Below, piece after piece: positions 1 through 39,789 of a stretch of DNA of 39,789 bases. This DNA comes from Candidatus Aminicenantes bacterium RBG_19FT_COMBO_65_30 (GTDB lineage Bacteria; Acidobacteriota; Aminicenantia; Aminicenantales; Saccharicenantaceae): positions 1 through 39,789 of the forward strand of contig MEYF01000016.1 in the NCBI GenBank assembly GCA_001775755.1. The letters are read 5' to 3'. Positions within the stretch are counted from its first letter, which is position 1; each line of letters begins with the position of its first letter. The notes under the pieces are model-generated. The model saw only the letters and a program-made list of their open reading frames with translations. It had not been told where the DNA came from and searched no databases. The position numbers and the translations under genes were made by a program.

Positions 1-44
1 CGCGAAGAAGTGAGCGCCCGGCCGGGCGTCGAGGCAGGTGAACC

Positions 45-2396
45 ATGATCTCTGAAAAAGTCCAGCGCATCGGCGCCTCCCCCACCTTGAAGATCTCGGC
101 CAAGGCCAAGGCCATGAAGGCCGAGGGCATCGACGTCATCGACCTGAGCGTCGGCGAGCCGGATTTGCCCACGCCGGAGAACATCAAGGAGGCCGGGATC
201 AAGGCCATCCGCGACAACTTCACGAAATACACGGACAGCGACGGCATCCTGCCCCTGCGCAAGGCCATCGCCAAACGGCTCAAGGAGGACTTCGGCCTCG
301 AGTACGGCCCCAAGCAGATCATCGTCTCCGCCGGGGCCAAGAGCTCGCTTTTCCACCTCGTCCAGGCCCTGGTCGACGAGGGCGAGGAGGTCATCATCCC
401 GGCCCCTTATTGGGTGACCTACCCCGAATGCGTCGCCCTGGCCAAGGGCAAGTCGGTCATCGTCCCGACGCGGGAGGAGGACGGCTTCCTTCTGACGCCT
501 GAGGCGCTCAAGGCCTCGATCTCGCCGGCGACGAAGGCCATCATCCTCAACAACCCCGCCAATCCGACCGGAGGCGCCTACACCAAGGACCAGCTCCTGG
601 CCTTGGCCGAGGTGATCCGCGGCGAGGACGTCTACGTCGTTGCCGACGAGATCTATTCGAGCCTCGTCTATGACAATTTCAAGTTCACAAGCTTCGCCGC
701 CCTAGGCGACGACATCAAGAAGAAGACGATCATCGTCAACGGCGTATCGAAGTCCTACTCCATGACCGGCTGGCGGATCGGCTTCGCCGCCGGGCCGGCC
801 GAGGTCATCGACGGCATGTCCAAGATCCAGAGCCACACGACGTCCAACGCCTGTTCGATCGCGCAGAAGGCCGGCCTCGAGGCCTACGACGGGCCCCAGT
901 ACGACGTCCAGAAGATGGTCGCCGAATTCCAGCGGCGCCGCAACTACTGCCTGATGCGGCTGGCCACTGTCCAGGGGCTGGCCTGTTTCAAGCCCCTGGG
1001 GGCCTTCTATCTCTTCCCGAACGTCAAGTCCTTCTACGACAAGGAGGCGGGCGGGGCCAAGATCCGCAATTCCTACGGCCTGGCCTACTACCTCCTCAAG
1101 GAAGCGCGGGTGGCCATCGTGCCCGGCGACGCCTTCGGCGCGGACGGCTACATCCGGCTGTCCTACGCGACATCCATGACCAGCCTCGAGAAGAGCATGG
1201 ACCGCATCATCGAGGCCCTGGGCCGGCTCAAGACGGCCAAAAAGGCGAAAAGGGTCGCCCTGAACAACACCGCGACCCGGGTCAAGAAAGCCGTCCCGGT
1301 CGAAACGGAGATCGACGCCCGGATGCGCGACGCCCTGGCCGCCGAGATGGAGGGCCACCTTGGCTACGAGGGCCGCTACGAATGGAACGCGAACATCAAC
1401 GGCGCCGTCATCCAGCTGCGGACGAACGTCGCCCATCTCAATGACTTCTGGGTCGAGAATTTCCCGCCCGCCCCGGCCGAGGCCGGCATGACGCCCCACG
1501 GCATGATCTATGCCGTGGATGGGATCGCCGGGCGGGAGCCGCGCGGCTTCTATCACGCGGAAACGCAGACGGGGATCCTGGTCAACACGGACAACTACGG
1601 CTCCCTGCGCAGCCTGGCTATCGGCCTGGCCATGGATATAGCCGTGAGGACGGCGGGCGCCGGCACGGCCGGAGCCGTCCGGGGCATGTCGACCGACATC
1701 GACGGCAGCGGGCTCATCCTGGTCGGGCCGCCGGGGACGAAGAAAACCGAGCTTTTTTTCGAGCTCCTGGCAGATCCGCGCTTCAAGCTCCAGGCGAACG
1801 ACGTCGTCTTCGTCCGGATCGCCGGGGGGCGGGCCGTGGCCGATTGCGTCGAGCGGAAACTCTACATGCCGACGGCGGCCGTCGAGCTCGACCGCCGGCT
1901 GGCCCCGCTCTTCGACCGGAGCAAGTGCGAGAATGTCATCGTCCACAAGGACGATTGCCAGGATATGGACTGCCAGCGGGCCGACGACTGCCGGCTCGAC
2001 AAGGGTTCTCTCTACTGCTACAAGGCCGCCAAGGAGGCCCACGCCATGCTCGACCCGGGCTGGCTCGGCGGGCCGGCCGCTTCGGTCAGGCGGACGAACT
2101 TGAGGTGGCTTGTCCTCCTGAGGAACGACGCGACCTCGCCGGCCGTCGTCGAGATCGGGAAGGACGAGGCCCTGCGGACTCTCGAGGCCGGCGAAGCGGC
2201 CGGGGCCAAGAAGGCCCTGACCGCGGGCAAAACCCAGCCCTACTACAACCCCCATCTTCTCGGGGCCGGACCGGAGAAGCTCGAGGTCCAGAGGGCCTTT
2301 TTCGGCCGGCTCCTCGACTCGGCAAGATGCGTCCTCTTCAACAGCGGGGTGGCCGGGGCGGACAAGCTCAAAGAGCTCGTGTCATCCGGCCGTTAA
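45..2396 (+). CDS. Aminotransferase fused to PEPCK/HprK-like P-loop domain
   Basis: Residues 1 to about 400 are a fold-type I PLP aminotransferase of the aspartate aminotransferase family. The active-site motif SKSYSMTGWRIG carries the PLP lysine at residue 236, and NNPANPTGG and the VADEIYSSL strand are also present. This part should transfer amino groups between aspartate or a similar donor and 2-oxoacids. After a basic linker (about 400-425), a second domain runs to residue 783 with a Walker A-like GPPGTKKT at 561-568, in a setting that resembles HPr kinase or ATP-dependent PEP carboxykinase. Five cysteines lie between residues 628 and 658, suggesting a metal site or disulfides. Normal family length is about 400, so the extra 380 residues make this a real fusion in one uninterrupted frame. 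AGGTG lies 5 nt before the ATG. A TGA at 11-13 may end a gene to the left. The aminotransferase is certain; the kinase-fold assignment is a motif-level inference. Confidence 0.85.
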   Translation: MISEKVQRIGASPTLKISAKAKAMKAEGIDVIDLSVGEPDLPTPENIKEAGIKAIRDNFTKYTDSDGILPLRKAIAKRLKEDFGLEYGPKQIIVSAGAKSSLFHLVQALVDEGEEVIIPAPYWVTYPECVALAKGKSVIVPTREEDGFLLTPEALKASISPATKAIILNNPANPTGGAYTKDQLLALAEVIRGEDVYVVADEIYSSLVYDNFKFTSFAALGDDIKKKTIIVNGVSKSYSMTGWRIGFAAGPAEVIDGMSKIQSHTTSNACSIAQKAGLEAYDGPQYDVQKMVAEFQRRRNYCLMRLATVQGLACFKPLGAFYLFPNVKSFYDKEAGGAKIRNSYGLAYYLLKEARVAIVPGDAFGADGYIRLSYATSMTSLEKSMDRIIEALGRLKTAKKAKRVALNNTATRVKKAVPVETEIDARMRDALAAEMEGHLGYEGRYEWNANINGAVIQLRTNVAHLNDFWVENFPPAPAEAGMTPHGMIYAVDGIAGREPRGFYHAETQTGILVNTDNYGSLRSLAIGLAMDIAVRTAGAGTAGAVRGMSTDIDGSGLILVGPPGTKKTELFFELLADPRFKLQANDVVFVRIAGGRAVADCVERKLYMPTAAVELDRRLAPLFDRSKCENVIVHKDDCQDMDCQRADDCRLDKGSLYCYKAAKEAHAMLDPGWLGGPAASVRRTNLRWLVLLRNDATSPAVVEIGKDEALRTLEAGEAAGAKKALTAGKTQPYYNPHLLGAGPEKLEVQRAFFGRLLDSARCVLFNSGVAGADKLKELVSSGR

Positions 2397-2534
2397 GCAC
2401 CCCTCCGGCGGCTAGCCATTCGGGGGGAGATGTCCCCTCATAAAATCACCCTTCTTATCACCCGCCGCGGTGATTGGCGAGGTTAAGGGGGCGTCCGATA
2501 ATGCGAAACGGCGGAGAAGCCCCGCGGCCCCGTC

Positions 2535-2563
2535 TTGAAAAGGTGTTGATTTTGCTATATAAA
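2535..2563 (+). promoter_or_regulatory. Sigma-70-type promoter of the minor-pilin operon
   Basis: TTGAAA (2535-2540), a 17-nt spacer and TATAAA (2558-2563) put the start of transcription near 2570, about 27 nt before the first minor-pilin ATG. It is the only good promoter match in the 200-nt gap after the aminotransferase gene. That gap otherwise holds a short GGGGA/TCCCC hairpin without a T-run. Confidence 0.55.
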
Positions 2564-2596
2564 GAGGGTAAAGACGGATTGATAGAGGGAAGCGCC

Positions 2597-3133
2597 ATGA
2601 AGAAGTTCATTCGGCATCACTCGGCCTCACGGGGCTTTACCCTGATCGAGGTCCTCGTCGTCATCGGCATTATGGGCATCCTCATGACTGTGTCGTATCC
2701 CAGCATCCTCAACACCATGGCCACCCGGAACCTGGAGAACACGACCCGCCAAATCCAGACGTTCATGCAGCAGACCAAGCTCCAAGCGGTCAGCACAAAA
2801 ATCGTCCACCGCGTCCGCTTCTCCCAGGTCCCGGCGGGCTACTGGGTCTACGACATCGAGCGCCTCCAGGTTGACGGCACCTGGATCAAGGCGGGGAACG
2901 CGCCGCGCAAGGCCATCCCCAACGAGCTTAACGTCACCATCACCTTCCCCGCCGAGGGCGCGGACCGCATCGCCATTTTCTCCTCCCTGGGGACTTTCCC
3001 GCAATTCGCCCTTAGCCAAAATTCCATAACTTTGCAAAGTCCGAAGCTCTACCGCCTGGGGCAGGACGATCAGAGGGTCCTCAGCATCTTCATGGGCGGT
3101 TCGATCCAATATGCGAAGAGAAAGAGCGCTTGA
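2597..3133 (+). CDS. GspH/FimT-like minor prepilin
   Basis: A type IV prepilin-like protein of 178 residues. A short basic leader is followed by the prepilin peptidase site G|FTLIEVLVVIG with the +5 glutamate, then a hydrophobic helix (roughly residues 12-35) that anchors it in the inner membrane before assembly. The body has a GspH/FimT-like layout, with an N-terminal helix containing TRQIQTFMQQTKLQA and then a beta-rich C-terminus. An ATG 123 nt upstream is in frame, but the start at 2597 has GAGGGA just upstream and gives the short leader typical of prepilins. It is first in a same-strand operon with the PilV-, PilW-, PilX- and PilY1-like genes. By analogy with fimU-pilVWX-pilY1 it should prime pilus assembly as part of a minor-pilin tip complex. 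The closer subfamily (FimT or FimU) cannot be settled by eye. Confidence 0.85.
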   Translation: MKKFIRHHSASRGFTLIEVLVVIGIMGILMTVSYPSILNTMATRNLENTTRQIQTFMQQTKLQAVSTKIVHRVRFSQVPAGYWVYDIERLQVDGTWIKAGNAPRKAIPNELNVTITFPAEGADRIAIFSSLGTFPQFALSQNSITLQSPKLYRLGQDDQRVLSIFMGGSIQYAKRKSA

Positions 3134-3134
3134 G

Positions 3135-3572
3135 ATGAACCAAAAAAAGCACACCCATGGCTTTAGTCTTATCGAGGTCCTGGTCGGCATTTTCCTGGTC
3201 GCCGTGGCCGTCCTCGGCCTGGCCGAGCTCTTCCTGCTCTCGGTCGCCAATAACCAGCAGGCCGACCGCGTCGCCAACGCGACCTTTCTGGCCCAGCAGC
3301 AGATCGACTGGCTGCGCGGCTTCACCCTGGATGAGCTGAACGTGTACGCCGGAACAACCCTGCAGCAGCGGGACGAGATCATCGATCTCAATTGGGACGG
3401 GACGAACGATTTTAGGCGGATCACCGTATTCGCGGCCGCGGCCGACACGTTCCAGGTCAGCATCCACGTCTTCTCCGCCGAGAAAATCAGCATTGCGAGC
3501 CCGTCCGTGCTTCTCGCGGACCCGGTCCGATACCGGCCGCGGGCCATGATCACGACGATCATCACGCGATGA
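3135..3572 (+). CDS. PilV-like minor prepilin
   Basis: A small prepilin (145 residues) with the cleavage motif HG|FSLIEVLVGIFL and a hydrophobic helix continuing to about residue 35. The body, with TFLAQQQIDWLRG after the helix, fits the PilV/GspI group. The ATG at 3135 follows the upstream TGA (3131-3133) by one base, so translation is probably coupled. An in-frame ATG at 3111 would only add eight polar residues inside the preceding gene. Position between the GspH/FimT-like and PilW-like genes matches the classical minor-pilin order and supports the name. Confidence 0.82.
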   Translation: MNQKKHTHGFSLIEVLVGIFLVAVAVLGLAELFLLSVANNQQADRVANATFLAQQQIDWLRGFTLDELNVYAGTTLQQRDEIIDLNWDGTNDFRRITVFAAAADTFQVSIHVFSAEKISIASPSVLLADPVRYRPRAMITTIITR

Positions 3573-3585
3573 AGGAGCGAAAGCC

Positions 3586-4701
3586 GTGAGAACACCCAAG
3601 ACCCCCTCCTCGAGCCGCGCCGCGGGCTTCACGATGGTCGAGCTCCTCGTCGGCAGCACCATCATGCTCGTCGCCATCCTCGGGGCCCTGTTCATCTATG
3701 CCCGAAGCAACAAGATCTCCGTCGAACAGCAAATGGTCACCGAGGTCCAGAACGACGTCCGGGCCTCGATGTTCTTCATCACCCGGGACCTGCGCATGGC
3801 CGGGGCGGGGCTCCCGGAGGAATTCTCCTCCTATTTCATCCAGGGCTGGGACAACGAAGACCAAGGGCCCAACGATGTCCTGCCCGACCGGGTCCGGCTC
3901 ATGGGCAACATCGACGATCCGCTCAACCTGCCCATCCGGAACTACCAGGGATCCTCGGTCGTCCTCGACATCGAGGATTACAGCTTCGAGCAGTACGCGT
4001 ACCCCGACGAATTTTATGCCAACCAGTTCGTCATCGTCCTGCCCAACCCCGAATCGGCCTGCCGCGCGGTCGAGATCCGCGTCATCACCCACGTCACCCA
4101 CAATACCGGCGGGACCAACGAGCGCTTCAACTTCTCCCCCGGACTGGCCCCGGGCGTCGACCCGCCGGGCGGCTTGAGCGGGACGTGCCTGAGCCCCAAC
4201 GACTACGACGGGGGGACCATCGCCTTCATCAACGTCAAGGAATACTGGCTCGACATCACCGGGAATTACCCCGGTCTCACGGCGGGCCTCAACGGCTATA
4301 TCGGCGGCGGGGAGGGAGGAGTCCTTTATTGTACCCACAACGGCGTCCATTTCCCCCTGGCCCGCAACATCGAGAGCTTCCAGATCGAGTACAACGGGGA
4401 CATGGACAACAATCTCCTCCTCGACGGCTGGCTGCCGTGGCAGACGACCTGGACTCTGGAACAGGTCGCCCGGGTCCAGCAGGTCCGCGTGTGGGTCCTC
4501 GGCCGGACTCCCCAGCCCTTCACCTCGGTCGGGCGGACGCCGCCGGGGGGGATCCACACATACCGCCGGCCGACCCTGACCACCAACCCGGCAAATGCTC
4601 CGGGCGCCGCGACCGACGACCGCCACCGCAGGATCCTGCTCGAGTCCGAGTCCAACATCCGGAACATGAGCCTCAACCTCTACAACCTCGGCCAGAGATG
4701 A
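3586..4701 (+). CDS. PilW-like minor prepilin
   Basis: A 371-residue prepilin starting with GTG, behind a strong GAAGGAG. The leader ends at AG|FTMVELLVGSTIML with the +5 glutamate, followed by a hydrophobic helix. The large C-terminal region contains MFFITRDLRMAGAGLP, a typical PilW/GspJ stretch directly after the helix, and the length is typical of PilW rather than GspJ (about 200). It should sit in the minor-pilin priming complex and connect to the PilX- and PilY1-like products encoded just downstream. The gap to the upstream gene is 13 nt and to the next gene 10 nt. Confidence 0.82.
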   Translation: MRTPKTPSSSRAAGFTMVELLVGSTIMLVAILGALFIYARSNKISVEQQMVTEVQNDVRASMFFITRDLRMAGAGLPEEFSSYFIQGWDNEDQGPNDVLPDRVRLMGNIDDPLNLPIRNYQGSSVVLDIEDYSFEQYAYPDEFYANQFVIVLPNPESACRAVEIRVITHVTHNTGGTNERFNFSPGLAPGVDPPGGLSGTCLSPNDYDGGTIAFINVKEYWLDITGNYPGLTAGLNGYIGGGEGGVLYCTHNGVHFPLARNIESFQIEYNGDMDNNLLLDGWLPWQTTWTLEQVARVQQVRVWVLGRTPQPFTSVGRTPPGGIHTYRRPTLTTNPANAPGAATDDRHRRILLESESNIRNMSLNLYNLGQR

Positions 4702-4711
4702 GGAGCGATCC

Positions 4712-5272
4712 ATGAATAAGCGTCCCATTCGAACATCACGGGAACGGGGCTCCGGCCTCATCGTCATCATCATGATCGTCGCTTTCATGCTGGCTGTCGG
4801 CATGCTCCTCCTGACTGTGACCGGCACCAGCCCCAAGGTCTCCGACAGCATGCGTCTCCAAGGAATGGCCTTCGACGCCGCCGAGGCGGGTTTCAACCAG
4901 GCCTGGATCGTCCTCAACGACGCTTTCCTCAACCAGCTCTACACGTCGTTCGGCGGCCATTACCGGACGCAATACGGGGGGGTCGACAATGTCTTGGACG
5001 ACCCGACCCTGACGAACCCTTATTATTTCCGCAAGCTGACCGACGAGCAGATCGTCGCCGACTGTCTGGCCCATCCGGACCCCAACACCATTATTTTCAA
5101 CTCCGAGCCGCTGGTCACCGACCCGCGTTGCACATACACGGTGTTCCTCATCAACGACGAGGCGCCGGGGACGGTCGCCGCCGACGACCATGACTGCATC
5201 CTGCTCTGTATCGGGCGGGGGCCCAGAAACACGTATAAACGACTTGAGATCGTCATCGAGGTCGGACCCTGA
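4712..5272 (+). CDS. PilX-like minor prepilin
   Basis: A 186-residue protein with an N-terminal segment like the PilX N-terminal domain: a basic leader, RGSGLIVIIMIVAFMLAVGM, then DAAEAGFNQAW, which recalls the AAEAGL signature of PilX/GspK proteins. The +5 glutamate is absent, as expected for the PilX/GspK class, so this is not degradation. It lies in the canonical place between PilW- and PilY1-like genes. Known PilX-type pilins cap the pilus and recruit PilY1; that role is inferred here from position and the N-terminal motif. Confidence 0.75.
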   Translation: MNKRPIRTSRERGSGLIVIIMIVAFMLAVGMLLLTVTGTSPKVSDSMRLQGMAFDAAEAGFNQAWIVLNDAFLNQLYTSFGGHYRTQYGGVDNVLDDPTLTNPYYFRKLTDEQIVADCLAHPDPNTIIFNSEPLVTDPRCTYTVFLINDEAPGTVAADDHDCILLCIGRGPRNTYKRLEIVIEVGP

Positions 5273-5295
5273 GGGTCCGCGAAAGGGGAATCGCC

Positions 5296-8200
5296 ATGAC
5301 ACACAAAGGCTTGAAGCGCCAAGGGAGCCTTTATGTCCTCGCCCCGCTCTGCGTGGTGATCGCTGCGGCGATCGTCGTGCCGCGACTCTGGCCGCAACAG
5401 AGCTGCACGGAGTACACGAGGGCCTTCGGGGAGAACTTCAATACCCTCACTTTCAAGGACGCCGCGAACTCGTCCGTGGCCGGATGGAGCGAAGATATTA
5501 GGGGGCCGATCACCCTGCCCCGCCTGGGGGCCAATTTCGCCGTGGCCTCGCCCGGCAGCATGGGCGCCCGAATTTACGCCTGCGCGGCGGGCGACTTCAC
5601 AGGAGACGGCTATCCGGACCTCATCGGGCTCGACATCGGCGGAGAGTACCCGGTCACGGGATCCAATCCTTGGTCCGATCTCGTGCTCATCCGCAACCTC
5701 TACCAGACGAACGGCGAGGCCAATCCTTTTCAGGTCGACCCGGCGACCTCCTATGATCAGTTTTATACCCATACCGGTCCGGCCTCCATAACGGTCGGCG
5801 ACTACAACGGCGACGGCCTGCTCGATTTCTTCTTCATGAGGGATTCGGACGACGATTTCACATACGACAACTTTCGGGCATCAATGTACATCAACACGGG
5901 GACGGCGTTCGTCCCGGATTTCCGGCCCTACAACGTCTCGCCGAGTCTCGACTTCACCGCCGCCTTCCAGGCGGCCGGGATTTACATCAATTGGGCGGCC
6001 GACCATCTGACGTCCGTGGACATCGACAAGGACGGAGACGTCGATATCCTGGCCATCAGCCAGGACAGGATCTTCCTCATCAGGAACCCCGGCCCCGCCA
6101 ATTTCACCGTCGGCCAATTCTCAATCGGCGAGCTGGCCTATGACGCCCGGACGGGATTCACCGTCGGCCGCGGCGGCTCGTGCATTTCGGCGGCGGACTT
6201 CGACAACGACGGCGACTACGACATCGTCGGCGGCACGGTCAACGACATCGACTACCTCGTTTATTACGAGAACGACGGGTTGGGCCAATTCACCCGCAAG
6301 GAGCTGGCCATCCCCAATCCCTCGTGCACGGGCTCGGTCGGCGTTTTGGGCAAGGATTTCACCAACGACGGCTGGCCCGATATCTTCGTGACCACGGACG
6401 CCTGGAACGCCGGCAACCAGGCTCACATGTGGTTCCTGAGAAACCGCGGCCTCGTCGACGGCCAGGTCGACTGGCTGTTCAAGTGCCTCAACGGCTGCAA
6501 TCCGATCATCCCCCCGAGCTATGACGTCGACATGAGCACGGCCCTCGACTACGACAACGACGGCGACCTGGATGTCGTCATCGCCGACGCCAACCATTCG
6601 GGGGATTACTACCGGATCGAGAACGAGCTGGCCTCGGTCTTTGAGCTCTACGGCCAGGGGCAATCGCTGAACGTCGGCGCGGGCTTCCTCGACTCCCGCC
6701 TCCACGCCGTCACCCGCGTCCGCGTCAGCTCGATCCGCCAGGGCGTCCTTCACGGTTCGAGCGCCGGCCTGACCGTCGCCCTGTACTTCTCCAACAACGG
6801 CGGTAAGAACTGGGAGTTTTACCAGCGATTCGAAGCTGCGGCGATCGCCAACAGGACGGACCTCCCCTGGTACGACTTCAAACAGTTCGGAGCCGACCTC
6901 CGCTGGCGGGCCGTCCTGACCGCGGAGGAAGACCCGATGCCCGACTTTGAGCATGCCTCGTTCGAGACGCCCTATATCGACGAGCTCGATCTCGAGTTCA
7001 TCTACATCGACCGGCGCGAATACTCCCGCGCTTCTGCGGCGGCGACCATCGTCACCAGTGCCGGGACCCCCAAGAAGCTTGTCATCGGCTCTTCGTTCAT
7101 CTTCCCGGGCTGGGAAGGCCAACTCCGGGCCTATGACGTATCCGCCGTCTCCTTCGCCGCCGGCACGACATCGGCACTTCAGACGATCACCACTTCGGAC
7201 CTCGACGCCGCGCAGGGACGGACCCTGGTCGTAGGCGCCGAGATCTTCTGGGACGCCGGGCAGATGCTCAACGACCGTGGCTCCGATTCGCGGACGATCT
7301 ACACGGCCATTCGGGCGGGCGGCACCCTGGCCAATCCGTTGGTTCGGACCGACTTCATCCGGGCCAACGTCGGGAATCCGGCCACCGTCGGGACGCTGGC
7401 CTGGTTCCTCCAGGACGTCAACAACGACAACGCCGGCCTCATCGACTTCGTCCGGGGCAAGGACCGCTACTGGAAGATGGGCGACGTCAATCACTCGACC
7501 CCCGTCGTCGTCGGCCCGCCGGCGGAAGACCCCGTGCTCATGGGAACGGGGTACGGCGAGTTCCAGCAGACCTACGCCGCCCGCCAGAAGGTCCTCTACC
7601 TCGGAGCCAACGACGGCATGCTCCACTGCTTCGACGCCTCCACGGGCGAGGAGCTCTGGGGCTTCATCCCCTACAACCTCCTGCCCAAGCTGAAAAACAT
7701 GTACCAGGTCGATGCCGGGAACAATGCCCGCTACTATGCCCACGACGTCTACGTCGACGGCACGCCCTCAGTCGCCGACGTCCAAATAAACGGGGCCTGG
7801 AAGACGGTCCTTGTCTGCGGCCAGGGGCCGGGCAGCGGCAGCACGCTGGCCGGGGGCCTCAACTACTACTGGGCCCTCGACGTCACCGACCCGACCAACC
7901 CCCGGCCTCTCTGGGAGATTTCCCATACGTACAGAAGCGGCAATACGACCTATCGGAGCATGGGCGAGACCTGGTCGACTCCGGCCATCGGCAAGATCAA
8001 CGACCACGGGACGGCCCGCTGGGTGGCCTTCATGGGCTCCGGCTACGACAACGACCCGGCCGCGGACGTCGCCGGCACATATTTCTACGTCGTTCAGATC
8101 GACAAGGGATCGCTTCTCGACAGCCAATTGTTCCTCCAGACCGTGCAGATCGGCCAGGAGGACACCATGAGCTTCACCGGCGCCAGGCAACCGTACCGTT

Positions 8201-9027
8201 ATACGGACATCAGGGCCGCTATCGTCGCCTCGCCGACAACCATCGACAACGATTTTGATGGCTTCGTCAACTCCGTCTACGTCGGCGATCTCGACGGCCG
8301 GCTCTACCGCATGGACACGACCGGGACAAACCCCTCCAACTGGAGCCTCAGGGCCATCTACACGGACTATCTCAACTATCCCATCGTCACCAAGCCGGCT
8401 ATCTGGATCAATCCCTACGAGTCGGTCCCGACGCCGCCGCGGATCTATTTCGGCACGGGGGGCCACGACCGCGGCCTGGGGACCTACAACCCGAACACCG
8501 ACGAGTTGGCCACCCGAGAATTTTCATTCGTCGGCATCATCGACAACGGCAGCAACTCGGCGACCGTTGAATGGTACATCGGCAACCCGGCGCTTCTCGG
8601 CGGCCTGCCCACGACCAAGGATACCGGCGACCTGGGCGTCGGGAGCAAGGTCTGGGCCGACCCGGTCATCGCCGACCAGGTCGTCTATTTCAGTACCCTG
8701 ACCGGCAGTATCGAGTCCGTCAACCCCTGCATCAACCTGGGGGAAGGCGGCCGTCTCTATGCCCGTTACATCCGTCAGGCCTCGGCCATCCCGGTGGGCG
8801 GGACGGCCTTCCGGACGACCGAGGCGACGCCGCCCGAGTACCTCCAGCTCATCAGCAAGGCCCGCCGGGCCGTGACCGTCGGCGAAGCCTCACGCGTCGC
8901 GGGCCGGGTCAGTAAGCGCGAGATCTACGTCCAGGAATACGACTCCACGATCGAACAGCTGGCTCAGCCCATCGGATCGCTGCTCCGGATCAAGTCCTGG
9001 CGGGAGATATACAGGATCATCTGGTAA
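5296..9027 (+). CDS. pilY1: PilY1-like pilus tip protein with N-terminal VCBS/FG-GAP repeats
   Basis: A large secreted protein (1243 residues). An N-terminal hydrophobic segment (about 12-30) is followed by a run of VCBS/FG-GAP calcium-type loops: DFTGDGYPD (about 100), DYNGDGLLD (169), DIDKDGDVD (242), DFDNDGDYD (301), DFTNDGWPD (354) and DYDNDGDLD (418). The C-terminal half carries PilY1 beta-propeller marks: VLYLGANDGMLHCFDASTG near 766, and DNDFDGFVNSVYVGDLDG from about 984, which corresponds to the conserved PilY1 calcium loop followed by a VYxGDLxG repeat. Known PilY1/PilC proteins act as pilus tip adhesins and regulate retraction through calcium. Here a VCBS propeller replaces the von Willebrand A domain found in Pseudomonas PilY1. 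AAAGGGG precedes the ATG. It is last in the minor-pilin operon. Confidence 0.85.
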   Translation: MTHKGLKRQGSLYVLAPLCVVIAAAIVVPRLWPQQSCTEYTRAFGENFNTLTFKDAANSSVAGWSEDIRGPITLPRLGANFAVASPGSMGARIYACAAGDFTGDGYPDLIGLDIGGEYPVTGSNPWSDLVLIRNLYQTNGEANPFQVDPATSYDQFYTHTGPASITVGDYNGDGLLDFFFMRDSDDDFTYDNFRASMYINTGTAFVPDFRPYNVSPSLDFTAAFQAAGIYINWAADHLTSVDIDKDGDVDILAISQDRIFLIRNPGPANFTVGQFSIGELAYDARTGFTVGRGGSCISAADFDNDGDYDIVGGTVNDIDYLVYYENDGLGQFTRKELAIPNPSCTGSVGVLGKDFTNDGWPDIFVTTDAWNAGNQAHMWFLRNRGLVDGQVDWLFKCLNGCNPIIPPSYDVDMSTALDYDNDGDLDVVIADANHSGDYYRIENELASVFELYGQGQSLNVGAGFLDSRLHAVTRVRVSSIRQGVLHGSSAGLTVALYFSNNGGKNWEFYQRFEAAAIANRTDLPWYDFKQFGADLRWRAVLTAEEDPMPDFEHASFETPYIDELDLEFIYIDRREYSRASAAATIVTSAGTPKKLVIGSSFIFPGWEGQLRAYDVSAVSFAAGTTSALQTITTSDLDAAQGRTLVVGAEIFWDAGQMLNDRGSDSRTIYTAIRAGGTLANPLVRTDFIRANVGNPATVGTLAWFLQDVNNDNAGLIDFVRGKDRYWKMGDVNHSTPVVVGPPAEDPVLMGTGYGEFQQTYAARQKVLYLGANDGMLHCFDASTGEELWGFIPYNLLPKLKNMYQVDAGNNARYYAHDVYVDGTPSVADVQINGAWKTVLVCGQGPGSGSTLAGGLNYYWALDVTDPTNPRPLWEISHTYRSGNTTYRSMGETWSTPAIGKINDHGTARWVAFMGSGYDNDPAADVAGTYFYVVQIDKGSLLDSQLFLQTVQIGQEDTMSFTGARQPYRYTDIRAAIVASPTTIDNDFDGFVNSVYVGDLDGRLYRMDTTGTNPSNWSLRAIYTDYLNYPIVTKPAIWINPYESVPTPPRIYFGTGGHDRGLGTYNPNTDELATREFSFVGIIDNGSNSATVEWYIGNPALLGGLPTTKDTGDLGVGSKVWADPVIADQVVYFSTLTGSIESVNPCINLGEGGRLYARYIRQASAIPVGGTAFRTTEATPPEYLQLISKARRAVTVGEASRVAGRVSKREIYVQEYDSTIEQLAQPIGSLLRIKSWREIYRIIW

Positions 9028-9140
9028 GGATCATGCGCCCGCTCAAAGGACGGGGGCGGCGGGCGGAAACGTGCCGCCGCTCCGCGTTTGCCAGGAGCGG
9101 GATTTGCCGCCGCCGGGAAAGCGGAAAAGAGGAGGCGCGT

Positions 9141-9169
9141 TTGACACGTGGGGGACAAGAGAGGATAAT
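9141..9169 (+). promoter_or_regulatory. Sigma-70 promoter, near-consensus
   Basis: TTGACA (9141-9146), a 17-nt spacer and GATAAT (9164-9169) match the consensus at 11 of 12 positions. Transcription would start near 9176, leaving about 9 nt of leader to the ATG at 9185. This separates the next gene from the pilus operon. The preceding GC-rich gap (9028-9140) has inverted GC stretches but no T-run. Confidence 0.7.
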
Positions 9170-9184
9170 AATTGGGGGTTTGTC

Positions 9185-9760
9185 ATGAAGAAAGCGTTGA
9201 TACTTCTGGCCGTTATAGGGCTTAGCGCCTCCCTTGGGGCCCAGAGCGTTGCCGAGCTGGCCAAGCGCGAGAAAGCCCGCCGGGAGGCCCTCCGGGGCCG
9301 CCATGCCGTCGTCATCAAGAACGCGGATCTTCTCCGCGTCCAGAAAGCCCCCGCGGTCGAAGTCACCAATCCCGACGAGGCCGTCGGCGAAGCCGCCCTG
9401 GACGAAGCTCAGGATGTGCAGCCGGCGACCGCGGCCCGGCGGATCACTCCCCGTGTCTCGGCCGACGGACCCACGATCATGGGGGAGGGCGAGTCCGTCG
9501 ACCTGTCCTCTTCCGAAAAGACTCTCGACGCCCAGCTCAAAGCGGCGACCGACCTCGTCGACCTCCTGACGACCAAGATGAACGCCCTCCGCCAGCAGTA
9601 TGAATACCAGGATGCCATGGTCCCCGGCTACGTCATCCAGCAACAGATCGACGAAACCAACCAGCGGCTTTTGAAAGCCCAGGCCCAGCAGGCCCGGATC
9701 CAAGCGGAGTTCGACAAAAGGGGCGCCGGGAAGAAGGACCCCGGATCTCCCGGCCGCTAG
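9185..9760 (+). CDS. Small secreted coiled-coil protein, unknown function
   Basis: I do not recognise a family. The product (191 residues) begins with a clear signal peptide, MKKALILLAVIGLSASLGAQ, then a charged helix (AELAKREKARREALRG). A low-complexity acidic middle follows, and then a predicted coiled coil at about 115-180 rich in Gln, Ala and charged residues (QQIDETNQRLLKAQAQQAR). This looks like a small periplasmic or outer-membrane-associated helical protein. An in-frame ATG 114 nt upstream is rejected because it would bury the signal peptide behind 38 arginine-rich residues and overlap the promoter. GGGGG precedes the chosen start. It has its own promoter. The 3' end meets the opposite-strand gmhA end with a 4-nt overlap. 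Confidence 0.75.
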   Translation: MKKALILLAVIGLSASLGAQSVAELAKREKARREALRGRHAVVIKNADLLRVQKAPAVEVTNPDEAVGEAALDEAQDVQPATAARRITPRVSADGPTIMGEGESVDLSSSEKTLDAQLKAATDLVDLLTTKMNALRQQYEYQDAMVPGYVIQQQIDETNQRLLKAQAQQARIQAEFDKRGAGKKDPGSPGR

Positions 9761-10344
9761 ACCCGAGCCTCCAACTCTCCCGCCAGAAGATGCAGGATGA
9801 AGAGGTGCGCCTCCTGGATTCTCGGCGTCGAGCGGGAAGGCACGTCGAGAAGGTAGTCCGTAAGCGGGGCGACGTCCCCTCCCCCCTCGCCGGTCAAAGC
9901 GATCGTCACGAGCCCCTGCGTTCGGGCCGCTTTCAGCGCCTCAAGGACGTTCGGCGACTTGCCGCTCGTCGTCAGGGCGAAAGCCACGTCCCCGGATTTT
10001 CCCAGGGCCTCGACCTGCCGGCTGAAGAGGTGATCAAAGCCTCTGTCGTTGCCGATGGCCGTCAGGCAGGACGTGTCCGTCGTCAAGGCGATGGCCGGAA
10101 GGGGCGGCTTCTCCCGCCGCGAAAGGCCGTTGACGAGTTCCGCGGCAAAGTGCTGGGCTTCGGCGGCGCTTCCCCCGTTCCCGAAGATGAGGACCATGCC
10201 CCCGGCCCGGACGCTCGTGGCAATGGCTATGGCGGCGGCGCTAAAAACGCCCGACCGGGTCTCTAAAAAGCGGCGCAGGACGTCGTGCAGCTCCGCGGCC
10301 GCTTCCCACGCTTCGGCGTCAGTGCCGGAATTCTTATTTCTCAA
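9757..10344 (-). CDS. gmhA: Phosphoheptose isomerase (sedoheptulose 7-phosphate isomerase), SIS domain
   Basis: A 195-residue SIS-domain protein, the usual GmhA length. FGNGGSAAEAQHFAAELV (about 54-71) is the GmhA substrate-binding signature. LTTSGKSPNVLEALKAA is the second phosphosugar loop, and the C-terminal QEAH carries the catalytic histidine motif. It converts sedoheptulose 7-phosphate to D-glycero-D-manno-heptose 7-phosphate, the first step to ADP-heptose for lipopolysaccharide or S-layer glycans. The start is TTG with GGGAGG six nt upstream. The first 11 nt overlap the end of plsC, so the two are almost certainly co-transcribed and coupled. The gene for the next step (hldE) is not in the window. 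Confidence 0.9.
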   Translation of the reverse strand: MRNKNSGTDAEAWEAAAELHDVLRRFLETRSGVFSAAAIAIATSVRAGGMVLIFGNGGSAAEAQHFAAELVNGLSRREKPPLPAIALTTDTSCLTAIGNDRGFDHLFSRQVEALGKSGDVAFALTTSGKSPNVLEALKAARTQGLVTIALTGEGGGDVAPLTDYLLDVPSRSTPRIQEAHLFILHLLAGELEARV

Positions 10345-11029
10345 GGATCGCCTCCCTGACTCTATCCATCAATCCGGCCATGGTTTCCATCGTGTAGCCC
10401 GTCACCGGCACGGGCTCATGAAAGGCGACCCTGACCGTCCCCCGGCGGGCGAACCATTGCCCCTTGGGCATGAGCTCAAACGTCCCCCGGATGGTCACCG
10501 GCACGATGGGCGCCCCGCTCTCGAGGGCTAGGAAAAAGCCGCCCCGGCGGAAGGCCCGGAGATTCCCATCGCGGCTCCGGGTTCCCTCAGGAAAGATCAA
10601 AAAGGAGTATCCCCTGTCCCTCATGAGCGCCGCGGCCCGGGCGATGCTCCTTTTACCGCCTGCGGCCCCTTTCCGGTCAACGGGCACGAACCCGACATGG
10701 CGCATTCCCAGCCCCACGATGGGCAGGCGCAGGACGGATCTCTTGAGGATGACCCGGGCCGCTCCGGGGATAAGCATCATGACCAGGGGTCCGTCGAGGA
10801 AGCTCAGGTGGTTGGGCATGAAGATGCAGGCCGTCCCGGGGGCGATCCGCTCGAGGCCCGAGACCTCGACCCCGATCCCGAGGATGCGCCGGCTCACGCG
10901 CATGGCCCATTGGCCGACGGCGATCAGCGGGTCTCTCAAGCCCGTCAGCATGCAGAAGGCGATGAACGGCGTGATGAGGACAACGAGCAGGACGTAGAAC
11001 AGCACCAGGACGATCGCGCGGAATCTCAT
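10334..11029 (-). CDS. plsC: 1-acyl-sn-glycerol-3-phosphate acyltransferase
   Basis: A 231-residue PlsC-type acyltransferase. There is an N-terminal membrane segment (about 5-32), the catalytic block NHLSFLDG (HX4D, His at 74), then FVPVDR, and FPEGTRSRDG at about 146-155, which binds the glycerol phosphate. It adds the second acyl chain to make phosphatidic acid at the cytoplasmic face of the inner membrane. The pairing with gmhA suggests an envelope-lipid setting; acyl transfer to another lipid cannot be excluded. A TATAAT lies 11 nt before the ATG and no Shine-Dalgarno is visible, so the mRNA may be nearly leaderless. Confidence 0.88.
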   Translation of the reverse strand: MRFRAIVLVLFYVLLVVLITPFIAFCMLTGLRDPLIAVGQWAMRVSRRILGIGVEVSGLERIAPGTACIFMPNHLSFLDGPLVMMLIPGAARVILKRSVLRLPIVGLGMRHVGFVPVDRKGAAGGKRSIARAAALMRDRGYSFLIFPEGTRSRDGNLRAFRRGGFFLALESGAPIVPVTIRGTFELMPKGQWFARRGTVRVAFHEPVPVTGYTMETMAGLMDRVREAILEK

Positions 11030-11040
11030 GAGCGGACGGG

Positions 11041-11049
11041 ATTATAGCA
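11041..11049 (-). promoter_or_regulatory. Extended -10 promoter of plsC-gmhA
   Basis: On the minus strand TGCTATAAT is a perfect extended -10 box. No convincing -35 is present. The predicted transcription start is about 4-5 nt before the plsC ATG. Confidence 0.55.
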
Positions 11050-11070
11050 CAACGCTTTTCCTTTCCAGGA

Positions 11071-11099
11071 TTGCTTTTTTGGCCCAATCCTCATAAAAT
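11071..11099 (+). promoter_or_regulatory. Probable promoter of the UbiA-family gene
   Basis: TTGCTT (11071-11076), 17 nt, TAAAAT (11094-11099), giving a leader of about 11 nt with GAGG before the ATG at 11118. It is back-to-back with the plsC promoter in an 88-nt divergent region. Confidence 0.4.
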
Positions 11100-11117
11100 C
11101 GGCATTGAGGACGCCCG

Positions 11118-11990
11118 ATGATATGGGAACTTCTCAGAGCCCTTCGGCCGCAACAGTGGATAAAGAACCTGTTTGTCTTTGCGCCCCTGATTTTTTCCCA
11201 AAATGTGCTTAACCGGGCCCTCGTCCTTCGCGCCGGCCTGGCTTTCTTGGCGTTCTGCCTCATCTCGAGCGCTGTTTACCTCCTCAACGATCTGCGGGAT
11301 ATCGAGGAAGACCGGCAGCACCCCCTGAAAGTCCAGCGCCCGCTCGCCTCGGGGCGGCTGAAAAGAAGCGCGGCCGTCGCCGCCCTGGCGATCATCGCGC
11401 CCGCCGGTTTCCTCGTCGCCCTGCTCGTGAACCGCTCCTTCGTCTTCATCGCGCTCGGCTACTTCGCCCTGCAAATAGCCTACACCCTGTGGCTGAAGCA
11501 CGTCGTGATCCTCGACGTTTTCGTCGTCGCCGCCGGCTTCCTGCTCCGCGTCGTCGCGGGCGGATTCGCGATCCACGTCTACTTGTCGTCCTGGCTCCTT
11601 ATTTGCACAACGCTCCTGGCCCTGTTCCTGGCGATGGGCAAGCGCCGTCACGAAATAGTCCTCATGGAAGGCCGGGCCGCCAGCCACCGTCCCATTCTGA
11701 AGGAATACAACACCTATCTGCTCGATCAGATGATCTCCGTCGTCACGGCTTCGACCCTCCTGGCCTATTGTCTTTACACCATCTCCGAAGAAACCGTGGC
11801 CAAATTCGGGACGCGCAATCTCATCTTCACGGTGCCCTTCGTCCTCTATGGGATTTTCCGTTACCTCTACCTCATCCATCAAAAGGCCGAAGGCGGAACG
11901 CCGGAATCCCTGATCATCCGGGACAAGCCCCTGCTCGTCGCGATCGCCCTGTGGATCGGCGTCGCCGCCGCCGTTCTCAATTTCCGGTGA
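11118..11990 (+). CDS. UbiA-family polyprenyl-phosphate phosphoribosyltransferase (DPPR synthase-like)
   Basis: A polytopic membrane prenyltransferase of 290 residues with the first Asp-rich motif NDLRDIEEDRQHP (57-69) followed by RPLASG, and an N-terminal LRPQQWIKNLFVFAPL typical of the decaprenyl-phosphate 5-phosphoribosyltransferase (Rv3806c-type) branch. Seven to nine hydrophobic segments are visible. The known enzyme transfers ribose 5-phosphate from PRPP to polyprenyl phosphate, giving a lipid-linked pentose donor used by GT-C glycosyltransferases. GT-C-like genes follow at 13.1 and 14.9 kb, so a lipid-linked sugar route is plausible. It is spaced 4 nt from the downstream DUF362 gene. 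Family assignment is firm; the exact sugar is inference. Confidence 0.85.
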   Translation: MIWELLRALRPQQWIKNLFVFAPLIFSQNVLNRALVLRAGLAFLAFCLISSAVYLLNDLRDIEEDRQHPLKVQRPLASGRLKRSAAVAALAIIAPAGFLVALLVNRSFVFIALGYFALQIAYTLWLKHVVILDVFVVAAGFLLRVVAGGFAIHVYLSSWLLICTTLLALFLAMGKRRHEIVLMEGRAASHRPILKEYNTYLLDQMISVVTASTLLAYCLYTISEETVAKFGTRNLIFTVPFVLYGIFRYLYLIHQKAEGGTPESLIIRDKPLLVAIALWIGVAAAVLNFR

Positions 11991-11994
11991 ACCC

Positions 11995-13071
11995 ATGACC
12001 CGCGCGAAAGTCGCCGTTCTCAAAACCTCCCCGGATTCCGTCCGGACCGATTATCGACGTCTCATGGAGGTGGCGGAGTGGCGTCGCTTCCTGCCCCCGG
12101 ATCGGGACACCCTCATCAAGCTCAACCTGTCCTGGACGAAGTATTTCCCGGCCTGCTCGAGCGAACCCTGGCAGGTGGAAGGGGTCGTGAAGACCCTCCT
12201 CGACGGCGGTTTCCCAAAAGACAGGCTCTTCCCCGTCGAGAACAAGACGGTCGTGACGAATCCCGTGAAGGGCTGCCGGAACAATCGCTGGCTGCCCGTC
12301 CTCGAAAAAAGCGGCCTGCCGTTCATTCCCTTGCCGGGAGTCGAGTGGACGGTCTATCCCTTCCGGAGCAAACTCCTCAAGCTCAACGACATCTTCCCCG
12401 AAGGCTTGCAGATCCCCAGGATGTTCATCGGGAAAAACGTGCTCCACCTGCCGACGGTCAAAACCCACGGCCACTCGACCACCACGGGCGCCGTGAAGAA
12501 CGCCTTCGGCGGTCTTTTAAAGGAAGTCCGCCACTATGCCCACAAATACATCCATGAGGTCTTGGTGGATCTCTTGCTCATGCAAAAAGAGATCCATCCG
12601 AGCCTGTTCTGCGTCATGGACGGAACGGTCTGCGGAAACGGCGCCGGGCCCCGGACGATGCGTCCGGAAATCGAGAACATCATCCTGGCGAGCGGAGATT
12701 CCGTGGCGATCGACTCGATCGCCGCGAAGATCATGGGCTTCGATCCGCTGACGATCCCCTATCTCCGCATGGCTCACGACATGGGGCTGGGGACGGCCGA
12801 TCCCCGGGAGATCGAAATCGCGGGCGAGGACATCGCGGCGATGAATTTCGGCTTCAAAACCAAGCGGAGTTTCGTCATCTGGGGCGATCAGATGATCCGC
12901 AAGGGTTTCCTGCGGCGCCTGGAAAAGCTCCTTCTTCATTCCCCGCTCGTCGTCTGGGCGCCCATCGCCTCGAACGTCTATCACGATCTCCTCTGGTATC
13001 CGACGATCGGGAAAAGGCGCATCCGGGCCTTCATGAAGACGGATTGGGGACGTCTTTGGAAGACATATTGA
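11995..13071 (+). CDS. DUF362 domain protein
   Basis: A 358-residue soluble protein of the DUF362 type. Hallmarks are LIKLNLSW near the N-terminus, LHLPTVKTHGHSTTTGAVKNAFGGLL (His and Lys-rich loop, about 152-177), and the C-terminal VMDGTVCGNGAGP followed by DSVAIDSIAAKIMGFDP. Many DUF362 proteins carry a ferredoxin-like Cys cluster; none is present here. Function of the family is not settled. The start 4 nt after the UbiA-family gene indicates co-transcription, so it may act in the same lipid-linked glycan pathway. That link is inference from position. A second DUF362 gene lies at 22.8 kb. Confidence 0.85.
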   Translation: MTRAKVAVLKTSPDSVRTDYRRLMEVAEWRRFLPPDRDTLIKLNLSWTKYFPACSSEPWQVEGVVKTLLDGGFPKDRLFPVENKTVVTNPVKGCRNNRWLPVLEKSGLPFIPLPGVEWTVYPFRSKLLKLNDIFPEGLQIPRMFIGKNVLHLPTVKTHGHSTTTGAVKNAFGGLLKEVRHYAHKYIHEVLVDLLLMQKEIHPSLFCVMDGTVCGNGAGPRTMRPEIENIILASGDSVAIDSIAAKIMGFDPLTIPYLRMAHDMGLGTADPREIEIAGEDIAAMNFGFKTKRSFVIWGDQMIRKGFLRRLEKLLLHSPLVVWAPIASNVYHDLLWYPTIGKRRIRAFMKTDWGRLWKTY

Positions 13072-13096
13072 CGCGGCCGGGATAGCGAAGATCATC

Positions 13097-14791
13097 ATGA
13101 CCAAGAAAACCCGGATCATCCTCCAGCTCTGCCTTATCGTTCTCATCACCGGGATCGCTTTTTCCCCCTCTCTCAAAAATGGATTCACCAATTGGGATGA
13201 TCCGGAGCTTCTTCTCGAGAATGACGCGGTGAAGAGCCTTTCCTCTGCCAATATGCGGAGCCTTTTCTCGGGCTCCTATGCTGGATTCGGAGGCTATACC
13301 CCTCTGGTTTTTGTGAGTTATGCGCTGGAAGTCCATTTCTTTCAACTGAATCCAAAGATCTTCCATATCGACAACCTCATCCTGCATGTCCTGAACACGG
13401 TCTTGATCTATTTTTTGATCCTTTTGATCAGCCGCAACATCCGGCTGAGTTTTATCACCTCGCTGCTGTTCGGCGTCCATCCTCTGCATGTCGAAGCCGT
13501 GGCTTGGATACAGGGCCGGAAGGACCTCCTCTTCTCGCTTTTCTTTTTGGGGGCGTTGATCAGCTACTTGCTGTTCTTACGGAAGAAAGCTCGCATAAAT
13601 ATCTATTACATCCTGTCGCTCATGCTTTTCGTGTGTTCGCTCTTTTCAAAAGTCACGGCCGTCGCCTTTCCCCTCGTGATCCTGCTCCTGGAGTTCTTCG
13701 CCGGTCAAAAGATCGACCGGAGCGCTCTCCGCCGATCGGCCCCGTTCTTTGCCTTGGCCGTCGTTTTCCTTGTCTTGGCCTTTGTCACCCTGAAACCCGG
13801 ATCCTCCGGGATCCCTTCGCCCAAAGAGCCTTTGACCTACTTCCAGAATCTGAGCCTCTTTTTCTACGCATTCGTTTTTTACATCAGCAAGGTCCTTCTG
13901 CCCGTCCGGCTCATGGCCCGCTATTCCTCCGACATCGTTCAATATCCCTTGGACCTCGTGCTGAATGGCGCGATTTTCGCCGTCGGCGGCGCGCTTATTT
14001 ATGCCGTCTACCGCCGTTATAAAGAATTCGCGACGTTCGGAACGGCCTTCTTTGTTCTCACGCTGCTACCGACACTTCCCTTTCATTTTGCGGGTCAACC
14101 TTACGCCGACCGTTATGCCTACCTGCCGGTAGCCGGCATTCTTTTCATCCTTTCCGTGTTCTTGCTCGAGATCCTGCCCAAATACTGGTCCACGCGACGA
14201 ATTCTCGGCTACGGCGCGGCGGCCTGTTTTGGCCTCGCGGTCCTCTTATTGGGCGCAAGAACCTGGGCTCTCAGCCGGGTCTGGCATGACAGCATATCCT
14301 TATGGACCCATGTCCTGAAATATGATCCGAAGAATCCGGTCGCCTATCCGAATCGGGGTCAGGCCTATATCGACGCCGGAGAGTTGAACAAGGCGCTGGC
14401 CGACCTCAACGCGGGTGAAGCGCTCGTGCCGGGAAACCCGAGGATCTACAACAATCGAGGCGTCATCCATTTCCAAAGGGGCGAATATGATAAGGCCCTG
14501 AGCGAATTCAACCGGAGCTTGGTCGTTAGCCCGCGCTTTCAGCTCGGCTATCTCAACCGGGGCATTCTCTGGGGCCGCCTGGGGGAATTCGAAAAGGCCG
14601 TCCAAGATCTAACCGCGGTCATCGGGATCACCAAGAACTTTTATCGCGCCTATTATTATCGCGGGATGGCCTATAAAGAATTGAATTTATTGGACCGCGC
14701 GTTGGCGGATTTCAAATCGGCTTATAAGATCTCTCCCACGGAGGCGGCGCGCCGGGAAATCGAGATCCTGTCCGGCCAAAAGAATCCCTAA
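13097..14791 (+). CDS. GT-C-like membrane protein with C-terminal TPR repeats
   Basis: A 564-residue protein with about ten membrane helices in residues 1-400 and four tetratricopeptide repeats at about 413-560 (for example NRGQAYIDAGELNKALADLN). The N-terminal FTNWDDPELLLEND (about 30-43) and the loop GVHPLHVEAVAWIQGRKDLL match the TMTC/DUF1736-like branch of GT-C proteins, whose acidic WDD loop faces the outside and is needed for sugar transfer from a lipid-linked donor in characterised members. A protein O-glycosylation role, perhaps on pilins, is possible but unproven. It is 25 nt after the DUF362 gene. Third positions look slightly less GC-rich than in the pilus genes. Confidence 0.78.
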   Translation: MTKKTRIILQLCLIVLITGIAFSPSLKNGFTNWDDPELLLENDAVKSLSSANMRSLFSGSYAGFGGYTPLVFVSYALEVHFFQLNPKIFHIDNLILHVLNTVLIYFLILLISRNIRLSFITSLLFGVHPLHVEAVAWIQGRKDLLFSLFFLGALISYLLFLRKKARINIYYILSLMLFVCSLFSKVTAVAFPLVILLLEFFAGQKIDRSALRRSAPFFALAVVFLVLAFVTLKPGSSGIPSPKEPLTYFQNLSLFFYAFVFYISKVLLPVRLMARYSSDIVQYPLDLVLNGAIFAVGGALIYAVYRRYKEFATFGTAFFVLTLLPTLPFHFAGQPYADRYAYLPVAGILFILSVFLLEILPKYWSTRRILGYGAAACFGLAVLLLGARTWALSRVWHDSISLWTHVLKYDPKNPVAYPNRGQAYIDAGELNKALADLNAGEALVPGNPRIYNNRGVIHFQRGEYDKALSEFNRSLVVSPRFQLGYLNRGILWGRLGEFEKAVQDLTAVIGITKNFYRAYYYRGMAYKELNLLDRALADFKSAYKISPTEAARREIEILSGQKNP

Positions 14792-14871
14792 AGCGCCCTG
14801 CCGCCCCATAGTGCGCTGCCTATAAGGGGAAATATTCATTCCTGCGTTTTCCGGCGGCCAATATCATCACC

Positions 14872-16740
14872 CTAATCAGGCCTGCCTCCCTCCGGGGCCA
14901 TGCCGCTTGGGATTGGCCCAGGCTCAATGTTTTCTAGAGGAAGAAATGTTACTCGGTAGTCTTTTTCCCAGACCATAACAAAGCCTTTTCTTTGGGGAAA
15001 TTCTTGCATCAATTTCATATTCTCCTCTAGGGAGATGTGGTTAACCCAGAGAACGTCATTTTTTAGGTTGGGATCATTGTTCGGCCGGAAGAATACAAAG
15101 TGCTTGGTCGGGGCGATCGGCTCCTGTCGTATGAAAGGCCGGGACGTGAATATCACGGCATTGTGAATTCCCGCTTCTTTGAGAGCCGCGAATGGCGTAT
15201 TGATATTTTCTGCTATGGATCGAATAGCCTTGATCCGGAATGGCGCATAGCCCACCAGGCTCACGAGTACAAGCGCGATCACCATGACTTGCGGCGCGTA
15301 AACAAGATGCGGATTATTGCCATGGATTGATTTCGCCGATTGCTGAGACGTCCATGAAGCCATGAATCTACTGATGGACTTAACGCCCAATATAATAAAC
15401 AGGATTGCCGGCAATCCCGCTTCGTAGAGATGAACAGGGCCGAACGTATCGATGCCCGCGTCCTGGATCACAAAGCTCGTTCCAACGATTGTTATGAAAG
15501 AGAGCGCAATCAGCCGGCCATGATTCTGCTTCCAAGAAAGCGGCAAGAGGAGACTAAAGAGGAGGGGCCATCCGAGGAGATCAATATTAACTCTCAGGAA
15601 GCCGACGGCGAGTTTAGCCCAAGGCACGAGGCCGGGCTTCAACCCCACAAGTGAAGCCCCCGGCTCTCCGGCCCAAAGCGAAAACCGGAAATGGTTCTCT
15701 CCGCTGTATTCCAGGTATCGTTGATAGCCGGTTTTAAGATAATCGCCGTTTTGGACCTTATTTACGGCAAAAAAGAGAACGGCAAAAGCCAGAAGCGGGA
15801 AGACCATACATAGTATTCTTTTAATACGGGCCGGATGGGACCGAAGAGCTACCCTGTGGATCCATGCGATCATGAACGGGCCGGCCACTGCAATTGAGGT
15901 TAATGGCCGGATGAATAACGCCAGGCCGATCATCCCGCCGAATCCCAGGTGAGCCCACAACGGAGAATCCTCATCCCGGATTCTCAAGAACAGCCAAATC
16001 ATCCAGCTCAAAACGAGCAGACACGACGTATGCGACAGCTCCGTGGCCGATCCGACCATGAGCATGGGAGACGTGATATAGAGGATGATCCCTAACTGGG
16101 CATATCTGCTTCCTGTCAACCGGCGAAGTATGAGGAAGAGGGGAATGATGGTCAGCCCCGAATAAATCGCGTTCATAAAACCTGTCGCCTTGAGGAACAC
16201 TCCGGGAGACATCAACATGGGCCAGCCGAGGAAATATTGTGAATATATGTGCCCATCATTGATCATGAACACGTTGTCAAAGAAAAGCTTCATCGGAGGC
16301 GAAAGAGCCCGAATGCGGCCGCCGCTGATCAATTCAGCCATAAACCGATAAGAGCTTTCATCATCTGTCAGCGGGACTCCCTGGAGGACGAAGATCCGTA
16401 TCAAACATGGGATCATGAACCCAAGGATGGCTCCCATGACGATGAACCGCTTATCGCTCTCGTTTTCGTTCCGGTGCTGAACCTTCTTCATGATATCGGC
16501 ATTCCCTAAAAGCCTTAATCCTCCCCAGGCGAGGAAAATGGCCGCACCCGTCCCGAGGACGATCCAGAACAAGATAAAATAGGTATAGCGTACTGTCGGC
16601 AACAGGATAGAGCCTAAATCAAGCACATAGCCGTCCATGAACACAGCGCCGGCGGCATAGAACGATACGAGCATTCCCAGCGAGACCAAGAATGGCCAAG
16701 CGGTAGGCCACAACGTCATACGGAACCCCTTAGTTGTCAT
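14872..16740 (-). CDS. GT-C/ArnT-like membrane glycosyltransferase
   Basis: A polytopic protein of about 622 residues with at least ten hydrophobic segments. The first outside loop has PLTDDESSY, the acidic pair expected for GT39/ArnT-like enzymes. DGHIYSQYFLGWPMLMSPG follows and corresponds to the conserved GxxYSxYxxGxxLLxxPG stretch of the family. It should transfer a sugar from a polyprenyl-phosphate donor on the outer face of the inner membrane. An in-frame ATG at 16794 gives 18 more polar residues, but an AAGGAGG lies inside that extension, so 16740 is preferred although the spacing (17 nt) is long. It is last in a minus-strand operon with the radical SAM, GT2 and methyltransferase genes. 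Base composition is AT-richer than the neighbours. Confidence 0.75.
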   Translation of the reverse strand: MTTKGFRMTLWPTAWPFLVSLGMLVSFYAAGAVFMDGYVLDLGSILLPTVRYTYFILFWIVLGTGAAIFLAWGGLRLLGNADIMKKVQHRNENESDKRFIVMGAILGFMIPCLIRIFVLQGVPLTDDESSYRFMAELISGGRIRALSPPMKLFFDNVFMINDGHIYSQYFLGWPMLMSPGVFLKATGFMNAIYSGLTIIPLFLILRRLTGSRYAQLGIILYITSPMLMVGSATELSHTSCLLVLSWMIWLFLRIRDEDSPLWAHLGFGGMIGLALFIRPLTSIAVAGPFMIAWIHRVALRSHPARIKRILCMVFPLLAFAVLFFAVNKVQNGDYLKTGYQRYLEYSGENHFRFSLWAGEPGASLVGLKPGLVPWAKLAVGFLRVNIDLLGWPLLFSLLLPLSWKQNHGRLIALSFITIVGTSFVIQDAGIDTFGPVHLYEAGLPAILFIILGVKSISRFMASWTSQQSAKSIHGNNPHLVYAPQVMVIALVLVSLVGYAPFRIKAIRSIAENINTPFAALKEAGIHNAVIFTSRPFIRQEPIAPTKHFVFFRPNNDPNLKNDVLWVNHISLEENMKLMQEFPQRKGFVMVWEKDYRVTFLPLENIEPGPIPSGMAPEGGRPD

Positions 16741-16810
16741 CGACCAACCCCCGGTGATCCTCCTTGATACCGTTGCTCGAAAACCCCCGACCATTCATGG
16801 CCATGAGCGT

Positions 16811-18283
16811 TCAATAGGCCCGGTACTTCCGGAGATCATAAATCAACATTTTCGGTTCGCTCAAATATATTCCCGTCCTGGCCCTGGCCATTTTGAGGGC
16901 TCGGAGGATATTTTTGTTATACCGGTGGAACGCCGTCATCATGATCTTCTCGATCTCCTTGAATTTATCCTGCGTCATGGTCTCAACCTGACGCACGGGC
17001 CGACGCTTATAGTATTGATCGGGAGGAATTTCGAAAAATTCTTCATAGGACATTAAGGGCTTGATCAAACCGAGTCCCACGCCCTCATCGAACATCTCTG
17101 TTCCCGGATAGGGTTGGTAAGTCCCCAGATAGGCAAAATCAGGCTTCAGTTCCCTCATAAAAGAAAGCGTTTCATGCATATCCGCTTCGTTTTCTCCGGG
17201 CGCGCCGATCATAAAATAACCCGTCCAGTGGATGCCCACCCGCCGAATTGTCTCCGCTGCGCGAAGATACTCATCGATCGTTATCTGCTTCTTCATTTTC
17301 TCCAGCATCCTCGGAGAGCCCGATTCGACCCCGATTTTAATGAAATTGCATCCGGCTCTTTTCATGAGTTTGAGCAGTTCTTCATTTATGAGGTTGGCCC
17401 GTCCGTTGCATTCCCAATGGATTCTGAGATCGCCGGCCAGCAATTTCTCGCAATATTCGATGATACGGTCCTTATGGACAATAAAAGTGTCGTCCTTAAT
17501 AGTGAACTGGACGGTTCCATACTCGGCCTTGATCTGCCGAATTTCTTCCAGGACATGATCTACGGACCGATAACGAGGACGCCGCGTTTCTGTGGCACAG
17601 AAAGCGCATCGGTAGGGACAACCCCGGGTCGTCATGATAAGGCCCAAGTCTTCGGACGTGTACTTTTTATTATTGAGGAGCAGCTGACGGTCCGGAAAAG
17701 GAATGGCGTCCAGGTTCGCAACCGAGTCCGCAACCGCCGCTTTCGTCTCTGACCCTTTGGCCAAGACGCCCGGTATTCCCTGCGGCTTGGTCTCCCCGCG
17801 GCCCAACCGCGCGATAAGCTCGGCGACCGCGTTTTCCCCCTCTCCCCTGACCACGAAATCAACGGCCGGTGCGATGTCCAGGACTTCCCCATACCTGGAA
17901 TGAATGTGAGGGCCTCCCATGATAATTCGTATGCCGGGATCGACCTGCTTGCAGATTTCGGACACATAAAAAGCGGACGCGCAAAAATCGGTATAGACCT
18001 GAATCCCCACGATGTCGGGTCTAAGATCACTCACCCGTTTCCGGACTTCTTGCCATATCGGATGCGACGGGTTCTTAAAAGAGGAGAGGTAACCATCGTA
18101 TTTTTCAAAGACCCGAGAAATGTCCAGGTCCGATGGGACGCTGTTGTAATCCGCGTCGTAGACCCTGACGTCATGCCCATCTTTCTTTAGGACAGTGCCC
18201 AAGGACAGAAGTCCGTAGGGAAAATACCGGCTGTAATAGCCGAGGAAGCGGTAAAAGGGGGGTTGGACCAGCAATATTCTCAT
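16811..18283 (-). CDS. B12-binding radical SAM protein
   Basis: A 490-residue class B radical SAM enzyme. Residues 1 to about 165 form a cobalamin-binding Rossmann domain (ILLVQPPF, then DIVGIQVYTDF, IIMGGPHIHSRYGEVL and GEGE). The radical SAM barrel follows with the 4Fe-4S motif CPYRCAFC (Cys 222, 226, 229). The C-terminal region (about 420-490) is basic and less conserved. Such enzymes methylate or rearrange unactivated carbons in lipids, hopanoids, sugars and antibiotics; the substrate cannot be read from sequence. Placement 7 nt after a GT2 gene and before a GT-C gene suggests modification of a glycolipid or its lipid carrier. Confidence 0.85.
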   Translation of the reverse strand: MRILLVQPPFYRFLGYYSRYFPYGLLSLGTVLKKDGHDVRVYDADYNSVPSDLDISRVFEKYDGYLSSFKNPSHPIWQEVRKRVSDLRPDIVGIQVYTDFCASAFYVSEICKQVDPGIRIIMGGPHIHSRYGEVLDIAPAVDFVVRGEGENAVAELIARLGRGETKPQGIPGVLAKGSETKAAVADSVANLDAIPFPDRQLLLNNKKYTSEDLGLIMTTRGCPYRCAFCATETRRPRYRSVDHVLEEIRQIKAEYGTVQFTIKDDTFIVHKDRIIEYCEKLLAGDLRIHWECNGRANLINEELLKLMKRAGCNFIKIGVESGSPRMLEKMKKQITIDEYLRAAETIRRVGIHWTGYFMIGAPGENEADMHETLSFMRELKPDFAYLGTYQPYPGTEMFDEGVGLGLIKPLMSYEEFFEIPPDQYYKRRPVRQVETMTQDKFKEIEKIMMTAFHRYNKNILRALKMARARTGIYLSEPKMLIYDLRKYRAY

Positions 18284-18290
18284 GGATCCG

Positions 18291-19457
18291 TCAACTGCTT
18301 CTCCTGATCCGAATATTGAGAGTGCTCAGCATGAACGCGTTCATCCCGGTCAATATCGCCAGAAAAATAAAATCGACACCAAGCATCATGACCCGTAAAT
18401 TGGCGATTGAGCTGTATTTTGTCTTGAGCCATTCAAGGCCCGAGTAGATGCCCAATCCGAGCCCAACAAAGAAGAGGACAAGGGCGATGATCAACGTCTT
18501 CTCCAAAGCGAAAGACGGCTCCTTATCCTTTTTGAAGTAGCCGGAAAAGACGACGAAATAATATCCAAACTTATAGAGCCAGATGATCTGATAGCCACAG
18601 ATAATGAGAATGGAAAACACCAAGATGAAATGCGAATCGATCTCAATGCTCCCCATCGTGATTTTGCCGAACATCAACATGACGGTAGGTATGATTCCCA
18701 GAACAAGGAGGCCGATCCCGGGGATCAAGAACAGCCACTTTGGCGCGAAGATCAAGATGAATTTCAGATGTCGCCATCCATCCCGCCAGGTCTTGAGGTG
18801 AGGCTTTCTGTCCCGCTGATCCTTGTAGAGCGAACAAGGGATCTCTTCAACGCGGAGGCCCAATACGCCCGCTTTGATGAGCATCTCCGAAGCGAACTCC
18901 ATTCCCGTGCTTATCAGGTGCATCCTTTCAAAAGCCGCCTTGGTAAACGCCCGCATGCCGCAATTGCAATCGGATATCCTAAGCTTGAAAAAGGTCCGGA
19001 TCAAGAATGACAAAACCGGTGTTCCCAAGTATCTATGAAGAAAAGGCATGGCGGACCTATCGATCTTTCCCTTCAGCCTGGACCCGATGATCATATCCGC
19101 TTCATGATTCCTAAGTCTTTCGATGAAAGCCGTCGCCTCCCTGAAATCGTAAGTCCCGTCCGCGTCACCCATGACGATGTACCTTCCCCGCGCGGCCTGA
19201 ATTCCCGAAAGAAGGGCACTTCCGTACCCCCTTTTCTCAACGCATACGATCCGTGCGCCATTTTGTCCGGCGATCTCGCCCGTCCGATCCGTCGACCCGT
19301 TATCTGCGGCGATGATCTCGCATCTGGAGCCAAGCCGAGCGATCGCTTCCTTGACATAGCCCAAGGCGATCGGCAGAGTATTTTCTTCGTTCAGACACGG
19401 GAGCACAAAAGAAACTTCGATGCTTTGCTGATCCTGCACTGCTTCAGGATTTATCAT
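18291..19457 (-). CDS. Family 2 glycosyltransferase, DPM1-like with C-terminal membrane helices
   Basis: A 388-residue protein. The N-terminal GT-A domain has FVLPCLNEENTL (17-28), ADNGSTDRTGEI and the metal-binding DAD at 98-100 (GDADGTYDF). After residue 235 come four hydrophobic helices, as in bacterial polyprenyl-phosphate hexosyl transferases. It should load a sugar from a nucleotide donor onto polyprenyl phosphate at the cytoplasmic face. That would supply the GT-C enzyme encoded at the end of the same operon. Gaps are 18 nt to the methyltransferase upstream and 7 nt to the radical SAM gene downstream. Confidence 0.87.
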   Translation of the reverse strand: MINPEAVQDQQSIEVSFVLPCLNEENTLPIALGYVKEAIARLGSRCEIIAADNGSTDRTGEIAGQNGARIVCVEKRGYGSALLSGIQAARGRYIVMGDADGTYDFREATAFIERLRNHEADMIIGSRLKGKIDRSAMPFLHRYLGTPVLSFLIRTFFKLRISDCNCGMRAFTKAAFERMHLISTGMEFASEMLIKAGVLGLRVEEIPCSLYKDQRDRKPHLKTWRDGWRHLKFILIFAPKWLFLIPGIGLLVLGIIPTVMLMFGKITMGSIEIDSHFILVFSILIICGYQIIWLYKFGYYFVVFSGYFKKDKEPSFALEKTLIIALVLFFVGLGLGIYSGLEWLKTKYSSIANLRVMMLGVDFIFLAILTGMNAFMLSTLNIRIRRSS

Positions 19458-19475
19458 GTTCGATGGTTCTCCGCT

Positions 19476-20240
19476 TCAAGCACCCTTTTTAACGGCGACT
19501 GCGATCACACTCAAACCGAAGCGCCGCGGCAAGAATCGTTCAACCCATTGATAAACAGGAATGATCTTGTTCATAACAACAAAACTATTTTTATTGATCG
19601 TATTGGCGAATTCCCGATCATGCCCGAGGATCTTCCCTTTCACAAAATATATCATAGCTCCGATCATATTCATGTATGTGATCCGGGATACATTGAAGCC
19701 CGCGTTGACAAGCTTTTCTTTCAGTTCTTCCAGCGTATATCTTCGAGCATGAGCGGAGGTTTTATCGATTGCACAATACAACGAAGGATGGGCCGGGACT
19801 TTTACCAGGAGGCACCCGTTGGCGGCCAAGCAGTCATAAAACAGCCTCAAGACCTTGGCGTCTTCTTTGATATGTTCCAGGACATCAAGATGCACAATGG
19901 TATCTATTCCGCGAGGGAGTTCTTCCCAACGGATATTCAGCAAGTCACATTCCCGGATTTCGATCTTCGGGCAAGAGCTGAATTTCTTTTTCAACGAGCT
20001 TATGTTATCTTGGCCGATATCGGTAGCCAGTATGTAATCGCTGTGCGGTTCAAGGATCTTTGAAGCGATCCCTATTCCCGCCCCCGCATCCCAAATCCGC
20101 CGCCCTTTCGATTCCCGAAGATAATTTAGGGACCACTGATAATAGGAAGTCAACAAGGACATTTTTTCCTGAGAGGAAAGATGCCCGACTTCATATTTAT
20201 GCGCATATCGGGATATCCTCTTCTTCTCGACTTTGCCCAA
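19476..20240 (-). CDS. SAM-dependent methyltransferase, class I
   Basis: A 254-residue methyltransferase with motif I WDAGAGIGIASKIL (about 50-63), an acidic end of strand 2 (ATDIGQDN) and DTIVHLDVLEHI, typical of Methyltransf_11/25 domains. The start appears to be TTG at 20240, since three in-frame stop codons lie directly upstream and no ATG is near. It opens the four-gene minus-strand operon with GT2, radical SAM and GT-C genes. The target is unknown: a glycan or lipid intermediate is the simplest reading. The segment is AT-richer than the pilus genes, hinting at acquisition or weaker codon selection. Confidence 0.83.
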   Translation of the reverse strand: MGKVEKKRISRYAHKYEVGHLSSQEKMSLLTSYYQWSLNYLRESKGRRIWDAGAGIGIASKILEPHSDYILATDIGQDNISSLKKKFSSCPKIEIRECDLLNIRWEELPRGIDTIVHLDVLEHIKEDAKVLRLFYDCLAANGCLLVKVPAHPSLYCAIDKTSAHARRYTLEELKEKLVNAGFNVSRITYMNMIGAMIYFVKGKILGHDREFANTINKNSFVVMNKIIPVYQWVERFLPRRFGLSVIAVAVKKGA

Positions 20241-20312
20241 ATCGATTCTCTATTATCAGGACTGCGGCTTTTGTATCTCCGATTGAATACTAAACAACCA
20301 CAATAGATGATG

Positions 20313-20490
20313 TCAAGGCAAACAGTGGCTTTCGTCGGCAGGCTCGACCGCCGCGGCCGCCACGGCTGGAGCCCGATAGACCGCCGGGCGGAAGCCCTGA
20401 ACAGGATACTCGGGAAGGTCCTTCTCCTTGCCGTTGACGAGAACATCATCAAAGAATTGAGAATAAACGCGGTTTTTGATAAAACCTGTA
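20313..20490 (-). pseudogene. Possible 3' remnant of a minus-strand gene
   Basis: The 253-nt gap between the divergent methyltransferase and YfhO-like genes contains an open minus-strand stretch of about 55 codons ending at 20313 (VYSQFFDDVLVNGKEKDLPEY, then VQGFRPAVY). Its composition is protein-like, but it has no start of its own: the frame only stays open by running into the YfhO-like gene on the other strand. It may be the tail of a gene truncated by rearrangement. I see no other feature in the gap. Confidence 0.2.
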
Positions 20491-20493
20491 AGC

Positions 20494-22830
20494 ATGATTC
20501 CGGATCGAAGCGCGGCCGGTCTCGTCTCTAAGAAAGACCTTTTCTTCTTTGCCTTATTCGTCGCCCTTTTTCTTCTCGTTTTCAGGGAGTTCTTCTTCAC
20601 GAACCGCGTCTTCTTCGAGCGGGACACGACCGTCGTCGAGGCCCCGGTCAAGAAACTCACCGTTCAATTGCTTAAGGAGGGGAACTTCGCCCTGTGGACG
20701 GACGCCCACGGCAACGGCCAGCCGTTCCTGGCCAATCCGAAGAACGCGGTCTTTTATCCGACGACCTGGCTCTATCTCATCCTGCCGCTTTTCACGGCCT
20801 TCAAGCTCCACTATTTCATCCATGTCATCCTCGGCTGGCTCGGCCTCTACGTCCTCTGCGGGTCCTATTCCTTTTCAAAAAAGGCCTCGTTCCTGGGGGC
20901 GTCGCTTTTCGCCTTCAGCGGCATGTATCTCTCGTCTTTCGAGTTCTACAACCACATCGCGGTTCTGGCCTGGATGCCCTGGGTTCTTTGGCTCCTCCAC
21001 CAGGACGCCCGGCCCGGACGAGCGCGGATCGTTCCTCTCGTGTTCCTCTGGGTCCTGATGATCCTGGCCGGCGCCCCGGAGTTCATCCTGATGACGCTTT
21101 TTCTTGCCGCCGGTCAGGCTTTCTTCACGGCCGGCCAATGGAAAAAGAAGATCGCTTCAGCGGTCCTCTCCCTGTTCCTGGCCTCGTTGATCTCGGCGGC
21201 CCAAATCCTCCCATCGATCGAACTGCTGGGTCGGACCGAGAGGGCCGCCCAATCCGCCCAGTGGCCGCTCGAGCTCGTCCAGCTCTCCAACCTGCCGTTC
21301 CCCCATTTTTTGGGAAACGACCGGCAGCCCGGGCACGATGACTTCTGGGGCCGGCACCTCTTCGACCAGCAATTCCCCTTGTATTACAGCCTTTATATGG
21401 GCGTTGGCGCCCTTCTCCTGTTCCTCTTCGGACTGAGGAAGCCCTGGGATAGGCGGCAAAAAATAATCCTGCTCATGTTCTTTGTCTTTTTCCTTCTCTC
21501 GTGCGGCCGCCATTCGCCCTTCTTCTTCCTCTACAGGTTCATCCCCGCGCTGTCTTCGATCAGATACCCGATCAAGTTCTTCCTGGGCTCCGTGTTCTGC
21601 CTGTCGATCCTCGCCGCCTTTGGATTCGACAGGGTTACAGACGCCGGGAAACCGGGCAGGAAAGCTGTTTCCTTCATGGCTGTTGCGGCGGGTTTCGGCC
21701 TCCCTCTCTTCTGGCTGTTCAAACGGCCGATGCTTGGTATTCTGAACAAGCTGTTTATCATCGACCGGGACGAATCGTTCCGGGAGTTGGGCCGGTCCAT
21801 CGAGATAGGCTTCGTCCTCCTGGCCGTTTACGCCCTGATATTTTTCCTGCTTCACCGGACGAAGGGACGAGGCCGGATCCTGGGCTGGACGCTTATCGCC
21901 CTCGCCGTCCTTGACCCCGCCTATCACAACAGGTATGTCAATCCGACCGTGCCCGCCTCGTTCTACGACACACCGCCCCTCCCGGGCCTCCTCACCGCTC
22001 CGCTCGCCATTTACCGGGACGAGCTCTATTCCCCGTTCCTCAAGGAGACGATTGGAGATAACGTCAAGCTCCTTCGCTTTTTCCGGAAGAGCCTTTATCC
22101 ATTCACCTGGATGGGCGACGGCGTGCGATATGTCTTCAATTGGGACTTCTACGGGACCTATTCGCGCCGCTATCTCGACCTGAGGGAAGCCTATAAAGGA
22201 CTGCCTCCGAGGGATCAGTTCAAGGTCTTGAAATACATCGGCTGCGCCGCGCATATCGGCTACGAACCGTTATTCTCCAGGGAAAGCGCCCAACGGCTTC
22301 AGATCGAGGGCGTCGATGTCTGGCTCGAGCGGATCGCCGAAGCGGGCGCCTCGCCGTTCATCGCCTTCCGCGCCCTCCGGGCGGCGGAAGTCAAAGACAA
22401 GCTCGGGATCTTCGTCGGTGATGAGTTCGACCCGCTCAAGGAAATCATCACCGAAAAGGACGTCCTCCCGCCCGGGTCACTTGGGATTACAGACACGAAA
22501 GCCGGAGCGGTCCTTATCCGAAAGGAGATCCAAGGACGGGGATGGTACTCCGTGAGCTCGCCTTGTGAAGGGATTGCCGTGTTTCCCGGAAACGCCGCCC
22601 CCGGCTGGCGTGCCCGGATCGACGGCCGGAGGACGGAGGTCTTCGAGGCGAATCTCTTCGCCAAGGGCGTCCTGGTCCCGGCCGGGGACCAGGAGATCGT
22701 CCTGCGCTATCTTCCGGCGAGTTTTCTTTGGGGGGTGGTCATCAGCCTGGCGTCGATCGGCCTCATTCCCGCCGGCGCCTGCATCCTCGGCAGACGGGCT
22801 AAAAGAAGGGTCCGCCGCGCATCCCTTTGA
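20494..22830 (+). CDS. YfhO-family membrane protein
   Basis: A 778-residue polytopic protein. About twelve hydrophobic helices fill residues 15-475. A soluble domain follows, and the C-terminus (about 690-778) carries the family signature GNAAPGWRARIDGRR, then FAKGVLVPAGDQEIVLRY, ending in a final helix. YfhO-type proteins of Firmicutes modify teichoic acids with sugars as GT-C-like enzymes. Here an external glycan-modifying role is inferred. The N-terminal loop WTDAHGNGQPFLANPKNAVF is also typical. An in-frame TTG at 20476 is possible, but the ATG at 20494 is preferred. Its last 32 nt overlap the end of the convergent DUF362 gene. Confidence 0.8.
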   Translation: MIPDRSAAGLVSKKDLFFFALFVALFLLVFREFFFTNRVFFERDTTVVEAPVKKLTVQLLKEGNFALWTDAHGNGQPFLANPKNAVFYPTTWLYLILPLFTAFKLHYFIHVILGWLGLYVLCGSYSFSKKASFLGASLFAFSGMYLSSFEFYNHIAVLAWMPWVLWLLHQDARPGRARIVPLVFLWVLMILAGAPEFILMTLFLAAGQAFFTAGQWKKKIASAVLSLFLASLISAAQILPSIELLGRTERAAQSAQWPLELVQLSNLPFPHFLGNDRQPGHDDFWGRHLFDQQFPLYYSLYMGVGALLLFLFGLRKPWDRRQKIILLMFFVFFLLSCGRHSPFFFLYRFIPALSSIRYPIKFFLGSVFCLSILAAFGFDRVTDAGKPGRKAVSFMAVAAGFGLPLFWLFKRPMLGILNKLFIIDRDESFRELGRSIEIGFVLLAVYALIFFLLHRTKGRGRILGWTLIALAVLDPAYHNRYVNPTVPASFYDTPPLPGLLTAPLAIYRDELYSPFLKETIGDNVKLLRFFRKSLYPFTWMGDGVRYVFNWDFYGTYSRRYLDLREAYKGLPPRDQFKVLKYIGCAAHIGYEPLFSRESAQRLQIEGVDVWLERIAEAGASPFIAFRALRAAEVKDKLGIFVGDEFDPLKEIITEKDVLPPGSLGITDTKAGAVLIRKEIQGRGWYSVSSPCEGIAVFPGNAAPGWRARIDGRRTEVFEANLFAKGVLVPAGDQEIVLRYLPASFLWGVVISLASIGLIPAGACILGRRAKRRVRRASL

Positions 22831-23770
22831 ACTCATCCGGACAATCGAACTGCGCCGCGAATCTTGCGGGCCGTTCCCCCCGGATGACGACGTCCTGCGG
22901 CGTCAGTCCGGGCAGGAACCGGCCGGCCTGGGCGAGATAAAGGATCTTCCGCGGGTCGAACCCCATCATGCGGGCGGCCGTTGAGTCGGCGGCCAGGGGG
23001 AAGGGGCTCAGGACCAGGGCGCCGACAGGCTTGGCCTTTCCCATGATCGGACCGTCTCCCTCCATGCCGACGACTCCGTCGATGATGCTGTAGTGGACCT
23101 TGACCGTCCGGGCCAGGTCCAGAATGGACCTTTCGATCCCCCTGTAGTGGAGCAGATTCTTAGGCCAGCCATAGTAGATCCCCGGCAGAACGCCGAAGAG
23201 GTTCTTCAGGCACAGAGTGACCCCGACCCAATGATGGGTTTTCAATTTGGGCAGGCTGATCAGGACATCGGCTTCGGCCACGGGCTTAGCCAGATAAAAA
23301 CGCGGAAGGCCGGTCAGGCCGCCCTTGTTCGGCACGGCCACGGCATCGCCGTGGTTGAGGTCCACGCAGCCGACCTTCTTGTCCAGGATGGACCTGAGGG
23401 ATGGGTTGAGGACGGAAAACCAGGGGTCTCGCCGGTGTCCTGAGGCCTCTCCCACAATGACTTCCGCCGCCCCGAGGCGTAGGCAGGCGTGGGCCACATT
23501 GGCGATAACGGCTGGATTCGTGTTGATCGGACGCTCCGGGTGAGCTTCCACGAAATTCGGCTTCAGGAGGACCTTTTTCCCTTTGAGCGCCAGGCCGTCG
23601 CCTGCCATGACGGCCGCGATTTCCTTTTCCAGATCCCTGCCGTAATCGGGCATGGGGAGCAGCGTCACCGGGCACGGGACCGAGGCTTGCTGAGCGCCAT
23701 AGGCCGGTCCTCCGAAGGCCGCGGCGTTCGCCAGGACAACGGTGTTTTTCAGGAATTCGCGCCTTTTCAT
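22799..23770 (-). CDS. Tat-exported DUF362 domain protein
   Basis: A 323-residue DUF362 protein with a twin-arginine signal: KRREFLKN (residues 2-9), then VVLANAAAFGGPAYGA with a probable cleavage after AYGA. Export in folded form suggests a cofactor. Family marks are VLLKPNFVEAHP (about 67-78), SLPKLKTHHWVGVTLCLKNLFG, IDGVVGMEGDGPI and DSTAARMMGFDP. No ferredoxin Cys cluster is present. The start overlaps the stop of the upstream toroid gene by 4 nt (ATGA type), so the two are coupled. The partner suggests chemistry on a terpenoid or other lipid outside the cytoplasm, but this is inference. Confidence 0.82.
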   Translation of the reverse strand: MKRREFLKNTVVLANAAAFGGPAYGAQQASVPCPVTLLPMPDYGRDLEKEIAAVMAGDGLALKGKKVLLKPNFVEAHPERPINTNPAVIANVAHACLRLGAAEVIVGEASGHRRDPWFSVLNPSLRSILDKKVGCVDLNHGDAVAVPNKGGLTGLPRFYLAKPVAEADVLISLPKLKTHHWVGVTLCLKNLFGVLPGIYYGWPKNLLHYRGIERSILDLARTVKVHYSIIDGVVGMEGDGPIMGKAKPVGALVLSPFPLAADSTAARMMGFDPRKILYLAQAGRFLPGLTPQDVVIRGERPARFAAQFDCPDEFKGMRGGPFF

Positions 23771-24633
23771 GGGATGAGCACTTTTATCCCGGAGATAGCG
23801 ATCAGGCCCAGGGCGAAATTTCCCGCGTGGAATTCCTCATCACGCAGGGAAGCCATGACATTCAGGAGCTTCACCCTCGCCCGGCCGCCGTCCCGCCCGT
23901 AGCTGTCAAGGCCCAGGAGAGCCCAGGAGAGGCCGCTCAGGGACTCGATCTTTTCCTGGTTCTTTTCCATGAGCTCCAGGCTGGCGCCGAGCCGCTTGGG
24001 GTCGCCGTGCCCATGGAGGGCGACGAGGGCCAGTCCGGTCGTGTCCCAGAAGGGCAACAATTCCGTTCCGTCCAGGGCCGGGTTGCCGTAGTTCCAGCCG
24101 CCCGAAGGGATCTGCCGGTCCAAAAGGAAGCGGACGCCTTCTTCAGCCCGGGCATGTCCGCCCAACCCGAAAAGGCTGAGGGCGATGAGGGACCAGGCGG
24201 TCGGCTCCACCCAGCCGAAAGTCCCGCGGACCCAGGGCCAACCGGTCAGGGTGTCGTCCTGCCTGAGCCTCGGGTCTTTTGGCGCGGTTACCGAGCGCAG
24301 CGAGAGGAGGAAGTCGAGGGCCCGTTTCGCGTTCTCCGCGAGCCCGAAATGATGGAATACTATGGCCGCCTGGGCGGTCAGCCAAACACCCTGATCGCGG
24401 TGCCCGGGGTCGACGCCGACGGACCCGTCCGGAGTCTGCAGTTTTTGCGCCCAGTCCAGAAGGGGCTTGACGCGTTCGGCCGGGGCCCCGGAGACGGACA
24501 GGGCCAGGGCGGTGAGAAGGGTCGGCTCTGCGGCTGAGGCGTTGCCTCGATAATAGGGCAGCCCGCCGTCCGGGAGAATGAACGACCGGAGCCTTCCGAC
24601 GAGAGTCGGGGTTTCGGACACGGAGCGCTCCAT
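23767..24633 (-). CDS. Prenyltransferase/squalene-oxidase-repeat (alpha-alpha toroid) protein
   Basis: A 288-residue all-helical protein with repeats like those of terpenoid cyclases and protein prenyltransferase beta subunits: DGGLPYYRGN (about 22-31), TPDGSVGVD, WVEPTAWSLIAL (about 146-157) and PSGGWNYGNPALDG (about 178-191). It lacks the DXDD acid motif of squalene-hopene cyclase (PFWDTTGLAL is at the nearest place) and is half the cyclase length, so it is probably a substrate-binding toroid rather than a classical cyclase. No signal peptide is visible. It is first in a two-gene operon with the Tat-DUF362 gene. Its TATAAT lies 9 nt before the ATG. Confidence 0.72.
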   Translation of the reverse strand: MERSVSETPTLVGRLRSFILPDGGLPYYRGNASAAEPTLLTALALSVSGAPAERVKPLLDWAQKLQTPDGSVGVDPGHRDQGVWLTAQAAIVFHHFGLAENAKRALDFLLSLRSVTAPKDPRLRQDDTLTGWPWVRGTFGWVEPTAWSLIALSLFGLGGHARAEEGVRFLLDRQIPSGGWNYGNPALDGTELLPFWDTTGLALVALHGHGDPKRLGASLELMEKNQEKIESLSGLSWALLGLDSYGRDGGRARVKLLNVMASLRDEEFHAGNFALGLIAISGIKVLIP

Positions 24634-24642
24634 GACGTCATC

Positions 24643-24648
24643 ATTATA
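24643..24648 (-). promoter_or_regulatory. -10 box for the toroid/DUF362 operon
   Basis: TATAAT on the minus strand, 9 nt before the ATG. No strong -35 is seen: TTGCCC with a 19-nt spacer is the best. Transcription would start within a few nt of the start codon. Confidence 0.4.
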
Positions 24649-24675
24649 ACCCAGGTTGAGGAAATGCGGGCAAAA

Positions 24676-24702
24676 AAAAGGGGCGGCGAAGCCGCCCCTT
24701 TT
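24676..24702 (-). terminator. Rho-independent terminator of pilA
   Basis: A perfect 12-bp stem (24676-24687 with 24691-24702; GC core GGGGCGGC) and a 3-nt loop, followed on the minus strand by eight T residues (24672-24679 complement). It lies about 27 nt after the pilA stop. The T tract on the other strand is four long, so it works best for pilA. It insulates the toroid operon downstream. Confidence 0.92.
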
Positions 24703-24728
24703 AAAACGCGTTAGGATCAGACTTGAGA

Positions 24729-25286
24729 TCAGCTCCCGACGTTAGTCCTGGGTCCGGCAACCCATGAGCCGTTCCAAGCCACGAGGTCGTTGTCGAAACT
24801 GGTCATCCCGGTAACGGTATACAGGCCGGCTTCCGGATTCGTGGGGTTATAGGTCGCTGCACTAATAGGACCAGAGCCCTTATTCCTTCCGAAAGAAGCC
24901 ATCGCGAAATCATCGGCGGCGGGAGCGTTCGTCCCGGTCGCACCGGTGATCAATGAGGCGACGGTTGTTCCGACATAGGCCTGGTAAGGCGTGTTCCAGG
25001 GGTCTTGGATGGGGATGACTTTGACGTAGAACGAGGCGATGCGCTGTATGAAGGTGTTGTTCGACACAAGGGGACCCGCCTGCGTGACGGCCGTCCAATC
25101 CCCGCGGTCCGTGATGTAATCCACCGCGGCCGTGGAGACCGTCATGATCTCCTTCATGGCCGATTTCTGCTTGGCCTTCTGAATGGCCTCGAGGGCGTTC
25201 GGGATCAGAAGGGCCGCCAGGATGCCGATGATCGCGACGACGATCAGCAGCTCGATGAGGGTGAATCCTCTCATCTTCTTGATCAT
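24729..25286 (-). CDS. pilA: Type IV major pilin
   Basis: A 185-residue prepilin with a 7-residue leader MIKKMRG, cleavage before FTLIELLIVVAIIGILAALL (+5 Glu), and an unbroken hydrophobic helix continuing as PNALEAIQKAKQKSAMKEI. The body contains QDPWNTPYQAYVG, reminiscent of the DPWGxPY block of GspG pseudopilins, so it is a GspG-like pilin fold. No C-terminal disulfide loop is present (no cysteines). Major-pilin identity is supported by its own sigma-54 promoter, a perfect AAGGAGG 6 nt before the ATG, a strong terminator, and its place after pilB-T-C-S-R. It polymerises into the pilus shaft after processing by PilD, which is not in the window. Confidence 0.9.
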   Translation of the reverse strand: MIKKMRGFTLIELLIVVAIIGILAALLIPNALEAIQKAKQKSAMKEIMTVSTAAVDYITDRGDWTAVTQAGPLVSNNTFIQRIASFYVKVIPIQDPWNTPYQAYVGTTVASLITGATGTNAPAADDFAMASFGRNKGSGPISAATYNPTNPEAGLYTVTGMTSFDNDLVAWNGSWVAGPRTNVGS

Positions 25287-25344
25287 TGAAAACCTCCTTA
25301 AGATTCCCTAGCTGATCTCCTCAGCCGGGTTGTTTGCCACTCTT

Positions 25345-25381
25345 AGTTGGCACCCATATTATAGCAATATCCGTGCCAACT
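25345..25381. repeat. Perfect inverted repeat around the pilA promoter
   Basis: AGTTGGCAC (25345-25353) and GTGCCAACT (25373-25381) are exact reverse complements separated by 19 nt; inside, ATATT (25356-25360) and AATAT (25366-25370) also pair. The upstream arm, in pilA sense, is the -24 element. The predicted transcription start lies in the other arm. Confidence 0.75.
25363..25378 (-). promoter_or_regulatory. Sigma-54 (-24/-12) promoter of pilA
   Basis: On the minus strand TGGCACGGATATTGCT matches the consensus TGGCACG-N4-TTGCW at every fixed position. Transcription should begin near 25352, leaving a leader of about 66 nt with AAGGAGG at 25293-25299. The adjacent NtrC-type PilR gene is the expected activator. 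Confidence 0.92.
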
Positions 25382-25417
25382 TTGCTAGCGTTTTAAGTAA
25401 TAGATATTAAACGATAT

Positions 25418-25467
25418 ACAACTGTTGTCTTGGGGCAAGCGGAAAAAACGATGACATCTTTTGTCAT
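25418..25467. promoter_or_regulatory. Candidate PilR enhancer sites upstream of pilA
   Basis: Two dyads lie 66-115 nt upstream of the predicted start: ATGACA-N5-TGTCAT at 25451-25467 and ACAACTGTTGT at 25418-25428. Position is right for sigma-54 enhancer binding. That PilR binds them is inference. Confidence 0.4.
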
Positions 25468-25486
25468 TTTTGCCGTTATTTGTCTA

Positions 25487-26902
25487 TCAGGCGGGATTCC
25501 GGTCGCCGTTGCCGTTCCGCTTTTCGGCCTTGCGGACCTGGTTGAGGTCGTACTTGCCGATGAGATAGCGGATGGTCCGGTAGCTCAAGCCCAGGAGGGG
25601 CGCAGCCTTCTGCAGGCTCCCGCCCGTGGCGGCCAGGGCCTCGTGGATGTATTTCTTGGTGATCTCGTCGAGATGGCCGGTCAGGCTGAACCCCGGGGTG
25701 AAGAGCGCCTGGGTCTCGAGCTTCTGCTTCTGGGGGGAGACGATCTCCTGGGGCAGGCAGTTCACGGTGACCGTCTCGCGGTCCTCGATGGCCACGATGC
25801 GCTCGATGACGTTCTCCAGCTCACGGATGTTTCCCGGCCAGGAGTAGCTTTCGAGAAGCCCGACGACCTCGGGCGTGAACCGCTTGGGTTTCTTGCCCAT
25901 TTTGTCACAATATTTTTGGAGAAAATGGGCGATGAGCAAGGGGATGTCCTCGATACGCTTGCGGAGCGGCGGCATGTCGCAGGAGATGACGTTGAGGCGG
26001 TAGAAGAGCTCCTCGCGGAACTTCCCCTCCTGGATGCGCTTCTTCAGGTCCTGGTTCGTCGCGGCGATGATGCGGACGTCGACGGCGATCTCGTCCGCCC
26101 CGCCGACCCGGCGAACCTTACGTTCCTGGAGGGCGCGGAGGAGCTTGACCTGGGTCCAGGGTGACATCTCGCCGACCTCGTCGAGGAAGAGGGTGCCCCG
26201 CTGGGCCAGCTCGAACATGCCCTTCTTGTCCGAAACGGCCCCGGTGAACGAGCCCCGGACGTGGCCGAAGAGCTCGCTCTCGAGGAGGTTCTCGGGGAGC
26301 GCGGCGCAGTTGATCGATACGAAGGGATAGTCGCGCCGGGCGCCCTGAAGGTGGACGGCCCGGGCGGCCATCTCTTTTCCCGTCCCGCTTTCCCCGGTGA
26401 TGAGGACGGTCGACTCGGTGGAGGCGACCTTCTCGATGAGGATGTAGATCTCCTGCATGGCCCGGCTCTTGCCGATCATCTGCTCGAAGCCGTAGCGGTC
26501 CTTCAGGTCCCGCTTGAGGAGGATGTTTTCCTGCTTGAGCCGCTTCGAGGCCAACCCGCGGCCGACGATGATCTTCAGCTCCTCGACGTCGAAGGGCTTG
26601 ACGACGTAGTCGAGCGCCCCTGCCTTGAGGGCCTCGACGGCCTGGGCGATGCTGCCGTAGGCCGTGATCAGGATGACCGGCAGGTCGGGCCGGTTCTCCC
26701 TGGCGTAGCGCAGGATGTCCATGCCGTCGGCGCCCGGCATCTTGATGTCGGTGACGACGAGGTCGACCTCTTCCTTCTCCAGGATCTCGAGGCCCCGGGC
26801 GGCCGAGAGGGAGGACTTGACCCCGTACCCCTCCTTCTTGAAAACGACCGTGAGCAGGTCGAGGAGGCTCTTTTCGTCGTCGATGATCAGGATCGTTTCC
26901 AT
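25487..26902 (-). CDS. pilR: NtrC-family response regulator PilR
   Basis: A 471-residue sigma-54 activator. The receiver domain has IIDDE (6-10) and phospho-acceptor Asp 52 (VVTDIKMPGADG). The AAA+ domain has Walker A GESGTGKE (170-177), the sigma-54 contact loop GSFTGA (217-222), and Walker B GTLFLDEVGEM. A Fis-type helix-turn-helix ends the protein (ATGGSLQKAAPLLGLSYRTIRYLI). GSFTGA rather than GAFTGA is usual in PilR. Once phosphorylated by PilS it should drive pilA from the sigma-54 promoter immediately downstream. It starts 10 nt after pilS. Confidence 0.92.
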   Translation of the reverse strand: METILIIDDEKSLLDLLTVVFKKEGYGVKSSLSAARGLEILEKEEVDLVVTDIKMPGADGMDILRYARENRPDLPVILITAYGSIAQAVEALKAGALDYVVKPFDVEELKIIVGRGLASKRLKQENILLKRDLKDRYGFEQMIGKSRAMQEIYILIEKVASTESTVLITGESGTGKEMAARAVHLQGARRDYPFVSINCAALPENLLESELFGHVRGSFTGAVSDKKGMFELAQRGTLFLDEVGEMSPWTQVKLLRALQERKVRRVGGADEIAVDVRIIAATNQDLKKRIQEGKFREELFYRLNVISCDMPPLRKRIEDIPLLIAHFLQKYCDKMGKKPKRFTPEVVGLLESYSWPGNIRELENVIERIVAIEDRETVTVNCLPQEIVSPQKQKLETQALFTPGFSLTGHLDEITKKYIHEALAATGGSLQKAAPLLGLSYRTIRYLIGKYDLNQVRKAEKRNGNGDRNPA

Positions 26903-26912
26903 GGTTGCGGCC

Positions 26913-28190
26913 TTACGCTCCGGCCGGCCTGCGGAGCGGCAGCGTGATCGCGACCTCGGTCCCCTTGTGGAGCTCGGAGCGGACGTCGATCCGCCCGTCG
27001 TAGTCGTCGATGATCTTGCGGACGATGGACATCCCCAGGCCGCGGCCGTTCTCGAAGCCCGAGTAGAAGGGCTCGAAGAGGTGCTCCTTGTCCTCGTCGG
27101 TCAAGCCCTTCCCGGTGTCGGCGACGACGATCCGGATTTCTTTCCTCTGGGGGCCGAGGAAATCGAGCCTCAGCCGCCCGCCCTCCGGCATGGCCTTGAC
27201 GGCGTTCTTGATGAGGTTCCAGAAGACCTGTTTGAACTGGCCGGCGTTGCCGTAAAAGGGGACGTCCGACGTCCGGAAGTTCCCCGTGATCTCGACCTTG
27301 CCGTTGAGCTCTCCTCCCCCCCGGAGGATCTTGATCGTCTCGTCCAGGATTCCGGGCAGGTTGATCGGGGAGAAGACCCGCTTCGAGGGCATGGCGAAGT
27401 CCAGGAACTGTTCCAGGCTGTGGGAGACGCGTTCCGATTCCTTGAGGACGATGTCCATCAGGTCGCGCTGCTCGTCGCTGAGGGCGAGCTCCTTTTTGAG
27501 GACCTGGACGGACCCCGAGATGGCGGCCAGGGGGTTCCGGATCTCGTGGGCCAGGCTGGCCGAGACGCGGCCCGTTTCCGACAGGCGCTCGCGGACGAGG
27601 AGTTCCTTTTCGGCCACACGGAGCGCCTCGCGGGTCCGCCGGAGGCTCCCCGCCAGGGTGCTCATCAAAGCGGCGATAACGAAGAAGACGCCCCAGGCGA
27701 TGAAGATGGTCACGAGCAAGGAGCCGAGGGACGACTTGACGGCGTGCTCGGGCCGGAAGGTGGGGATGAACCCGAAGTGGACGCCGTCGACGAGAAGGCC
27801 GAAAAGGATGGCCGACAGGGACGCCGCCAGGTAGCCCGCCCGCCCGGAGACGACCAGGCCCGCGGCGATGATCGGGAATAGGTAGAGGAAGTACATCGAG
27901 GAAGCGATGCCGCCGGAGATGTAGACGAAGGCGGTGATGAGGAGGAGGTCGAAGGCGACCTGGACGTAGGCCTGGACGATGAGCCACCGGCCCCAGACGT
28001 AGAGGCCGAAGAAGAGGGCCGAAAAACCGTAGGCGCCGAGGATGAGATAGTAAAAGGGCGGATTGGGCTGGGAGTCCGGCGAAGACAGCTGGATGATGAA
28101 GGCCGAGACGAGGAGGGACGTGAGCACGGCCAGCCGGTAGAGGTTGTACAGGAGGACGTTTCTTTTATCCACCGAATCTTCCTTCTTCAT
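26913..28190 (-). CDS. pilS: Membrane sensor histidine kinase PilS
   Basis: A 425-residue kinase with six hydrophobic segments in residues 12-180 and no large periplasmic loop, as in PilS. The H-box ASLAHEIRNPLAAI follows with His 215, then N-box NLIKNAVKAM and G-boxes VADTGKGL and GRGLGMSIV. A PAS domain, present in Pseudomonas PilS, is absent: the coiled linker (about 180-208) leads straight to the H-box. An upstream GTG at 28217 would add nine residues, but GAAGG 8 nt before the ATG at 28190 favours the shorter form. It should sense pilin or membrane state and phosphorylate PilR. Confidence 0.87.
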   Translation of the reverse strand: MKKEDSVDKRNVLLYNLYRLAVLTSLLVSAFIIQLSSPDSQPNPPFYYLILGAYGFSALFFGLYVWGRWLIVQAYVQVAFDLLLITAFVYISGGIASSMYFLYLFPIIAAGLVVSGRAGYLAASLSAILFGLLVDGVHFGFIPTFRPEHAVKSSLGSLLVTIFIAWGVFFVIAALMSTLAGSLRRTREALRVAEKELLVRERLSETGRVSASLAHEIRNPLAAISGSVQVLKKELALSDEQRDLMDIVLKESERVSHSLEQFLDFAMPSKRVFSPINLPGILDETIKILRGGGELNGKVEITGNFRTSDVPFYGNAGQFKQVFWNLIKNAVKAMPEGGRLRLDFLGPQRKEIRIVVADTGKGLTDEDKEHLFEPFYSGFENGRGLGMSIVRKIIDDYDGRIDVRSELHKGTEVAITLPLRRPAGA

Positions 28191-28244
28191 CCCACGCGCC
28201 TTCGAGAGGCGGAACACGCCGCCGCCGGACTTCGTCCCGAAACC

Positions 28245-29426
28245 TTAAAACTTCGTCATGAGGTCGAAGATCGGCAGGTACATGGAGACGACCAGGCCGC
28301 CGACGATAACGCCGACGACGATGAGCAGGATGGGCTCGAGGATCGAAAGGAGGGCGGCCACGGCCATTTCGACCTCCTCGTCGTAAAAGCCGGCCAGTTT
28401 GCTCAACATCTCGTCGAGGGTCCCCGTCGCCTCGCCGACATTGATCATCTGGAGCATCATCGTCGGGAAGCTCCCGGCCTGCTTGAAGGACTCGCTCAAC
28501 GTCTTGCCTTCGGAGACGAGTTTTCGGGCCTCGATGATCTGCTGCTCGATGATGACGTTGCCGGCCGTCGTCGAGGTGATCCTCAGGGCTTCGAGCATGG
28601 GCACGCCGCCGGAGATGAGCGTCGCCAGCGTCCGCGTCACCCGGGTCATGGACACCTTGAAGAGGAGCGGGCCGAAAAGGGGCATCTTCAGGATGAGTCG
28701 GTCGGTCGCCCAGTGTCCCTGCTTGGTGCTCCGGTAGTAACGAAAAAGAAAGACGAGGGCGACGAGGCCCATGGCGACGAAGAGGATGTTCTTCTCGACG
28801 AAGTCGCTCATGCCGACGACGAAGGCCGTCAGGAAGGGCAGTTCGGCGCCGAGGTCGCGGAAGATCGAGGCGAAGACGGGAATGACCTTCCAGAGCAGGA
28901 AAACGGAGACGACGACGGCGAAGATGACGATGGCCACCGGGTAGATCATCGCCTGTTTGACCTTGCCCCTCAGCCGGACGTTCTTCTCGATGAACTCGGA
29001 CAGGCGGCGGAGCATGATGTCGAGGGAGCCCGACTGCTCGCCCGAGGCGATGAGGTTGCAGTAGAGGTCGTCGAAGGCCTTGGGGTGCTTCCGTTTCGCC
29101 TGGACGTCATCCTTGATGGTCTTGATGACTTTCTTGAAATAAGTGTTTTTCTGCTGTTCCTCGAGGATGCCCAGGCTCTGGATGAGCGGCAGCTCGGCGT
29201 CAATGAGGACGGACAGCTGGCGGCTGTAGATGGCCAGGTCTTTGAGCCGGACCTTCTCCCTCTTGAGGAAGGGGATGGAGAAGCCCCCCTTGGCCGGGGC
29301 GACGCTGAAGACCGTGATCTGGTCCTTCTGGAGGAGGCGCCCCACCTCTTCCTTGGACGCGGCGACGCGCTCGCCGCCGACCGTGTCACCGTAGCGGTTT
29401 TTCCCTTTCCAAACATATGTCGGCAT
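28245..29426 (-). CDS. pilC: Type IV pilus inner-membrane platform protein
   Basis: A 393-residue GspF/PilC protein with two T2SSF domains (about 65-190 and 270-390). Three membrane helices are visible (about 170-190, 215-235 and 365-390). Motifs include YSRQLSVLIDAELPLIQSL and the paired LISGGVPMLEALRI and INVGEATGTLDEML. It couples the PilB/PilT motors to pilin insertion and removal. It follows pilT by 29 nt in the same operon. Confidence 0.93.
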   Translation of the reverse strand: MPTYVWKGKNRYGDTVGGERVAASKEEVGRLLQKDQITVFSVAPAKGGFSIPFLKREKVRLKDLAIYSRQLSVLIDAELPLIQSLGILEEQQKNTYFKKVIKTIKDDVQAKRKHPKAFDDLYCNLIASGEQSGSLDIMLRRLSEFIEKNVRLRGKVKQAMIYPVAIVIFAVVVSVFLLWKVIPVFASIFRDLGAELPFLTAFVVGMSDFVEKNILFVAMGLVALVFLFRYYRSTKQGHWATDRLILKMPLFGPLLFKVSMTRVTRTLATLISGGVPMLEALRITSTTAGNVIIEQQIIEARKLVSEGKTLSESFKQAGSFPTMMLQMINVGEATGTLDEMLSKLAGFYDEEVEMAVAALLSILEPILLIVVGVIVGGLVVSMYLPIFDLMTKF

Positions 29427-29455
29427 TGTTTACCTCGCCTTTCTGGGCCGGGCCC

Positions 29456-30571
29456 CTATTTTCTGGACAACCCCGCGGCTCCCCCCGGGGTGATCTTAAC
29501 GCCGTCGTGGCGCTGGATGATGTCGGTCAGCTCCTCGGGGAAGGACGTCATGGCCATGACCATGTCCAGGGTGACCAACTTGCGGTAATAGAGGCTGGCC
29601 AGGGACTGGTTGAATGTCTGCATCCCGAACTTCTCCTGGCCCATCTGCATGGAGGAATAGATCTGGTGGATCTTGTTCTCGCGGATGAGGTTGCGGATGG
29701 CCGGGTTGGGGATGAGGATCTCCATGGCCAGGACGCGGCCCTTGCCGTCGGCGCGCGGCAGGAGGGCCTGGGTCAAGACGGCCTCGAGGGACATGGACAG
29801 CATGATCCGGACCTGGGTCTGGTACTGGCTGGGGAAGATGTCGATGATGCGGCTGATGCTCTCGACGGCCGAGTTCGTGTGCAGGGTCGAGAAGGTCAAG
29901 TGGCCGGTCTCGGCGACGCGTAGGCAGGCCTCGACGGTCTCGAGGTCGCGCATCTCGCCGACGAGGACGACGTCGGGATCCTCGCGGAGGACCGAGCGGA
30001 GGGCGTTGCCGTAGGACTGGGTGTCGGCGTAGAGCTCGCGCTGGTTGATGATGGCCTTGCGGGGCGACAGGTAGTATTCGATGGGGTCTTCGATGGTGAC
30101 GATGTGGACCGCCCGCTCGGAGTTGATGTGCTCGATCATGCAGGCCAGGGTCGTCGACTTGCCGCAGCCGGTCGGCCCGGTGACGAGGACGAGTCCCCGC
30201 GGCAGGTAGCAGAGCTGCTGGACGCGCCGGGGGATGCCCAGCTGGGCGAAGCTCCACATCGACGGCAGGAAGCGGCGGAAGGCCCCGGCCACGGCGCCCT
30301 TCTGCATGAAGACGTTGGCCCGGAACCGGCCGAGCTCCTTGACCCCGAACGAGAAGTCGATCTCGAGCTTCTCCTCGAACTGCCTCTTCTGCTTGTCGGT
30401 CATGATGCTGTAGATGACCTCTTTCGTCTCGGAAGGAGTCAGGGACGGGTGGTCCAGGTCCTTGAGCAGGCCGTGGACGCGGACGCGCGGCGGGATATAG
30501 GTCGTGATGTGCAGGTCGCTCGCGTCGGCCTCAACGGTGGCTTTCAGGAGCTCGAAAATCGGCTTGGCCAT
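29456..30571 (-). CDS. pilT: Pilus retraction ATPase
   Basis: A 371-residue secretion-type ATPase with Walker A GPTGCGKS (132-139), Walker B LVGEMRD, the His box and the PilT-specific AIRNLIRENK. Length and lack of an MshEN domain separate it from PilB. It powers pilus disassembly and twitching. The tail (about 345-371) has the usual DIIQRHDG stretch. It lies 28 nt after pilB. Confidence 0.94.
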   Translation of the reverse strand: MAKPIFELLKATVEADASDLHITTYIPPRVRVHGLLKDLDHPSLTPSETKEVIYSIMTDKQKRQFEEKLEIDFSFGVKELGRFRANVFMQKGAVAGAFRRFLPSMWSFAQLGIPRRVQQLCYLPRGLVLVTGPTGCGKSTTLACMIEHINSERAVHIVTIEDPIEYYLSPRKAIINQRELYADTQSYGNALRSVLREDPDVVLVGEMRDLETVEACLRVAETGHLTFSTLHTNSAVESISRIIDIFPSQYQTQVRIMLSMSLEAVLTQALLPRADGKGRVLAMEILIPNPAIRNLIRENKIHQIYSSMQMGQEKFGMQTFNQSLASLYYRKLVTLDMVMAMTSFPEELTDIIQRHDGVKITPGGAAGLSRK

Positions 30572-30599
30572 GTCATCCTCCGTTCTTTGTCGTTATGGG

Positions 30600-32327
30600 T
30601 CATTCGTCCCGGACGGTCTCCCGCAGGACTTCTTCGACCGAAGTGACGCCGTTCTTGATCTTGACGAGGCCGCTCCGGCGCAGCGTCAGCATGCCCTTCT
30701 CGATGGCCTTCCTCTTGATCTCCCGGGATTGGGCCCGGGTCAGGATCATGGTCCGGATGTCGTCGTCGATCTTCATGACCTCGAAGAGGGCCGTCCGGCC
30801 CTTGTATCCGGTCCTGTTGCAGGTGTCGCAGCCGCCGGGCTTCATGATCTGGAGTCCCTTGAGCTCGCTCTTCAGGTAGCCCATCTCGAGCAGGGCGGCC
30901 TCGGGCAGGGCGTGGGGCTGGGAGCACTTCTTGCAGAGCCGCCGGACGAGCCGCTGGGCGACGACGAGGATGAGCGAGTCGGCGATGAGGAAGGGCTCGA
31001 CGTTCATGTTGACCATGCGGGTGATGGAGCTCGCGGCGTCGTTCGTGTGGATGGTGGAGAAGACCAGGTGGCCCGTCAGGGCGGCCTTGATGGCGATGTC
31101 GACGGTCTCTTGGTCGCGCATCTCGCCGACGAGCATGATATCCGGGTCCTGTCGAAGGAAGCTCCGCAGGCAGATGGCGAAGGTCAGGCCGATCTCTTCC
31201 TTGACCTGGACCTGGTTGATGTTCGGGATGTTGAATTCGACCGGGTCCTCGGCGGTCATGATGTTCATGTCCGGCGAGTTGATTGTCGAGATGGCCGAGT
31301 AGAGCGTGTTCGTCTTGCCGCTCCCCGTCGGCCCGGTGACCAGGACGATGCCCCACGGCTTGTGGATGGCGTCATCGAAGACGGCGAGCGGTTCCTCCTC
31401 GAATCCGAGCTGGGTCAGGTCGAGCTTGAGCATCTCCTTGTCGAGGATACGGGCGACGATCTTCTCCCCCCATAGCGTGGGCATGGAGGAGAGGCGCATA
31501 TCGATTTCCTTCTTCTTGCCGTTGTCGAGGCGGAGGCGCATCTTGATCCGGCCGTCCTGGGGCAGGCGCTTCTCGGCGATGTCCATGTTGGCCAGGATCT
31601 TGACCCGGGAGATGACCGGGCTGCGGTACTTCAGCGGCAGGTTGACGATCTCGTAGAGGTCGCCGTCCATCCGGTAGCGGACGCGGAAGCTCGTCTCGTA
31701 GGGCTCGAAGTGTACATCGCTCGCGCCCCGCTTGATGGCGTCGATGAAGGTCTGGTTGACGAGCTTGATGATCGGCGCCTCTTCGGCCTCGCCGTCCGTG
31801 TCGGTGAGGACGGTGGATTCCTTCTCGTCCTCGATGATGTTGACGCGGCCGTCGTCGGCCAGGGCGATGTCCTCGATGATCTTCTTGACCCGGATGGCGT
31901 CGGCCGTGCCGTAGTATTTGTTGATGGCGTTGACGACCCCCGTCTCCGAGGCGATGACGGGCTGGATCGACAGCCCCGTCCGGAAGCGGATATCCTCGAT
32001 GATCTCGAGATCGGTCGGGTCGACCATGGCCAGGGTCAGGAAGGACCGGATCCGATGGATCGGCATGACCATATGCTTTTTGGCCACGTCGACCGGGATG
32101 AGGCTGATGACTTCGGGGTAGACGTCGAACTGGTCGAGGTCGATATAAGGATAACCGAGCTGGCGGCTGAGGGCCTGGGCGATGTCCTCCTCTGTCAGAT
32201 AGCCGAGCTGGACGAGCGAGGTCCCGACGGGCAGGCTGTTCTTCTTTTGGAAATCTAGGGCGGACTTCAGCTGGTCGACGGAAAGGATCTTTTCCCTTAA
32301 GAGAAGCTCGCCCAGGTTGGATGCCAT
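30600..32327 (-). CDS. pilB: Pilus extension ATPase
   Basis: A 575-residue ATPase with an N-terminal MshEN domain (about 1-150, starting LGELLLREKILSVDQLKSAL), which in relatives binds cyclic di-GMP. Then come Walker A GPTGSGKT (332-339), LVGEMRDQET as Walker B, STIHTND as the His box, and a zinc site from two CxxC pairs (Cys 465/468 and 500/503). It drives pilin polymerisation. It opens the five-gene operon. The ATG has no Shine-Dalgarno, and a near-consensus promoter ends only 13 nt upstream, so the message may be almost leaderless. The start is firm because the MshEN domain begins at residue 4. Confidence 0.94.
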   Translation of the reverse strand: MASNLGELLLREKILSVDQLKSALDFQKKNSLPVGTSLVQLGYLTEEDIAQALSRQLGYPYIDLDQFDVYPEVISLIPVDVAKKHMVMPIHRIRSFLTLAMVDPTDLEIIEDIRFRTGLSIQPVIASETGVVNAINKYYGTADAIRVKKIIEDIALADDGRVNIIEDEKESTVLTDTDGEAEEAPIIKLVNQTFIDAIKRGASDVHFEPYETSFRVRYRMDGDLYEIVNLPLKYRSPVISRVKILANMDIAEKRLPQDGRIKMRLRLDNGKKKEIDMRLSSMPTLWGEKIVARILDKEMLKLDLTQLGFEEEPLAVFDDAIHKPWGIVLVTGPTGSGKTNTLYSAISTINSPDMNIMTAEDPVEFNIPNINQVQVKEEIGLTFAICLRSFLRQDPDIMLVGEMRDQETVDIAIKAALTGHLVFSTIHTNDAASSITRMVNMNVEPFLIADSLILVVAQRLVRRLCKKCSQPHALPEAALLEMGYLKSELKGLQIMKPGGCDTCNRTGYKGRTALFEVMKIDDDIRTMILTRAQSREIKRKAIEKGMLTLRRSGLVKIKNGVTSVEEVLRETVRDE

Positions 32328-32340
32328 TTTTTATGCCGTC

Positions 32341-32369
32341 ATCATATTATTTTAGACAATTCCTGTCAA
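32341..32369 (-). promoter_or_regulatory. Sigma-70 promoter of pilB-T-C-S-R
   Basis: On the minus strand TTGACA (32364-32369), a 17-nt spacer and TATGAT (32341-32346) match 11 of 12 consensus bases. The expected start near 32334 leaves about 6-7 nt to the pilB ATG. Confidence 0.8.
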
Positions 32370-32653
32370 TTATCGATTCCCTCGTTGGCTCTTCATTAAA
32401 AGACGGCCGCGGGGCCGATTTTTCTCTTATACCTAAGATGCTCAAGATTGCCAAGGCATTGCTCCGATGGCCCCTATTCTCTCTTAACGACAAATTGCGT
32501 CAATCACCCGGGGTGAGCATTGCCTGGGTGAATTTAGCAAAAATTGTCCCATCTCGAGGGGTGAGGAGAATCATCGGAGGGGGTCAAACCTGCGAAATAT
32601 CTGAATGGTTTTGGAAAGTGAAAAAGTCCATGTTTGCCCCCTCCTATTAATGA
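32370..32653. other. Intergenic region between pilB promoter and tRNA fragment
   Basis: No gene is supported here. The stretch is AT-richer than its surroundings. It contains a TCACCC-G-GGGTGA dyad (32504-32516) and two more GGGTGA copies at 32526 and 32558, of unknown meaning. Confidence 0.5.
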
Positions 32654-32703
32654 TGGCGCGCCTGGAGGGACTCGAACCCCCGACCCGCTGCTTAGAAGGC
32701 AGC
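32654..32703 (-). pseudogene. 3' half of a tRNA-Arg(UCU) gene, copy A
   Basis: Read on the minus strand this holds an intact anticodon arm (GCTGC, loop CTTCTAA with anticodon TCT, GCAGC), a 5-nt variable loop, a T arm with TTCGAGT, the acceptor 3' strand CAGGCGC, discriminator G and an encoded CCA. No D arm or 5' acceptor strand precedes it: identity to a tRNA stops at the anticodon stem. A 3' half breaking at the anticodon is the classic trace left by an integrase using a tRNA attachment site. Confidence 0.85.
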
Positions 32704-32780
32704 TGGGCGGCCTCCTTAATTGATGCGATATGCATGGCTTACGACTTCGCTTCGGGAAGGTGTGCTCAGAATTGTGCACA
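32664..32780 (-). repeat. 117-nt element terminus, copy A
   Basis: Two blocks are shared exactly with copy C: 43 nt of tRNA-derived core (32664-32706) and 25 nt at 32756-32780. Between them are 49 nt that align without gaps to copy C at about half of positions. Confidence 0.8.
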
Positions 32781-32879
32781 TATAGGGCCTCAAGATGGTC
32801 TTCGGTCGGTCGCCGATTCTTGGGATGGCGTCCTTCAGCGCGGGATAGCTAAAAAGCAGTAATTCCAGATTGGGTTTCC

Positions 32880-32888
32880 TGCTATAAT
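32880..32888 (+). promoter_or_regulatory. Extended -10 promoter of the SRPBCC module
   Basis: TGCTATAAT with no clear -35; the likely start is about 16 nt before the ATG at 32911. Confidence 0.45.
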
Positions 32889-32910
32889 GATCCGCACAGG
32901 GCGATGTTGG

Positions 32911-33057
32911 ATGTCGAATAGAAGACCCATCTGGCGAAGGCTCTTGGGCGCGTTGGGCTGGATGCTTCTCCTGCTGGCGGTCACGGCTGCCGTGTGGCGG
33001 ATCTTCATTTTTCCATGGGCCTCCAATTGGGGTGCGACCAAGGAGGAGCGGTTGTGA
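32911..33057 (+). CDS. Short membrane-anchor ORF, N-terminal part of a split SRPBCC protein
   Basis: A 48-residue frame: basic MSNRRPIWRRLLG, one hydrophobic helix (WMLLLLAVTAAVW), then IFPWASNWGATKEERL and TGA. The last stretch resembles the conserved WGAT-EE segment that normally runs straight into PLPGDE in SRPBCC relatives I recall. PLPGDE is present just downstream but in another frame. So this is either the broken front of one gene or a separate small anchor translated in tandem with the next ORF. An AGGAGG inside its end serves the following GTG start. Confidence 0.55.
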   Translation: MSNRRPIWRRLLGALGWMLLLLAVTAAVWRIFIFPWASNWGATKEERL

Positions 33058-33842
33058 AGCCCCTCCCGGGTGATGAGTTCGGGGCTCCGTCGGCTCCGCA
33101 GCACACCTGCGGCCTGACGATCCATGCGCCGGCGGACGAGGTCTGGAAATGGCTGGTCCAGATCGGCCAGGACCGGGGAGGATTCTACAGCTACACGTTC
33201 CTGGAGAACCTGGTAGGCGCTGATATCCACAACACAAACGAGATCAGGCCGGAATGGCAGGAATTGAAGGTCGGCGACACCGTCAGGCTGGGTCGGGACG
33301 AGGGCGTGATCAAGCTCACGGTCCTTGCCGTCGAGCCAGGCCGGGCCCTGATGCTGACATACTGGGGCGCCTTTGTGCTCGAGCCCGCGCCCGACGGCAG
33401 GAGCTGTCGCTTCCTCATTCGCAGCCGCAGCGTGGGCAAGCCGCTCGTCCGGTTCATCATGTCCGTTGTTCTTGATCCCCTTCACTTCCTGATGCAGCGC
33501 CGCATGACGTTGGGGATCAAGGAACTGGCCGAGGCGAAGACTCCGGCGGAGCGCCCCCTGATTCCCACAACTTCTGATTATGTCTGGTTCTTTTCTATCC
33601 TGAGGTCCGGCCTTCTTATCCTCATCATGCTGTTTGCCCGGCGCTGGCCGGGCCGGCTGCTGACAGCGGTCTGCCTGTCAGCCCTTCTGACCTTTGTGCT
33701 GTATCGGTTTCCGCCGGTTCCACTCACTGGCATTGCCCTGGCCGTCTTTACCCTGCTAATCCTTATATGGCGCGTCTGGCCGTCTCGTCTTCCCAGCCCT
33801 CGGCCACAAAATAATGGATATGAGGATGTGAATCGTTTTTAG
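33054..33842 (+). CDS. SRPBCC-domain membrane protein (C-terminal part of the split gene)
   Basis: A 262-residue frame starting at GTG, which overlaps the previous stop as GTGA and has AGGAGG 7 nt upstream. Residues 1 to about 165 form an SRPBCC/polyketide-cyclase-like ligand-binding domain: KPLPGDE, CGLTIHAPADEVWKWLVQIGQDRGGFYSY, LKVGDTV and YWGAFVLEP. Three hydrophobic helices follow (about 180-245). In related proteins the domain follows an N-terminal helix in one chain; here that helix lies in the other frame. Ligand unknown; hydrophobic small molecules are usual for the fold. It is 38 nt before the FAD oxidoreductase gene and probably co-transcribed. Confidence 0.72.
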   Translation: MKPLPGDEFGAPSAPQHTCGLTIHAPADEVWKWLVQIGQDRGGFYSYTFLENLVGADIHNTNEIRPEWQELKVGDTVRLGRDEGVIKLTVLAVEPGRALMLTYWGAFVLEPAPDGRSCRFLIRSRSVGKPLVRFIMSVVLDPLHFLMQRRMTLGIKELAEAKTPAERPLIPTTSDYVWFFSILRSGLLILIMLFARRWPGRLLTAVCLSALLTFVLYRFPPVPLTGIALAVFTLLILIWRVWPSRLPSPRPQNNGYEDVNRF

Positions 33843-33880
33843 CCGCATGAAGGACGGCGCACGCCTCTAAAAGGAGCATC

Positions 33881-35359
33881 ATGAAATCGATCGTTATCAT
33901 CGGATCGGGCATGGGCGGGCTCACCGCCGGCAACCTGCTAGCGAAGAAAGGCCATAAGGTCACGATGTTCGAGGCCCAGAAAACGCCGGGAGGCTACACC
34001 GGCGGCTTCCGGCACGAGGGATTCTATTTCGAAAGCGGGACGCTCGCCTTCGAATCTTCCGCCCAGGTTTTCCGGGCCATGAAGGAGATCGGCGTCTTCG
34101 ACAAGATTGAGTTCGCGCGCCAGAAGATGCATATCAATGCGGGGAAGATGAACGGCGTCTGTTCGAGCTATCGAGAATTCAAGACCCTGGCCTATTGTTC
34201 GTACCCCGGCGAAAAGGAGAAGCTCGACCGCTATTTCGGCGAGGCCGACAAGATGATCCGGGCCATGACCGGGATGATGGCGCCTCACGGCGTCGCCGGA
34301 TTCCTGGCCTTTCCATTCCATCTCGCCGGGTTTATGTACTTGTTTCGCAAGTACTCGAAAATCACCGTGACGGACTTCGCCGCGGCATGTTTCGGCGAGG
34401 GCTCGGCGCTGTACGCCCATTTCAAGGGTTTCGGCTATCCGGACATGTCGGCGGCGCTCATCGGGCCGGCCCTGGCCGCCTTTCTTGACGACTATTGGAC
34501 AGTCAAGAAGGGCTTTCAGTCCTGGGCGGACGCCCTGGCCGACAACTTCCGGGCCCTGGGCGGTGAGCTGAGGCTCGGGACGCCGGTCGACAAGATCGTG
34601 ACAAAGCACCGGGCCGCCGCGGGCGTCGAAGCCCGGGGTGAATTCTTTCCCGCGGATTGGGTCATTTCCGCCGCGGACTATAAGAAGACTTTCCTGGCCT
34701 GGCTGGATGATCGCTCGCTCCTGCCCGCGGAGTTCGTCAAAAAGGTTTCGGAAACCGCCGTATCCGAAGGAATTGTCACGGCCTACCTCGGACTGAGCCT
34801 GCCGCCGGCCGAGCTCGGGAAATGGCTCAAGGCGCCGTATGGCAGTTACCGCGATCCGTCTTCGGTTGCCGACTTCCGCCTTGGAGCCGATGACCCTGAC
34901 TACTTCAAGAAAGCCGGGGCGGGCCTCTATTCTCCTTCGCTTCACGATGCGAGTCTCGCTCCAGAGGGGAAGTCGAGCCTCATGATCCAGGCCATAGCGC
35001 CCACGCATTGGATGAACAACTGGGGCGGCGGCGACCGGCAGAAGTACCGGGAGCTCAAGGAAGGAGTCAAGCGGGAACTCGTCGCCAAGGCCGCGGCCGT
35101 TATCCCGGGCCTGGAGGAGCGCATAGAATATTCCGACTTGGCGACGCCGCTCACGTACGAGCGGTTCACGGCGAATACCGATGGCGCGACTTCGGCTTGG
35201 AGCTGGAACCCTCATAACAAGTTCTACGGGAGTCCTCTGGGCGTCCACATCGGCACGCCTATCAAGAACCTGCTTATCGGATCCTGTTGGTCGGCCCAGA
35301 TCGGGGGCGTGCCGAGCGCTATCAACGCCGCCCGCCGCTGCGCCAGGAGGATCGGCTAG
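33881..35359 (+). CDS. CrtI/phytoene-desaturase-like FAD oxidoreductase
   Basis: A 492-residue flavoprotein. The N-terminal dinucleotide-binding motif IIGSGMGGLTAGNLLAKKG is followed by the acidic FEAQ and GGYTGGF, as in carotenoid desaturases, isomerases and retinol saturases. The C-terminal FAD closure NLLIGSCWSAQIGGVPSAINAAR is intact. No signal peptide. It should desaturate, saturate or isomerise a polyunsaturated lipid or isoprenoid; the substrate is unknown. AAAAGGAG lies just upstream. It shares a module with the SRPBCC gene between tRNA fragments A and B. Confidence 0.83.
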   Translation: MKSIVIIGSGMGGLTAGNLLAKKGHKVTMFEAQKTPGGYTGGFRHEGFYFESGTLAFESSAQVFRAMKEIGVFDKIEFARQKMHINAGKMNGVCSSYREFKTLAYCSYPGEKEKLDRYFGEADKMIRAMTGMMAPHGVAGFLAFPFHLAGFMYLFRKYSKITVTDFAAACFGEGSALYAHFKGFGYPDMSAALIGPALAAFLDDYWTVKKGFQSWADALADNFRALGGELRLGTPVDKIVTKHRAAAGVEARGEFFPADWVISAADYKKTFLAWLDDRSLLPAEFVKKVSETAVSEGIVTAYLGLSLPPAELGKWLKAPYGSYRDPSSVADFRLGADDPDYFKKAGAGLYSPSLHDASLAPEGKSSLMIQAIAPTHWMNNWGGGDRQKYRELKEGVKRELVAKAAAVIPGLEERIEYSDLATPLTYERFTANTDGATSAWSWNPHNKFYGSPLGVHIGTPIKNLLIGSCWSAQIGGVPSAINAARRCARRIG

Positions 35360-35412
35360 CGCCCTCCCCGGCGACCGGCCCAGCGCGACGAAGTTTATGA
35401 CCCACCGGGGAA

Positions 35413-35435
35413 CGCGCCTGGAGGGACTCGAACCC
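35413..35435 (-). pseudogene. tRNA-Arg fragment, copy B (T arm and acceptor)
   Basis: These 23 nt are identical to 32657-32679 of copy A: acceptor 3' strand, T-stem 3' side, T loop and part of its 5' side, without CCA. Beyond them similarity ends. CAGGCGC at 35470-35476, in the last codons of the cupin gene, is complementary to the acceptor strand, so a 63-nt internally shortened tRNA shape can be drawn. Confidence 0.65.
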
Positions 35436-35468
35436 GCTAAGGCTCCTTCTGACCCTGTACGGCTAAGG

Positions 35469-36272
35469 TCAGGCGCCTTCCCCGAACATCAGGAGGATGA
35501 ACTCTGCCGGCTCATCGAACGGATTCCAGGCCTCATGAGCGGTGCCCGGCGGGACGAACATCATCTGTCCCGGCTCCAGAATCTTTTCGACGCCGCCGAC
35601 CTTCGACATGGCCCGGCCGCGGAGACCGATGATTATGGTCGGGAACGGATTGACCTGATCCCTCGGGTCGGCGTTGACGCGCTGGCCTTTCCGGATCTGT
35701 CCCCAGGCAGAGCGGAGTCCCTTTTGGTAATACAACACGACCATCGTAGCGCCGTGGACTTCGCGGCCGACCGCCGGACTGAAGCTTACGGTCTCGGGGA
35801 AGCCGCGGGTCCAGAAATGGAAGGTCAAGGGGAGAAAGATAGCCAAGAAGTCCTCACCGGGCGTGTAGCCGGGCATGAACGTAATGTCCATGGGCGCCGG
35901 GTCTGACATCCTGGCTCGCCCCATCGCGGTGAGCGCGTTCAGCTCTCCGCGGTCGATCTTGTTAAGGGTCTTCAGGTCGGTCGTATAGACAGCGCCCGGC
36001 TCCGGCGGGAGGCCTCGTCGGAGATCGACTTCGAACCGGCCAGCGGCGTCTTTCCGGCCCGTCACGACGACATGCCATTCAGGTTCGGCTGAGCCTGGGA
36101 CCGAGACCCCGAAAATACATCGAGTATTCGCTGCGGGGTCATTCCGGAAATCCTCCACAAAGGACCTCAGGATCTGTCCGACGGGGCGGGAGGCCGTCGG
36201 TTGAGCCGGAAAGGACTGGACGACAAACACGGAAAAGACCGAAAGGGCGATCCAGCGTTGGTTGTTGCGCAT
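35469..36272 (-). CDS. Secreted SCP2-like/cupin two-domain protein
   Basis: A 267-residue protein with a signal peptide (RWIALSVFSVFVVQSFPAQP). Residues about 35-140 read like an SCP2 sterol-carrier domain (WHVVVTGRKDAAGRFEVDL, then LNKIDRGELNALTAMGRARM). The C-terminal 100 residues end in a cupin core, EPGQMMFVPPGTAHEAWNPF. The second half may bind metal through the His, but the first cupin motif is weak. The start at 36272 has GGAGG 7 nt upstream; a longer frame to 36377 lacks this and would bury the signal peptide. The gene sits alone between tRNA fragments B and C. Confidence 0.68.
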   Translation of the reverse strand: MRNNQRWIALSVFSVFVVQSFPAQPTASRPVGQILRSFVEDFRNDPAANTRCIFGVSVPGSAEPEWHVVVTGRKDAAGRFEVDLRRGLPPEPGAVYTTDLKTLNKIDRGELNALTAMGRARMSDPAPMDITFMPGYTPGEDFLAIFLPLTFHFWTRGFPETVSFSPAVGREVHGATMVVLYYQKGLRSAWGQIRKGQRVNADPRDQVNPFPTIIIGLRGRAMSKVGGVEKILEPGQMMFVPPGTAHEAWNPFDEPAEFILLMFGEGA

Positions 36273-36411
36273 TAGGAAACCTCCATCACTGCGGCTATGA
36301 CTTACCTGACGAGTCTTGATAAGGAAATGTTCCCGCTGGGCGCTCTTCCGTTGCCCTTTATTGCGGGTGGTGGCCAAAGGCGGATTTCTCAGCGAATAAG
36401 GGAGCTCTCCA

Positions 36412-36451
36412 GGAGGGACTCGAACCCCCGACCCGCTGCTTAGAAGGCAGC
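36412..36451 (-). pseudogene. tRNA-Arg(UCU) fragment, copy C (anticodon and T arms)
   Basis: The anticodon arm with TCT, variable loop and T arm are identical to copy A. The acceptor strand diverges (CTGGAGA instead of CAGGCGC) and no CCA is encoded, so it cannot be functional. Confidence 0.8.
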
Positions 36452-36528
36452 TGGTTCGTCTTTCTAATTAATCTAGGATGAGCGGCTTACGCGCTCAACT
36501 CTAGAAGGTGTGCTCAGAATTGTGCACA
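36412..36528 (-). repeat. 117-nt element terminus, copy C
   Basis: 43-nt core (36412-36454) and 25-nt distal block (36504-36528), both identical to copy A and with the same 49-nt spacing. Confidence 0.8.
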
Positions 36529-36610
36529 CGGCCGGGCCCGAGAGGGCATTCATCCTTGGAGTACGGTTATCAGCTGCCGGTCAGTCCGGCCTGCCCCTGC
36601 CAAGAGCGGG

Positions 36611-38686
36611 TCAACGGACCCCGTCCTTTCGGTCGCCCCCCTCGCCCGTCGTTTTTTTAACGTTCTCTTCCAAGTCCAAGAGACCGAGTTTCATTCTGGC
36701 GTAGGAGTGCTCGGGATTCAATTGGAGGCATTTTTTGTAATATTTCTTAGCTTCCTCCACATGCCCCGATCTCTCGAGCCAGGATGCCAGGTCATAGCAG
36801 ACGTCGATGGCCCTCGGCAATTCGTTGTGAACGAACGTCAGATAACCGATATAGTCGTCGTCTGTTTTCTTATTGATCGCCATCCAGCCATCGAGATCGT
36901 CGTAGAGAAGGTTTTTCATATTGAAGCCGTACTTATCATAATTCAGCCTGATCCGATCATAGCTGCTTTTCAAGCCTTCTAAGCCGCTTGATCGGTAGGC
37001 ATCGGCCATTTGGGCCGTAAATTCCGGCCTCATGTTCTTATACGAATCATAGTCGAAGATCCGCTCGAAGACGGGATCCCGATTTTCCCTGAAATCAGCC
37101 GATGTCAGCCTGACAAAGAAATGGGGTTCTGTTCCCACGGAAAAATCGAACGGCTGGGCGTCCTGATAATAATCGACGGAGCAGCCGATTTGCAGTTTGC
37201 TGTGAGGGAGATTGAACCGCCGAATGGCCCCATATTGGTTCGGTTTGCTGCAGGTCGGCTCGCCGAATAAAGTGGCGTTCGTGTACCGAACGATCTCCGA
37301 CACAAAATGCTGGGCCGCGGAGACCGTGGCCCTTCCGATAATGATGAACAGACGATCCGGACGGTCCAAGCCGGGCCTGTTGAGGATCCCTTTAACGAGA
37401 GGCCATTCGATATGATTTCCTCCGGCATTCCGCCTGACGTCGACGATCAGTCTTTCGGCCCTCCGTTCATCGAACGCTTCAAACATGCGCTTGCAGAACT
37501 TATCGAACGGCTCGTTCTTTTTATCAACGAACGCATTGATCTGAAGATAGATCGCCGTCCGTTCAGGCAAGTATTCATACCAATATGAATCGTACGCCTG
37601 TTTGAGATAGAGAGGAGCGGGATTTTTGCTTTCCTCATTCATGAATACCGGAGCGGACATTCCGACATCCGTTTGGATCGCGTAATCAAGTTCCCGACCT
37701 TGTTCATCCGCTAAAAGCAGATGAATGTCATCGGACGAATGGCTCGCTCCGATATATTGAAGCAGTGGGCCGTCATTCATGAAGAATCGCGGCAAGTATT
37801 CGAGAACCGTCATCTCATTATCGGCGGCAACAAAGCGGGAGAGCCTGTGCATGGCCTCTTCGGCCGTCAAGCTCCCGATCTTGATGACTTTTTTTCCACA
37901 CGCCCCGCCATATTTTTTCGAGATCGTTCTGATGTAGAGGCCGTCCTCGAATGGATAGAACCCGACAGGATAGTATCTATAGGTCTTTTTGATCTCCTCG
38001 AGTCCCGGCGAAGATGACACCGGCGTACAGAACGTATGGAGGTTCTTGATATGAGCGATCAGCTCATGGATACCGATGATCATTTCATTGGTGGTAGAAC
38101 TGGATATCTTATTTCGCAACTTCTCTGCATAGCCATAAAAAGCTTCTCGGGACACATTGCCGTATAAATTCGGGTGCATGATCTCGAGACGCTTGATCAA
38201 ATACTCCAAGTCCTCGTTCCATTCTTTCACAGAGATAGTGCTCGGCTGCCCCGATTCGGATCGGGCGACAGTATTTTGGGCGGGTGGTCCTTGTCCCTCG
38301 CGCTTTTTCCCAAGGAGCTCGATGCCTTGAGTTTTCATCATACATCTATCGATCTTGCCGGCCTCATTCCGGAAAAATTCCAGTTCATAAAACTGGCCGG
38401 TGGCCGAAGCGGTGAGTTTGAACTTGAGGGGATTCCCCTGCACCTGAAGCATCTCCTCAGGGCTTTCCCCTGGAGAGGTGCCAAAGAGCTTTCCGGCTTG
38501 TTCGAAGACGTTGACGGTCAGAGCTCCGCCCTGGTATTCGAAATCATAGCCCCCGGCGATTTCGGCGAGGACCTTCTTTACGTCGGCAGGCATGGTCCCG
38601 GCCGACGATTGGGCCGTTTGGGCCTGCCCCCATGAACTTGCCGTCAAAATCCCGGTCGCGACAATCAGAACGACAAGCTTTTTCAC
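36611..38686 (-). CDS. Secreted S41-like peptidase with C-terminal TPR
   Basis: A 691-residue secreted protein. GTG start with GGAGGA 7 nt upstream, then signal peptide KKLVVLIVATGILTASSWGQ. Residues about 30-130 form a small beta domain. The S41 protease-like core (about 155-530) has LIVDVRRNAGGN and GRATVSAAQHFVSEI, whose serine matches the catalytic serine of C-terminal processing peptidases. No PDZ domain is apparent. The last 60 residues form a TPR hairpin (HVEEAKKYYKKCLQLNPEHSYA). Its target is unknown. The gene is clearly AT-richer than the pilus operons and lies directly to the right of tRNA fragment C, so it looks acquired. Confidence 0.75.
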   Translation of the reverse strand: MKKLVVLIVATGILTASSWGQAQTAQSSAGTMPADVKKVLAEIAGGYDFEYQGGALTVNVFEQAGKLFGTSPGESPEEMLQVQGNPLKFKLTASATGQFYELEFFRNEAGKIDRCMMKTQGIELLGKKREGQGPPAQNTVARSESGQPSTISVKEWNEDLEYLIKRLEIMHPNLYGNVSREAFYGYAEKLRNKISSSTTNEMIIGIHELIAHIKNLHTFCTPVSSSPGLEEIKKTYRYYPVGFYPFEDGLYIRTISKKYGGACGKKVIKIGSLTAEEAMHRLSRFVAADNEMTVLEYLPRFFMNDGPLLQYIGASHSSDDIHLLLADEQGRELDYAIQTDVGMSAPVFMNEESKNPAPLYLKQAYDSYWYEYLPERTAIYLQINAFVDKKNEPFDKFCKRMFEAFDERRAERLIVDVRRNAGGNHIEWPLVKGILNRPGLDRPDRLFIIIGRATVSAAQHFVSEIVRYTNATLFGEPTCSKPNQYGAIRRFNLPHSKLQIGCSVDYYQDAQPFDFSVGTEPHFFVRLTSADFRENRDPVFERIFDYDSYKNMRPEFTAQMADAYRSSGLEGLKSSYDRIRLNYDKYGFNMKNLLYDDLDGWMAINKKTDDDYIGYLTFVHNELPRAIDVCYDLASWLERSGHVEEAKKYYKKCLQLNPEHSYARMKLGLLDLEENVKKTTGEGGDRKDGVR

Positions 38687-38883
38687 AGTCGTCTCCTCCA
38701 CCCTCTTGGCCTACATGAAAAAGGACGAAACCGGTCCTAAAAGGTTGCCTGCTCCCGGACCTTCCCCTCCTCGGCGCATCCGCGGATATCGTCGAATGAA
38801 GCTTAAACGGCCGTTTTCTTAAGGATCCGAGCCTCGGACCTTCGGCAGCGTCATTTTTGACGTTCGAGGTCGGCCGCGAGACC

Positions 38884-38912
38884 CTGTCAGGAAAGCGCGT
38901 TTAGGTTATAAT
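38884..38912 (+). promoter_or_regulatory. Promoter giving a leaderless mRNA
   Basis: CTGTCA (38884-38889), 17 nt, TATAAT (38907-38912). The ATG at 38919 falls where transcription should begin. A CGTCA-TTTT-TGACG dyad at 38849-38862 lies just upstream, and AAACGGCCGTTT at 38805-38816 is a perfect palindrome. The rest of 38687-38883 holds no gene. Confidence 0.55.
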
Positions 38913-38918
38913 GAGGCC

Positions 38919-39554
38919 ATGAGCGGAAGAAAGAAAGAGCGGCTCCCGTTCCTCGCCTTCGCGCTGTTCGTCCTCGCGGCCGGGGCGGCCTTCGCCCATC
39001 AGCCCCGCCTCGTCGACGACCGGCCTTCGATCATCGTCCGCGACCCGGAGATCTCCCAAGCTTTCTACGCCCGCTTGGCCGGGGATCCCCAGACGTACCA
39101 CATCGGGAGCGATGCCCCGCTGCGGCTCTACATCAACCTCCTCGTCCCCGACATCCAGGGCATCGAGACCGACTACGAAGCCGCCGTCTTCCGTGAGACG
39201 GACGGGAAGAAGGAGCTCCTGGCCCGCCTCGACGGGAAGACGTACGCCTGGCGCCCGTTCTACGAGCCCTTCGGCGGCGACCGCTACCTGCTCGGGCCCG
39301 AATACGACGAGCAGGTCCCCGCGGGCGCCTACACCGTCGTCGTCACGAGCCCCGACAATACCGGCAAGTACGTCCTGGCCGTGGGCAAGATCGAGAAGTT
39401 CCCGCCGAAGGAGATGGCCCGGACGATCGTCGCCCTGCCGAAGCTCAAGCGTTACTTCGGCAAGTCGCCGTGGACGGCCTTCTTCAACCTGTCGGGCGCG
39501 TTCCTGCTGGTCGCGATCGGGGCTGTCGCAGGCCTGGCGGCGCTTTTTTTCTGA
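38919..39554 (+). CDS. Exported membrane-anchored protein, unknown function
   Basis: I do not recognise a named family. The 211-residue product has a signal peptide (FLAFALFVLAAGAAFA|HQ). A beta-rich extracytoplasmic domain spans about 27-165 (LRLYINLLVPDIQGI, YEPFGGDRYLLGPEYDEQVPAGAYTVVV, TGKYVLAVGKIEKF). One C-terminal membrane helix (about 190-210) closes the chain, so the domain faces the periplasm. It resembles carbohydrate-binding or Ig-like accessory folds only in outline. GC-rich composition is back to that of the core genes, unlike the protease gene on its left. Confidence 0.75.
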   Translation: MSGRKKERLPFLAFALFVLAAGAAFAHQPRLVDDRPSIIVRDPEISQAFYARLAGDPQTYHIGSDAPLRLYINLLVPDIQGIETDYEAAVFRETDGKKELLARLDGKTYAWRPFYEPFGGDRYLLGPEYDEQVPAGAYTVVVTSPDNTGKYVLAVGKIEKFPPKEMARTIVALPKLKRYFGKSPWTAFFNLSGAFLLVAIGAVAGLAALFF

Positions 39555-39659
39555 TCCGGCGCCGGCGGCGCCGACGCGCGGCCGGCGCTTAGCTCCCGGG
39601 AGGGATCAGCGGGCCGGCTTTCCGTTTACAAATAAGCGGGATTCATCGAAAATAAGGGG

Positions 39660-39789
39660 ATGGAAGCGAGAATGCGGTTGGACACCCGGGCCGTCATACG
39701 GCGGCTTCTCGCCGGCCAGAAGCTCGGCGTTCTGGCCACCCGGGAGCCCCGCTCGCCCTATCAGAGTCTCGTGGCCTTCGCGGTATCCA
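39660..39789 (+). CDS. PNPOx-like flavoprotein, 5' part
   Basis: Only the first 43 codons are in the window. RRLLAGQKLGVLAT, then SPYQSLVAFAVS, is the usual opening of pyridoxamine 5'-phosphate oxidase-like split-barrel flavoproteins (HugZ-like group). The start may be 39660 or 39672: AAGGGG directly precedes the first ATG and is better spaced for the second. Confidence 0.6.
   Translation, partial: MEARMRLDTRAVIRRLLAGQKLGVLATREPRSPYQSLVAFAVS

Follow-up and report, generated by a model that had tools for sequence, protein, structure and literature searches.

The locus and its repeat units

The window (the whole stretch of DNA that was analysed, 39789 nt) is an entire contig of the source genome, G000. 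It holds two copies, A and C, of a 117-nt unit, a further tRNA fragment (B) and a series of putative cargo genes, as follows.

31096..32566, no strand assigned: chromosomal flank on the pilB side (89.6% identity over 1472 nt to L031 of genome G011)
32654..32706, minus: copy A, 3' half of tRNA-Arg(TCT) from the anticodon stem to the encoded CCA, putative attR core (matches the tRNA-Arg of relatives over 52 nt)
32707..32755, minus: copy A, 49-nt spacer from arm block to core
32756..32780, minus: copy A, arm block with repeats TGTGCACA (32773-32780) and TGAGCACA (32761-32768)
32994..33842, plus: putative cargo ORF, start uncertain, without Pfam match
33881..35359, plus: putative cargo gene for an FAD-dependent amine-oxidase-like protein
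35413..35435, minus: fragment B, limited to the T arm and acceptor end of tRNA-Arg (23/23 nt identity)
35469..36377, minus: putative cargo gene with a C-terminal cupin domain
36385..36408, minus: probable left-end remnant of an older element below C (88% over 69 nt to the tRNA/left-end junction of G004)
36409..36454, minus: copy C, displaced 3' half of tRNA-Arg(TCT)
36455..36503, minus: copy C, 49-nt spacer
36504..36528, minus: copy C, arm block with repeats at 36521-36528 and 36509-36516
36611..38701, minus: putative cargo gene of the element above C, for a peptidase S41-like protein with TPR
38919..39554, plus: putative cargo ORF without Pfam match, in an element that runs beyond the contig end

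On the minus strand both units read in the order arm block, 49-nt spacer and displaced 3' half of tRNA-Arg(TCT), the arm block being a direct-repeat pair of the form TGWGCACA-ATTC-TGAGCACA. The repeats of copy A are 12 nt apart, start to start, and 64 nt separate the end of its arms from the anticodon. Copies A (32664-32780) and C (36412-36528), which share one orientation and lie 3748 nt apart on the contig, match at 43 of 43 core positions, at 25 of 49 spacer positions when compared without gaps and at all 25 positions of the arm blocks (32756-32780 and 36504-36528), just as the initial annotation had described in reporting identical blocks at a fixed 49-nt spacing. Its view of the spacer as free and of fixed length stands for the length but not wholly for the freedom, since identity is above chance and several columns are invariant. 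Offset zero alone gives a good alignment (25 matches, against 10-16 at offsets of -4 to +4) and 25 matches were attained by 2 of 20,000 shuffles; the two spacers are thus diverged but homologous, non-random and weakly constrained. The 25-mer itself, with up to three mismatches allowed, was expected 0.00 times in shuffled windows and observed twice.

The tRNA match of copy A extends past the boundary first drawn for it to 32654, through the CCA end. Against the Rfam tRNA model this core scores 22.8, under the cut-off of 29, and according to ARAGORN the window contains no complete tRNA. As the window is the entire contig, the tRNA-Arg expected to cap the array lies unassembled. The remnant at 36385..36408 resembles the sequence directly 3' of tRNA-Arg in G004 (CTCCCTTATTCGCTGAGAAA); no left arms are recognisable there, and the arms found in the window are right arms only. 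Reading of the sequence upstream of fragment B revealed no arms, which suggests that B may be the scar of another insertion within the A-C interval, made at a different crossover or by a different integrase, or else a truncated copy.

All array ORFs tested encode cargo: peptidases, cupin, amine oxidase, TPR and Ser/Thr-kinase proteins. The amine-oxidase gene of the window is present in 8 of the 60 genomes searched (source genome counted), in keeping with mobile cargo. A homologue in G050 was rejected as element cargo, as neither arms nor a tRNA adjoin it. As a separate observation, a GGCCGGGCTGA(A/C)GGGCA stretch, the end of ...RKRLAGLKGS*, lies about 50-80 nt before the right arms in L129, L131, L132 and L036 and recurs even where the cassette cargo differs; it may be the tail of an ancestral kinase-TPR gene.

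Related genomes and a second tRNA gene

The comparison set comprised 99 related genomes, 94 of them in the order. Outside the source genome, the 117-nt unit occurs in G004, G007, G041 and G052, giving six full tRNA-Arg units from three families overall. The 25-nt block (up to three mismatches) was found in 4 of the 99 genomes and invariably inside the 117-nt unit, so the common, uncoupled repeat that had been named as a possible objection was not seen. A sequence-only profile built from the six units and scanned over the 94 genomes revealed further units on 3' halves of tRNA-Thr(CGT) in G000 (contig C104), G036, G050 and G007, and these right ends bring in a fourth family. The initial annotation had proposed such a scan to test whether hits always lie next to tRNA-Arg(TCT) or cargo genes; they are not confined to tRNA-Arg(TCT), as the same arms also serve tRNA-Thr(CGT). 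The anticodon arms of the two tRNAs share GCTG..T..TAA.CAGC.

On contig C104, a tRNA-Thr gene (5503-5578) is followed by right ends at 8658, 9553 and 11218, a tandem array that places three copies elsewhere in the source genome. The left ends of the G004 elements (Arg and Thr) and of those in G036 and G050 are alike, and three more repeats follow the tRNA of G004 on its downstream side. The profile also returned a diverged Arg copy in G062, with a single arm repeat and a 69-nt gap, and one G007 copy is without arms. In G004, a tRNA-Asp(GTC) 3' half lies soon after the left arms in both elements, that at tRNA-Arg and that at tRNA-Thr (L033:4693-4740, plus strand; L158 ~3320-3375, minus strand), possibly marking a third target or what remains of a composite element.

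The spacing between arms and tRNA is close to constant. The gap between the end of the second arm repeat and the anticodon is 64 nt in ten right ends, five of Arg type (A, C, G004, G007 and G041) and five of Thr type (T1 and T3 of G000, G036 and both G050 copies), 63 nt in G052 and 65 nt in the Thr copy of G007 and in T2 of G000. The second repeat of T2 is degenerate; the 63-65 range holds in 12 of 12 intact right ends. On the other side, the distance from the anticodon to the left arms is 136 nt (G004 Arg), 136 nt (G004 Thr) and 137 nt (G036 Thr), so that arm-type repeats flank the core on both sides at a set distance and on two tRNA targets. Tyrosine integrases bind both arm and core sites (PMC2951348), and equal spacing across unrelated spacers and two tRNA targets is what such an enzyme would need. 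As judged from sequence, the arm/core spacing is the attP geometry of a tyrosine integrase.

Since a profile might favour the set spacing, the 94 genomes were also searched with a pattern blind to the distance from a tRNA, which gave 20 arm pairs, 13 at tRNA-Arg or tRNA-Thr and 7 elsewhere, against 3 for a reversed-pattern control. An exact scan with the arm variant of the window returned no match in 84,980 species genomes or IMG/VR. A degenerate 20-nt arm pair matched eight contigs in the species genomes. Four belong to Aminicenantes/Acidobacteriota MAGs (apparently G004, G007, G041 and G052), all with the tRNA core; the other four, outside Aminicenantes (L086, L088, L090 and L091), lie in coding or simple-repeat sequence and look like chance. 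The last of these, from Candidatus Corynebacterium gallistercoris, contains tandem 12-nt units, TGAGCACAATTC (L091:4107-4150).

Empty and filled sites

In nearly all relatives read, an intact tRNA-Arg follows tRNA-Pro(TGG). Empty sites were found in G011 and G005, in which pilB follows tRNA-Arg within ~0.3 kb, and also in families f4 and f5; in G037 and G042, members of other families, pilB follows within ~0.5-0.7 kb. At filled sites the same distance is 6.7 kb (G002), 8.2 kb (G004), 13.6 kb (G010) and 27 kb (G003). The unit lies downstream of tRNA-Arg on one contig in G004, G007 and G052, and the G004 site is complete, with the tRNA at L033 4457-4531 and attR at 12313-12463, that is, an intact target and a displaced fragment.

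The counterpart of the flank at 31096..32566 lies directly downstream of the intact tRNA-Arg in G011, which makes copy A the outer end of the array; the attR of G004 joins this same flank. About 90 nt adjoining A do not align to the G011 empty site, leaving the A junction short of base-perfect. The tRNA of the empty site encodes CCA, the tRNA of the filled G004 site ends GCGCGCTC, and the distal G004 attR, which carries CCA, reads GCGCGCCA. Such a shift of CCA to the outer attR would be expected of an element that brings a new tail for the tRNA.

At the tRNA-Arg site of G003 (L093:706-2520, 18170-18187) lies a prophage-like region that encodes a large serine recombinase as well as a short PF00589 protein; an 18-nt tRNA tail repeat delimits the region. 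According to PMC4383910, tyrosine recombinases were the only ones known to target tDNAs.

Integrase candidates and a minimal cassette

No PF00589 gene was found near the arrays in the eight carriers. The PF00589 match on the array contig of G007 is more than 250 kb from the array, every PF00589 protein classified in G000, G004 and G007 scored as XerC/XerD, and a PF00589 fragment near tRNA-Arg in G020 was set aside because it is on the far side of pilB and not part of an island. The array ORFs showed no noticeable integrase remnant, and a search within the order for an autonomous relative (ICE or IME) with matching att sites found none. Every carrier genome is a draft with contig breaks, and the source genome is ~86% complete; neither its tRNA-Arg nor the distal end of its array is assembled, so an integrase gene could lie there.

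The smallest cassette, in G050 (L132 ~9030-10030), is ~1.0 kb long and contains both arm sets together with a single gene, for a 141-aa protein. This cassette and the Thr element of G036 (left arms at L131 14340, right arms at 7951) keep attL and attR without integration or transfer genes, as determined by family search for integrases and by reading of ORFs and Pfam matches for transfer genes.

The exact Thr-type arm pair occurs once in IMG/VR, in IMGVR_UViG_3300031910_000041. This viral contig (L160:13494-13709) carries six TGAGCACA-type repeats in two clusters of three around ~167 nt, 0.2-0.4 kb downstream of a gene for a 366-aa integrase (PF14657 + PF00589). A single exact match might arise by chance in a collection of this size, but the adjoining integrase gene and the additional repeats make such an origin unlikely. 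No tRNA core was recognised at the viral repeats and the inter-arm distance differs (~167 nt vs ~203 nt in the cassettes), so the resemblance may be convergent. Within the order, all matches to the viral integrase are weak (26-35% identity), and many are of Xer type to judge from their position.

Origin of the repeat units

It is highly probable, on the evidence of these sequences, that A and C represent attR sites and that each is the trace of its own integration event, in which related elements entered tRNA-Arg(TCT) in the region of the anticodon loop. The earlier proposal that the two are ends of related elements and not chance pieces of tRNA holds. Its suggestion of core-and-arm recombinase sites gains from the arm pair 64 nt from the anticodon, which is conserved in units of several families, from the matching left arms at 136-137 nt, from the empty sites and from the viral attP-like repeats; the case for att sites is strong.

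The proposed attP would have, on its right side, a direct arm pair (consensus TGAGCACA, period 11-12), 64 nt, the anticodon and a tRNA 3' half and, on its left, a second arm-repeat set 136-137 nt from the anticodon. The enzyme, a tyrosine integrase, would occupy both arms and core, with its crossover in the anticodon loop; we infer both the enzyme class and the crossover position. The element would supply a new tRNA 3' end, the old half being pushed outward with the right arms attached. Because new elements would always enter at the tRNA, older ones would be displaced and an array of direct repeats would grow. One design would also serve tRNA-Thr(CGT).

Three accounts depart from this origin. 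Local duplication of one stretch, with later divergence of the spacer, would explain the shared orientation and contig and the 3748-nt distance, but the divergence is restricted to the spacer, the flank beyond the arms shows no match (14 of 40 positions), and recurrence of the blocks in other families and on another tRNA contradicts it, so that it is hardly credible. We consider it very improbable that the unit is transcribed and conserved as a structured RNA or cryptic tRNA gene. The core does fold as anticodon and T arms, RNAalifold predicts 25 pairs and the Rfam score falls just below the cut-off, yet ARAGORN finds no tRNA, the covariation term is only -0.86 kcal/mol with few two-sided changes, and the spacing is constant across unrelated spacer sequences. 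Recombination by host XerC/XerD, with the arms as accessory sites, is improbable too: Xer proteins are the sole tyrosine recombinases identified in G000, but the targets are tRNA anticodon arms, and the repeats on both sides of the viral attP-like region, next to a gene whose integrase has an arm-binding domain, favour an enzyme of the arm-binding type.

The arrays are best read as tandem arrays of integrase-less elements, either mobilised in trans or now relics, and we lean slightly towards an enzyme supplied in trans. Decayed, CIME-like relics, which lost their own integrase by deletion and now stand as fossil arrays, share the att-site reading and differ only over that supply; they are a serious possibility, if short of an even chance. 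In their favour are the lack of an integrase near any array, the degenerate copies (fragment B, the partial G007 copy, T2 of G000 and G062), a Ser/Thr-kinase gene on C104 of G000 that is split across ORFs (with an N gap) and the fact that CIMEs are a documented outcome (PMC5704250). Against them, arms kept exactly beside spacers that are half different, in four families and on two tRNAs, are more easily explained by continuing use; moreover, a 1.0-kb cassette retains both arm sets and no remnant of an integrase was noticed among the ORFs. A wider proposal, that one trans-acting integrase serves an integron-like platform for gene capture, bringing recombinase-less cassettes of one to a few genes to tRNA-Arg(TCT) and tRNA-Thr(CGT) across Aminicenantales, is tentative and rather unlikely.

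Comparison with known systems

The grammar of an attachment site (arms, spacing and core) is set here to the base for a lineage that is little known and mostly uncultured, and tRNA scraps become markers that order gene acquisitions. If an enzyme acting in trans does move ~1-kb cassettes into two tRNA genes, genes would be captured without a resident mobility gene, and island finders that require an integrase would overlook such cassettes. A literature search of partial coverage found no report of such a system in Aminicenantes.

Several described systems share part of this anatomy. The tRNA/tmRNA islands of Islander (PMC4383910) have a regenerated tRNA at one end and a displaced 3' fragment at the other, and include an anticodon-centred attachment class and tandem arrays; Islander requires an integrase gene per island, whereas none was found here and cassettes go down to ~1 kb. 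Tycheposons (PMC10872708, PMC11389934) are likewise cargo-carrying elements at tRNA genes, but they have a tyrosine recombinase and span 4-200 kb, and no recombinase was found in the present cassettes. The additive fGI-2 islands of Methylophilaceae (PMC10872708) also carry fragments of a tRNA tail that recur behind one tRNA and record one insertion after another; the feature described there is a 20-bp repeat of the tRNA tail, whereas arm sites and spacing are defined here. CALIN integron arrays (PMC11389934) also consist of small recombinase-less cassettes that can be mobilised in trans, which in our case is a reading, but their site type is another one: judged from site anatomy, the present sites combine a tRNA core with arm repeats. 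CIMEs (cis-mobilizable elements) and tandem accretion (PMC5704250) likewise involve elements that retain attL and attR, lack integration and transfer genes and pile up where a target gene ends. Islands at tRNA genes with att sites only are already known as a kind; CIMEs derive from a known ICE or IME, whereas the search of the order gave no parent for the present elements, and a single arm set serves two tRNA targets here.
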